A stretch of DNA of 64,000 nucleotides from Bathymodiolus brooksi (Eukaryota > Mollusca > Bivalvia > Mytilida > Modiolidae): NCBI GenBank assembly GCA_963680875.1, contig OY804579.1:56371718-56435717 (forward strand). Reading direction: 5' to 3'. A program made the position numbers and the translations under genes. The notes below the pieces were generated by a model, which worked only from the letters and a program-made list of their open reading frames with translations, was not told the DNA's origin and searched no databases. Below are positions 1 through 64,000 of the stretch, piece by piece. Positions within the stretch are counted from its first letter, which is position 1. Each line of letters begins with the position of its first letter.

Positions 1-2215
1 AGATTAACATTGGACCCTATGGGAAAATGTTCAAATGCCTTCTTCTCAGAAACTACAAATATTATTAAAGCCAAACTGTACATGAATGTTCATTGGATGG
101 TCCTCTACAAACTGTACGTTTTTTGTTCCGATATGAAATTCAAAATGGCGGCTACGGCAGGACTTAGTTTAACATTGGACCCTATGGGGGAAATGTTTCA
201 AAACGCTTCTTCTCTGAAACCACTTGGACAGTTGAAACCAAACTGCCCAGGAATGATCATTGGAAGGTCCTCTACAAATTATATGTTTTTTATGCCGATC
301 AGAAATCCAAGATGGCCGCCAGCGCAATACATAGATTAACATTGGACCCTATGGGAAAATGTTCAAATGCCTTCTTCTCAGAAACTACAAATATTATTAA
401 AGCCAAACTGTACATGAATGTTCATTGGATGGTCCTCTACAAACTTTACGTTTTTTGTTCCGATATGAAATTCAAAATGGCGGCTACGACAGGACTTAGT
501 TTAACATTGAACCCTATGGGAAAAATGTTTCAAAACGCTTCTTCTCTGAAACCACTTGGATAATTGAGACTAAACTGCCCAGGAATGATCATTGGAAGGT
601 CCTCTACAAGGTGTGTGTTTTTTATGCCGATCGGAAATCCAAGATGGCCACCACCGCAGGACATAGATTAACATTGGACCCTATGGGAAAATGTTCAAAT
701 GCCTTCTTCTCAGAAACTACAAATTTGATTAAAGCCAAACTGTATATGAATGTTCATTGGATGGTCCTCTACAAACTTTACGTTTTTTGTTCCGATATGA
801 AATTCAAAATGGCGGCTACGGCAGGACTTAGTTTAACATTGGACCCTATGGGAAAAATGTTTCAAAACGCTTCTTCTCTGAAACCACTAGGACAGTTGAA
901 CCAAACTGCCCAGGAATGATCATTGGAAGGTCCTCTACAAAGTGTGTGTTTTTTATGCCGATCGGAAATCCAAGATGGCCGCCACCGCAATACATAGATT
1001 AACATTGGACCCTATGGGAAAATATTCAAATGCCTTCTTCTCAGAAACTACAAATATGATTAAAGCCAAACTGTACAAGAATGTTCATTGGATGGTCCTC
1101 TACAAACTGTAGGTTTTTTGTTCCGATATGAAATTCAAAATGGCGGCTACGGCAGGACTTAGTTTAACATTGGACCCTATGGGAAAAATGTTTCAAAACG
1201 CTTCTTCTCTGAAACCACTTGGACAATAGAATCCAAACTGCCCAGGAATGATCATTGGAAGGTCCTCTACAAAGTTTCTGTTTTTTTATGCCGATCGAAA
1301 ATTCAAGATGGCCACCACCGCAGGACATAGATTAACATTGGTCCCTATGGAAAAATGTTCAAATGCCTTCTTCTCAGAAACTACAAATATTATTAAAGCC
1401 AAACTGTACATGAATGTTCATTGGATGGTCCTCTACAAATTTTACGTTTTTTGTTTCGATATGAAATTCAAAATGGCGGCTACGGCAGGACTTAGTTTAA
1501 CATTGGACCTTATGGGGAAAATGTTTCAAAACGCTTCTTCTCCGAAACCACTTGGATAATTGAAACCAAACTGCCCAGGAATGATCATTGGAAGGTCTTC
1601 TACAAGGTGTGTGTTTTTTATGCCGATCGGAAATCCAAGATGGCCACCACCGCAATACATAGATTAACATTGGACCCTATGGGAAAATGTTCAAATGCCT
1701 TCTTCTCAGAAACTACAAATATGATTAAAGCCAAACTGTACATGAATGTTCATTGGATGGTCCTCTACAATCTTTAGGTTTTTTGTTCCGATATGAAATT
1801 CAAAATGGCGGCTACGGCAGGACTTAGTTTTACATTGGTCCCTATGGGAAAAATGTTTCAAAATGCTTCTTCTCTGAAACCACTTGGACAGTTGAAACCA
1901 AACTGCCCAGGAATGATCATTGGAAGGTCCTCTGTTTTGTATGCCGATCGGAAATCCAAGATGGCTGCCACCACAGGTCATAGTATTAACACAGAACCAT
2001 ATGGGGAAAATACAGAAATATATTCTTCTCTGAAGCTATTGCACTGATTGAACCTAAACTGTGCATCAATCATTGGAAGGTCCTTTACAAACTTTGTGTT
2101 TTTTATGTTGATCGTTATTCCAAGATGACTATCACTGCAGGACATAGTTTTTACATAGGACCAATTGGTTTTTTTTATTACCAGGTGAACGATACAGGCT
2201 CTTGAGAGCCTCTGG
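1..2215 (+). mobile_element. Helentron/pearl-like element copy A, 5' cut by window
   Basis: Tandem ~332-bp units, each made of two related ~166-bp halves, followed by a unique 3' end. The 3' end carries CCAGGTGAAC and the hairpin GGCTCTTGAGAGCC followed by TCTGG. Units contain the strings AAAATGGCGGCT and AAGATGGCC. Same family as copies at 16395, 25946 and 50629, which show the 5' end AGTTCACCTGG. The subterminal complementarity, 3' hairpin and CTRR-like end suggest a non-autonomous Helentron (inference); central tandem repeats are a feature of bivalve pearl-type elements. Open frames across the units are not genes. Confidence 0.7.
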
Positions 2216-2322
2216 TTTTAACCTGTCGTGGCTACAAAATAATTGACAAATTATCATTTTGGAATGGGCAGGAAGTTCAAAATTTTAACTCCCCACCCCC
2301 ACTCAGATATATATGTATGATG

Positions 2323-2662
2323 GAGAAGTGTGTGAGTGATTGTTGTTTAGCGTGAAGTGAGCAGTTTTACAGCTGTATCATGGTGAGAACAAGTTACATT
2401 ATTATGAGATGATGTCCGCTTTATACTAGACCAACATGCTTCGCTGGATGTTTTTAGTGCAAGCTCACTAAAACAACAGTCACTCCACTCAGATGCATCA
2501 TACTGACTCCTTGCCAACCAGTCTGCACCCATACTCCTTAATACTGCGTGCTTAAGGGAGAAGCAGCTAATACCAGTTTAAAAGTCTTTGGCTTGACCCA
2601 ATAGGGGCTCAAACCCATGATCTACCACACTCGAGGCAGGCATGCTCCCCACGACACCACCA
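2323..2662 (-). mobile_element. SINE-C, reverse
   Basis: Reverse copy from tail GAGTGATTGTTGTTTAGCG through CTAGACCAACATGCTTCGCT to the head ATGATCTACCACACTCGAGG and CGACACCACC. Confidence 0.75.
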
Positions 2663-2687
2663 AAACATACATAATCAAACATTTTAA

Positions 2688-2990
2688 GGGGCCATCGTGG
2701 TTGTGATCGTATGTTAGTTGGATTTACAAATACCTGTGTAATCAGTGCCTATCACCATTATAGTTGTGAATTCGAACCCCGTTCATGATGAGGTGTACTC
2801 GATACAACAATATGTGATAAAGTTTTTCAGTGACTTGCGACAGGTCGGTGGTTTTCTCTGGTTAATTACATTCCAATGTAATTGACCCCAAGTCTGCTGG
2901 GTACCCCTGTTTCCTCCACCAATAAAACTGACTGCAAAGATATAACTGAAATGTTGTTGAAAGTGGCATTAAACACCATAAACCAAACCA
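2688..2990 (+). mobile_element. SINE-A (tRNA-derived, Meta-like core)
   Basis: Near full length: head with TATCACCATTATAGTTGTGA and box-B-like GTTC/TTCGAACCCC, core GACTTGCGACAGGTCGGTGG, CCTCCACCAATAAAACTGAC, tail TATAACTGAAATGTTGTTGA and AAAGTGGCATTAAACACC. It is interrupted by a short duplicated segment. The core is the widespread mollusc SINE domain with a GGTGG...TTTTCTCCGG...CCTCCACC signature. Confidence 0.8.
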
Positions 2991-3060
2991 AACCATCAAA
3001 CAATTTTATATGTACATGATATGACAAGATGTACATTAGAAATTGTGTTTTTCTTTTTAG

Positions 3061-3223
3061 CCAAAATAATGCGTCTACAGAGTCAGAAAGTGATAAATGT
3101 AGCAGCTGGGTCACAACATAGTTTGGCTTTAACTGAGGCTGGAGAAGTCTTTAGTTGGGGAGACAATAGTTATGGACAGCTAGGAAGAGGACAGTTGGAT
3201 GAAAGTCAGACTAAACAACCTAA
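3061..3223 (+). CDS. HERC4: HERC3/4-like exon 1 of window: RCC1 blade
   Basis: 163-nt exon after acceptor TTCTTTTTAG and before donor GTATGC; it enters at codon position 2 and leaves after position 2. It contains the RCC1 signature [11 protein letters not shown] followed by [17 protein letters not shown], the usual strand and WG...GQLG pattern of a blade. It aligns with the second/third repeat of vertebrate HERC4, so the exon(s) encoding the start of the protein lie upstream of the window. Nothing coding was seen in 1-3060. Confidence 0.92.
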
Positions 3224-3246
3224 GTATGCATTAGTATTTTGAGCAT

Positions 3247-3318
3247 AGCTGATGAAGGTTATTCCAGAAACGTGTCATGTGCACTAAATTGATATCTACA
3301 TTGTTATACACAAGATCA
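3247..3318 (+). repeat. Interspersed repeat E, copy 1
   Basis: CTGATGAAGGTTATTCCAGA and GTGCACTAAATTGATATCTA; matches 58299-58370. Lies 24 bp after the exon 1 donor. Confidence 0.6.
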
Positions 3319-3529
3319 GTTATTTACTGGAAAAAATAAAGAAATGTATGGAGTAGTTAATTTCAGAGATGACTGATACAGTTGGAAGAACAGCAGTTAT
3401 GAAGAAGGTCAAGACATTCAAAACTGACATTTTGGTTTTATCAGAAATGTTATAATGTGTTTGATGTCACACTGACTGATAAATGTCAGTAACATGTTCA
3501 CTCTGTTGATACTGAAAATACTCCTCAGT

Positions 3530-4442
3530 GAGATCTAAGGAAAATGTATACTTGTCAATCTCCAATTATCTCCCTTGTTTATAATTTGGTGAGATCTAAG
3601 GAAAATGTATGCTTGTCTATCTCCAATTATCTCCCTTGTTTATAATTTGGTGAGATCTAAGGAAAATGTATACTTGTCAATCTCCAATTACCTCCCTTGT
3701 TTATAATTTGGTGAGATCTAAGGAAAATGTTTGCTTGTCTATCTCCAATTATCTCCCTTGTTTATGATTTGGTGAGATCTAAGGAAAATGTATGCTTTTC
3801 TATCTCCAATTATCTCCCTTGTTTATAATTTGGTGAGATCTAAGGAAAATGTATACTTGTCAATCTCCAATTATCTCCCTTGTTTATAATTTGGTGAGAT
3901 CTAAGGGAAATGTATACTTTTCAATCTCCAATTATCTCCCTTGTTTATAATTTGGTGAGATCTAAGGAAAATGTATACTTGTCAATCTCTAATTATCTCC
4001 CTTGTTTATAATTTGGTGAGATCTAAGGAAAATGTATACTTGTCAATCTCCAATTATCTTCCTTGTGTATAATTTGGTGAGATCTAAGGAAAATGTATGC
4101 TTGTCAATCTCCAATTATCCCCCTTGTTTATAATTTGGTGAGATCTAAGGAAAATGTATGCTTGTCTATCTCCAATTATCTCCCTTGTTTATAATTTGGT
4201 GAGATCTAAGGAAAATGTATACTTGTCAATCTCCAATTATCTCCCTTGTTTATAATTTGGTGAGATCTAAGGAAAATGTATGCTTGTCTATCTCCAATTA
4301 TCTCCCTTGTTTATAATTTGGTGAGATCTAAGGAAAATGTATGCTTGTCTATCTCCAATTATCTCCCTTGTTTATAATTTGGTGAGATCTAAGGAAAATG
4401 TATGCTTGTCTATCTCCAATTATTTCCCTTGTTTATAATTTG
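3530..4442 (+). repeat. 61-bp minisatellite
   Basis: About 15 units beginning GAGATCTAAGGAAAATGTAT and ending CTCCCTTGTTTATAATTTGG. Units alternate TATACTTGTCAAT and TATGCTTGTCTAT variants. Intron between exons 1 and 2. Confidence 0.93.
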
Positions 4443-4911
4443 CATATCTTTTCAATATTATTTTTTAAATTTTTTACAATTTATATAATTTATTGTAAAG
4501 TGATATAATGAATATTGCAATACTATTATTGATAACTTCTCTAATTAATGAAGTTTAAATTGACAGTTAACCAGGTGAGGGATTACATGCTCTGCGGAAC
4601 TTCTTGTTTTCATTTTTACTTTTTGACTTACAATTCAATAAATATAATCTTGATATAAAAATAATAAAATGCAAAACAAAACATATCACAGTCAAAACAT
4701 TTCCAAAACTCAATAGAAAAATCATAGAAAAAGGCAAAATCGATACCCCCTAATGCACAAATACATGATAGTAAAAAAAGCATTCAAAGTACTGTTGTTA
4801 TTTAAAATAGGTGCAATATGCATTCAAAATGGTAACTCTTCAAATAATTTATTATTTATTTGTTTATAAAAGGTTGAAATTTAATTTAAGAATATTTTTT
4901 TTCCCTTTTAG
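4443..4911. other. Unassigned intron sequence
   Basis: AT-rich intron between the 61-bp array and exon 2; no gene, RNA or repeat family recognised. Confidence 0.6.
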
Positions 4912-4988
4912 AGTAGTAAAGTCGTTAGTTATTCATCATATCATACAGATTTCCAGTGGCAATAATCACTCTTTAGCTTTAACTAATG
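4912..4988 (+). CDS. HERC4: HERC3/4-like exon 2: RCC1 blade
   Basis: 77-nt exon between acceptor TTCCCTTTTAG and donor GTTAGT. It enters at codon position 3, fitting exon 1, and ends after position 1. Encodes VVKSLVIHHIIQISSGNNHSLALTN and the first base of an Asp codon; ISSGNNHSLAL is an RCC1 signature. The spliced reading SLALTNDGMVFSWG across the next junction is typical of an RCC1 blade. Confidence 0.92.
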
Positions 4989-5510
4989 GTTAGTATACCT
5001 ATCCTATATAAGTTTTATTGTCAGCCATTTTATAGCCAAACTATGGACAGCTCATCACAAATACAAAGTAAGCTATATACAACCCCATTACATTATCACA
5101 CATTAATTTAAGGATACTGAATCTAAATAAAATCCAACTATAGAGAGTTTATCACTAATGCAAATAGTGGGTTTCAGTGAGATGGCTAAATGGTTTGTCA
5201 TTATGCAATAAGTGGATCGGTGCTGCAGTGTACCAACGGTGTGAATTCGAATCACGTTGATGGAAGAAAAGAACAAATTCGGTTAAAAATCTAATAGCTG
5301 AAGGATCTTAATAGTTCAGCATTATGGAAAGGGTGCTGCAGTGTACCAATGGAATATGTTCGAAATTTACTGAGGGAAAAACAGTGATATAATTGAGGAA
5401 TTCAAAAAGTTATTAAAACTTTTGATAATTTATTTTCCTGATATATCTCTTTACAATGGTAAATATATGATCTCGAAAGTTAAATATGTATCATAAGATT
5501 TGAATTTTAG

Positions 5511-5700
5511 ATGGCATGGTATTTTCATGGGGTGCTAATAATTATGGACAGTTAGGAGCTGGAAGTACCCAACAGCATATAGACACCCCTCAAGCATTAA
5601 TAAGTATAAGAGGAATACCTATAGCACAGATAATAACTGGAGGAAATCATAGCTTTATCTTGTCTATGTCAGGAGCCTTGTTTGGATGGGGCAGAAATAG
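5511..5700 (+). CDS. HERC4: HERC3/4-like exon 3: RCC1 blade
   Basis: 190-nt exon after TTGAATTTTAG and before GTAAGT. Encodes GMVFSWGANNYGQLGAG, a loop, then IPIAQIITGGNHSFILSMSG and ALFGWGRN. Human HERC4 has the closely similar [29 protein letters not shown] order. It ends after codon position 2; the next exon supplies the third base of a Ser codon. Confidence 0.94.
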
Positions 5701-5787
5701 GTAAGTAGTTGTGGAAACATAGAAGATAGTTAGTTATTATATAGATTGGTGGGAATTACGAGGATTTATCCATGAAATAAATTCCGG

Positions 5788-5805
5788 TATTTCACATGTG
5801 AAATA
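5788..5805. other. Perfect 18-bp palindrome
   Basis: TATTTCACATGTGAAATA, just after exon 3. The rest of 5701-6234 holds no gene or recognised repeat. Confidence 0.8.
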
Positions 5806-6234
5806 TCAGGTTTTTTTCCCGCCGGAACTACTTTTACACAACTGTATGGTGGTTACATCCCTTGTTGTGTTACGGTGAATACACATACGATTGTAAACTG
5901 AAAAAATTCCGCGAAATGTTATTGACGACTTTGGCACATAACCAACATGACGTCATATGAAGACTTCCAGTTTGAAACGTAAAGATTAGAAGTTATTTGG
6001 CTTCGTGTACCCTTCAATTTTGATCAAATTTAACTAAAATACGTTTTCAAGGTAAGCATTTTAATTATTTTTGTGCATTGTTGTAAATATGACATGTAGG
6101 ATTTCACATTTTCAAGATGGCAGATCCTTCCAGCTGAACCCCTTACTTAGTATCATTGCTCATAGATTTATACGCGTGGAATGAAATATACAAATAAAAA
6201 AAAGTGATATATAAGAAATTTTGAAAGTCTATAT

Positions 6235-6368
6235 AATAAACAGTATAACTAAATCATACATTTTGAATATCAAAATAAGACCACTCGTGACCGAATATGC
6301 ATTAATGATTAAACTTGTGGTCTTATTTTGATATTCAAAATCTACGATTAGTTATACTATATTTATTT
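6235..6368. repeat. Foldback palindrome
   Basis: Arms of about 50 bp: AAATCATACATTTTGAATAT and CAAAATAAGACCAC on the left, complementary to GTGGTCTTATTTTG and ATATTCAAAATCTACGATTA on the right, loop about 32 bp. A MITE-like hairpin. Confidence 0.88.
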
Positions 6369-6495
6369 ACCTGAAATATAAACTGAAATGATAAAGAAAT
6401 TGGAAAACCACTCATTAATTTTACAGTATTGTAGTTGAACAGTATTCTCTGAAAATTAATTAATTAAGGAATAATATATACAAAAAAATTACTAC

Positions 6496-6705
6496 TGTGA
6501 TCAGTGCCTATCACCACTAATGTTGTGAGTTCGAATCCCGCTCATGGTGAGGTGTACTCGATGCAACATTATGTAAAAAAAATTGTCAGTGACTTGCGGC
6601 AGGTATGTGGTTTTCTCTTGGTACTCCGGTTTCCTCCACCAATAAAACTGACCGCCATGATATAAATGAAATATTGTTGAAAGTGGCGTTAAACACCCTA
6701 ACCCT
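6496..6705 (+). mobile_element. SINE-A, 5'-truncated
   Basis: Begins GTGATCAGTGCCTATCACC, contains GAGTTCGAATCCCGCTCATG and ends GAAAGTGGCGTTAAACACC. Confidence 0.8.
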
Positions 6706-6784
6706 ATACTACTGTGGTTTCATTTCTTTTCGTTAATGTCAATTTTCGTGTATTGGCGTAAAGTGAAATGTTAATTGATATTTG

Positions 6785-6975
6785 AATTCATGGTTTTGAT
6801 ACTTACTAATGACTGTTTTGATACTTACTAATGACTGTTTTAATACTTACTAATGACTGTTTTGATACTTACTAATGACTGTTTTAATACTTACTAATGA
6901 CTGTTTTGATACTTACTAATGACTGTTTTGATACTTACTAATGACTTATTTTGATACTTACTAATGACTTATTTT
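6785..6975 (+). repeat. 23-bp minisatellite
   Basis: About eight units of TTTTGATACTTACTAATGAC plus TG[T/A]. Confidence 0.9.
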
Positions 6976-7094
6976 GGTTTCATATTGCTTTTCTATGTGC
7001 ACTCACTTACGTGATTTAATGATATCCACGAAAACCACGAAAAATTGATATTCAACAAATTAAAATGAAATCGCAGTATTCATGTTCAATACTT

Positions 7095-7262
7095 TTAAGT
7101 ACAGTCAAACCTGCCCATGTGGTCACCTCTAATAAGCAGTCAACTGTATTAAAAGGTCACATTTTTCTTGTCCTGTAATAGAAAATTTCATATGAATTGA
7201 ACCTCTTTTAAGAGGTCACCTGTCTTAAAAGACCACTCTTTGTCCAAAAGATGACCTCGTAA
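7095..7262 (+). repeat. TACAGTCAAACCTG-type interspersed repeat
   Basis: TACAGTCAAACCTGCCCATG, GTGGTCACCTCTAATAAGC and TTTAAGAGGTCACCTGTCTT, a decayed end of a DNA-transposon-like repeat common in invertebrates. A short related stretch is at 24522-24540. Confidence 0.5.
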
Positions 7263-7464
7263 TACTGGTATATGGGGGTGAATGAAAAATAGACTGCAAA
7301 AAATATCCTAGATACCTCAAGCTATAAAAATGAAATGGTAGTATTACAATGCCCTATTTTATGAGAATATGATTAATTAAATTGAAATGCATTCTTTTAA
7401 TAATCTCACAGTAATGCTTAATCATTGATTATTTACTGAACAAATTTCTAATGTTTATTTTCAG

Positions 7465-7496
7465 TTTTGGACAACTAGGTGTAAATGATGAGAATG
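7465..7496 (+). CDS. HERC4: HERC3/4-like microexon 4
   Basis: 32-nt microexon between acceptor TTTATTTTCAG and donor GTAAGA. Spliced to exon 3 it reads GWGRNSFGQLGVNDEN, matching the FGQLGLNDEN segment of HERC4. It enters at codon position 3 and leaves after position 1, which fits both neighbours. It is too short for ORF-based finding and is placed by homology and phase. Confidence 0.9.
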
Positions 7497-8282
7497 GTAA
7501 GATAAGTTGATACTGTTTCCATGGTATTCTAGACAAATGATTATCAACCTATAATATAAATCTGATAGTGTGATTCTTTATCTCTATGTACATCATGTAC
7601 AAATGAACACATTATTTTCTATTCAGATTATTACCTTTCAATGATATCAGATTCACTGCGATACTAGCAATTATGTCTATCTCGACCTTCAAAACTGTTT
7701 TTATCTGTAATTTCATAATGTGTTTTCATTATCAGAATCAGTTTGTTGATACTGACAATATCGCTCGGTGAGATCAAATAAAAAATGTCCAAATTATCGA
7801 TAACAAGAGATATGTTCATCAGTTCTTTCATTATATTTATACCCCTTGTGAATTAAGATAGAAACTTTTCACTAAGTGTACCAGTACTTCATGATTTACA
7901 GGTGGTACTTTTTCTTAAAATTTGAACATTTTTCATGAATATCTTATGCAACACTCTTGGAAATTAGTAGGTACCAATTGCCATTTTAAGTGGGTAAAAG
8001 TACCTGGTCCCGTCCTTACTGAAAGGCCTGCTGTCAATGGTTTTTGTATTTATGTGATATATATTAAAAGATCATTGATATTGATGATATATTATTTTAA
8101 TTACGTTATTGTTTAGATTCTCACAAATTAGAATATTTATTGTTCATTAAGTGTTAACTTCATTAATTACTTGTAATTACCCTGGACAGTAATTTTCACT
8201 TTGAAATAAAGCTTAAATTATATGGAAATTAATCAAGCATTTGACAAGATTTAATTAAAAACCAGCTTCAGCAGTGTAGGGG

Positions 8283-8455
8283 TTATGGTTATGGTGTTTA
8301 ACGCCACTTTCAACAATATTTTAGTTATATCTTGACAGTCAATTTTATTGGTTGAGAAAACCACGGACCTGCCGCAAGTCACTGACAAACTTTATCACAT
8401 AATTTTGTATCGAATACACCTCGCCATGAACGAGGTTCGAATTCACAATTATTAG
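8283..8455 (-). mobile_element. SINE-A fragment, reverse
   Basis: Reverse copy starting with the tail GTGTTTAACGCCACTTTCAA, lacking part of the core, and ending near the box-B-like GAGGTTCGAATTCACAA. Confidence 0.75.
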
Positions 8456-8491
8456 TTGTTACTTTGTAAACTGAGTATATTTATTTTACAG

Positions 8492-8583
8492 ATCGTAATC
8501 ATCCAACCCAGTGTAAATTATTAAGAAATCAGAAAATAGTATATTTAACATGTGGAGAAGACCATACCTGTACATTAACAAGT
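8492..8583 (+). CDS. HERC4: HERC3/4-like exon 5: RCC1 blade
   Basis: 92-nt exon after TTATTTTACAG and before GTAAGC. Encodes DRNHPTQCKLLRNQKIVYLT and then CGEDHTCTLTS; LTCGEDHTCTL is the RCC1 signature and QKIVY-CGEDHT-LT is shared with HERC3 and HERC4. It ends in phase 0. Confidence 0.93.
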
Positions 8584-8802
8584 GTAAGCTGTATCTAGAT
8601 AAAAATCATTTCATTAAGAAGGGCCAATAAAACTAGTTTTACGAAGCCACTTTTTATTGAAGTGCCTGTACCAAGCTAGGAAACTGAACGGTCATGTATT
8701 ATAAATATGTGTATAAGGATATCAATTTTGCCCCTTGCTATGATTTTTGTATTGGGATTTTGGAACTGTCCCGACAGTGTGGTATTTTTAAACAGTGATT
8801 GT

Positions 8803-8935
8803 CAACAATTCCACCAATATCAACAAAATAAACAATCGCCTCTCACCTCAATCATTGAAGATGACCTATGGCGTTAGAAATCAGATCCTGACTTGAGACA
8901 GGCACAAAAATGTGGTAGGATTAAACACTGCATGT
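8803..8935 (+). repeat. Interspersed repeat D, copy 1
   Basis: CAACAATTCCACCAATATCA, CCTCTCACCTCAATCATTGA, ATGGCGTTAGAAATC and GAGACAGGCACAAAAATGTG then GTAGGATTAAAC. The last part resembles a very common bivalve repeat. Recurs at 24022 and 34630. Confidence 0.65.
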
Positions 8936-9199
8936 AAAAGACTTACAGCAGCTCCTAATGTGCAACAAAAAGGGATATCCTCAGCATGATATCGTGTGCA
9001 GTCGTGTTATCAGTAAAGGGAAGATAAACATAAATTTTACTATAATAAGCCTTCCACTAAAAAACAAAAGCAGATATAGGGAAAAAAAAGAACAAGGTAA
9101 ATCAAATTAAAATAATTACAAAAATATATTATAATATTAAACAGGTGTTGAAGATTAAGTTATTTTATATGTCTTAAACTATGTGATTTAATTATGTAG

Positions 9200-9330
9200 G
9201 AGGGAGGTGTGTTTACATTTGGTAATGGTAGTTATGGACAGTTAGGACATGGTAATTCTAATAATGAAATTCTTCCACGACAAGTGATGGATTTGATGGG
9301 TTCTGTAGTTACACAGATAGCTTGTGGCAG
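9200..9330 (+). CDS. HERC4: HERC3/4-like exon 6: RCC1 blade
   Basis: 131-nt exon after AATTATGTAG and before GTAGGC. Encodes EGGVFTFGNGSYGQLGHGNS, then a loop and VMDLMGSVVTQIACGR, matching the GGVFTFG-GQLGH and LMGS-VT-IACGR landmarks of HERC3/4. It ends after codon position 2 inside the signature IACGRRHTLTY, completed by exon 7. Confidence 0.94.
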
Positions 9331-9389
9331 GTAGGCATACTCTTGTAGTCTTAGAAGTTGTTTATCAAAGGGTCTTTTATGACATACAA

Positions 9390-9404
9390 GGGGGGGGGGG
9401 GGGG
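9390..9404. repeat. Poly-G run of 15
   Basis: Fifteen consecutive G followed by TGCCAGAGGGCCTGG in the intron after exon 6; likely length-variable. Confidence 0.9.
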
Positions 9405-9527
9405 TGCCAGAGGGCCTGGACCCCCTTTTTTTACCTAAGTTATTGACTGTTAAAAACGTGTTTTAACAGAATATTTCCAATTTGACTACATTTTGTACCA
9501 CCTCAAATGAGGTACTACTCGATACCT

Positions 9528-9742
9528 TATAATCAATGCCTATCACCACTGATGTTGTGAGTTGGAATCTCGATCAGGGCGAGGTGTACAACATTATGTG
9601 ATAAATTTGTCAGTGACTTGCGACAGGTCAGTGGTTTTCTCCGGGTACTCCGGTTTCCTCCACCAATAAAACTGACTGCCACGATATAACTGAAATATTG
9701 TTGAAAGTGGCATTTAGCACCATAAACCAACCAAAACCAACC
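9528..9742 (+). mobile_element. SINE-A, 5'-truncated
   Basis: Carries TCAATGCCTATCACCACTG, GACTTGCGACAGGTCAGTGG and the tail TTGTTGAAAGTGGCATTTAG. Confidence 0.8.
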
Positions 9743-9966
9743 TTAAGTTATCTATTTGACTACATTTTGTACCACCTCAAATGAGGTACTACTCGATACC
9801 TTATGTTATAAGGTTTGTCTGAGACTAACAAATGGTCAGTGGATTACCACGTATAATTCAGTTTCCACCACCAAAAGAACTGACCACACAATATATAAAT
9901 ACTGTTAAAAATGACATTTAATACTTAGAATGCTCATCCTTTAAGTTAATCTTTCATAATAATATA

Positions 9967-11049
9967 CTGTGTGGGAAACAATTTTTTGGCGAGTGGACTG
10001 AAACAAGTACTAGCCAAAATGAAATAGAGCTCGCCATGTTTGGCGAGTGACATTTTTTTTAAGCTCGCCAACAAATACCAAATACCGTATTTTACGGACA
10101 ATAGGTCGATATTTTTTTTCTCCTCAACACGCTGGCTTCGATCTATCGTCCACAACGACCTATATACAAGGATGAAGTTAAAAAAAAACTCAAAACAATC
10201 TCGATAAAAATGACGATTTTGTTCACAGTATACCTTTATTTTGCTGTAGGTTTTTTTTTTGAATAAGAAGACTGAAATCATCGATGTTCTTGGTGTTAAT
10301 TTTTTTTTAAATAAAGCAATAAAAGTATACAGGGGGTGCAATTCCGGGAAATAAATGTTCAACATCCGAAAAAAAATCAATATTCAATGATTGAAGTGTT
10401 AGTGAAAATCAGTTCAATACTGTATTGTATATAAAATATATACTATAAAAAATGTATGTTGTTGAAAAAAAATCACAGGGTGGATCGTTTTACAATATAG
10501 AATTATTATCACAAAATATCTAAATATAGCTATTACATAGCTTTTCCATCAAACACGAGCATGCGCACAAGGTTGTAGTAAACAATGGCGGTTGCATTAC
10601 ATCTCACAATAAATGTGGAGAACAAGCTTTTTATACAAAATATACTGGAAAATAATTATCGATTTCGTTAAACTAGAATGTTCTACACTTGAATTGGTCA
10701 ATTAGGAACAAATAAAATAATCACCATGAGATAATCAACACAGGTGAACTTCAGTCGTCACTTTAATATCCTGATCAGCTGATTGAAAATTTACTGGACC
10801 GAGACGATCACATAATTTGTGTACTATTAATAAAATGTTGGATAAATGGATAAATGACACAGTTAACAGATAATTTAACTGTTTGGGAGCTATGATATTT
10901 TAAAGCTGTAAACCAGTTATCGTGGCAAGCGTTTTCAAGTTCCTACTCGCCTTACAACTGTTACTCGCCAGACTGGCAAGTATAAAGTGGATCTTACTCG
11001 CCACCCGAAATTTCCACTCGCCATTGGCGAGTGGTCGTTTCCCACACTG
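9967..11049. mobile_element. hAT-like TIR element, degenerate
   Basis: Ends C[T/A]GTGTGGGAAAC at 9967 and its complement GTTTCCCACACTG ending at 11049, with subterminal GGCGAGTGG motifs in inverted orientation. CAGTG-type ends are typical of hAT elements. The target duplication is not clear. The interior shares a ~200-bp stretch (AATAGGTCGATATT, AACACGCTGG, AAAAATGACGATTTTGTT) with 43331-43510. No transposase frame recognised. Confidence 0.6.
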
Positions 11050-11201
11050 ATGTATATAGAATGATAGGAGACTGCTAGTACAGATTTATAGCTCTTTGTA
11101 AAATAAGATATGATTTTTCTCATATACATATACATGTACTAGAAATAGATTGAATCAAAAGGGTACATAAATAGTCCTTTGTTGTCATTTTAATTTTTTG
11201 T

Positions 11202-11378
11202 GGGGGCCGTCATGGTCGTGATCATTATCGTATGGTTGTTTACATCAACCTGTGCAATCAGTGCCTATCACCACTATTGTTGTGAGTTTGAACCCCACTC
11301 AGGTGATGTGTACTTGATACAACTTTATGTGATAAAGTTTGTCAGTGACTTGCGGCAGGTCGGTGGTGCACTCTAGGT
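11202..11378 (+). mobile_element. SINE-A head and partial core
   Basis: 5' complete (GGGGGCCGTCATGGTCGTGA), box-B-like GAGTTTGAACCCCACTC, stops in the core at GTCGGTGGTGCACTC. Confidence 0.78.
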
Positions 11379-11593
11379 TTTTTGTGTGGATTGGAAATAC
11401 ATGTTGGGTGACTTCACAAGACATTGTTTTACAATTGGAATATGAATAAAAAGTTTTTTTACTAAAAAAAAATCCAACTTGCATACATAACAAGGTTAGT
11501 GATACAGACTCAGGTAAACCTCTCAGTTTAATTTTAGGAAAGATATGAAAAATGATGGTAAACACATTAAAATGGTGTGTAAATATATTTCAG

Positions 11594-11840
11594 GCGACAT
11601 ACATTGACATATATACCAAACACTGGCAGGCTTTATTCCTTTGGTGCAGGGTCTTGTGGACAGCTTGGTCTTGGCACCACTGATAAAAAGACCAACCCAA
11701 ATCTTGTGCCTTGTCCATTTTTGTCATCCAGTAGTAACCGATCATCTGTGATGGAACATGATGGAGCTACTCATATTGTTAAAAGGATCTACTCAGGTGG
11801 AAACCAATGTGTGGTCTTAGCAAATAAAATCAGTTCTCAG
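11594..11840 (+). CDS. HERC4: HERC3/4-like exon 7: last RCC1 blade in window
   Basis: 247-nt exon after ATATATTTCAG and before GTAATA, ending in phase 0. Encodes RRHTLTYIPNTGRLYSFGAG and then SCGQLGLGTTDKK, a Ser-rich loop, and HIVKRIYSGGNQCVVLANKI. It closes the RCC1 propeller. Its last 43 nt and the donor are reiterated in a 53-bp array just downstream. Reading past the true donor meets a TAG stop at 11871, so only the first donor keeps the frame. Confidence 0.94.
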
Positions 11841-12270
11841 GTAATAACAGGTGAAACCAATGTGTCGTCTTAGCCAATAGAATCAGTTCTCAGGTAATTA
11901 CAGGTGAAATCAATGTGTTGTCTTAGCAAATAAAATCAGTTCTCAGGTAATTACAGGTGAAACCAATGTGTCGTCTAAGCAAATAAAATCAGTTCTCAGG
12001 TATTTACAGGTGAAACCAATGTGTGGTCTTAGCAAATAAAATCAGTTCTCAGGTAATTACAGGTGAAACCAATGTGTGGTCTTAGCAAATAAAATCAGTT
12101 CTCAGGTAATTACAGGTGAAACCAATGTGTGGTCTTAGCAAATAAAATCAGTTCTCAGGTATTTACAGGTGAAACCAATGTGTGGTCTTAGCAAATAAAA
12201 TCAGTTCTCAGGTAATTACAGGTGAAGCCAATGTGTCATCTTAGCAAATAAAATCAGTTCTCAGGTAATT
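11798..12270 (+). repeat. 53-bp array made of the exon 7 end plus donor
   Basis: Nine occurrences of CAGTTCTCAG followed by GT at 53-bp spacing (11831, 11884, 11937, 11990, 12043, 12096, 12149, 12202, 12255). The first is the real end of exon 7. Each unit is 43 nt of exon-like sequence plus 10 nt of intron start (GTAATTACAG). Confidence 0.95.
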
Positions 12271-12677
12271 ACATGGCAGATAGATTAATATAGTCCATTA
12301 TGATTCTAGAAAATGAATACCTGTATGTCTATCATTGATGCATCCTAAATGGAAGCAAAACATTTATGTAGGAAATTGCTCTAAGTAACAATAAATTTAG
12401 TTTATTGAGCTACTTAATCCAACCCAGATCTACAACAGATGATCTAAGGGCAAATTTTTTTTCAATTCTAAGCTTTTTTGACAAACAATGATAAAATGTT
12501 AGCTAATCTCTGACAAATCCAGTTATTGTTAGCATAAGATGGAATGTTGATTTGACTCCAGCATACCCAAGAATAATGGGGGTTTTAAAAACTTTTATGT
12601 AAAATACATACAGTGCATATTGGGTGAATGTACCCAATTTAAATTTGCTGAAGATCAGATGCCTTATATATAACAGG
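12270..12677. other. Unassigned intron sequence
   Basis: AT-rich sequence between the exon 7 donor array and SINE-B; nothing recognised. Confidence 0.6.
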
Positions 12678-12955
12678 GCCCGGGTGGTTCAATGAGTTAG
12701 GTAGTTGGATTACCTAACAACTCATACAAGCCTATGATCACCAATACAGCGTGGGTTCGCGCCCAGCTTTGTAATTTACAAAAAAGGGTGCACTCGACTC
12801 GCAGCCGCAAGTGATAAAGTTCACCAGTTGCTTGCCCATGGTCGGTGGTTCTCTCCGGGTACTCCGGCTTCTTCCACCACTAAAACTGGTCGCCATGATA
12901 TAGCTGAAATATTGTTGAAAATGGCGTTAAGCACAATAAATCAAATCAAATCAAA
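12678..12955 (+). mobile_element. SINE-B (different head, same core and tail)
   Basis: Head GGGCCCGGGTGGTTCAATGA, GTGGGTTCGCGCCCAGC box-B-like, then GCACTCGACTCGCAGCCGC, core GGTCGGTGGTTCTCTCCGGG and tail GATATAGCTGAAATATTGTT. It ends in a CAAAT repeat. The tRNA-like head differs from SINE-A but core and tail are shared. Confidence 0.82.
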
Positions 12956-13680
12956 TCTTATATATAACATTGTGAAACTTTGATGTGTCAAAGTTGCCTG
13001 GACTAGCAATTTATTTTGACTTAACTGATGCTTCAGGACATCTGTAGTAAGCATGAACTGTGTATTTCAGAGATAACTCTTAAAAGTAGCCCAAGACTAC
13101 TAAAATTTGGACTGGGCCACTGAAAATTTTCATACAGTAGCCCAGGTGGCTATTGAAATATTGAATAATTCATGTGCAAAGTCGGTTGTTGGACCCCAAG
13201 AATTTTAGCTGGGTTACTAACTTTGTCATTTTAGGGAACCTAGCTGGTAACTACAGCAAAAATGCTAAATTTTCTAAATTTAAAAAGAGTGTTTCCTTTA
13301 AAGTCAATATGAAGAAAAGGGAAAATATCAACAAAAAACCGTAACAAGATATTTCAAGTATTGTTGTCATATAAGATACTCGAATGTTTCAAATGATAAT
13401 CACACTAGAGTATTCAAGTTCTCATTGACATCCCTAATATATATATTTTCAAAATAATGTGAAATTAATACCATTACTGTTAGTAGTGCTGATAAATCAA
13501 TTAGTATACAGATTATTATTGAAATCTAAGATTTTATCATCATTGCAAAATGATATTTTAAGTGAAAAAAAAAAACAATTATCTTACATCATGATTAAGA
13601 TATGTTTCTTAATGTTTATCTAAATTTATTACAAATTTAATTATTATCAGTGGATTGTACTATTTTTTTACTGTAATAAG
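12956..13680. other. Unassigned intron sequence before exon 8
   Basis: AT-rich intron; nothing recognised apart from short A runs. 13741-13894 after exon 8 is similar. Confidence 0.6.
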
Positions 13681-13740
13681 ACTCCTAAACAACGACACTT
13701 GAAGGTCAGATCAAAAATGGCAACTCCCAAACTTGTAAAG
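13681..13740 (+). CDS. HERC4: HERC-like linker exon 8 (Lys/Arg-rich)
   Basis: 60-nt phase 0-0 exon between AG at 13679-13680 (CTGTAATAAG) and donor GTAATG. Encodes TPKQRHLKVRSKMATPKLVK, a basic linker between the RCC1 propeller and the middle domain. Not conserved in vertebrate HERC3/4, so it rests on phase, splice sites and similarity to exon 9 (T/S-P-K start, K at several equal positions, same AATAAG-A[C/G]TCCTAAA acceptor border). An upstream AG at 13650 could extend it in frame. Likely a cassette or alternative exon. Confidence 0.68.
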
Positions 13741-13894
13741 GTAATGATAAAACTAACTTTTCACTCTTTGACTTAAACTCTGTCAATGTAACATTTTTGT
13801 CTTTGTATATTAATTCTTAACACATTTGTCAACATAACACACATTATGTAGGGTTTGATAAAAATTGTGCACATTGAATTTGATTAAATTTCCC

Positions 13895-13960
13895 TTTGAA
13901 ATAGGTCATGTGACAACAGGATATTCCCTTTGAAGTAGGTCATGTGACAACAGGATATTG
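13895..13960 (+). repeat. Two-copy 34-bp direct repeat
   Basis: CCCTTTGAA[A/G]TAGGTCATGT followed by GACAACAGGATATT, present twice in tandem. Confidence 0.85.
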
Positions 13961-14279
13961 TCCATAGTTTTATTAGGGATGATGTTTGTCAGTTATTTAA
14001 TTGATTTCAACTATTTTCCTCTAGAGAGAAATTGATGAAAGTTGCTGAACACAGTCAAAACAGGTCAAAAATGGACCATATGAAAGGGAGATGGTTTCAG
14101 CTATTTTTCATTGATTTTCAGTTATTTTATTTTCTAACAAGAATCGTCTGTGTTATATATAGAAATACATGTAATATTGAAGCATGCCTAAATTATGTCA
14201 TCACATTTCACAATAACACAATTTTGCTGAGAGTTGAAAGTGATAACTGTCTCTACTTGCTGTAAGTTTAGCTTACTGT

Positions 14280-14720
14280 ACTTGATCAAAGGACCATGTG
14301 AATTATTGTCATGAATTTGTGTCTGTTGTCTATGGCAGTACTGTCATTAACATATGGTATGCTTCTTCATTGAAAATACTGGGCCAAGCAGAAACAATGA
14401 AAAATCATTTGAGAAACGACTCAATGATTTGAAATTTATGTGGTGTGAATAATCCTAGAGTGGTCATTTATAAAGATTACGTTTTTTTGTGTCAATTGGA
14501 ATTTCAAGATTGCTGGCAATATAGGAACTAGTTTAACATAAGACTCTATGTAGAAAATATTTCAAAAATCATCTTGTATGATCCCAATTAGGCATTTGAC
14601 CTGATACTTGACTGGAATGTTTCTTGGATGGCCATGGTCCCTTGCAAAATTTACTTTTTTTATGTGTGAGTCAGTAATTAAAGATATCTACCATGGATGA
14701 AACAAAATGTTAACAGGACC
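14280..14720 (+). mobile_element. Old degenerate copy of the AGTTCACCTGG element family
   Basis: Keeps recognisable but decayed landmarks: GACCATGTGAATTATTGTCAT at the 5' side, then GTTTAACATAAGACTCTATG, ATATTTCAAAAATCATCTT and TGTTTCTTGGATGGCCATGG. Much more diverged than copies A-D, so it is an older insertion. Confidence 0.5.
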
Positions 14721-15039
14721 AAATGGGAAAATTGAAAACTGTATTTACTGAACCAACAAACACAGTTGCAACCATACTGTACAAATGTATCTGTAATTAT
14801 TGGATAATAAATAGATTTTATGACCAGATAGTTATTTAGAACATCCTGTTCCTTTATTCAAATGAAGATATCTAGCTGAAATATGTTCATCACATGATTT
14901 AACATTTGATGTGCTTCAAATATTTTATGTAATTAAGCTATTGCGAGCAAAATTTTAAGAAAATCCACATTCTACCTTAAAAATTACAGTTGCTACTTCC
15001 CATTAGCATTTAATTCTAAGCAAAAATTATAGAGGCTGT

Positions 15040-15760
15040 TTATTGCCAATACTCAAATAACAGACATTTTCAAAAAGTTTTTGGTGGAAAACATGATTTT
15101 TGTCTCGCCCATGACAGAAGTTGCTGAAGACGAGACATAGGTATTGCTTTTCCAGCGATATGATATGATCAATTTCTCCATTATCGTACTACCTAGGCTC
15201 ACCATATTTGGTCCACACATTAATCTTGGATGATGCTGTCAGCCTGGTATGTGTCACCTGATATTGACCTCATTTTCATGGTCTGCTTACTTTGTTAAAT
15301 ATACTTCAATTTATAGGTCAGTTTCTCCATTGCCTTACAACCAAGGTTAATCGTATCTGGTTCACTTATTAATGATGGAAGGTACATATACATATTTATT
15401 CATATGTCACATTTATTTATTTCAGTTTCATGATACTTTGACCTCTATTTACTAAGAAAAAAAGCACACAAACTATTTGCAGTGGCAGGCGAGATATAGA
15501 TCTGTGTCCACAATTTACCGGTATCTGAAAAATCAGGATTTTTAGAAATAAATTGTATTGGAGTTGTCTTTCATTGATCGTTTCTACATGTATGCTTCTG
15601 GTTATGTTGCCATGGTTTGAGGGGGGAAAATACACAAACAAAGGATGGATTCAGCATTTTCAAGAATTTTTTTTTATGGTAGCTTTCTATTACCAATACT
15701 CGAGTTCAAATAACAGCCATTTTCAAAAATTATTTTTTGGAGAAAACTTGGTTTTATCTA
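15040..15760. repeat. Degenerate GTCTCG-type repeat and duplicated flank
   Basis: GTCTCGCCCATGACAG at 15102 and the complementary GACGAGAC at 15130 form a hairpin-like start reminiscent of the 5' ends of the other tandem-unit elements. A ~60-bp stretch around AACAGACATTTTCAAAAAGT at 15058 recurs at about 15690-15750. Family not recognised; no gene seen. Confidence 0.4.
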
Positions 15761-15794
15761 TAAAAAAAATTAAAAAGATTTTGATTGATTGATT

Positions 15795-16015
15795 TTTGAT
15801 TTTTGGTGTTTAATGCCACTTTCAACAATATTGCACTATATCATGGTGACCAGTTTTAGTGGTGGAAGAAGCCGGAGTACCCGGAGAGAACCACCGACCA
15901 TGGGCAAGCAACTGGTAAACTTTATCACTTGCGACTGCGAGTCGAGTGCACCCTTTTTTGTAATTTACAAAGCCGGGCACGAACCCACGCCGTATTGGTG
16001 ATAGGCTTGTATGAG
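15795..16015 (-). mobile_element. SINE-B, reverse
   Basis: Reverse copy from TTTAATGCCACTTTCAACAA through GGAAGAAGCCGGAGTACCCG to GGTGATAGGCTTGTATGAG. Confidence 0.8.
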
Positions 16016-16394
16016 CGAAAAAAGTAACTTCTTATATCCAGTTTGAATAAGTAATTTTCGAAAAGTTTTTTGGGGAGTAAAATATTTGTTCTCATTCCAT
16101 TATCGAACTGGAGGCATGGAGTAATGTGAACTTAGGAATCATTCTTTTATATAATTTTTACATGTATTGCTCAAGTGTAGTGAAAATCACCAATGTAACC
16201 TTTTACACCATTGCAGTGGAATTAATCAACTTACAAGCCTTCTGTTTGATTCAAATGTGTGAAGTGAGTGCAGTACTAAGGAAAACTTTCATAATTAATT
16301 AATATCTACAATGAATTCTTCACATGTCTTTTACTTCTTGTATTGTATCAGTTGATCTATGATTGAACTTTTAACTGTGATTTAAGTGGTTTTT
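16016..16394. other. Unassigned intron sequence
   Basis: Between SINE-B and Helentron-like copy B; nothing recognised. Confidence 0.6.
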
Positions 16395-19300
16395 AGTTCA
16401 CCTGGACCAAAGGTCCATGTGAACTATTGCCATCACTTGGCGTCCGTCGTCTGTTGTCTGTCGTCTGTAAACTTTTCACATTTCAAGCTTCTTCTCCGAA
16501 ACCACTGGGCCAATTGGAACCAAACTTAGCAGGAATGTTCCTTGGATGGTCCTCTACAAAGTTACTGTTTTTCGTTTTAGTCGGATATTCAATATGGCTG
16601 CCATGGCCAATAATGTGCTCTGATTGGCTGAAATTTCAAAGATCTTCTTCTCTGAAACTAATGAACTGACTGAACCCAAACTGTAAATGAATGATCATTG
16701 GAATGTCCTTTACCAAGTTACTGTTTTTTATGCCGATCGGAAATCCAAGATGGCCGCCATCGCAGGACAAAGATTAACATTGGACCCTATGGGAAAATGT
16801 TCAAATGCCTTCTTCTCAGAAACTACAAATATGATTAAAGCCAAACTGTACATGAATGTTCATTGGATGGTCCTCTACAATCTTTAGGTTTTTTGTTCCG
16901 ATATGAAATTCAAAATGGCGGCTACGGCAGGACTTAGTTTAACATTGGACCCTATGGGAAAAATGTTTCAAAATGCTTCTTCTCTGAAACCACTTGGACA
17001 ATTGAAACCAAACTGCCCAGGAATGATCATTGGAAGGTCCTCTACAAAGTTTCTGTTTTTTATGCCGATCGGAAATCCAAGATGGCCACCACCGCAGGAC
17101 ATAGATTAACATTGGACCCTATGGGAAAATGTTCAAATGCCTTCTTCTCAGAAACTACAAATATGATTAAAGCCAAACTGTACATGAGTGTTCATTGGAT
17201 GGTCCTCTACAATCTTAAGGTTTTTTGTTCCGATATGAAATTCAAAATGGCGGCTACTGCAGGACTTAGTTTAACATTGGACCCTATGGGAAAAATGTTT
17301 CAAAACGCTTCTTCTCTGAAACCACTAGGACAGTTGAAACCAAACTGCCCATGAATGATCATTGGAAGGTCCTCTACAAAATTTTTGTTTTTTATGCCGA
17401 TCGGAAATCCAAGATGGCCGCCACCGCAATACATAGATTAACATTGGACCCTATGGGAAAATGTTCAAATGCCTTCTTCTCAGAAACTACAAATATTATT
17501 AAAGCCAAACTGTACAAGAATGTTCATTGGATGGTCCTCTACACACTTTACGTTTTTTGTTCCGATATGAAATTCAAAATGGCGGCTACTGCAGGACTTA
17601 GTTTAACATTGGACCCTATGGGAAAAATGTTTCAAAACGCTTCTTCTCTGAAACCACTTGGATAATTGAAACCAAACTGCCCAGGAATGATCATTGGAAG
17701 GTCCTCTACAAAGTGTGTGTTTTTTATGCCGATCGGAAATCCAAGATGGCCACCACCGCAGGACATAGATTAACATTGGACCCTATGGGAAAATGTTCAA
17801 ATGCCTTCTTCTCAGAAACTACAAATATGATCAAAGCCAAACTGTACATGAATGTTCATTGGATGGTCCTCTACAAACTTTACGTTTTTTGTTCCGATAT
17901 GAAATTCAAAATGGCGGCTACTGCAGGACTTAGTTTAACATTGGATCCTATGGGAAAAATGTTTCAAAACGCTTCTTCTCTGAAACCACTTGGATAATTG
18001 AAACCAAACTGCCCAGGAATGATCATTGGAAGGTCCTCTACAAAGTGTGTGTTTTTTATGCCGATCGGAAATCCAAGATGGCCACCACCGCAGGACATAG
18101 ATTAACATTGGACCCTATGGGAAAATGTTCAAATGCCTTCTTCTCAGAAACTACAAATATGATCAAAGCCAAACTGTACATGAATGTTCATTGGATGGTC
18201 CTCTACAAACTTTACGTTTTTTGTTCTGATATGAAATTCAAAATGGCGGCTACGGCAGGACTTAGTTTAACATTGGACCCTATGGGAAAAATGTTTCAAA
18301 ACGCTTCTTCTCTGAAACCACTTGGACAATTGAAACCAAACTGCACAGGAATGATCATTGGAAGGTCCTCTACAAAGTTTCTGTTTTTTTATGCCGATCG
18401 AAAATTCAAGATGGCCGCCACTGCAGGACATAGATTAACATTGGACCCTATGGGAAAATGTTCAAATGCCTTCTTCTCAGAAACTACAAATATGATCAAA
18501 GCCAAACTGTACATGAATGTTCATTGGATGGTCCTCTACAAAATTTACGTTTTTTGTTCCGATATGAAATTCAAAATGGCGGCTACTGCAGGACTTAGTT
18601 TAACATTGGATCCTATGGGGAAAATGTTTCAAAACGCTTCTTCTCTGAAACCACTTGGATAATTGAAACCAAACTGCCCAGGAATGATCATTGGAAGGTC
18701 CTCTACAAAGTGTGTGTTTTTTATGCCGATCGGAAATCCAAGATGGCTGCCACCGCAGGACATAGATTAACATTGGACCCTATGGGAAAATGTTCAAATG
18801 CCTTCTTCTCAGAAACTACAAATATGATTAAAGCCAAACTGTACATGAATGTTCATTGGATGGTTCTCTACAAACTTTACGTTTTTTGTTCTGATATGAA
18901 ATTCAAAATGGCGGCTACGGCAGGACTTAGTTTAACATTGGACCCTATGGGAAAAATGTTTCAAAACGCTTCTTCTCTGAAACCACTTGGACAATTGAAA
19001 CCAAACTGCACAGGAATGATCATTGGAAGGTCCTCTACAAAGTTTCTGTTTTTTTATGCCGATCGAAAATTCAAGATGGCCGCCACTGCAGGACATAGAT
19101 TAACATTGGACCCTATGGGAAAATGTTCAAATGCCTTCTTCTCAGAAACTACAAATATGATCAAAGCCAAACTGTACATGAATGTTCATTGGATGGTCCT
19201 CTACAAAATTTACGTTTTTTGTTCCGATATGAAATTCAAAATGGCGGCTACTGCAGGACTTAGTTTAACATTGGACCCTATAGGAAAAATGTTTCAAAAT

Positions 19301-20528
19301 GCTTCTTCTCTGAAACCACTTGGACAATTGAAACCAAACTGCCCAGGAATGATCATTGGAAGGTCCTCTGTTGTTTATGCCGATTGGAAATCCAAGATGG
19401 CTGCCACCACAGGTCATAGTATCATAGATGCCAACCAATGCGATTTTTCCGTAATTGTTACGAATTTCGGGCCAAAATTACTGTGTTACGGTCAACAGTC
19501 TACTTGTTACGGATTTCCGTTTATTGCCGGCCCGAAACCGTTCCCCATTTAAATATCATTGTGATCATTTAGACGCTTCATTGTATGTTAAAATCGCGTA
19601 ATGATAAGCGCTTGAGGGATTTCGATTATTTAATCCTTTAGGGATTCTCGGGACTATCTATAGCAGAAAACGATCTATCCATTTCTTGTTTGATCCCGAG
19701 TAGTTAATGAACACAGCACGTTTTTGTCAATTTCGCAATGTCTGAGGGAACAAGTGAAGCTTCTGCAGCGAAGAAAAGATAATTGGGACAACGATTTCGT
19801 CCCGAATATTCTTCTCTTGCCTTATGAAATCGATACGGGAACATTATGCCTATTGCAAATATTGCAAGCAAGACTTGTCCATTCAGCACGGTGGTCGGGA
19901 TGAACACACATATACAACAAAACAGTTCAAAAGTGCCAAGTCAACAACATATCAGGCACTCCAGAATTAGACATTAATTATTCCATGGGAGGGTGAGGGA
20001 GGGCCACTTCAGGAAATTTTCATTTCTATTGACAGTAAGTTGAAACATAGAATACATTTGTAAGTGAACATACATGTATTAAAACTTAACTTTTTATTTC
20101 TTTTTGTTGCCCATCAATTTTACATCTAGTTGTCACAAATAAAGGAAATCATTTGCTCATCACTTTGTGCCTAGTCTGTAGTACGATTATGGTAAAATTT
20201 TATGAAAAATTATGATTACTGAAAAAAATCACAAATTACTGACATCTCAACATTTTGTTACTGATTGCACCAAAAAGGGGTTGGCATCTATGTAGTATTA
20301 ACACAGGACCATATGGGGAAAATACAGAAATATATTCTTCTCTGAAGCTATTGCACTGATTGAACCTAAACTGTGCATCAATCATTGGAAGGTCCTTTAC
20401 AAACTTTGTGTTTTTTTATGTTGATCGTAATTCCAAGATGACTACCACTGCAGGACATAGTTTTTACATAGGACCAATTGGTTCTTTTTATAACCAGGTG
20501 AACGGTACAGGCTCTTGAGAGCCTCTGG
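16395..20528 (+). mobile_element. Helentron/pearl-like element copy B with nested insertion
   Basis: Complete copy starting AGTTCACCTGGACC, then GCCATCACTTGGCGTCC and a short GTC/TGTC-rich stretch, then about eight ~332-bp tandem units, interrupted at 19423-20292 by a TIR element, and ending with the GGCTCTTGAGAGCC hairpin and CTGG at 20525-20528. Neighbouring units differ by only a few substitutions, implying recent unit turnover. No protein is encoded. Confidence 0.75.
19423..20292. mobile_element. 870-bp TIR element nested in copy B
   Basis: Perfect 14-bp terminal inverted repeats CATAGATGCCAACC / GGTTGGCATCTATG, flanked by the direct repeat TAGTAT at 19417-19422 and 20293-20298. The intact host sequence in copies A and C (CATAGTATTAACAC) shows the empty site with a single TAGTAT, which proves a 6-bp target-site duplication. 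No transposase is visible. Superfamily not assigned. Confidence 0.85.
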
Positions 20529-21004
20529 TTTTCATAGCAGGAGCATTTTCTGAAATGAACATTTTTACTTCCTTGTAGTAGAAAATTCTATAATTAGACC
20601 TGCAATAGTTACATGTAACACTACTATCGTAACCTGGATAATGATATCTACAGTAAAGGGTTTAATAATTGATTTGTTGTTAGCAAAATTATTGTATTGT
20701 TTGATGTTTGTTTTGAAACAGATTTAAATTGCCTCGTCTACAAAAAAGCGTTACAATTTATTCAGATAATATTTGAATAAACCGTTCAAGATATTTCTCG
20801 ATATTTTATGAATTTTGTGACATAGCGGTACTCAATTGGGTAAAAAACTAAAATAAACTTGTCATGAAAAACAATGTACATCATAATGGAATATACTGCA
20901 TTTTTATTGTTAAATAATTTTGTGAAAAGGATCAATATTTTCTTAAATAACTCAAGGATAACGTGTATTTTTGTCATTTGTAAACTTTACTGTATGGTTT
21001 GTGA
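20529..21004. other. Unassigned intron sequence
   Basis: AT-rich, between copy B and the 20-bp array; nothing recognised. Confidence 0.6.
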
Positions 21005-22725
21005 TGTATTTAAAGCATCATGATATTAATCATGGTTTAATGAGGTTAATCGCGGTTTAATGATATTAATCATGGTTTAATGATATGAATCATGGTTTAA
21101 TGATATGAATCATGGTTTAATGATGTGAATCATGGTTTAATGATATTAATCGTGGTTTAATGATATGAATCATGCTTTAATGATATTAATCATGGTTTAA
21201 TGATATGAATCATGCTTTAATGATGTTAATCATGGTTTAATGATATTAATCATGGTGTAATGCTGTTAATCATGGTTTAATGATATGAATCATGGTTTAA
21301 TTATATTAATCATGGTTTAATGATATGAATCATGGTTAAATGATATTAATCATGGTTTAATGATATAAATCATGGTTTAATGATGTGAATCATGGTTTAA
21401 TGATATCATGGTTTAATGATATGAATCATGGTTTAATGATATCATGGTTTAATGATATGAATCATGGTTTAATGATATGAATCATGGTTTAATGATATGA
21501 ATCATGGTTTGATGATAAGAATAATGGTTTAATGATTTTAATCATGGTTTAATGATATTAATCATTGTTTAATGACATTAATCATGGTTTAATAATATGA
21601 ATCATGGTTTAATGATATGAATCATGGTTTAATGATATGAATCATGGTTTAATGATGTGAATCATGGTTTAATGATATGAATCATGGTTTAATGGTAAGA
21701 ATAATGGTTTAATGATATTAATCATGGTTTAATGATATGAATCATGGTTTAATGATATGAATCATGGTTTAATGATGTGAATCATGGTTTAATGATATTA
21801 ATCATGGTTTAATGATATGAATCATGGTTTAATGATATGAATCATGGTTTATTAATGTTAATCATGGTTTAATGATATTAGTCATGGTTTAATGATGTTA
21901 ATCATGGTTTGATTATATTAATCATGGTGGAATGATGTGAATCATGGTTTAATTAAATTAATCATGGTTTAATGATATTAATCATGGTTTAATGATATGA
22001 ATCATGGTTTAATGATATTAATCATGGTTTAATGATATGAATCATGGTTTAATTATATTAATCATGGTTAATGATATCATGGTTTAATGATATGAATCAT
22101 GGTTTAATTATATTAATCGTGGTTTAATGATATGAATCATGGTTTAATGATGTTAATCATGATTTAATGATATTAATCATGGTTTAATGATGTTAATCAT
22201 GGTTTAATTATATTAATCATGGTGTAATGATGTTAATCATGGTTTAATTATATGAATCATGGTTTAATGATATTAATCATGGTTTAATGATATGAATCAT
22301 GGTTTAATGATATTAATCATGGTTTAATTATATTAATCATGGTTAATGATATCATGGTTTAATGATATGAATCATGGTTTAATTATATTAATCACGGTAT
22401 AATGATGAATCATGGTTTAATGATGTGAATCATGGTTTAATGATATTAATCATGGTTTAATGATATGAATCATGGTTTAATGATGTTAATCATGATTTAA
22501 TGATATTAATCATGGTTTAATGATGTTAATCGTGGTTTAATTTTATTAATCATGGTGTAATGATGTTAATCATGGTTTAATGATATGAATCATGGTTTAA
22601 TGATATGAATCATGGTTTAATGATGTGAATCATGGTTTAATGATATTAATCATGGTTTAATGATATGAATCATGGTTTAATGATATTAATCATGGTTTAA
22701 TGATATTAATCATGGTTTACAAGAA
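21005..22725 (+). repeat. 20-bp satellite-like array, about 86 units
   Basis: Unit TGATAT[T/G]AATCATGGTTTAA with scattered variants and a few 14-15 bp deleted units. Each unit has the short inverted repeat ATGAT/ATCAT. It ends 57 bp before exon 9. Confidence 0.95.
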
Positions 22726-22781
22726 GAAAATATTGGATGTCAATGATGACTATTATACTCACTGTTTTATTTTACAATAAG

Positions 22782-22850
22782 AGTCCTAAAGACCACAAGC
22801 CGAAGACGAAGTCCAAGGTCACTACTTCAAAATCTTCAAAGGCTGCTCTT
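22782..22850 (+). CDS. HERC4: HERC-like linker exon 9 (Lys-rich), apparent duplicate of exon 8
   Basis: 69-nt phase 0-0 exon after TTTACAATAAG and before GTGAGT. Encodes SPKDHKPKTKSKVTTSKSSK then AAL. It aligns without gaps to exon 8 over 20 residues and shares its unusual AAG acceptor context. It lies 57 bp after the end of the 20-bp array at 21005-22725. Both linkers being in phase 0 allows either, both or neither to be included. No function is recognised beyond a basic, nuclear-signal-like composition (inference). Confidence 0.72.
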
Positions 22851-23249
22851 GTGAGTGAAGAAAATACCGTTCCTAACTGATCACATGTGGAGTTATTGCA
22901 CATATAGTTTAATTATTGTTATCACTGTTTCCTATATATCGTTCAGTTTGCTTAGATAAATAGAAAAAGTCACAACATGTCCACTCAATTTTTTATGATG
23001 TTGCAACACTTTACCTGAACTTATCATATATCACTTCTCCTATGTCACCCTGAACTTATCTCTTCTCTTATGTTATCCTGAGCTTATCACTTCTTGTGTG
23101 TCATCCTGAAGTTATCACTTCTTGTATGATGCCTTGGACTTATCATTGCTCTTATGTCACCCTGAACTTATTATTTCCCTTCAATAAAGAATGGAGTATT
23201 AAAAAAAGAAAGAAAATGGTGCATACTTGTACAATTTTATCATGTGACT
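22851..23249 (+). other. Intron with imperfect short repeats
   Basis: After exon 9; 23020-23175 holds loose ~35-bp repeats around CCTGAACTTATC and CTTCT[C/T]; no gene seen. Confidence 0.55.
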
Positions 23250-23690
23250 GCAACAGGTCAGTCAGGGTTTAAAATAAACTGCCCTTTTGTACAATTTTAT
23301 CATGTGGCTACAACAGGTCAAGGTTAAAAATAAACTGCTCACTTTTACAATTTTATCATGTGACTAAAAGGTCAGTCAGGGTTGAAAATAAACTGTTTAC
23401 TTTTACAATTTTATCATGTGACTATGAAAGATCAGTCAGGGTTAAAAATAAACTGCTCACTTTTACAATTTTATCATGTGACTAAAAGGTCAGTCAGGGT
23501 TGAAAATAAACTGCTCACTTTTACAATTTTATCATGTGACTATAAAAGGTCAGTCAGGGTTGAAAATAAACTGCTCACTTTTACAATGTTAACATGTGAC
23601 TATAAAAGGTCAGTCAGGGTTGATAATAAACTGCTCACTTTTACAATTTTATCATGTGACTACACCAGGTCAAGGTCAGAAATATACTAG
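23250..23690 (+). repeat. 58-61 bp minisatellite
   Basis: Seven to eight units with TTTTACAATTTTATCATGTG, AAAAGGTCAGTCAGGGTTGA and AAATAAACTGCTCAC. An open frame through it is an artefact. Confidence 0.9.
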
Positions 23691-23866
23691 ATACTCAAAG
23701 GGAATCATACTAACAAACTAAACCTTTCAGACTCTGATGAAACAACCTTAAAACTGTTTTTACTGATCTTCTAGTAGATATATGTCATAATATGTAGGAG
23801 ATAAAAGGAGCTTAATATAATTTCTTTTTCAAAAATAAAACTTCAAATTATTATTTTTTTTGACAG

Positions 23867-23994
23867 ACTACCACTCAATCACTCGATTTTAGAGAAGAAG
23901 GTATTTTAAGGAAGATGTTGTGTGTATCAGATAATCTTATTGAACAAATTGGTTTGTTGAATGCCAAAGAAACTCTTCCTCATGAGCTAGAAGT
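23867..23994 (+). CDS. HERC4: HERC3/4-like exon 10: middle region
   Basis: 128-nt exon after TTTTTGACAG and before GTAAGT, entering in phase 0. Encodes TTTQSLDFREEGILRKMLCV and then SDNLIEQIGLLNAKETLPHELEV. Weak positional match to the HERC3 stretch that precedes the SSAACWNGSFL segment. It ends after codon position 2, and the next exon completes a Val codon. Confidence 0.85.
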
Positions 23995-24021
23995 GTAAGT
24001 CTATGAAAAGAAAGTTAAAAC

Positions 24022-24180
24022 AGTAATGGTCAACACAATATCAACAAATCCAACAATCACCTCTCACCTGAACTCATTGAACATTAAAAAAAGGGGGACC
24101 ACAACATATGACATTGGAAATCCAAGTCCTGGATCGGAACAAGCATTAAAATGTGGTGGGGTTAAACCGGTTAATGGAAT
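24022..24180 (+). repeat. Interspersed repeat D, copy 2
   Basis: AATGGTCAACACAATATCAA, AATCACCTCTCACCTGAACT, GACATTGGAAATCCAAGTCC and AAATGTGGTGGGGTTAAACC. Confidence 0.65.
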
Positions 24181-24605
24181 TACAGCAAAGAACAAATTAA
24201 ACTATTCCATCAGAAAACATGTCAAAGGCATATTGAAATAAGTTTATCAACATTCACCCACTGTGACTATATAAGTGATGCTTACATACAGTGTAATAAG
24301 ATTGTAGCATAGGAGAATATGGGAGGAGATGTCTCAATGTCAAAAACAACCTTTGAATTATTATAACCCCCATTTATTTGCTCAAGATTTCAATATTAAT
24401 CATTTTGTCAATCTTTTGAATAGAACTAGTAATATACAGTTGAGATACATATGAAAACAGTACAGAAATGTCACTTTAATATTTTCTGTAAATTCTGCAT
24501 ATGTTAATTGAAGGGTGGTAGGTACAGTCAAACCTGGGCTGATTTCTCAAACTCTGAGAAGTTATTTTCTTAGATAATGTGATGTACGGATTTGGTATGT
24601 TCATA

Positions 24606-24850
24606 GGGTTAATGTTATGGTATTTAATGCCACTTTCAACAATATTTCAATTATATCGTGGCGTTCAGTTTTATTGGTGGAGGAAACCGGAGTATCCAGA
24701 GAAAACCAACGACCTGTCGCAAGTCACTGACAAACTTTATCACATAATGTTGTATCAAGTAGGATTAGAACTCACAACTTTAGTGGTGATAGGCACTAAT
24801 TGCACATTGTAAATTCAACTACCATACGATCATGACCATGACAGCCTCTG
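24606..24850 (-). mobile_element. SINE-A, reverse
   Basis: Reverse copy from tail TTTAATGCCACTTTCAACAA through GGTGGAGGAAACCGGAGTAT to CATGACCATGACAGCCTC. Confidence 0.8.
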
Positions 24851-24992
24851 GTATGTCCATAGAAAGTATTAGCTAAATCTTCTCCGATAACCTGAATATT
24901 CAGCTAATTATAGAAGTACAATTGTAGGTCCTTTCCACTTAGTCAAGACTGTATTTATGCAAAATTCAAATGTATTCCTTTTTTTCTTACAG

Positions 24993-25046
24993 GGAAATAG
25001 AAAAGATTTTTTCTGCTGCAGCCTGTATCAATGCATCTTTTCTTTT
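24993..25046 (+). CDS. HERC4: HERC3/4-like exon 11: middle region
   Basis: 54-nt exon after TTTTCTTACAG and before GTAAGT. Encodes EIEKIFSAAACINASFL, matching the HERC3 pattern ILSSAACWNGSFL. It ends after codon position 2. The 39-bp array begins about 20 bp downstream in the following intron. Confidence 0.87.
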
Positions 25047-25066
25047 GTAAGTAATTTTCTAAATGA

Positions 25067-25720
25067 ACGTGAATAGTTGTTATCTATTGACATTCACACT
25101 GAGTTTTTTTAATAGTTGTTATCTATTGACATTCACACTGAGTTTTTTTAATAGTTGTTATCTATTGACATTCACACTGAGTTTTTTTAATCGTTGTTTT
25201 CTATTGACATTCACACTGAGTTTTTTTAATAGTTGTTATCTATTGACATTCACACTGAGTTTTTTTAATAGTTGTTATCTATTGACATTCACACTGAGTT
25301 TTTTTAATAGTTGTTATCTATTGACATTCACACTGAGTTTTTTTAATCGTTGTTTTCTATTGACATTCACACTGAGTTTTTTTAATAGTTGTTATCTATT
25401 GACATTCACACTGAGTTTTTTTAATAGTTGTTATCTATTGACATTCACACTGAGTTTTTTTAATCGTTGTTATCTATTGACATTCACACTGAGTTTTTTT
25501 AATAGTTGTTTTCTATTGACATTCACACTGAGTTTTTTTAATAGTTGTTATCTATTGACATTCACACTGAGTTTTTTTAATAGTTGTTATCTATTGACAT
25601 TCACACTGAGTTTTTTTAATAGTTGTTTTCTATTGACATTCACACTGAGTTTTTTTAATCGTTGTTTTCTATTGACATTCACACTGAGTTTTTTTAATCG
25701 TTGTTTTCTATTTCCATTTA
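25067..25720 (+). repeat. 39-bp minisatellite next to exon 11
   Basis: About 17 units of AATAGTTGTTATCTATTGAC and ATTCACACTGAGTTTTTTT. The length is divisible by three, so a 227-codon open frame of 13-residue repeats appears; it lacks any coding support. Confidence 0.94.
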
Positions 25721-25945
25721 AAAGTTACCAAAGTTCTGGTAAATAATGTAACAAATGTTTGGCAAATTAACATATCACATCACCTTAATTCATTATATAA
25801 AGGTTTTGTGATCCCATTATTATGTATGAATACTTCTAAATGTCAGTACTTTCTTTCTGTACTGCACCATTTTAAAAAAGATTAAGGTACTGATTATGAG
25901 TGAGTGAGTGAGTGATTATTGTTTAATGCCAAATGAACAGTTTTT

Positions 25946-28900
25946 AGTTCACCTGGACCAAAGGTCCATGTGAACTATTGCCATCACTTGGCGTCCGTCG
26001 TCTGTCGTCTGTCGTCTGTCGTCTGTAAACTTTTCACATTTCAAGCTTCTTCTCCGAAACCACTTGGCCGATTGGAACCGAACTTAGCAGGAATGTTCCT
26101 TGGATGGTCCTCTACAAAGTTACTGTTTTTCGTTCCAGTCGGATATTCAATATGGCTGCCAGGGCCAATAATATGCTCTGATTGGCCGAAATTTCAAAGA
26201 TCTTCTTCTCCGAAACTAATGAACTGACTGAACCCAAACTGTAAAGGAATGATCATTGGAATGTCCTTTACCAAGTTACTGTTTTTTATGCCGATCGGAA
26301 ATCCAAGATGGCCGCCATCGCAGGACATAGATTAACATTGGACCCTATGGGAAAATGTTCAAATGCCTTCTTCTCAGAAACTACAAATATTATTAAAGCC
26401 AAACTGTACATGAATGTTCATTGGATGGTCCTCTACAATCTTAAGGTTTTTTGTTCCGATATGAAATTCAAAATGGCGGCTACGGCAGGACTTAGTTTAA
26501 CATTGGACCCTATGGGAAAAATGTTTCAAAATGCTTCTTCTCTGAAACCACTAGGACAGTTGAAACCAAACTGCCCAGGAATGATCATTGGAAGGTCCTC
26601 TACAAATTATGTGTTTTTTATGCCGGTCGGAAATCCAAGATGGCCGCCACCGCAGGACATAGATTAACATTGGACCCTATGGGAAAATATTCAAATGCCT
26701 TCTACTCAGAAACTACAAATATGATTAAAGCCAAACTGTACATGAATGTTCATTAGATGGTCCTCTACAAACTTTACGTTTTTTGTTCCGGTATGAAATT
26801 CAAAATGGCGGCTACGGCAGGACTTAGTTTAACATTGAACCCTATGGGAAAAATGTTTCAAAACGCTTCTTCTCTGAAACCACTTGGATAATTTAAACCA
26901 AACTGCCTAGGAATGATCATTGGAAGGTCCTCTAGAAATTTTATGTTTTTTATGCCGATCGGAAATCCAAGATGGCCGCCACCGCAATACATAGATTAAC
27001 ATTGGACCCTATGGGAAAATGTTCAAATGCCTTCTTCTCAGAAACTACAAATATGATTAAAGCCAAACTGTACATGAATGTTCATTGGATGGTCCTCTAC
27101 AATCTTAAGGTTTTTTGTTCCGATATGAAATTCAAAATGGCGGCTACGGCAGGACTTAGTTTAACATTGGACCCTATGGGAAAAATGTTTCAAAATGCTT
27201 CTTCTCTGAAACCACTTGGACAGTTGAAACCAAACTGCCCAGGAATGATCATTGGAAGGTCCTCTACAAATTTAAGGTTTTTTATGCCGGTCGGAAATCC
27301 AAGATGGCCGCCACTGCAGGACATAGATTAACATTGGACCCTATGGGAAAATATTCAAATGCCTTCTACTCAGAAACTACAAATATGATTAAAGCCAAAC
27401 TGTACATGAATGTTCATTAGATGGTCCTCTACAAACTTTACGTTTTTTGTTCCGGTATGAAATTCAAAATGGCGGCTACGGCAGGACTTAGTTTAACATT
27501 GGACCCTATGGGGAAAATGTTTCAAAACGCTTCTTCTCTGAAACCACTTGGATAATTGAAACCAAACTGCCTAGGAATGATCATTGGAAGGTCCTCTACA
27601 AATTTTATGTTTTTTATGCCAATCGGAAATCCAAGATGGCCACCACCGCAATACATAGATTAACATTGGACCCTATGGGAAAATGTTCAAATGCCTTCTT
27701 CTCAGAAACTACAAATATGATTAAAGCCAAACTGTACATGAATGTTCATTGGATGGTCCTCTACAATCTTAAGGTTTTTTGTTCCGATATGAAATTCAAA
27801 ATGGCGGCTACGGCAGGACTTAGTTTAACATTGGACCCTATGGGAAAAATGTTTCAAAATGCTTCTTCTCTGAAACCACTTGGACAGTTGAAACCAAACT
27901 GCCCAGGAATGATCATTGGAAGGTCCTCTACAAATTTTCTGTTTTTTATGCCAGTCGGAAATCCAAGATGGCCGCCACCGCAGGACAGATTAACATTGGA
28001 CCCTATGGGAAAATATTCAAATGCCTTCTACTCAGAAACTACAAATATGATTAAAGCCAAACTGTACATGAATGTTCATTGGATGGTCCTCTACAAACTT
28101 TACGTTTTTTGTTCTGGTATGAAATTCAAAATGGCGGCTACGGCAGGACTTAGTTTAACATTGGACCCTATGGGAAAAATGTTTCAAAACGCTTCTTCTC
28201 TGAAACCACTTGGATAATTGAAACCAAACTGCCTAGGAATGATCATTGAAAGGTCCTCTACAAATTTTATGTTTTTTATGCCAATCGGAAATCCAAGATG
28301 GCCACCACCGCAATACATAGATTAACATTGGACCCTATGGGAAAATGTTCAAATGCCTTCTACTCAGAAACTACAAATATGATTAAAGCCAAACTGTACA
28401 TGAATGTTCATTAGATGGTCCTCTACAAACTTTACGTTTTTTGTTCCGGTATGAAATTCAAAATGGCGGCTACGGCAGGACTTAGTTTAACATTGGACCC
28501 TATGGGAAAAATGTTTCAAAATGCTTCTTCTCTGAAACCACTTGGACAGTTGAAACTAAACTGCCCAGGAATGATCATTGGAAGGTCCTCTACAAATTTT
28601 CTGTTTTTTATGCCGGTCAGAAATCCAAGATGGCCGCCACCGCAGGACATAGATTAACATTGGACCCTATGGGAAAATATTCAAATGCCTTCTACTCAGA
28701 AACTACAAATATGATTAAAGCCAAACTGTACATGAATGTTCATTAGATGGTCCTCTACAAACTTTACGTTTTTTGTTCTGGTATGAAATTCAAAATGGCG
28801 GCTACGGCAGGACTTAGTTTAACATTGGACCCTATGGGAAAAATGTTTCAAAACGCTTCTTCTCTGAAACCACTTGGATAATTGAAACCAAACTGCCCAG

Positions 28901-29528
28901 GAATGATCATTGGAAGGTCCTCTACAAGGTGTGTGTTTTTTATGCCGATCGGAAATCCAAGATGGCCACCACCGCAGGACATAGATTAACATTGGACCCT
29001 ATGGGAAAATGTTCAAATGCCTTCTTCTCAGAAACTACAAATATGATTAAAGCCAAACTGTGCATGAATGTTCATTGAATGGTCCTCTACAAAATATACG
29101 TTTTTTATTCTGATATGAAATTCAAAATGGCGGCTACGGCAGGACTTAGTTTAACATTGGACCCTATGGGAAAAATGTTTCAAAATGCTTCTTCTCTGAA
29201 ACCACTTGGACAGTTGAAACCAAACTGCCCAGGAATGATCATTGGAAGGTCCTGTTTTTTATGCCGATCGGAAATCCAAGATGGCTGCCACCACAGGTCA
29301 TAGTATTAACACAGAACCATATGGGGAAAATACAGAAATATATTCTTCTCTGAAGCTATTGCACTGATTGAACCTAAACTGTGCATCAATCATTGGAAGG
29401 TCCTTTAGAAACTTTGTGTTTTTTATGTTGATCGTAATTCCAAGATGACGCAGGATATAGTTTTTACATAGGACCAATTGTTTTTTTTTATTACCAGGTG
29501 AACGATACAGGCTCTTGAGAGCCTCTGG
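25946..29528 (+). mobile_element. Helentron/pearl-like element copy C
   Basis: Complete 3583-bp copy from AGTTCACCTGG to CTGG with the same 5' end, internal ~332-bp units and 3' hairpin as copy B. From 26308 to 28300 units recur with a 664-bp super-period (two 332-bp units per step, distinguishable by TTCTAC versus TTCTTC and by GTTCATTAG versus GTTCATTGG), a higher-order repeat. Inserted just after a short SINE-C tail remnant (GAGTGAGTGAGTG at about 25901). Confidence 0.75.
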
Positions 29529-29529
29529 T

Positions 29530-29702
29530 TCAAGTACCCGTTATATCATGGCCAGACCAGGGTTAGTTTTTGATGTGATGATGATGTACTAGACCAACAG
29601 GCTGTCTTGGATTTTTCTAAAGCTAGCTCGCTGAACAATCCATGGATAGACATGTTCATCGAACCCATGATCTGTCCCACTCGAGACAAGCACACCATGG
29701 AT
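29530..29702 (-). mobile_element. SINE-C fragment, reverse
   Basis: Contains TATATCATGGCCAGACCAGG, TACTAGACCAACAGGCTG and the head remnant ATGATCTGTCCCACTCGAG. Confidence 0.6.
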
Positions 29703-30009
29703 GCAGTTACTGATTATGACTATTCAAATTACTTCCACTTGACAAAGAATACATGTTAATTTTTAAAACTTTGATTGGTTGAATTGTTGCTTTATGTCAC
29801 TTTTCCAGAAAGCAAGTTTAGCAAGTTTCCAGCTATCTTGTTGCAACCAGTATTAGTACTGGAGAAAGTCATTGCACCCATGAGAAACAAATAGAGCCCC
29901 ATAGATTACTTTGAAAACTTTTATGACACAAATTGACTTGAGCTGGGTGTTAATCTGTAGTTCATTAGTGATAGGATTGTCTTATATTTAAAAGATACAT
30001 AATATCACT

Positions 30010-30258
30010 GAGGGCCGTCATGGTAGTTGGATTTATAACTACCTATGCAATCAGTGCCTATCTATTGCCACTAATGTTGTGAGTTCTAATCCCTCTTCAG
30101 GCGAGGTCTACTCAATACAACATTATGTGATAAAGTTTGTCAGTGACTTGCGACAGGTCGATGGTTTTCTCCAGGTACTCCAATTTCCTCCTCCAATAAA
30201 ACTGACCACCACGTTATTACTGAAATATTGTTTAAAGTGGCGTTAAACCCCATAATAT
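30010..30258 (+). mobile_element. SINE-A
   Basis: From GAGGGCCGTCATGGTAGTTG to AAAGTGGCGTTAAACCCCAT; it lies just upstream of exon 12. Confidence 0.82.
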
Positions 30259-30375
30259 CACTGTGCTTTCTAAGAAAATAAATATATTTCTGTAGTTTTA
30301 ATGGAGTTTTTTTTTAATTTTTTTTAATTTTTGACTCATATGAAGTAAGAAAACTAAATCATTATACTTTTATAG

Positions 30376-30487
30376 AGGTGGTGAGCATTATGCAACTTCT
30401 CCGAAGCAACATGGATTAGACATGGACAAAGTCAGGGAAACGTTGCTGAAACTTGCTCAAGCTCCAAATATAGCAGCCATACAAAAG
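30376..30487 (+). CDS. HERC4: HERC3/4-like exon 12: middle region
   Basis: 112-nt exon after TACTTTTATAG and before GTTAGT. Encodes LGGEHYATSPKQHGLDMDKV and RETLLKLAQAPNIAAIQK; the HY/HF-TSPK-GLDM/GIDL stretch corresponds to HERC3 residues just after GSFL. It exits in phase 0. Confidence 0.9.
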
Positions 30488-30627
30488 GTTAGTGTTGATG
30501 ATCATATCTAAACAAGAAATAACTATTTCTGGTTTATTTTGTATACTGTTGCATGTGTATGTTTGAGGGCCTCAAATTAGACTTGTTCTAATTGAGACAC
30601 CCTCATTAAATAAAGATTATTATTATT

Positions 30628-32114
30628 AGCTCACCTTGCCAAAGACAAAGTGATTTTTTGCCATCACTTGGCGTCCGTCGTCCGTTAACTTTTCACATTT
30701 TAACTTGATAGGAAGCATCTATGGAAGGTCCTCTATTAAGTTGCTAATTTTGTCCCGATCCATTAACAAACATGGCCGCCACAGGCAATTCTTGTTTTTG
30801 ATTGGCATATTTTTAAAAATCTTCTCCTCTGAAACCACTGGGCCAAATGGACTGAAACTTGGTAGGAAACATCTATGAAATGTCCTCTATAAAGATTGCT
30901 CATTTCGTCCCAATCCATTAACAATCATGGCTGCCACAGGCTATTCATGTTTATGATTGTATGCTTTAAAAAAAACTGTTTTTCTGTGGAAAGGGAGATA
31001 ACTCTAATTTAAATATAGATATTAGTAAAATACAGTTAGCTATCAATTGAATTACAGATAAATATGCCTCTAAAACCCCTCAACCAAATGAACTGAAACT
31101 TTGTAGAAAGCATCTATGGAAGGCCTTCATTGCTCATTTCGTCCCGATCCGTTAACAAACATGGCCGCCATAGGCGACTCTTGTTTCTGATTGGCTAATT
31201 TTAAAAATTCTTCTCTTCTGTTACCGTTTGGCCAAATGAACCGAAACTTGGTAGGAAGCATCTATGGAAGGTCCTCTATAAATATTGCTCATTCCGTCCC
31301 GATCCATAAACAAACATGGCCACCACAGGCGATTCTTGTTTCTGATTGGCAGATTAAAAAAATTCTTCTCCTCTGAAACTGTTTGGCCAAATGTACCGAA
31401 ACTTGGTAGGAAGCATCTATGGAAAGTCCTCTGTTGCGATTGCTTATGTCGTTCTGATCCATTAACAAACATGGCCACCACAAGCAATTTTTGTTTCTGA
31501 TTGGCCTATTTTTTTTAAATCTTCTCCTCTGAAACTGCTTGGCCAAATGTACCGAAACTTTGTAGGATGCATCTATGGGAGGTCCTCTATGACAATTACT
31601 CATTTCGTCCCGATCCATTAACAAACATGGCCGCCACAGGCAATTTTTGTTTCTGATTGGCCGATTTCTAAAAATCTTCTCTGAATCCGCTTTGCCAAAT
31701 GAACCGAAACTTGGTAGGATGCATCTATGGAGGTCCTCTATAAAGATTACTCATTTCGTCCCTATCAATTAACAAATATGGCAACCACAGGCAAGTCTTG
31801 TGTCTTATTGGTCAATTTCTAAAACAGCATTTCCTCTGAAGCCGCTTGGCCAAATGATATGAAACTTGGTAAGAAGCATCTATGGAAGATCCTCTATAGA
31901 TAGTACTCATTTCGTTTTGATCCATTTACAAACATGGCTGCCACAGGCAATTCCTGTTTTAGATTGGTCAATTTCTAAAAATCTTCTTATCTGAAACTGC
32001 TTTGCCAAAATGAACCGATATTTGATGGGAAGCACCTATGGAAGGTTCTGTATTAAATTTCCTCAAAACAGAATGAAAGGTGAGTGACACAGGCTCAGTG
32101 GGCTGAGCCTCTAG
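30628..32114 (+). mobile_element. Helentron-like element, second family (CTAG end)
   Basis: Starts AGCTCACCTTGCCAAAG and GCCATCACTTGGCGTCC, then about nine ~155-160 bp tandem units with AAACATGGCCGCCACAGGC, and ends with a perfect 7-bp-stem hairpin GGCTCAG-TGGG-CTGAGCC followed by TCTAG and T. The hairpin plus CTAG|T end is the textbook Helitron 3' terminus. No protein-coding capacity. Confidence 0.75.
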
Positions 32115-32243
32115 TTATACTTTCTATTGGTGTATTATTGTCTGTTGCAATATTATGCCAGTGATAAAACTTGCAAGAACAATAACCTCCAAAAATAATT
32201 CCTCTAAGACTTTACATTTTTATTTTATCTTCTTTTTTTCCAG

Positions 32244-32433
32244 ATAGCTAAATGTATAGATACTGTATTACTACCGTCTCTACCACAATCACCACCAGAT
32301 GTTGAGGCTCTTAGACTGTATCTTATACTGCCAGAATTCCACATGTTTGAGGAACCTAAGCATTATAATACTCTTATAGGACCTCTAGCAAATTCAATAT
32401 TAAGCTTAGACAAACCAGGATCAAAAGTATTAG
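32244..32433 (+). CDS. HERC4: HERC3/4-like exon 13: middle region, PPDVEALRLYLILPEF
   Basis: 190-nt exon after TTTTTTCCAG and before GTTAGT. Encodes IAKCIDTVLLPSLPQ, then SPPDVEALRLYLILPEF, an acidic loop and TLIGPLANSILSLDKPGSKVL. The DVEALR-YL-LPE motif is diagnostic for HERC3/HERC4. It ends after codon position 1, completed to Asp by exon 14. Confidence 0.95.
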
Positions 32434-32454
32434 GTTAGTAAACTGTAATGTGAA

Positions 32455-33714
32455 AAGAGTGAGTGAGTGAGTGATTGTTAAAATAACGCCAATTCAGCAA
32501 TTTTTATACGCCCGTCTTTAAGACGGGACGTATTATGGTATACCAATGTCCGTCTGTCCGTCCGTCCCTCAAATTTTTATTCATCAAATTGTATGCGATT
32601 TTTCATATGTCGCACTGTAAATTGAGAACCCCTTGGCCAATTCACTTCAAACGTCGCATAGTTATTGGAATTAATAGTCTTATGGTCTGTATACTTTTTG
32701 GTGAAATTTCAATTTTTCATTCCAGAGATATGGGACTTTATTCATCAAATTGTAGGTGATTTTTCGTATGTCGTGCTGTAAATTGAGAACCCCTGGGCCA
32801 ATTCACTTCAAACTTCGCACATTTATTGGAATTGATAGTCTTATGGTCTGTATACTTTTTGGTGAAATTTAGATTTTTCATTCCAGAGTTATGGGACTTT
32901 ATTCATCAAATTGTAGGCGATTTTTCGTATGTCGTGCTGTAAATTGAGAACCCCTCGGCCAATTCACTTCAAACTTCGCACAGTTATTGGAATTGATAGT
33001 CTTATGGTCTGTATACTTTTTGGTGAAATTTAGATTTTTCATTCCAGAGTTATGGGACTTTATTCATCAAATTGTAGGCGATTTTTCGTATGTCGCGCTG
33101 TAAATTGAGAACCCCTTGGCCAATTCACTTCAAACATTGCATAGTTATTGGAATTGATAGTCTTATGGTCTATGTACTTTTTGGTGAAATTTCAATTTTT
33201 CATTCCAGAGTTATGGGACTTTATTCATCAAATTGTAGGCGATTTTTCGTATGTCGTGCTGTAAATTGAGAACCCTTGGGCCAATTCACTTCAAACTTTG
33301 CACAGTTATTGGAATTGATAGTCTTACGGTCTGTATACTTTTTGGTGAAATTTAGATTTTTCATTCAAGAGTTATGGGAAAGAAAGTCTTTACAAATATT
33401 GTATGAATGTTGACGACGGGCGTATCATGCGCTCTTGGCGCAGCTGTTTATTCAGCTATATCATGGCAAGAGCAAGTTAATTTTCAATGAGATGATGATA
33501 AGGTCCACTTTGTTCTAGACCAACACACCGAGTTGGATTTTTATAGTGCTAGCTCACTGAAACAACAGTCTGCTGATAGACATGTTGCTCCACTCGGACA
33601 CATTGTTCTGATTCCGAGCCAACCAGTCTTTGCTCTTTCTCCTTATTGCTGCATGCTTAGTGGAGAAGCAACAAATACAATTTTATAGTCTTTGATTTAA
33701 CCCCAACCCACAAT
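32455..33714 (-). mobile_element. SINE-C, reverse, split by a pearl-like element
   Basis: Tail GAGTGAGTGAGTGATTGTT to CAGCAATTTTT at 32455-32505, interrupted at 32506-33450, resuming TTCAGCTATATCATGGCAAG at 33451 and running to the head at about 33714, where the 54-bp array begins. The intact copy at 45965-46325 gives the undisturbed order. Confidence 0.8.
32506..33450 (+). mobile_element. Pearl/Helentron-like element, fourth family, inside a SINE
   Basis: Starts ATACGCCCGTCTTTAAGACG (a hairpin), then GTCCGTCTGTCCGTCCGTCC and about five ~160-bp units with TTATTCATCAAATTGTAGG and GAGTTATGGGACTTTATTC, ending GACGGGCGTATC and hairpin TGCGC-TCTTG-GCGCA. The first and last parts are complementary (ACGCCCGTC / GACGGGCGT). 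It splits a SINE-C copy inside a T run. Confidence 0.7.
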
Positions 33715-34620
33715 CTATGCACTCGAGGTGAGCACGCTAACCATTACAGCACTGATGAACCCACGATCTACTGCACTCGAGGTGAGCACGCTAACCATTA
33801 CACCACTGATGAACCCACGATCTACTGCAGTCGAGGCGAGCACGCTAACCATTACATCACCGATGAACCCACGATCTACTGCACTCAAGGCGAGCACGCT
33901 GACCATTACACCACCGATGAACCCACGATCTACTGCACTCGAGGCGAGCACGCTAACTATTACACCACCGATGAACTCACGATCTACTGCACTCGAGGCG
34001 AAAATGCTAACTATTACACCACCGATGAACCCACGATCTACTGCACTCGAGGCGAGCACGCTAACTTACACCACCGATGAGCCCACGATCTACTGCACTC
34101 GAGGCGAAAACGCTAATTATTACACCACCGATGAACCCACGATCTACTGCACTCGAGGCGAGCACGCTAACCATTACACCACCGATGAACTCACGATCTA
34201 CTGCACTCGAGGCGAGCACGCTGACCATTACACCACCGATGAACCCACGATCTACTGCACTCAAGGCGAGCATGCTGACCATTACACCACCGATGAACTC
34301 ACGATCTACTGCACTTGAGGCGAAAACGCTAACTATTACACCACCAATGAACCCACGATCTACTGCACTTGAGGCGAGCATGCTAACTTACACCACCGAT
34401 GAGCCCACGATCTACTGCACTCGAGGCGAAAACGCTAACTATTACACCACCGATGAACCCACGATCTACTGCACTCGAGGTGAGCACGCTAGCCATTACA
34501 CCACCGATGAACTCACGATCTACTGCACTCGAGGCAAGCACGCTAACTATTACACCACCGATGAACTCACGATCTACTGCAGTCGAGGCGAGCACGATAA
34601 CCATTACACCACCGATGTGA
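33715..34620 (-). repeat. 54-bp array of amplified SINE-C tRNA-like heads
   Basis: About 17 units. On the minus strand each reads ATCGGTGGTGTAATGGTTAG, CGTGCTCGCCTCGAGTGCAG and TAGATCGTGGGTTC, which is the 5' tRNA-like head of SINE-C. It directly adjoins the body of the SINE-C copy ending at 33714. Each unit keeps D-arm/A-box-like and B-box-start-like strings. Because 54 is divisible by three, long open frames arise in several frames; they are artefacts. Confidence 0.9.
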
Positions 34621-34629
34621 TGTAATATG

Positions 34630-34785
34630 AAAAGAATGTTCAACAATTTCACCAATATAAACAAAATGGACAACCACCTCTTACCTCAAACTATTGAACA
34701 CAAAGAAAGAACATGACATATGGCATTAGAAATCCAGGTACTGGTTTAGGACAGGCATCAAATGTGGTTGGGTTAAACTGGATTA
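34630..34785 (+). repeat. Interspersed repeat D, copy 3
   Basis: GTTCAACAATTTCACCAATA, CACCTCTTACCTCAAACTAT, GACATATGGCATTAGAAATC and GGTTGGGTTAAACTGG. Confidence 0.65.
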
Positions 34786-34930
34786 TAATCCTCTTGATAA
34801 TTAGATCTCCAACGACAATTTTGATGAACAAAATTTATTGATGATAAAAAAAACACTTGTGAGACGAATGCAGAATATGCAAGTTGAAAGGATATTCAAG
34901 TATGAGCTTTTTTGGTATCTTCTGTAATTT

Positions 34931-36702
34931 TATGCCCCCGCTCCCCGAAGGAGGAGGGGGGTATACTGTTTTACCTCTACCCGTCTGTCCGTCCGTCCAA
35001 GATATTTTTTGATGCATTTTTCTCAGTAACTGTTGATGGCAGAAATCTGATATTTGGTCACAAGCGTCATATAGGTATACCATATTGTGGGTAGCGTTTT
35101 TGGACCCGTCAGATTCCTACTTCCTGTGTGCCGACTTTGTTGATTTTTATACACATTGAACATATATGCTCATTTTTCGTCGCATTTTTCTCAGCAACTA
35201 TTGATGGCAGAAATCTGATATTTGGTCACAAGCTTCATATAGGTACCCCATATCGTGGAAGCGTTTTTGGACCCATCCTACTACCTGTTTGCCGACTTTG
35301 TTGATTTTTATACACATTAAACATATATGCTCATTTTTCGTCGCATTTTTCTCAGCAACTATTGATGGCAGAAATCTGATATTTGTTCACAAGCTTCATA
35401 TAGGTACCCCATATCGTGGGAAGCATTTTTGGACCAATCAGATTCCTACTTCCTGTTTGCCGATTTTGTTGATTTTTATACACATTTAACATACATTTGT
35501 ATATGCACATTTTTCGTCGCATTTTTCTAAGCAACTATTGATGACAAGAATCGGATATATGGTCACAAGCTTCATATAGGTATGTCATATTGTGGGAAGC
35601 TTTTTTGGACCCGTCAGATTCCTACTTCCTGTTTGACGACTTAGTTGGTTTTTATACACATTGAACATATATGCACATTTTTCGTCACATTTTTCTCAGC
35701 AACTATTGATGGCAGAGATCTGATATTTGGTCACAAGCTTCATATAGGTATGCCATATTGTGGGAAGCGTTTTTGGACCCGTCAGATTCCTACTTCCTGT
35801 TTGCCGACTTAGTTGGTTTTTATACACATTGAACATATATGCACATTTTTCGTCACATTTTTCTCAGCAACTATTGATGGCAGAGATCTGATATTTGGTC
35901 ACAAGCTTCATATAGGTATGCCATATTGTGGGAAACGTTTTTGGACCCGTCAGATTCCTACTTCCTGTTTGCCGACTTAGTTGGTTTTTATACACATTGA
36001 ACATATATGCACATTTTTCGTCACATTTTTCTCAGCAACTATTGATGGCAGAGATCTGATATTTGGTCACAAGCTTCATATAGGTACCCCATATTGTGGG
36101 AAGCGTTTTTGGACCCATCAGATTCCTACTTCCTGTTTGCCGATTTTGTTGAATTTTATACACATTTAACATACATTTGTATATGCACATTTTTCGTCGC
36201 ATTTTTCTAAGCAACTATTGATGACAGGAATCTGATATTTGGTCACAAGCTTCATATAGGTATGCCATATTGTGGGAAGCGTTTTTGGACCCATCAGATT
36301 CCTTCTTCCTGCTTGCCGACTTAGTTGGTTTTTATACACATTGAACATATATGCACATTTTTCGTCACATTTTTCTCAGCAACTATTGATGGCAGATATC
36401 TGATATTTGGTCACAAGCTTCATATAGGTACCCCATATCGTTTTTGGACCCATCAGATTCCTACTTCCTGTTTGCCGACTTAGTTGGTTTTTATGCACAT
36501 TGAACATACATTTTGTATATGCCCATTTTTAGTCGCATTTTTCTCAGCAACTATTGATGGCAGAAATCTGATATTTGGTCACAAGCTTCATATAGGTACC
36601 CCATATCGTGGGAAGCGTTTTTGGACCTGTCAGATTCCTACTTCCTGTTTGCCAAAGAGCGGGGGGTATCATAAGTGAGCATTAGTTCACTGTTCATCTT
36701 GT
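34931..36702 (+). mobile_element. Pearl/Helentron-like element, fifth family
   Basis: Starts TATGCCCCCGCTCCCC with an internal complementary GGAGGAGGGGGG, then CCGTCTGTCCGTCCGTCC, about ten ~165-175 bp units containing CAGCAACTATTGATGGCAG and TTTGGTCACAAGCTTCATAT, and ends GAGCGGGGGGTATCATAAG with the hairpin AGTGAGC-ATTA-GTTCACT. Terminal parts CCCCCGCTC and GAGCGGGGGG are complementary. Frames read through it on both strands are not genes. Confidence 0.7.
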
Positions 36703-36896
36703 TTAAAATTAAAAGAAACATGTAATTGCTAATTTGAGGGCGCTGAGGTGCAATAAGTTGTAGGAAAAGTGAACAACATATGTTTACTGCTGAAAAATTC
36801 TCCTTAGATATAAAGCAAAGTAAACTTATTGAAACTTTGGTTTTGCTTTGTCATATTTTATCATTAATTTCCTAATAAATGCTGTACAGTAGTCGC

Positions 36897-37429
36897 CTCT
36901 TATAAGGCCACCCTCTTATCAGGACAGATTTCAGATGCACTGAGATAGTTAAATACTACTAAATTGTGCCCCTTAGGAGAGGTAACCCCTCTTGTAAGGC
37001 CACATTTTCATTTCAGAAGCTATGACCTTATACAATTATCACCCTTGTTGGAGTGTGACCCGACGGTTTGTCTCCCCTCGAAAAGTAAGATCACTCGAAT
37101 ATTTTTGCATCAGACACCAAGTAATAGAATACCTGCGGCTTTGCGAAAATATTCGATATAATATATAAAATTTCTTCTTCGCCTACATTATAATACAGCG
37201 ACGAACCTGTTTGTTGTCTGTTGAATCAAGGGAAGTAACTATAATTGGAAAAACGTGAGGCTCACGTGGGAAATTCCTTGGGATTTCCTCGCGAGCGGTG
37301 GACCTTACTATGAGACCTTACGATTAGCGGTTGACCCAACAAATGGATAAATATCACGTGACAGTGTTTTATTAAATCAGATTCAAGATATTTATATAAG
37401 TATATAATATTACAAGAGGGGAACTACTG
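36897..37429. mobile_element. Tc1/mariner-type MITE with TA target sites
   Basis: Imperfect terminal inverted repeats starting CAGTAGTCGCCTCTTATAAG on the left and the complement of CAGTAGTTCCCCTCTTGTAA on the right, each bordered by TA. 533 bp, no transposase. Contains GAGGCTCACGTGGG and GGGATTTCCTCGCGAG. Confidence 0.65.
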
Positions 37430-37647
37430 TATTTGTAAATAATAGTCATGAATTCCCTTTATCATGTACCTACAGTATTAGCCATGTGATATGTAGGTTT
37501 ATTTTCTGGGACAATAAATTTGTTGTTATGTCATATCAAAATAAAGCTACACTCACTTGTAATTAAATGCTAAAATGGTAGTTGACATACCTTATTTAAT
37601 CATGATTATACCGTACTTGTATTAACAAGAATGTAAATTTTCTTCAG

Positions 37648-37697
37648 ATTATTGGTGGGGCAGTTTAAGAGCTCGACATTTTAGCAGAATTTTAAGT
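37648..37697 (+). CDS. HERC4: HERC3/4-like exon 14: DYWW motif
   Basis: 50-nt exon after TTTTCTTCAG and before GTAAGT. Encodes DYWWGSLRARHFSRILS and matches the KVLENWWS / KVLDNWWS region of vertebrate HERC4 and HERC3. Small exon placed by phase and the WW pair; exits in phase 0. Confidence 0.9.
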
Positions 37698-38000
37698 GTA
37701 AGTAGTTTGAAGCCATTTACAGTTGTATGTGATATTCTAATATTTGCTTATAGTCAATTGTTAATAGACATCAAAAGGCATGCATTAAAAACAGATCATG
37801 ACATATAATGTTAAAATTCCAGATCCTTGCTTTTTGGGCCCAAAATCTGACAAAAATGTTGCTGTACATATATCTGTATTATATAATTATGTACTTTAAA
37901 ACCAGTGGAATTATTTAACTAACAAAGTAACTAATGCAGCCTAATACAGCTAAATGCTGTAATAAAAATTTTGTTTGTGTGTCACCACATGACATATGCT

Positions 38001-38556
38001 CAATACGGTTGTTTCGAATCATGTCAATTCCGACGACGGTCCGTCTTTTTCGTGTCTTGACTTCTGAAAGGTAAGGCAGACGACTTCCGGTGTTTATGCC
38101 ATTACTGTGACAATATCATAGTCGTAGATGCAGTAGATTATAAGTAATTTTGTAATATGGAGACGCCAAGGAAACGGCTGAATAAATACTGGTGTTCGGT
38201 ACCTCACTGTCTGTCTGATATCAGAAATATATAAAGGAAGATCGTTTTCTTTTCATGATGCTGACAGCAGCAAATAAAGAAAGAAAACAAATTTAATTTT
38301 AAAGAAGTAATTTTCTCTGCAATGAAGTCTTTGATACAAATAAAATAATTTAATTGATATCTGTCTTTTACAGAAAATGTTAAGATTTTTTTAAGTTGAG
38401 AATCGAACGTTAAAACGGCACATATCGATTGGAGTTTTTGTTGTGTACATTGACACCGGAAGTCCAGTGCTTTACATTCCATCGAAATCACGTGATCTGG
38501 CAGATGAAAATAACAAAATTTTGACAGAATGGAAATGATTCGAAACAACCGTATTG
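38001..38556. mobile_element. TIR element with 22-bp perfect ends and a THAP-like remnant
   Basis: Perfect 22-bp inverted repeats at 38001-38022 and 38535-38556 (beginning CAATACGGTTGTTTCG). Weaker complementarity continues outward (CATATGCT versus the complement of AATATATG). The interior carries a broken THAP-like start on the + strand (38157-38273). Together this suggests a non-autonomous relative of P-type THAP transposons (inference). Confidence 0.7.
38157..38273 (+). pseudogene. Broken THAP-like zinc-finger fragment
   Basis: From ATG at 38157 the frame reads METPRKRLNKYWCSVPHCLS then DIRNI and stop. CSVPHC matches the first Cys pair of a C2CH THAP finger near a protein N-terminus. In the next frame, GRSFSFHDAD follows at 38236, like the F-S-F-H stretch of THAP domains. 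The frame change and stop codons mean it is not functional. It is short, so the match is suggestive only. Confidence 0.45.
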
Positions 38557-38681
38557 GAATATATGACAATATTTTTTGTATTCTCTTCTTTGAAAATCAA
38601 AGAGTTGATAAAACGGATCATTTAAGTAAATTGCAAATCCTGTATATATCTAAAAATGGATTTATGTGTTTTCTATTACAG

Positions 38682-38741
38682 TTATATAAACAGAGTGTAA
38701 TATACCTCTTACAGTTACCTCAGTCACAAAGTCAAACAGAG
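38682..38741 (+). CDS. HERC4: HERC3/4-like exon 15
   Basis: 60-nt phase 0-0 exon after TTCTATTACAG and before GTAAGT. Encodes LYKQSVIYLLQLPQSQSQTE, matching the LYK-VV-LLKL / LYKGAVLYLL helix of HERC4/HERC3. Its last 15 nt plus 17 nt of the intron are the seed of the 47-bp array beginning about 550 bp downstream. Confidence 0.9.
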
Positions 38742-39289
38742 GTAAGTAATTACAGACCTTTACTGTTTAATTAGATATAAAGATTTATACAAATATTCAT
38801 TCTGTATATAACATGATAGAAAAGAAATAGCCTTTTGTTTTTATGAATGCTAAAATTACCTATTCATCAAAGCAAATTCAAAAACTTTTTCTTTGTCTTT
38901 AAAAATTATTTGTATGCCTTAAAAAACTCAATAAATTAAATTTTTCCATTTTTTTTTTTTTTTACTTCTATAACTACTTAAAACCCTATTTTTGTATTAT
39001 CTGTATATTTGTTAATTTGGTTTATTATGATTGAAAAACTCATCATTTTGTGGAATCACATTATTTGGTATTTTCTGTCATATTATTCAAATAGAAATAG
39101 TATGCCATTCTGTATGTAAATTACTAACAAATACTAATATCTTTATATATATGTGCTTTACTAATGTTAACGAGGCCGGGATAAGGTACAGGTACTTCAT
39201 GTATTCAACTAACAAATGTACAGATTTCAATAAAAATATCGCAAACAAAAACACAAAAAAAAACAAAAAAATAATTACAGACCAATAAG
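38742..39289. other. Unassigned intron sequence after exon 15
   Basis: Lies between the true exon 15 donor and the donor-derived array; T- and A-rich, no element recognised. Confidence 0.6.
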
Positions 39290-39895
39290 ACTATGCTTCA
39301 AAGTCAAACAGAGGTGAGTAATTACAGACCAATAAAACTATGTTTCAAAGTCAAACAGAGGTGAGTAATTACAGACCAATAAAACTATGTTTCAAAGTCA
39401 AACAGAGGTGAGTAATTACAGACCAATAAGACTATGTTTCAAAGTCAAACAGAGGTGAGTAATTACAGACCAATAAGACTATGTTTCAAAGTCAAACCGA
39501 GGTGAGTAATTACAGACCAATAAAACCATGTTTCAAAGTCAAACAGAGGTGAGTAATTACAGACCAATAAGACTATGTTTCAAAGTCAAACAGAGGTGAG
39601 TAATTACAGACCAATAAAACCATGTTTCAAAGTCAAACAGAGGTGAGTAATTACAGACCAATAAAACCATGTTTCAAAGTCAAACAGAGGTGAGTAATTA
39701 CAGACCAATAAGACTATGTTTCAAAGTCAAACAGAGGTGAGTAATTACAGACCAATAAAACCATGTTTCAAAGTCAAACAGAGGTGAGTAATTACAGACC
39801 AATAAAACCATGTTTCAAAGTCAAACAGAGGTGAGTAATTACAGACCAATAAAACTATGTTTCAAAGTCAAACAGAGGTGAGTAATTACAGACCA
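39290..39895 (+). repeat. 47-bp array made of the exon 15 end plus donor
   Basis: Thirteen units spaced exactly 47 bp from 39301. Each contains CAAAGTCAAACAGAG, then GTGAGTAATTACAGACC, which matches exon 15's last 15 nt and first 17 intron nt with one substitution. Decayed copies lie at about 39945-39985 and 40432-40475. Confidence 0.95.
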
Positions 39896-39999
39896 ATTAA
39901 ACTGAATCTCTAAATGAAACGGATTAATAAGAACAAACAACTTCATTTCCAAAGTCAAGCAGAATTTAGAAATAACTGGCCACTCAACCTTGATTTCAA

Positions 40000-40400
40000 G
40001 ATAATGATGTTTAATTCCACTTAAAACAATATTTCAGTTATATCGTGGTACTCAGTTTTCTTGTTAGAGAGAACTTTAATACCCTGCTGAAAACTACTAT
40101 CCTGCTGTAAATCTTTGACAAACTTTTATCATGTATACCTCTCCACAGGACAACTTTAGAGGTAATAGGGTTATGATATTTGATGCCACTTTTAACAATA
40201 TTTCAGTTATATCATGGCAGTCAGTTTTATTAGTGAAAGAAACCGGAGTACACAGAGAAGGCCACCGATCTGTCGCAAATCACTGACAAACTTTTTCACA
40301 TAATGTTGTACCGAGTACACCTCGCCATTAACGGGATTCTAACTCACAATGTTAGTGGGAGGTGGTAGGCACTGATTGTATAGGTATATGTAATTCTAAC
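40000..40400 (-). mobile_element. SINE-A, reverse, one fragment plus one longer copy
   Basis: 40005-40160 is a decayed fragment (TTCCACTTAAAACAATATTT, CTCAGTTTTCTTGTTAGAGA). 40175-40400 is a fuller reverse copy (GATGCCACTTTTAACAATAT, AGAAACCGGAGTACACAGAG). Confidence 0.7.
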
Positions 40401-40475
40401 TACTATTACATTGTGGAAATGACATCTCCTTTCAAAATCAAACAGGTTAGTAATAACTGACCCATAAAATTTAAA

Positions 40476-41023
40476 ACTATAGTCTACTAAATGGAACTTT
40501 AAAAGTTGTATGACATAATATAATTTTGCTGGAAAATTGTTCATTTGGTAATAATTAAATTTTATGTGAACACTGCAATCTGATTGGCTGATCTGCCTGG
40601 AGCAAATGGTTATACTTGATAACCTGGTTGGTATTGTAATCATTTGCAAATGCATGATTAAAATAGTCCCATGAAATGATCGAAATTAAAATCAAGGAAT
40701 CATAAAATTTTGTTGCCAAAATTAAATTATAAGGAATATTTGAAATTTTTGTACAGGTTTATTAGGCGTAAACTGTTCATGTAAACTGGATATTTTATTT
40801 ATAAACTATCTACATTATTGAATATGTCTAACAAGGTTATCGGAAGCTGAAAAAAAATAAAATAAACAAATATGTTTTATACACCAATAATAGTAAGTCT
40901 TAAGAAGGAAGTGTAGCAGATCCTGATTTAACCTGGTTCAAGCACCATAAAGGGAAACATTGTCTTTCCTCATATAATATTTGACCAATGAAAAGAAAGT
41001 GTCCAGTCAAGTTTGTACTGTTG
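40476..41023. other. Unassigned intron sequence
   Basis: AT-rich, between repeats and SINE-A upstream of exon 16; nothing recognised. Confidence 0.6.
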
Positions 41024-41278
41024 TTGTTTAACACCACTTTCAACAATATTTCAGTTATATCGTGGGGTCAGTTTTATTGGTGGAGGAAACCGGAGTTCCC
41101 TGAGAAAACCACCGACCTTTCGCAAGTCACTTACAAACTTTATCACATAATGTTGTATTGAGTACACCTCATCATGAGCGGGACTCAAACTCACAACTTT
41201 AGTGGTGATAGGCACTGATTGCATAGGTAATTGTAAATCAAGCTTGCATACGATCACAACCATGACGGTCGCAGTTGT
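41024..41278 (-). mobile_element. SINE-A, reverse
   Basis: From TGTTTAACACCACTTTCAAC through GTGGAGGAAACCGGAGTTCC to CACAACCATGACGGTCGC; ends 31 bp before exon 16. Confidence 0.82.
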
Positions 41279-41309
41279 TGAATATAAATAATAAACCATT
41301 ATTTTTCAG

Positions 41310-41492
41310 ATGTTTTCTAGAAATATTCATATAAAACTTTCAATGGAAATAATGAAGAAATTAAACCATGTGAATGAACAAAATGGACAGATAATTCCAT
41401 ACAACCATTTCTACATTCCTGAACTGAGAGATAGAGTGGACATCAGAACTGATTATGTTAACTGGGTACAACAGTTAAAAATGATGGATTCT
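41310..41492 (+). CDS. HERC4: HERC3/4-like exon 16
   Basis: 183-nt phase 0-0 exon after TTATTTTTCAG and before GTGAGT. Encodes a helix, MKKLNHVNEQNGQIIPYNHF, then FYIPELRDRVDIRTDYVNWV and QQLKMMDS. HERC4 has HRVNEKMGQIIQYDKFYIHE and DIRNDYINWVQQ at the same place, one of the strongest matches in the gene. The ATG at its first base is internal to the gene. Confidence 0.96.
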
Positions 41493-41695
41493 GTGAGTTA
41501 TATTACAATTTTTTGTCATAAAAAGTAGGAATTAATGTTATAATTACCATGTCTTCAAACATTTCAGTTAATAAATAATTAAAACCTTGTCCAATATCTT
41601 TGTCATCAGTAACATATTCACTCTATGAGTCTACTATCGAGCAAAAAATAGGACATTCTGTTCAATGTTATATAGTCATCCACATATCTCAACCT

Positions 41696-42010
41696 GCATC
41701 AGTGGTGTAATGGTCCCCCCGAATGTGGTAGATCGTTGGTTTGAATCCCGGTCAGGTCAAACCAAAGACTATGAAATTGGTATTTGTTGCTTCTTTGCTA
41801 AGCATGCAGCATTAAGGAGTAAGAGCAAAGACTGGTTGGCTCAGAATCAGGGTAATGTGTCTGAGTGGAGTGACATGTCTACCCACGGACATTGGTTTCA
41901 GTGAGGTAGCACTAAAAAATTCAACTAAGCTTATTGGTCTAGTACAAAGCCGACATCATCATCATCTCGTGGAAATGTGACTTATTCTCGTCCTGTGTTG
42001 AAAAATCAGG
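41696..42010 (+). mobile_element. SINE-C
   Basis: Head CATCAGTGGTGTAATGGTCC, box-B-like GGTTTGAATCCCGGTC, body with TGGTATTTGTTGCTTC and GACATCATCATCATCTCG; followed at 42011 by the hAT MITE target duplication. Confidence 0.78.
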
Positions 42011-42018
42011 GTATATAG

Positions 42019-42545
42019 TAGGGATGGCAATGATTACTCGGTTAACCGGTTAACCGTCAGAAAGATCGTAGCTGATTTATAGCTATTTTGCGATTCGATT
42101 ATTCTTTAAGTTTTGATATAATATGATGAAAATATCTCGATCTTGTCACTGTTTTCTCAATTCATAAAAGTTAAAAAATATTTAAAGTACATGTATAGTG
42201 TAACAGTAAATAAACTTAGATATAGGATTAAATCAATAATTAAATAACTGTGATAAGACACGATAACTATCCCTCGGGCATTCATGTTTTTACAACCATA
42301 ACTAATCACAACAATTGTAAAAACTGTTCATCTGTCTAATTAACTTGCAATTGAAATGTTTGAAGTTTCATTGCAAACTGTGCAATTTAGAAATGACATA
42401 TACGGGAGGAACTAGCAATATTGCCTTATTGATTTGTCCCTTGCAAGATTACATCTGAACAATGATATCTACTGGTTAACCGAGTAATCGGTCGGAAGAT
42501 TATTCGAGTAACCGGTAGTAAATTCTGAACGGTTTGCCATCCCTA
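42019..42545. mobile_element. hAT MITE with 8-bp target duplication
   Basis: 527 bp, TIRs TAGGGATGGCAA / TTGCCATCCCTA, flanked by perfect 8-bp duplications GTATATAG at 42011-42018 and 42546-42553. Subterminal GGTTAACCGGTTAACC motifs on both sides. 8-bp duplications and TAGGGATGG ends are typical of hAT elements. No coding capacity. Confidence 0.9.
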
Positions 42546-42654
42546 GTATATAGCGCTTTTGTTTCTCTTATCTACCTGATAATTTGTTGTGATAATCTGT
42601 TGGAATGATACACAAATTCTTGTTTTAGTATATTAGTATCTTTTACAATTTTAG

Positions 42655-42744
42655 CCTCCAATGCATTTCTGTGATTATCCGTTTGTGTTTGATGGTCCTG
42701 CAAAGTCTGTGCTACTCCAAACAGATGCATTTTTGCAAATGAAG
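42655..42744 (+). CDS. HERC4: HERC3/4-like exon 17
   Basis: 90-nt phase 0-0 exon after TTACAATTTTAG and before GTAAGT. Encodes PPMHFCDYPFVFDGPAKSVL and LQTDAFLQMK; compare YPFVFDAQAKTTLLQTDAVLQMQ in HERC4. It leads into the HECT domain. Confidence 0.96.
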
Positions 42745-42769
42745 GTAAGTCTCTGTATGTAAAAAAAAG

Positions 42770-43026
42770 AGGGTGGTGGTGATCATATGGTAGTTGGATA
42801 AACAACTACATGTGCAATCAGTGTCTATCACCACGAACGTTGTGAGTTAGAACCCCATTCATGGTGAGATGTACTCAATACAACATTATGTGATAAAGTT
42901 TGTCAGTGACTTGCAACAGGTCTGTGGTTTTCTCCGGGTACTCCAGTTTCCTCCACCAATAAAACTGACCGCCACTATATAACTGAAAAATTGTTGAAAG
43001 TGGCATTAAACACCATAAACCAAACC
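42770..43026 (+). mobile_element. SINE-A, just after exon 17
   Basis: Full-length copy beginning about 26 bp after the exon 17 donor: GTGGTGATCATATGGTAGTT to GAAAGTGGCATTAAACACCA. Confidence 0.82.
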
Positions 43027-43330
43027 AAGCCTAAACCGTCAATAATCCTGTCTTGACTATTTAATTTTGTATATGAATGGTGGAGATTTAATATCACCAT
43101 GTTTTGCATCAAATTTCCTTCCCATTACAGCAATATGAGAATCATTACTGACCAGAGCTGACTATTCAGATTAATCAATCTTAAATAAGCATTCAAATTG
43201 TTTTATGCAGTCATTATACCTTGTCCCAAATTTAACTGTAAAAGTTAACTTGGCTGGACGTTCTTGAAAATGGTTCTCTAGAAATGTACAAATTTTTGTG
43301 CTGATCTGAAATCCAATGTCATATTTTAAG

Positions 43331-43510
43331 GATGATAGGACAATATTTTTTTTCCTCAACACGCTGGTTTCGACCTATCATCCACATCGACCTATATAAG
43401 GATGAAATTTAAATAATCTGGAAACACAAAAAAAAAACTCAATAAAAATGACGATTTTGTTTACAATATACCTTTATTTTATTTTAGATTTATTTCTGAT
43501 TTACAAGACT
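43331..43510 (+). repeat. Repeat shared with the hAT-like element at 9967
   Basis: CCTCAACACGCTGGTTTCGA, CATCGACCTATATAAGGATG and AATGACGATTTTGTTTACAA match 10105-10260. It lies directly upstream of exon 18. Confidence 0.7.
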
Positions 43511-43612
43511 GATATCATCGATGTTCTTTGGTGTTATTTTTGTGCACTGGTACTAAGCCATTCTTTCAATTATTTTATTAATGTCCATGTATGTTTCTAT
43601 TATTTTTGGCAG

Positions 43613-43780
43613 ACGGCACTAGAGGAAGCTCAAAGACACAATATCCAGAGTTTATTTATACAAAACGTAGACCCAGTGAGTCCTCTGTTGGTGTTACATG
43701 TTTCTAGGGACAACATAGTACATGATACAATACGTCAGATTGCACAAAAAGGCAGTGGAGATCTGAAAAAACCTCTCAAG
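43613..43780 (+). CDS. HERC4: HERC3/4-like exon 18: start of HECT N-lobe
   Basis: 168-nt phase 0-0 exon after ATTTTTGGCAG and before GTAATA. Encodes TALEEAQRHNIQSLFIQNVD, then PLLVLHVSRDNIVHDTIRQI and GDLKKPLK. The LxVxRxNIVxD and KKPLK landmarks mark the beginning of the HECT fold in HERC3/4. It is followed by the twin exons 19a and 19b. Confidence 0.96.
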
Positions 43781-44299
43781 GTAATATTAGGGCTCTTTGA
43801 AAGGCTGAATGGCAAAAGTTTAAGATAATAGCCTTAAACCCTTTTTGTGAACCCCATTTAGGCTACCCTGCATAAACGTGGTAATCCATTGTAATACTAA
43901 TTGGATCTGGATATGTAATTTTGTTATAAGCAGATGCATCTTAGGTCTTGGTCTATTCATTGCAATTTTGTTATTTACTATTAGAAAACTGCCGCTACCA
44001 AAAATATTATTCAAGTTTTTTTGTTGGTTCTGCCAGTGGCGTAGGAAGGAGTTAATAAATGTGCATGCACTGGGGTTTGCGTACCGGGGCAAGACCATGG
44101 AAGAAATGTGGAATGTTTGATATATAGGTAGCAGGAAATTTTATTTAAACTACTTTTAATATCCTTTAATTTGGACTTTCTTTCAATAAATTATTTTGAA
44201 CTTTGAACTTTGAACTTTTTCAACCATGTGAATAATGTTTCCACATGTCACAAGCCAAAAGCATTTGTCTGTGTTTTTACGACTGCATCCAATGGAAGC

Positions 44300-45760
44300 T
44301 GAATGTGTCTGTGAATATGACAATAGCTATGCCAAGGCTAATAGTCTTTCTTGTCTCATTGTGGAGAGTAAATATGTCTTTACACATTTCAAAACACTGA
44401 AAGATCATTCAGCTGTGGCTGTAGTGTGGCATTGGTAGGCAAGCATTTTAAAATACAATAGTTATTCAGATATACGTTTTTGATTACAAGTTCCAATGTC
44501 ACGCAAAGATTGATTGGGTTTATCTGGTCTGTGGGGTATAATTCCCACCTTGCTTTCCATCCTTTTACTCCAAAGACAAACTCTTCAAGAGTTTGGAGAT
44601 CAGTCCTAAATATGAAATTCATCCTGTTTAAGTTTGCTGAAATTGATCGGTGTCAATAACTGTGCCAGATCTTCGTATTTCACCTAACGGCGCCTTAACT
44701 CGTTTAACAAGTGACCTGGGAACTGGTAATGCAGTGAAATACATGGTGTCTGCTACCTGTTGATTGACACGATTTCATTGTCTACCGGTTGTCCACGGCT
44801 TAGAAAAGACAACACAATATCTACAGCTTCATCATGTAAAGTGTCGTAAATACTAATGTCATTTCTTTCAGTCTTAAAATGTCGAATCAAGGTTTGACAT
44901 TCACTCACAGCCTCTATTAAATCGCAGAAGTTCTGCAGCATTGCTATGATCGGAATAACAGGGTGTCAAATGTGACTGCCAACCACTAGTGGCAAAATAA
45001 AGTCAAATTGCAAAAGGGCAGATAAATGGATGCCTGATTTGTCGTCACCATTTGTTTGTAAATACTCTTGGACACTAACTATGACAGGAAATGTACACAT
45101 AAAAGTTGACAGTTCATCCACATCACCACTTCGTTTCACACAAGTATTTAGTTTACTCTTCCCGTCTAACATGCACGGCATTGTTCCTACATGTTTCTTG
45201 CTCAAATTTATCATTTTTTAGAAGAGTAGTGAAAGACGAATGTGATTTATTACCCAGTAGCCATCATGGTCCTTACTGATACATCTGATGATGAATGTAC
45301 AATAGCTAAGTTTAAAACATGTGCCTTATAATGTACGTATTGCGCTGTTGGAATCCGTTCCCTAAATCCTGGCTTGAACACCTCTATGAATTCCTGACAT
45401 GTCTGCTGCTCCACCATACTATTGTGCTCTCATATTACCAATAACTATGCCGAAATTCTCAAGACTAGATAAAACAACTCAGCAAGATTTTCACCGGTTG
45501 TTTCGCTTGCCCTCACAAAACTAAGATATTCCTCACGAAGAGTGAGGTTACCACCAGTACATTCTACAAACCTTACGCACACAGAGACTTGTTCATGTGT
45601 TGAAACATCAGTTGCTTCCTCACTAATTAAAGCAAAGTATTCAGTCATTACACGCTCTTACAATTTTTATCACATTTCACTGCTAATTCCGATTATATTC
45701 TTCTGTATATCTGGATATATGTATTATCCCAATACATCGATTATTTCCTGTTTCTGGTAA
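44300..45760 (-). pseudogene. hAT / ZMYM1-like transposase pseudogene
   Basis: Minus-strand fragments in order. 45648-45445: FALISEEATDVSTHEQVSVC then VRFVE, the F-x-x-I-x-D/E-E-T/A-T-D motif of the DUF4371/hAT core. 44941-44753: LIEAVSECQTLIRHFKTERN. 44622-44389: EEFVFGVKGWKARWELYP and LKCLPTNATLQPQLNDLSVF. From about 44380: KTYLLSTMRQERLLALA, the hAT dimerisation tail. Many stops and frameshifts separate the pieces, so no protein is made. Confidence 0.75.
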
Positions 45761-45964
45761 TACCCTGTTTGTGCTGAGACGATAGCATTGAAGTAATGGA
45801 CCTTTTCTGACTTAACATCGAGACAATGAGTGGCTGTCGGTTGACTAGCTATATGAGAACTCGGTGATTCGTGTTGTTATGTATAGTAATGAATGTTTGA
45901 CCAGTCATTTACCTGGGTAGATACAAATGTTTTGTCTCTACTAGCCTTACAGCCAAATACAACA

Positions 45965-46325
45965 CCGCATCGGTGGTGTAATGGTTAGTGTGCTCACCTT
46001 GAGTGCGGTAGATCGTGGGTTCGAGCCCCGGTAGGGTCAAACCAAAGACTACAATTGGTATTTGTTGCTTCTCCTCTAAGCACACAGCATTAAGTAGAAA
46101 GAGCAAAAACTGTTTGGCTCGGAATTAGAATAATGTGTCTGAGTGGAGCGACATGTCTACCCGCCGACTGTTGTTTCAGTGAGCTAGCACTATAAAAATC
46201 CAACTCAGCGTGTTGGTCTAGAACAAAGTGGACATCATCATCATCTCATTGCTAATTAACTTGTTCTCCCCGTGATATAGCTGAAAAATTGCTGAATTGG
46301 CCTTAAACAACAATCACTCATCCAC
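45965..46325 (+). mobile_element. SINE-C, full length reference copy
   Basis: Head CATCGGTGGTGTAATGGTTA, box-B-like GGGTTCGAGCCCCGG, body, then tail GTGATATAGCTGAAAAATTG and GGCCTTAAACAACAATCACTC. Inserted within the hAT element 44034-46609. Confidence 0.85.
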
Positions 46326-46785
46326 TCACCAAATACAACACAATAAGGGCAATAAACAACATCCTTTGAAATTTAATACATGTACCGAAGCCAATGAGTC
46401 TTTTAAAGCCACTGAATAGAACATTTCCTTTTGACTGCATAGATTTACAACATTTGATTAAAACTACAACATTTGATTAAAACTCGTACAATTAGTTAAT
46501 ATTATGGTGTGTTTATATATCTTACTATAAAATGTAACATTATTATTTTTTGCTGGGTTTTTTGTGTGCACGCAAGTGCGTCGTTGCGTCAATGGTAGCT
46601 ACGCCACTGTCTGCATTAAAGTAAATTTGTTTTCAGATATTTGAAAGATGAAAAATAATTTGTCTAAAAAATTGTTAAATTACAAAAAAACAATTATTTA
46701 TTATGGTTGGAATACAAGGCCCATTAAAAACAACTATTGCTAAGTAGAAGCTGACATGATTAGATATATGACCAATTTTGATGTG

Positions 46786-47046
46786 GGGGGTCGTCGTGGT
46801 CGTGATTGTATAGTAGATGGATTAATAAGTACTTATGCAATCAGTGCCTATCACCACTAATGTTGTTAGTTCGAATCCCGCTCAGGGGAGGTGTACTTGA
46901 TACAACATTATGTGATCAAGTTTGTCAGTGACTTGCGACAGGTCGGTGGTTTTCTCCGGGTACTCTGGTTTCCTCCACCAATAAAATTGACCACCACAAT
47001 ATAACTGAGATATTGTTGAAAGTGGCATTAAACACAAATAACTTAA
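46786..47046 (+). mobile_element. SINE-A, full length
   Basis: GGGGTCGTCGTGGTCGTGAT at the head, GTTCGAATCCCGCTC, core GACTTGCGACAGGTCGGTGG, tail GAAAGTGGCATTAAACAC. Confidence 0.85.
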
Positions 47047-47344
47047 CCTCACCAATTTTGATGAATTCTTTACCTAGAAATTAAAATGCTTTCAAGCTAA
47101 TACTATCTTTCAGGAATTATTTTTTTCAGTTATTTAACTGATTTCAGCTATTTTTGTGTGAACAAAAAATCCACAAGTTGCAGCATATAGTTAGAACAAG
47201 TAAAAAATGACCTTTTTGAAAGGGATTGTTGATTTCAGCTATTTTTCAATGATTTTCAGAAGGCCGAAGAATAGTTGAGATTGACTATTTAGCAGGATTT
47301 TTTTTTTTTTCATTAAAACAATATATTGGAATTATTCAATTTTT

Positions 47345-47635
47345 TTCACTCAAAAAATGGATGTGTTCTGGAAGATCCCCTAAAAGCCTCTACTTGAGTG
47401 TATAACATGGATGTGTTTCTGGAACACCCTCTGGGAGCTTCTTATTGAGAGTGTAACATTGGTGTTTTCTGGAACACCCTCTGTGAGCCTCTTATTGAGA
47501 GTGTAACATGTGTGTTTTCTGGAACACCCTTTGTGAGCCTCTTATTGAAAGTGTAACATGGGTGATTTCTGGAACATCCCCTATGAACCTCTTATTGAGA
47601 GTGTAACATGGGTGTTTTCTGGAACACCCTTATCA
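47345..47635 (+). repeat. ~50-bp minisatellite upstream of exon 19a
   Basis: About six units with GGTGTTTTCTGGAACACCCT and CTTATTGAGAGTGTAACATG. GTGTTTTCTGGAACAC is partly self-complementary. Ends about 110 bp before the twin HECT exons. Confidence 0.88.
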
Positions 47636-47743
47636 CAAATTCAGCAAAAACATTTCATAACAAGTATAACAGGCATGCACATTCATAAATGTTTATATCA
47701 TATTGACACTTTTTGGTTTGAGATTTTGAGATGCTACTTTCAG

Positions 47744-47791
47744 GTAGAATTCATTGCAGAAGAGGCTATAGATGCAGGAGGTCTCACCAAG
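47744..47791 (+). CDS. HERC4: HECT exon 19a (alternative copy, HERC3-like motif)
   Basis: 48-nt phase 0-0 exon after GCTACTTTCAG and before GTTTGT. Encodes VEFIAEEAIDAGGLTK, the conserved HECT strand-loop that continues as EFFLLLLREVL in exon 20. Its DAGG(V/L)TK ending resembles HERC3. It lies 72 nt upstream of the homologous exon 19b. Both copies are intact and have usable splice sites, so they are likely mutually exclusive or alternative exons (inference). Confidence 0.85.
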
Positions 47792-47863
47792 GTTTGTAAA
47801 ATATTCACTTTAACACACTGCGTTCATTCACCATTACTTATTTCTGTAGCCATTTCATTTCAG

Positions 47864-47911
47864 GTGGTGTTTTTAGGAGAGGAAGCAATAGATGAAGGTG
47901 GTTTGAGAAAG
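47864..47911 (+). CDS. HERC4: HECT exon 19b (alternative copy, HERC4-like motif)
   Basis: 48-nt phase 0-0 exon after TTTCATTTCAG and before GTATCA. Encodes VVFLGEEAIDEGGLRK; its FxGE and GG(V/L)RK features resemble HERC4 (VIFVGEDAVDAGGVRK) more than 19a does. The two copies are identical at 9 of 16 residues. The 72-nt intron between them has a length divisible by three and no in-frame stop, so even its retention would keep the frame. Confidence 0.87.
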
Positions 47912-48552
47912 GTATCACTTGTTCCATATTATATGATCATAATACATGTAGGCTGTCTTTGCCTTAATTTTTTTCACCTACTTGCCCAAAAGCCAAATTT
48001 AGAAAAATATTCTATTTATTCAAGCAAATTCTTTTATAATTTTCACTTGTCCGAATCCAGTTTTACTTGTCCCGGGCTTCAGGCAAGTGGGTTAGCAAAA
48101 AGACTGTGTAGGTGGTGGTATTTTAATGGTATGACATTGTCGTCTGTCATTTGTTTATAATTAGGCAGTTTTTAAATTAATGAATCATGGGTAATTATTG
48201 TATTTCCATATAACAAAATTTGAAAACAGCATTTTTGATCAATGAAATTATATAAGTATACTGAGTACCTTAAATCAATAGTTTCTAAAGTGATGAATTG
48301 GTTCACATGCTTTTTTTAGCTCTTGAAAAAAAATATTTTCACAATACATGTATTTGTACTAACCAATCTTAAAATAAAATTTGGGCCAATGATACTCTCC
48401 TATTAGAATGTAAAAATCAGTCATTGATGATTACTATATTTTAAACATTGCATGAGACCCACTGAAATTATGTAACAAACTCATTTTTATGTCCACACTC
48501 ATTATGTGTAACTCATTTAATACTACCATGCAAATATTTGGATGTTTTTACC
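47912..48552. other. Unassigned intron sequence after exon 19b
   Basis: No repeat family or exon recognised. The sequence CTTACTTGCCCAAAAG near 47980 and GCTTCAGGCAAGTGGG near 48077 are partly complementary. Confidence 0.5.
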
Positions 48553-49060
48553 CAAATTCACTGTCTAATGGATCATGTGAGCTATTGTCATTGCCCGACA
48601 TCCCATTGTCTATATTTATCAGTGACATGTGGCAGGTCTGTGGTTTTCTCAGGGTAGTCCGGTTTCCTCCACCAATAAAACTGACTGCCACAATATAACT
48701 GAAATATTGTTGAAAGTGGCATTAAACACCATAACCAATAACCTCATTGTTTATGAACTTTTACATTTCAATCTTCTTCTACGACACCAATGGGTTAAAT
48801 TAAATTCAGCATGCAAAGAATGCTCCTTGGATGGTTCTCTTTCAAGTTTGTTTTTTGTGGTATATCCACCATATTGCCAAATATGCTTCGGCTGAAATAT
48901 AAAACCCCAGAAATGCTAGATGGCAGCAATAATAGAACATAGCTTAGAATAGGACTCAATAGAAAAATAATTTTGAATATTGTATTCTCAGAATTATTGA
49001 ACTGTTTGAATACAAACTGAATTAGAATGAGCAATGGAGAACCTAGTGTTTGTGAGGTCC
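48553..49060 (+). mobile_element. Old degenerate Helentron/pearl-like copy split by a SINE
   Basis: GATCATGTGAGCTATTGTCAT at 48571 and, after a SINE-A insertion at about 48617-48745, TTTACATTTCAATCTTCTTC and TGCTCCTTGGATGGTTCTCT. The order matches the 5' third of copies B-D. Confidence 0.5.
48617..48745 (+). mobile_element. SINE-A, core and tail only
   Basis: Starts in the core at TTATCAGTGACATGTGGCAG and runs to AAAGTGGCATTAAACACCAT; inserted in an old Helentron-like copy. Confidence 0.75.
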
Positions 49061-50033
49061 AAGCCCGTAGGATCTAAATTTTTACATGGGGTGCTGTGGG
49101 GAAAAAATAAGTGTAATAAATTAAAATAAAAGTAATTTAATGTTTGGATGCTTGGTTTTTTAGCTGATCTCTGTTCATTTATTTATCTATTTTCATTACT
49201 TTTACTTGTTATTCCATTTTTTTAAAGACAGATACAATTAACAAAGCTTTTTGTCTTATTTTATGCTTCACTAGGTACACTATATCTTTGCTATCTATTT
49301 GCACTCTTCCCAGTTATATATGGCACTTATAAAAATAAAACTTCTGTTTTATTAGTTTCAACAATTGAAAATTACAATCAGCAGTATACAATGTATATTT
49401 ATGTAGAATATTTGTATTGCCAGTATGTATTTATTTGAAAATTAGTATTGGCAGTATGTTTATTTAGAAAATTGGAATCGGTACTATGCATATTGTAAAA
49501 AGTAGAAAATTGGAATTGGTTGTATATATATTTAGAAAATTGGAATCGATAGTATATTTATGTAGAAAATTGGAATCAGTAGTATATTTATGTAGAAAAT
49601 TGAAATCGGGATTATTTTATGTAGAAAATTAATATTGGTAATATATTTATTTGAAAATTTGTAGAAATAGTTTGTTCACATTAAATATTATAGACCTACA
49701 GGCATTTCAGTTTTGTTATGTTTAGTAAAGAGACTCTAAAAAAAAGACATTCACATTATTAAAAATAAATTTTCTTTGTTTTAAAGATGTTATAAATGTT
49801 GAAAATTTTAAGAGTAACATTTTTTTTTTTTTTTTTTGTATTGATCAGTAGAATATGAGTGTTTTTTTAATTCCTGCATGATTTAAATAATTTTTATTTG
49901 TTCGCATAAGTTTCATGTAACATATTTTTCTGAAAATGACGTATTCGTACAAATATACAAAAATGTAGACTAATTTTCATTCCTTTTATATTCATTTTGA
50001 TCCTATATTCTTTGATTTTGATGAGACATTACA
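49060..50033. other. Unassigned AT-rich intron
   Basis: Besides the ~28-bp minisatellite at 49390-49650 and a T run at about 49820, nothing recognised. Confidence 0.55.
49390..49650 (+). repeat. Irregular ~28-bp minisatellite
   Basis: Degenerate units around GTAGAAAATTGGAATCGGTA and GTATATTTAT. Confidence 0.75.
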
Positions 50034-50040
50034 GGTAAAT

Positions 50041-53000
50041 CAGGGGCTGCTCTGGCTCCCAAAAAATAGGAGCCAGAAAAATCGCCAGGTGCCAGTTTTG
50101 AAAGTCAGGAGCCAGTTTAGGATCCAGCTAAATTTTTTACAAGGAGCCAATTTTTTCGAACCGAAACTGGATGATTGCATGTACCAATTTCATGTATAAA
50201 TGGTCCGGATTTGTTTGTACAAATGTTAATGTCTGTATTGTACTTCTGTTTTTCATTTCGATTTCATCATCAAAAACAAAAAGATTTATATAATTTATTA
50301 CAATATACTGTATTTTACGGATTATCAGGGATTCAGCCAGGATTTTGAGACCATTAGTCACTTTTGCGGAACAGATTTTTAATGTCTAATCTTAATCTTA
50401 TAATCAGTTATTTTGCCTTATTAGTTAGTAATGGAGATTGAAAAACTATGAAAACCTCATAGGATGAGAACGTACTCTGCAAATTAGAAACCAACTGATA
50501 AAACATAACATTGCCATGATTTTGATCTAATACCACACAAATTGTAATACCCCCATTTTTTTTTAAATATTACTGTGCTTTGATCTAATACCACACAAAT
50601 TGTAATAACCCCCTCCCCCACCCTTTTTAGTTCACCTGAACCAAAGGTCCAGGTGAACTATTGCCATCACTTGGCGTCCATCGTCTGTCGTCCGTCGTCT
50701 GTTGTCTGTCATCTGTAAACTTTTCACATTTCAAGCTTCTTCTCCGAAACCACTGGGCCAATTGGAACCAAACTTAGCAGGAATGTTCCTTGGATGGTCC
50801 TCTACAAATTTACTGTTTTTCGTTCCAGTTGGATATTCAACATGGCTGCCAGGGCCAATAATATATTCTGATTGGCTGAAATTTCAAAGATCTTCTTCTC
50901 TGAAACTAATGAACTGACTGAACCGAAACTGTAAAGGAATGATCATTTGAATGTCCTTTACCAAGTTACTATTTTTTATGCCGATCGGAAATCCAAGATG
51001 GCCGCCACCGCAGGACATAGATTAACATTGGACCCTATGGAAAAATGTTCAAATGCCTTCTTCTCAGAAACTACAAATATGATTAAAGCCAAACTGTACA
51101 TGAATGTTCATTGGATGGTCCTCTACAAACTTTACGTTTTTTGTTCCGATATGAAATTCAAAATGGCGGCTACGGCAGGACTTAGTTTAACATTGGACCC
51201 TATGGGAAAAATGTTTCAAAACGCTTCTTCTCTGAAACCACTAGGACAGTTGAAACCAAACTGCCCATGAATGATCATTGGAAGGTCCTCTACAAAATTT
51301 TTGTTTTTTATGCCGATCGGAAATCCAAGATGGCCGCCACCGCAATACATAGATTAACATTGGACCCTATGGGAAAATGTTCAAATGCCTTCTTCTTAAA
51401 AACTACAAATATGATTAAAGCCAAACTGTACATGAATGTTCATTGAATGGTCCTCTACAAACTTTGCGTTTTTTGTTCCGATATGAAATTCAAAATGGCA
51501 GCTACGGCAGGACTTAGTTTAACATTGGACCCTATGGGAAAAATGTTTCAAAACGCTTCTTCTCTGAAACCACTAGGACAATTGAAACCAAACTGCCCAG
51601 GAATGATCATTGGAAGGTCCTCTACAAAGTTTCTGTTTTTTATGCCGATCGGAAATCCAAGGTGGCTGCCACCACAGGTCATAGTATTAACACAGGACCA
51701 TATGGGGAAATACAGAAATATATTCTTTTCTGGAGCTATTGCACTGATTGAACCTAAACTGTGCATCAATCATTGGAAGGTCCTTTACAAACTTTGTGTT
51801 TTTTATGTTGATCGTAATTCCAAGATGACTACCACTGCAGGACATAGTTTTTACATAGGACCAATTGGTTCTTGTTATAACCAAGTGAACGATACAGGCT
51901 CTTGAGAGCCTCTGGTTGAAATGTTACTGTGCTTTGGTCTAATACCACAACAATTGTAATAACTCGTACGTATTTGGTATTTGTGTAGTCTTCAGCAGAA
52001 AAAAATGTCTCTGCCAATGGTCCAACTTCTAGATACTTTGTACAAAATGTAGGTAATGAATAGAACAAACGTCAAAAACTGAAGCAAGTTATAAAATGAA
52101 TAATTATTTCTCAGATCTCATAATCAAATTGCAACAATTGGAATAAAAATACTGACTGGTTAATTTTTTTAATTGCAGACACGTGTCGGTTTGTAAATAG
52201 TTCTATAAATAGAACACAATTGTTACCCGGATGCTGATCGATAAAAACTTATGCGTCCTCGATCTCGTGCAGTGCATTTCAATGGCTAACCTTCGCATAT
52301 AAAAAATGACCATATTAGATATGAGAACTAAGATTACATTTCACAGAAATGAAAATAAGTATATCAAAAGTTCGTTTGGTTAAAAGTATCGGTGGATTAA
52401 TTGCTAACTCCTGTTGATCGTGCCATTTTTATTTTTTAAGTTTCTTTATAAACCAAAGTTTATGACTTTTCGAGAAAGTCATTTTCAAAATACCTAATGA
52501 ATACGATAGACAAAAGACTTCCGAACTCCCGTATAAACATGATATCGATATTTTCATAAATGAAACGTGCAAAAATAGTTCGTTATGGTGGACATTGTGA
52601 CAAATCGTGCAACGAATGACGATTACTAAAATATGTCCACTTAAAATACATACTGTGACATTTTGAGAACTATAAAAAAAAATCATTATCTTTGATTGAA
52701 TTCTTTGTCGGGATCAATATCTTTAACCAGGTAAATCAAGCCAGGTGTAATCAAAGATTACGCAATCAAAACAAAAATTCTATAATCCGTTGATTGGCTT
52801 GTACATGTAATAGAATTGTCATTGTAATGACTAATTAGTTTTAATCAACAAATGAAGAAGCAGAATGGATTGTTACAAACATTTTTCTACGATTTTTTGA
52901 AAATTCAAGTGACGAATTGGGTACGGGAAATACTGTTACTCGTCACTTTCGAAAATCAATCGTCAATAATTTATTGATTTTTGTTACGGTACACAGTGAT

Positions 53001-53121
53001 TATCTATAAATTTACACAAGGAAATTTAGGTGCCAAAAAAATTGCCAGAAGCTGATTTCAGTCGCCAGTCAAGAAAAAAAATCGCAAATTGCGACATTGG
53101 TGACCAACAGCGCAATCCCTG
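50041..53121. mobile_element. hAT-like element hosting a nested Helentron-like copy
   Basis: Ends CAGGGGCTGCTCTGG and the complement of CAGGGATTGCGCTG, flanked by the direct repeat GGTAAAT at 50034-50040 and 53122-53128. CAGGG ends with a ~7-8 bp duplication fit hAT. The interior contains AGGAGCCAGAAAAATCGCC near the left end and GAAGCTGATTTCAGTCGCC near the right. No transposase recognised; copy D (50629-51915) is inserted within. The right end lies 27 bp before exon 20. Confidence 0.7.
50629..51915 (+). mobile_element. Helentron/pearl-like element copy D
   Basis: Complete short copy (1287 bp) with about two internal ~332-bp units, 5' AGTTCACCTG and 3' hairpin plus CTGG. It is nested inside the hAT-like element 50041-53121. 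The flank carries a duplicated stretch containing CTAATACCACA on both sides (about 50525-50605 and 51930-51965). Confidence 0.73.
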
Positions 53122-53148
53122 GGTAAATGCTTTGATTTTATTTTTTAG

Positions 53149-53244
53149 GAATTTTTCCTGCTTCTGCTAAGAGAAGTATTAGATCCCAAATATGGCATGT
53201 TTAAACACTATGAAGAATCGAGATTAGACTGGTTCAATGCCAAT
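53149..53244 (+). CDS. HERC4: HERC3/4-like exon 20: HECT N-lobe
   Basis: 96-nt phase 0-0 exon after TTATTTTTTAG and before GTATGT. Encodes EFFLLLLREVLDPKYGMFKH and YEESRLDWFNAN; HERC4 reads EFFLLIMRELLDPKYGMFRYYEDSRLIWF here. The hAT-like element of the preceding intron ends only 27 bp upstream. Confidence 0.97.
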
Positions 53245-53674
53245 GTATGTATAGTGGGTTTTGTTGTTCTGTATTACATATAATTACAATGTACCTTATT
53301 AGAAATGATTTTATTTTTTGGCCATCTGATTCAGATATAAATTCTTAGAATCAAAGGAATATTGAATTGCTCTAAATGGTAGGTAATATTGTAAAGAATA
53401 TTGATTTGTTATTCTTTTTATAATATTATCTTGTCAATATAAATTTTAACCTTGTTTTCTTGATCTCTGAGAAGTCATTTTCTTGAATAAGTCTGATTGA
53501 AATTGTGATTTCTTTTTAGTCCTGATTAACTGATTGTATTTACTATATACAACTCAAATACTCAATTAATTTGCAGGAAAATCATTGGTGCTTTCAACTT
53601 CAAGATTACAGTGTTTGACTCTAGATGTGTAATAATAGTTGATTGAATGCTCGGTTAATTTGCAAATTCCTTAA
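53245..53674. other. Unassigned intron sequence after exon 20
   Basis: AT-rich, no element or gene recognised before the 30-bp minisatellite. Confidence 0.6.
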
Positions 53675-54215
53675 ACTTTGACATGGCTGCGTTTATCTTA
53701 TTGACCTTTGACATGGCTTATTTCTTCTCATTGACCTTTGACATTGCTTATTTCATCTGATTGACCTTTGACATTTGCTTATTTCTTCTCATTGACTTTA
53801 GGGCCAGGGTGGCTCAATGAGTTAGGTAGTTGGATTACCTAGCAACTCGTACAAGCCTATCACCAATACGGCATGGGTTTGCGCCCGGCTTTGTAAATTA
53901 CAAAAAGGGTGCACTCGACTTGCAGCCGCAAGTGATAAAGTTCACCAGTTGCTTGCCCATGGTCGGTGGTTCTCTCCGGCTTCTTCCACCACTAAAACTG
54001 GTCGCCATGATATAGCTGAAATATTGTTGAAAGTGGCATTAAAGCATCAAAAATCAAAATCAAATCTCATTGACCTTTGACATGGCTTATTTCTTCTCAT
54101 TGAACTTTGACATTGCTTATTTCATCTGATTGACTTTAGACATGGCTAATTTCATCTCATTGACCTTTGACATGGCTTATTTCTTCTCATTGACATGTGG
54201 CATTGCTTATTTCAT
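53675..54215 (+). repeat. ~30-bp minisatellite split by SINE-B
   Basis: Units TTGACCTTTGACATGGCTTA plus TTTCTTCTCA on both sides of the SINE-B insertion at 53802-54066. Confidence 0.88.
53802..54066 (+). mobile_element. SINE-B inserted in a 30-bp minisatellite
   Basis: GGGCCAGGGTGGCTCAATGA to AAAGTGGCATTAAAGCATC plus an AAATC tail. The 30-bp TTGACCTTTGACATGGC repeats resume directly after it, so the insertion is younger than that array. Confidence 0.82.
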
Positions 54216-54371
54216 CTGTAGCCATGTATTCTGTTATATAAAACATGGAACACGAAAGTGTCTTTATATGCATTATACTTATTCACTGTTATTACAGTTT
54301 TATATAAATTGCATAAAAAAACATTTTATTGATGATTGTTATATTATTTTAAATAAAAATCTAATTGTAGT

Positions 54372-54655
54372 AAAAAGTGCATCAGTGGTGTAATGGTTTC
54401 CATGCTACCGTTGAGTAGATTGTGGGTTTGAGGCCCAGTCAGGTCAAACCAAAGAATACAAAATTGGTATTTGCTGCTTCTTCCCTTAGCATGCAGTATT
54501 AAGGAGTCCGAGCAAAGACTCAGAATCAGGATAATATGTCCGAGTGGAGCGACATATCTACCCACAGACTGTTGTTTCAGTGAGCTAGAGCTGTAAAATT
54601 CCAACTAAACGTATTGGTCACTTGTTAATCAACAACCACTCACTCAATAATGTAG
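54372..54655 (+). mobile_element. SINE-C
   Basis: Head GTGCATCAGTGGTGTAATGG, body with TGGTATTTGCTGCTTC, CGACATATCTACCCACAGAC and CAACCACTCACTCA end; part of the tail is deleted. Confidence 0.75.
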
Positions 54656-54733
54656 TACATTACATCAGGAAAGGGTATATTTCAGATGAAATAGAAACAC
54701 CTTTATTGCATTGATTATACCATTCTGTTTCAG

Positions 54734-54852
54734 TCATTTGAAGAGCCTCTGATGTTCTATCTGATTGGCTGTTTATGTGGACTAGCCATTTATAATTCTA
54801 CAATTATCGCATTGAACTTCCCTCTGGCACTATTCAAGAAATTATTAAAAAG
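54734..54852 (+). CDS. HERC4: HERC3/4-like exon 21: HECT N-lobe
   Basis: 119-nt exon after CATTCTGTTTCAG and before GTATGT. Encodes SFEEPLMFYLIGCLCGLAIY then NSTIIALNFPLALFKKLLK; the IGxxCGLAIYN-T-ID/V-LxFPLALxKKLL motif is a HECT landmark. It ends after codon position 2. The 34-bp array starts about 110 bp downstream. Confidence 0.97.
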
Positions 54853-54969
54853 GTATGTTGTTGATATTGATATGACAGTAATTTACTTTGCCAAATTTAA
54901 AAATCATCTACTTTTTTTTTTAACACAAAGGGCATTTAACATTTTAAGTTCACGATCTGATTAAAATGT

Positions 54970-56640
54970 ATGCTGTGTGTACAACAGATGTGATGTCTTA
55001 GCTTTACTGTGTGTACAACAGATGTGATGTCTTAGCTTTACTGTGTGTACAAAAGATGTGATGTCTTAGCTTTACTGTGTGTACAAAAGATGTGATGTCT
55101 TAGCTTTACTGTGTGTACAAAAGATGTGATGCCTTAGCTTTACTGTGTGTACAACAGATGTGATGTCTTAGCTTTACTGTGTGTACAAAAGATGTGATGT
55201 CTTAGCTTTACTGTGTGTACAAAAGATGTGATGTCTTAGCTTTACTGTGTGTACAAAAGATGTGATGTCTTAGCTTTACTGTGTGTACAAAAGATGTGAT
55301 GTTTTAGCTTTACTGTGTGTACAAAAGATGTGATGCCTTAGCTTTACTGTGTGTACAAAAGATGTGATGTCTTAGCTTTACTGTGTGTACAAAAGATGTG
55401 ATGTCTTAGCTTTACTGTGTGTACAAAAGATGTGATGTCTTAGCTTTACTGTGTGTACAACAGATGTGATGTCTTAGCTTTACTGTGTGTACAAAAGATG
55501 TGATGTCTTAGCTTTACTGTGTGTACAAAAGATGTGATGTCTTAGCTTTACTGTGTGTACAAAAGATGTGATGTCTTAGCTTTACTGTGTGTACAAAAGA
55601 TGTGATGTTTTAGCTTTACTGTGTGTACAAAAGATGTGATGCCTTAGCTTTACTGTGTGTACAAAAGATGTGATGTCTTAGCTTTACTGTGTGTACAAAA
55701 GATGTGATGTCTTAGCTTTACTGTGTGTACAAAAGATGTGATGTCTTAGCTTTACTGTGTGTACAAAAGATGTGATGTCTTAGCTTTACTGTGTGTACAA
55801 AAGATGTGATGTCTTAGCTTTACTGTGTGTACAAAAGATGTGATGTCTTAGCTTTACTGTGTGTACAAAAGATGTGATGTCTTAGCTTTACTGTGTGTAC
55901 AAAAGATGTGATGTCTTAGCTTTACTGTGTGTACAAAAGATGTGATGTCTTAGCTTTACTGTGTGTACAAAAGATGTGATGTCTTAGCTTTACTGTGTGT
56001 ACAAAAGATGTGATGTCTTAGCTTTACTGTGTGTACAAAAGATGTGATGTCTTAGCTTTACTGTGTGTACAAAAGATGTGATGTCTTAGCTTTACTGTGT
56101 GTACAAAAGATGTGATGTCTTAGCTTTACTGTGTGTACAAAAGATGTGATGTCTTAGCTTTACTGTGTGTACAAAAAGATGTGATGTCTTAGCTTTACTA
56201 TGTGTACAAAAGATGTGATGTCTTAGCTTTACTGTGTGTACAAAAGAAGTGATGTCTTAGCTTTACTGTGTGTACAAAAGATGTGATGTCTTAGCTTTAC
56301 TGTGTGTACAAAAGATGTGATGTCTTAGCTTTACTGTGTGTACAACAGATGTGATGTCTTAGCTTTACTGTGTGTACAAAAGATGTGATGTCTTAGCTTT
56401 ACTGTGTGTACAAAAGATGTGATGTCTTAGCTTTACTGTGTGTACAAAAGATGTGATGTCTTAGCTTTACTGTATGTACAAAAGATGTGATGTCTTAGTT
56501 TTACTGTATGTACAAAAGATGTGATGTCTTAGTTTTACTGTATGTACAAAAGATGTGATGTCTTAGCTTTACTGTGTGTACAAAAGATGTGATCTCTTAG
56601 CTTTACTGTGTGTACAAAAGATGTGATGTCTTAGCTTTAC
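54970..56640 (+). repeat. 34-bp satellite-like array, about 49 units
   Basis: Unit TGTGATGTCTTAGCTTTACT and GTGTGTACAAAAGA, highly homogeneous in the centre with more variants at both ends. Intron between exons 21 and 22. Confidence 0.95.
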
Positions 56641-56952
56641 ACTTCTGTTAAATATACAAAGCATTCCTATTAATTAAGGATACTTTTAATGAAAATGCAA
56701 GAAAATGCCATTGAAAGCAAGTAAAACCATAGAAATTGTATTAATAAAAGACCCAGTCATTGTAATATACTCTTCATTTTAATAGTGAAGATACAGTGAT
56801 ATTAAATCACAGCGACTAATGTTTATCATTGATAAAATTACTGTCTCCTATGATATAGCAAATAAAATATTGACACATTTATTGAAAGCATGCAGTACTT
56901 ATGTATATATTACGCTATAGTTTTTTTGTCATATAGTATTATTTAACTTGAG
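56641..56952. other. Unassigned intron sequence
   Basis: AT-rich spacer between the 34-bp array and SINE-A. Confidence 0.6.
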
Positions 56953-57225
56953 GTCATCATGGTCGTGATCGTATGGTAGTTGGATTTACAACCACCTATG
57001 TAATCAATTCCAATCGCCACTAACGTTGTAAGTTTGAATCCTGCTCATGGTGGGGTGTACTCGATACAATATTATGTGATAAAGTTTGTCAGTAAACAGT
57101 GACTTGCGACAGGTCGGTGGTTTTCTCTGGGTACTCTGGTTTCCTCCAACAATAAAACTGACCACTACGATATAACTGAAATATTGTTGAAAGTGGCATT
57201 AAACGCCATAACCATAACCCTACCC
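56953..57225 (+). mobile_element. SINE-A, full length
   Basis: GAGGTCATCATGGTCGTGAT to AAAGTGGCATTAAACGCC, with a small internal duplication of GTCAGT-AAACAGTGAC. Confidence 0.82.
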
Positions 57226-57281
57226 CATTATTTAACCACATTATATAATGTAATTGTTGTATTGAATTATGATATAATTAA

Positions 57282-57438
57282 GAAATAAATCATGGAAGCC
57301 AGAATGTGTTGGGAGTTTTAACATGGATTGGCGGATATTAGCATTTTATCCCGAGCCAGTAGCGAGGGATAAAATTTACTAATATCCGCCAATCCATGTT
57401 AAAACTTGAATCACATTCTGGCTTCCATGATTTATTTC
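57282..57438. repeat. Large near-perfect foldback palindrome
   Basis: 157 bp. Left arm GAAATAAATCATGGAAGCCA, AACATGGATTGGCGGATATT, ATTTTATCCC; the right arm is the complement (GGGATAAAAT, AATATCCGCCAATCCATGTT, TGGCTTCCATGATTTATTTC). Central GAGCCAGTAGCGA. Confidence 0.92.
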
Positions 57439-57774
57439 GATTCTGATATGTCTAAGAGTACGGTAGTATACTTTGATTGGAAGACGGTAATTTATATTTA
57501 CGTTTGCGGAAAATGTTGCACACAATTTATGCTGCCAATGGAAAAGTCAGTCACATTCACCGGCGCATGTACCGAATGGATAACTCGCTCGTTTGTTAAC
57601 AAAGTGTTAGAATCAATAGTAAATAATAGTTGCGAAATATACAGTACACTTATTTATCCCAAATATGTGAAATACTTGTTTCCCACAGACAATTTATGTT
57701 TGCAAAGCCAACATAAAATTAGCCCAATTTTTCTGCAAAGATACTAAATAATAATGTTTTACATACACTTCCAG
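57439..57774 (+). other. Spacer with an unassigned 113-codon open frame
   Basis: An open frame 57406-57747 overlaps the right arm of the palindrome and ends just before exon 22. It has no recognisable domain and begins in repeat sequence; probably chance or part of the foldback element. Confidence 0.35.
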
Positions 57775-57822
57775 AGCATCAAATATTGAAGATTTAAAAG
57801 AATTGATGCCACAAACAGGAAG
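57775..57822 (+). CDS. HERC4: HERC3/4-like exon 22: HECT N-lobe
   Basis: 48-nt exon after ACACTTCCAG and before GTTTGT. Encodes RASNIEDLKELMPQTGR across its junctions; HERC4 has KPSLDDLKELMPDVGR. It enters at codon position 3 and leaves after position 2. Confidence 0.93.
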
Positions 57823-58298
57823 GTTTGTAAATTATTGATTAATTTTAAAGGTCTGCCTAGTTTGGTTCTGGTTTCTTTTATAGCAACATTTTGTGAGATC
57901 TTAGTTAAGGTTAAAAGATATTATTAACACAATATTTTTCAATAGCGAAAAGACAACACAAAGAAAAAAAAAATTTGTATTAATTCTGAAAGAATTGATT
58001 TAATCTACCAGTAATTGTAAAGTGTGGTAATTCTAAAAAAAAATCATATTTTTTATTGCCATGATATTACTGAAAAATTGCTTACTTGGTGTTAAGCAAC
58101 AATCACCCACTTGTATTTTTAACAACTGTTTGTTTTCACTTTTAACATAGAAATTAATGTCTTCATAATTTTTACAGCAATTTTCAATTACTTTTTTTTT
58201 TACTAAAAAAAATAATGTCTATCTTGTTTCAACCCTTTGGTTTTCTTGCTCCCAAAGACTTGAATTATTTGGCTTTACATTCTTTCGATTTGGAGTGT
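57823..58298. other. Unassigned intron sequence after exon 22
   Basis: AT-rich. 58055-58115 has a short SINE-C tail remnant (CATGATATTACTGAAAAATT, GTTAAGCAACAATCACCCAC); otherwise nothing recognised. Confidence 0.55.
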
Positions 58299-58370
58299 AC
58301 CTGATGAAGGTTATTCCAGAGACATGTCGTGCACACTAAATTTGATATCTACGTTTTTATTTATACATTA
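58299..58370 (+). repeat. Interspersed repeat E, copy 2
   Basis: CCTGATGAAGGTTATTCCAG, ACATGTCGTGCACACTAAAT and TTGATATCTACG; lies just upstream of the exon 23 acceptor. Confidence 0.6.
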
Positions 58371-58402
58371 TTGTTACAGTAGATTACATTGGCTATTTAC
58401 AG

Positions 58403-58469
58403 AGGTCTAGAACAGATGATGGAATATACTGAAGATGATTTTGAAGATGTCTTCTTTCTCAGTTTTGAG
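58403..58469 (+). CDS. HERC4: HERC3/4-like exon 23: last exon in window
   Basis: 67-nt exon between acceptor GGCTATTTACAG and donor GTTTGT. Encodes GLEQMMEYTEDDFEDVFFLS then FE, matching SMQQLLDYPEDDIEETFCLNF of HERC4. A competing acceptor TTGTTACAG ends at 58379, 23 nt upstream; using it would bring an in-frame TAG, so the downstream AG is chosen. No further exon is visible to 64000; the rest of the HECT domain, with its catalytic Cys, must lie beyond the window. Confidence 0.93.
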
Positions 58470-58549
58470 GTTTGTAGTTGTTGACACATGTTGAAACAAA
58501 ATATATTCTTTTGCTCTCGGAATCCAGTAAAATATTCATCTTTTCAGTT

Positions 58550-58780
58550 GAGAGGTTGTGACCTCAATTATGTAGTAGTTGGATTTACATATAATTATGC
58601 AATCAATGCCGATTAGAGCTTAAGTTTGATTCCCACCAGTGACAAGGTCTCCTCAATATAACTTTATGTGATAAAGTGTGGCTTGCAGCAGTTTATTGGT
58701 TTTTGTTTTTGTTGGTATTTCTATTTTCTCGGACCACTATAATATTACTGAATTATTGTTTAAAAAAGTGATGTTAAACA
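58550..58780 (+). mobile_element. SINE-A, old diverged copy
   Basis: Shares TATGTAGTAGTTGGATTTAC, TTATGTGATAAAGTG and the tail position, but is heavily substituted. Confidence 0.5.
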
Positions 58781-58937
58781 ACCCACAATCCATTTATAAA
58801 AAAAAACTGATTGACCTACTCCTGCACTATTGTGACTATTGTGACTCAGCATATTTTTTTCCCTTCCAAAGCACCTCGTTTTTTATGGGTTTCACGTTTC
58901 TCAATCTTAAGTTGTTGTGAAGAGTTTTATATATGTA

Positions 58938-59824
58938 AGACTCAGATCAACGTCCAGTCTCTAATCGATGTCCAATCCACAAATCAGCGTCCAATTCTCA
59001 AATATATGGCCGTTTTTCACTTTCTCAAATCAACGTCCAATTACGTCACTGACGTATTCTTTAAATGACATCACACCCGTTAGGGCATGGTTTTTGAAAC
59101 AATGATGGAAAAGGGGCAAGACCAGATTCCAGATGAGGGGTTCTTGATGACAAAAATACCTATGTATTTTTTAGTTACTGTGGATAAAATCATATTGTGT
59201 TTAGGAGTACTTCTACTTTAGTGAACCCTAACCCTAACTTAGCCTTAGCCCTAATCCTAACCTTAACCCTAACCTTAATCCTAACCCTAACCTTAACCCT
59301 AACTTACCCATAGCCCTAATCCTAACCTTAACCTTAACCCTAACCTTAATCCTAACCTTAATCCTAACCCTAAGCCTAACCCTAACCCTAAACCTAACCT
59401 TAACCATAACCCTAAGCCTAACCTTAACCCTAAACCTATCCCTTTTGTTGTCATATCTGCATGGTAGCAAAATGAAAGGTTATGGGTCATGCGCTTTGAT
59501 AATTACAATATCTTGGGTCCGCCAAAGTAGATTCTACCCCTTATTGATAATATTAATATTAAAGAATGGGAAAATGCTTAAAAAAACAAACACACACAAA
59601 AACAACAACAAAAAACAACTTTAAGAAACAGATGGAAAAAAAACACGCAAAACAAAACTGTCATTACAGTTATTTTTGATGGCAAGCTTTGATCGTGTAA
59701 ACGGGCCTATAGTTATGAGAGTTTGGAAAGGACGCCGATTTGAGAATATCCTAAAATTGGACCGTGATATGAGATAATGACGTCAGTGGACCCCGATTTG
59801 AGGAGTGGACGTTGATCTGAGTCT
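58938..59824. mobile_element. TIR element carrying a telomere-like array
   Basis: Inverted ends AGACTCAGATCAACGTCCA at 58938 and its complement at 59806-59824, with further GTCCA-type repeats inside both arms. About 887 bp. The centre holds a CCCTAA-like array (59223-59447). No coding frame. Superfamily not assigned; flanks are TATA-rich, so a target duplication cannot be defined. Confidence 0.65.
59223..59447. repeat. Degenerate interstitial telomere-like repeat (CCCTAA/TTAGGG)
   Basis: About 225 bp of CCCTAA, CCTTAA and CCTAAT hexamer variants, C-rich strand on +. Lies inside the TIR element 58938-59824. Minus-strand open frames rich in R, V and K are artefacts of the hexamer. Confidence 0.85.
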
Positions 59825-59845
59825 ATCATATATATCATTGTTTTT

Positions 59846-60382
59846 AGCTCACCTTGCCAAAGGCAATATGAGCTTTTGCCATCACTTGGCGTCCGTCGTT
59901 TGTTGTCTATCATCTGTTAACTTTTCACATTTTAATCTTCTCTGAAACCCATCAGCCAAATGAACTGAAACTTAGTAGGAAGCATCTATGGAAGGTCCTC
60001 TCTAAAGAGTACACATTTTGTTATAATCCATTACCAAACATGGCCCTCCACAGGCAATTCTTGTTTCTGATTGGCCAATTTTTTTAAATCTCCTCCTCTG
60101 AAAATGCTTTGCCAAATTTACCGAAACATGGCAGGAAGCATCTATGGTATGTCCTCTATGAAGATCCCTCATTTCGTTCCGATCGGCTAACAAACATGGC
60201 CACCACAGGCAATTCTTGTTTCTGATTGGTCGATATCTAAAAAATCTTCTCCTCTGAAACTGCCTAGCCAAATGAACCGAAACTTGGTAGGAAGCATCTA
60301 CATATATGGAAGGTTGTGTATTAAGTTTCCTCAAAGCAGAATGAAAGGTGAGCGACACAGGCTCAGCCCACTGAGCCTCTAG
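59846..60382 (+). mobile_element. Helentron-like element, second family, short copy
   Basis: 537-bp copy of the element at 30628-32114 with the same 5' AGCTCACCTTGCC, only about two to three internal units, and the same 3' end. The hairpin loop is inverted: GGCTCAG-CCCA-CTGAGCC versus TGGG in the longer copy. Ends TCTAG before TT. Confidence 0.73.
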
Positions 60383-60491
60383 TTTTCTTTTAGCCATTAT
60401 ATTGTCTGTCCTTTTTCGATTTATGGCTTCTGATTTATCTTCAAACTTTTTTTAATGATAAAAGATGTGGATAAACTATTCTACATTTATT

Positions 60492-60616
60492 GCATGCTGG
60501 TGAGAGAAATATGAAAATTTATTCACCCAAGAGTATCATATTCCCTGAGGGCAACGCCCGAGGGGAATTTGATACTCGTGGGTGAATAAATTTTCATATT
60601 TCCTGAACCCACATGC
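60492..60616. repeat. Large foldback palindrome
   Basis: 125 bp. Left GCATGCTGG, GAAATATGAAAATTTATTCA, CCC; right the complement. Central TTCCCTGAGGGCAACGCCCG AGGGGAA forms its own inner stem. Same overall design as 57282-57438. Confidence 0.9.
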
Positions 60617-60870
60617 TATGAATGTTTTATTATACCGAATGAAACCAAGAAAACACATACATGTAAAATACTGCTGGCAAGCATATTTTAAGTCCACTGG
60701 AACGTTGTCTCAGACATTTAAAAACCACATCCATTGTAACGGTCGCCTGCAAGTGATGCGTTCCGAGTGCCTCTGACGTTTTCCTGTCAAAGAACATTAA
60801 GTCTGGCGGGAAAACCTGTGAGGCTTCCGAGGGAGTGGAATATGATTTTTATTTCACGGAATATGATTTT

Positions 60871-63800
60871 TAGCTCACCTGACCCAAAGGGTCATGTGAG
60901 CTATTGCCATCACTTGGCGTCCGTCGTCGTCGTACGTCGTAAACTTTTTCAAAAATCTTCTCCTCTGAAAGTACTAGACCAATGGAAACCAAACTTGGTC
61001 TGAATCATTACTAGGGTGTCTAGTTTCAAAATTGTGTCCGGTGATGCCGTGCACCAACCAACATGGCCGCTGTTACTAAAAATAGAACATATGGTAAAAT
61101 TGCAGGTTTATGCTAATAACTCAAAAACCGTTAATAATATCAAAAATCTGACATGGGGCAAAAATGATCAGCACATCAAGATCTACCTACACTGCAATTT
61201 TGAAGTAAATCTGATTACCCATCTTGGAGTTATTGCCCTTTTTTCATCAAATTTGTAAAATTTTAATACTTTTCATCTTATATTTCAAAAACTATTAGAG
61301 ATAAAGGTTAACTTTAAATTGCAAAAATGTGCGGCATATCAAGATCTACCTACCCTGCAATTTTGAAGTAAATTTGATTACCCATCTTGGAGTTATTCCC
61401 CTTTTTTCATCAATTTTTTTTTTCATTTTAAAACTTTTTGTCTTATATTTCAAAAACTATTTAGAGATAGATGTTAAGTTTATTGCAAAAAAGTGCAGCA
61501 TATCAAGATCTACCTACCCTGCAATTTTGAAGTAAATCCCATTACCCATTTTGACCAATTATGCAAATTAGAAAAAAGGGGGGATGAAATTAAAAAAAAA
61601 TCTTCTCCTCTAAAACTACTGAGCCAATCTCAACCAAACTTTGCTGAAATGATCCTTAGGTGGTCCCCTTTCAAAATTGTGTCCGTCAGCGCCGTCCTGT
61701 ATCCAAGATGGCCGCCATTACTAAAAATAGAAATTTCTTCAAATGGCCAAAACTGCTCTATTTTAAGCCAGAAAGTGCCCAAATTTGAACTGTATAAGCA
61801 TAATGATGAGCTTTTTAACATATATTACAGGATTGTTTATGAACTTTGAACTTTGACCAATTATGCAAATTAGAAAAAAGGGGGGATGAAATTAAAAACA
61901 AATCTTCTCCTCTGAAAATACTGAGCCAATCTCAACCAAACTTTGCTGAAATGATCCTTAGGTGGTCCCCTTTCAAAATTGTGTCCGTCAGCGCCGTCCT
62001 GTATCCAAGATGGCCGCCATTACTAAAAATAGAAATTTCTTCAAATGGCCAAAGCTGCTCTATTTTAAGCCAGAAAGTGCCCAAATTTGAACTGTATAAG
62101 CATAATGATGAGCTTTTTAACATATATTACAGGATTGTTTATGAACTTTGAACTTTGACCGATTATGCAAATTAGAAAAAAGGGGGGATGAAATTAAAAA
62201 CAAATCTTCTCCTCTGAAAATACTGAGCCAATCTCAACCAAACTTTGCTGAAATGATCCTTAGGTGGTCCCCTTTCAAAATTGTGTCCGTCAGCGCCGTC
62301 CTGTATCCAAGATGGCCGCCATTATTAAAAATAGAAATTTCTTCAAATGGCCAAAACTACTCTATTTTAAGCCAGAAAGTGCCCAAATTTGAACTGTATA
62401 AGCATAATGATGAGCTTTTTAACATATATTACGGGATTTTTTATGAACTTTGAACTTTTACCGATTTTGACCGATTATGCAAATTAGAAAAAAGGGGGGA
62501 TGAAATTAAAAACAAATCTTCTCCTCTGAAACTATTGAGCCAATCTCAACCAAACTTTGCTGAAATGATCCTTAGGTGGTCCCCTTTCAAAATTGTGTCC
62601 ATCAGCGCCGTCCTGTATCCAAGATGGCCGCCATGACTAAAAATAGAAATTTCTTCAAATGGCCAAAACTGCTCTATTTTAAGCCAGAAAGTGCAGAAAG
62701 TGCCAAAATTTGAACTGTATAAGCATAATGATGAGCTTTTTAACATATATTACAGGATTTTTTATGAACTTTGAACTTTGACCGATTATGCAAATTAGAA
62801 AAAAGAGGGGATGAAATTAAAAACAAATTTTCTCCTCTGAAAATACTGAGCCAATCTCAACCAAACTTTGCTGAAATGATTCTTAGGTGGTCCCCTTTCA
62901 AAATTGTGTCCGTCAGCGCCGTCCTGTATCCAAGATGGCCGCCATTACTAAAAATAGAAATTTCTTCAAATGGCCAAAGCTGCTCTATTTTAAGCCAGAA
63001 AGTGCCCAAATTTGAACTGTATAAGCATAATGATGAGCTTTTTAACATATATTACGGGATTTTTTATGAACTTTGAACTTTTACCGATTTTGACCGATTA
63101 TGCAAATTAAAAAAAAGGGGGGATGAAATTAAAAACAAATCTTCTCCTCTGAAACTATTGAGCCAATCTCAACCAAACTTTGCTGAAATGATCCTTAGGT
63201 GGTCCCCTTTCAAAATTGTGTCCATCAGCGCCGTCCTGTATCCAAGATGGCCGCCATGACTAAAAATAGAAATTTCTTCAAATGGCCAAAACTGCTCTAT
63301 TTTAAGCCAGAAAGTGCCCAAATTTGAACTGTATAAGCATAATGATGAGCTTTTTAACATATATTACGGGATTGTTTATGAACTTTGAACTTTGACCGAT
63401 TATGCAAATTAGAAAAAAGGGGGGATGAAATTAAAAACAAATCTTCTCCTCTGAAAATACTGAGCCAATCTCAACCAAACTTTGCTGAAATGATCCTTAG
63501 GTGGTCCCCTTTCAAAATTGTGTCCGTCAGCGCCGTCCTGTATCCAAGATGGCCGCCATTACTAAAAATAGAAATTTCTTCAAATGGCCAAAACTACTCT
63601 ATTTTAAGCCAGAAAGTGCCCAAATTTGAACTGTATAAGCATAATGATGAGCTTTTTAACATATATTACAGGATTTTTTTATGAACTTTGAACTTTTACC
63701 GATTTTGACCGATTATGCAAATTAGAAAAAAGGGGGGATGAAATTAAAAACAAATCTTCTCCTCTGAAACTATTGAGCCAATCTCAACCAAACTTTGCTG

Positions 63801-64000
63801 AAATGATCCTTAGGTGGTCCCCTTTCAAAATTGTGTCCGTCAGCGCCGTCCTGTATCCAAGATGGCCGCCATGACTAAAAATAGAAATTTCTTCAAATGG
63901 CCAAAACTGCTCTATTTTAAGCCAGAAAGTGCAGAAAGTGCCCAAATTTGAACTGTATAAGCATAATGATGAGCTTTTTAACATATATTACAGGATTTTT
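60871..64000 (+). mobile_element. Helentron-like element, third family, 3' cut by window
   Basis: Starts AGCTCACCTGACCCAAAGGG and GCCATCACTTGGCGTCC, then divergent ~180-bp units (61030-61550) containing CATCAAGATCTACCTAC, then ~302-312 bp units from 61553 to the window end. Each long unit contains CCAAGATGGCCGCCAT and TATGCAAATTAGAAAAAAGG. The 3' end is beyond the window. No coding capacity. Confidence 0.7.
61553..64000 (+). repeat. 302-312 bp tandem array with two unit types
   Basis: Unit starts (GACC[A/G]ATTATGCAAATTAG) at 61553, 61855, 62157, 62469, 62780, 63092, 63394 and 63707. Type a reads CTGAAAATACTGAGCC and GCCGCCATTA. Type b reads CTGAAACTATTGAGCC and GCCGCCATGA, preceded by an extra TTTTACCGATT. 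From 62157 they alternate a-b-a-b-a-b, a dimeric higher-order repeat. Confidence 0.85.

Follow-up and report, generated by a model that had tools for sequence, protein, structure and literature searches.

Tandem exons used in a mutually exclusive way to exchange a segment of a functional site are familiar from PKM, JNK (exons 6a and 6b), and alpha-tropomyosin. HECT ubiquitin ligases must choose an acceptor lysine, and a suspected determinant of this choice is the ligation-organizing loop. This loop has been described as a conserved active-site element of HECT ligases (PMC12440805, PMC13196369), and Glu491 and Asp495 of Rsp5 are reported to be essential for ubiquitin ligation (PMC3738095). In UBR5, the name ligation-organizing loop is given to D2283-E2287, with Arg54 of the acceptor ubiquitin projecting toward E2287 and a charge swap restoring activity (PMC10830417). 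Small HERC ligase genes number one in Drosophila and comprise HERC3-6 in humans (PMC4488328). At the locus described here, two adjacent exons, 19a and 19b, are found in a HERC4-type gene of the bivalve Bathymodiolus brooksi, and they are likely to be an old tandem duplicate within the mollusc HERC4 gene, used in a mutually exclusive manner and swapping the ligation-organizing loop.

The window, that is, the whole stretch of B. brooksi DNA analysed (64,000 nt, contig OY804579.1), holds most of the HERC4-type gene on the plus strand, with RCC1-repeat exons, linker exons, and HECT N-lobe exons extending to about 58472. The exons of the RCC1-like domain (RLD) span 3063..11807, approximate limits given by the outer borders of tblastn matches, and the joined exons match the Pfam families RCC1 (241 bits), WD40_RLD (261.7 bits), and HECT (68.2 bits, profile positions 2-111 of 306), showing RCC1 repeats upstream of a HECT domain as in small HERC ligases. 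Exons are numbered from the 18-20 of the first-pass annotation of this DNA, the 5' end of the gene not having been found in the window. Exon 17 (42655..42744, plus strand, PPMHFCDYPFVFDGPAKSVLLQTDAFLQMK) is a tblastn match with AG/GT borders and an open frame, exon 18 (43613..43780, plus strand) ends in phase 0, exon 20 (53149..53244, plus strand) encodes EFFLLLLREVLDPKYGMFKHYEESRLDWFNAN, the first Glu of which aligns to Rsp5 Glu502, and exon 21 (54734..54852, plus strand) belongs to the HECT N-lobe. Probes for the C-termini of human HERC3 and HERC4 revealed no convincing exon for the C-lobe in the window, where HECT matches stop near 58472, and the catalytic Cys of the gene thus probably lies beyond it. 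Among the best 120 of 1100 protein matches, the closest is P0001 (84% over the HECT N-lobe region), which has exactly the exon 19 segment of Mytilus coruscus P0225, followed in the list by bivalves such as Saccostrea, Pinctada, and Mizuhopecten. By these matches alone, the source would likely be a bivalve close to mussels.

The window also contains tandem repeats. Four blocks of what is apparently one kind of ~332-bp repeat (1-1933, 16644-19369, 26192-29253, and 50892-51705) show 90-95% matches within blocks and contain long incidental open frames. A 20-bp repeat (21020-22719, 86 copies, 87% matches) lies in an intron-sized gap of the HERC4-type gene, a 34-bp repeat (54973-56640, 49 copies, 98% matches) lies in the HECT intron downstream of exon 21, and a 50-bp repeat (47357-47630, 5.5 copies, 85% matches) ends 113 nt upstream of 19a, the recognition of which it could affect.

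The first-pass annotation had proposed twin 48-nt exons of phase 0-0, 72 nt apart and both fitting the same slot, and direct reading of the borders confirms this at the nucleotide level and in translation. Exon 18 ends at 43780 with DLKKPLK followed by GT, and exon 20 begins at 53149 with AG followed by EFFLLLL; between them stand exon 19a (47744..47791, plus strand, VEFIAEEAIDAGGLTK), with the a-type loop D-A-G-G, an intron of 72 nt (47792..47863, plus strand), and exon 19b (47864..47911, plus strand, VVFLGEEAIDEGGLRK), with the b-type loop D-E-G-G. Being homologous, equal in length and phase, and both bordered by AG and GT, the two have the properties of tandem exons. They share 32 of 48 nucleotides and 11 of 16 residues, differing at residue positions 2, 4, 5, 11, and 15, and no third copy was found on either strand of the window, where the next-best 16-residue match scores 24 against 53 for the pair. 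A chance origin of this likeness is very unlikely, since the next-best match among the 40 open AG-48-GT frames of the plus strand (the pair included) scores 3, and since, of 20,000 neutral simulations that each placed 16 substitutions, 0.04% ended with an identity of 11/16 or more and a frame free of stops. Third codon positions hold 10 of the 16 nucleotide differences (hypergeometric P=0.0036), with dS saturated and dN about 0.22. Similarity between the introns flanking the two exons was not detectable in three comparisons (P 0.10, 0.28, and 0.61), by a test of modest power in which the exons themselves reach only P 0.003. This argues against a recent duplication and also against an assembly artefact; an artefact is unlikely because copies produced by collapse or duplication in the assembly would be almost the same in sequence.

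Judged from alignment, 19a and 19b encode the HECT ligation-organizing loop together with the end of the strand before it and the start of the helix after it. A structural model of the a-type scallop protein P0006, built on an alignment of 49 sequences (mean pLDDT 87.5), has a strand at residues 735-739, a loop at 740-748, and a helix from 749, the exon segment being residues 737-752 and the block 741-750 having a mean pLDDT of 64. In ungapped matches to Rsp5, exon position 10 falls on residue 118 of chain 4lcd_A (432 aa) and residue 115 of chain 3olm_A (429 aa). Position 10 would then be Asp495, provided that the chains end at residue 809. The Rsp5 sequence gives the same numbering, in agreement with the residues named in the Rsp5 study (PMC3738095). 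By this mapping, Glu491 lies at position 6, Tyr496 at position 11, and Glu502 at the start of exon 20. The loop reads E-E-A-I-D-A-G-G in 19a and E-E-A-I-D-E-G-G in 19b, so both exons have the acids at the places of Glu491 and Asp495, with exon 20 supplying the Glu at 502; likewise, position 6 is E and position 10 is D in 220 of 220 segments of 16 residues among the matches listed. A corresponding match to the UBR5 loop was sought with two chimeric queries, which matched the MLLE domain only, and E2287 could equal either position 10 or position 11.

The distribution of the two types was read from three protein searches, one (the best 120 of 1100 matches) with 19b as query and the other two with 19a, which together gave 226 proteins, the segment being readable in 225 (P0218 excluded) and 16 residues long in 220; type frequencies are biased by the use of the best 120 of 1100 and by the mixed queries. 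Position 11 sorts the molluscs, A or G marking the a-type and E the b-type, with A in 19a and E in 19b. Among the matches listed, the 23 named mollusc records divide into 5 with the a-type only (Mizuhopecten, Sinanodonta, Dreissena, Haliotis, and, with G, Gigantopelta), 17 with the b-type only (Saccostrea, Pinctada, Ylistrum, Mercenaria, Solemya, Ruditapes, Mactra, Biomphalaria, Pomacea, Littorina, Lymnaea, Babylonia, Lottia, Octopus, Argonauta, Bulinus, and Mytilus), and 1 with both. The scallops are split, Mizuhopecten P0006 being a-type and Ylistrum P0007 b-type. The record with both is Potamilus P0216, in which KKPLK, IVFEGDEQTIDAGGVRK, VTFIGEEAQDEGGVRK, and EFF follow one another, a before b as in the window. 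The P0216 gene model is truncated, and a later part of its HECT domain is missing as well. Its a-type copy has a one-residue insertion in common with those of Sinanodonta P0008 and Dreissena P0198, which occurs in none of the b-type segments read and suggests a single inherited a copy; in the unionids, the first acid of this longer loop is Asp instead of Glu.

Among the matches listed, 26 of 220 segments have E at position 11, 17 of them from named molluscs and 9 placed by their nearest named protein; no named non-mollusc has it. Those 9 are the records nearest to a mollusc among 45 without a species name, and all 9 are b-type and none a-type, while the other 36, nearest to named non-molluscs, lack E at this position. 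A search for short proteins with 19a returned eight, seven of them with A at position 11 and nearest to named non-molluscs and one a b-type Mytilus protein. The pair looks old in bivalves and perhaps in molluscs, and the simplest reading of the sequences would be that the exon duplicated once, in early bivalves or still earlier, and that 19a retains the form common among animals while 19b has that of molluscs. One HERC4-like protein, P0124, has a loop segment six residues longer (VNFVGEEAIDGGGVTDTGGVTK), its nearest named relatives among the matches listed not being molluscs.

The first-pass proposal of a mutually exclusive pair that yields two variants of the HECT N-lobe has indirect support. 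The labels HERC3-like for 19a and HERC4-like for 19b, which the first-pass annotation attached to the pair mainly on the strength of T or R at position 15, fare less well. Some similarity scores do lean that way, 19b scoring 65 against HERC4 and 54 and 57 against two HERC3 sequences, and 19a sharing 11-12 residues with HERC3 and 10 with HERC4, but the BLOSUM scores of 19a (54 and 57 against HERC3, 54 against HERC4) show no real difference. Position 15 itself is R in 132, T in 63, K in 24, and Q in 1 of the 220 segments among the matches listed, and it does not follow type: b-type segments carry any of the four, with T in Mytilus and Octopus and K in Ylistrum, and the a-type of Mizuhopecten has R. 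Mytilus coruscus P0225 and P0001 have T in a 19b-type segment, where the 19b of the window has R. Since T and R vary freely, the division of vertebrate genes into HERC3 and HERC4 is not reflected in the pair, and that correspondence was dropped on the residue counts, though the 19b scores favour HERC4.

As to splicing, inclusion of 19a, of 19b, of both, or of neither leaves exons 18-20 in frame and free of stops, so that frame prevents neither skipping nor doubling and spacing or regulation must do so. A yUnAy scan of the 72-nt intron finds six branch-point-like sites, five of them at 16, 22, 35, 39, and 49 nt from the donor of 19a and the last just 6 nt short of the acceptor. The spacing limit that blocks splicing is known from vertebrates, and a distance of 49 nt between donor and branch point is near it and not clearly below. 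By analogy, a spacing block of the alpha-tropomyosin kind between 19a and 19b is plausible but borderline. Splicing to a second AG, 14 nt upstream of the 19b acceptor, would cause a frameshift. Donor scores, by a weight matrix, are 5.4 for 19a and 4.0 for 19b out of 12.7, and the weakness of the 19a donor is no special mark, since that of exon 22 in the same gene also scores 5.4. Exons 19a (from 47744) and 19b (from 47864) both begin with GT, and their junction with exon 18, which ends in AAG, rebuilds a weak donor (4.88 and 4.83 by the same matrix), which raises the possibility of recursive splicing at the 18/19 junction. In humans, a skip of HERC4 exon 23 has been described in breast cancer (PMC7536242), and the printed primer seems to lie in the coding stretch downstream of the loop segment; the event is an exon skip with no alternative pair, and it was set aside as a counterpart. 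PMC6224609 bears on HERC4 only through its reference list.

If the pair is used as proposed, each mRNA would take one loop, 19a or 19b. Both forms would keep the catalytic Glu and Asp and differ in the residue after the Asp, which corresponds to Rsp5 Tyr496, and at positions 2, 4, 5, and 15. Substrate docking by the RLD would be the same in both, as would the E2 site and the catalytic Cys, and the change would fall on the surface where the acceptor lysine or the acceptor ubiquitin is received. Exclusivity would come largely from the 72-nt intron, with its branch points near the 19a donor. Skipping both exons would lose the essential Glu and Asp, and including both would double the loop. The gene would then yield two ligases that have the RLD and the E2 site in common and differ in the loop beside the thioester. 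The exclusivity, its regulation, and the altered ligation are what we infer, and the effect of A versus E at position 11 may be gauged by extrapolation from other HECT ligases.

Three other accounts bear on this reading. The a and b types might be separate substitutions between A and E in single-copy exons, or separate late duplications, which would make the pair local to its lineage; this concerns the age of the pair and is compatible with mutually exclusive use. Among the matches listed, 22 of the 23 named mollusc records do show one type only, and a segment of 16 residues is too short for a tree. Yet Potamilus has the same order and the same residues at position 11, the loop insertion is common to the a-type copies of two unionids and Dreissena and absent from every b-type segment read, and the flanking introns of the window pair have no detectable similarity, and we regard a local origin as possible, if unlikely. 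It is improbable, too, that 19b is the working exon and 19a a relic or a poison-like exon, spliced in rarely if at all. Such a role would suit the b-only records (9 of 9 mollusc-like and 17 of 23 named, among the matches listed) and the Ala at position 5 of 19a, found in none of the 220 proteins listed. Against it, 19a has kept its frame, both splice sites, and, like 19b, all 8 residues that are conserved in at least 90% of those 220 proteins, despite saturated synonymous change; six named mollusc records among the matches listed have an a-type segment, that of Haliotis in a record labelled 'isoform X2', and position 5 varies elsewhere too (D in 17, N in 10, and E in 2 of the 220). Because all nine mollusc-like records listed are b-type, the main form is probably b, with 19a perhaps a minor one; the clustering of these records at 90% identity can hide isoforms.

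That both exons are joined as a 32-residue segment, or serve as optional cassettes, so that the loop of the HECT domain is present twice, is highly unlikely. Joining is in frame, and the Potamilus gene model, read literally, contains both; but this truncated model is the 1 of 225 readable proteins among the matches listed that does, the 72-nt intron has no branch-point-like site more than 49 nt from its donor except the one 6 nt from the acceptor, and doubling would displace the active-site loop. The reading of 19a and 19b as an old pair in mutually exclusive use leads to a wider and more tentative one, namely that molluscs may switch HECT chemistry by splicing, with the same substrates and E2 but a different preference for acceptor lysine or chain type, kept since early bivalve or mollusc evolution.

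If this is true, splicing rewrites the active site of a ubiquitin ligase instead of its targeting part, which is, to our knowledge, unusual. With five residues in and around the loop exchanged and all else constant, the two natural forms are a ready-made test of loop function. Tandem alternative exons are a known kind, and their placement on the ligation-organizing loop appears to be new, no such pair in any HECT ligase having been found in the titles and abstract beginnings of the open-licence papers that were listed.

Compared with small HERC ligases, the gene has the same RCC1-like domain and HECT domain, and the nearest named proteins listed for its HECT region include HERC4 records; it differs in that A and E types of position 11 stand in one gene, E being absent from named non-mollusc records among the matches listed. 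With PKM, JNK exons 6a/6b, and alpha-tropomyosin it shares homologous neighbouring exons of equal length and phase with a very short intron between them. Like the loops of Rsp5 (491-495), UBR5 (D2283-E2287), and TRIP12, the encoded segment would sit at the same place between strand and helix, both exons keeping the Glu and Asp essential in Rsp5, and E6AP has D-E-G-G at the loop, as does 19b. In contrast to these ligases, the loop here lies on its own duplicated 48-nt exon.
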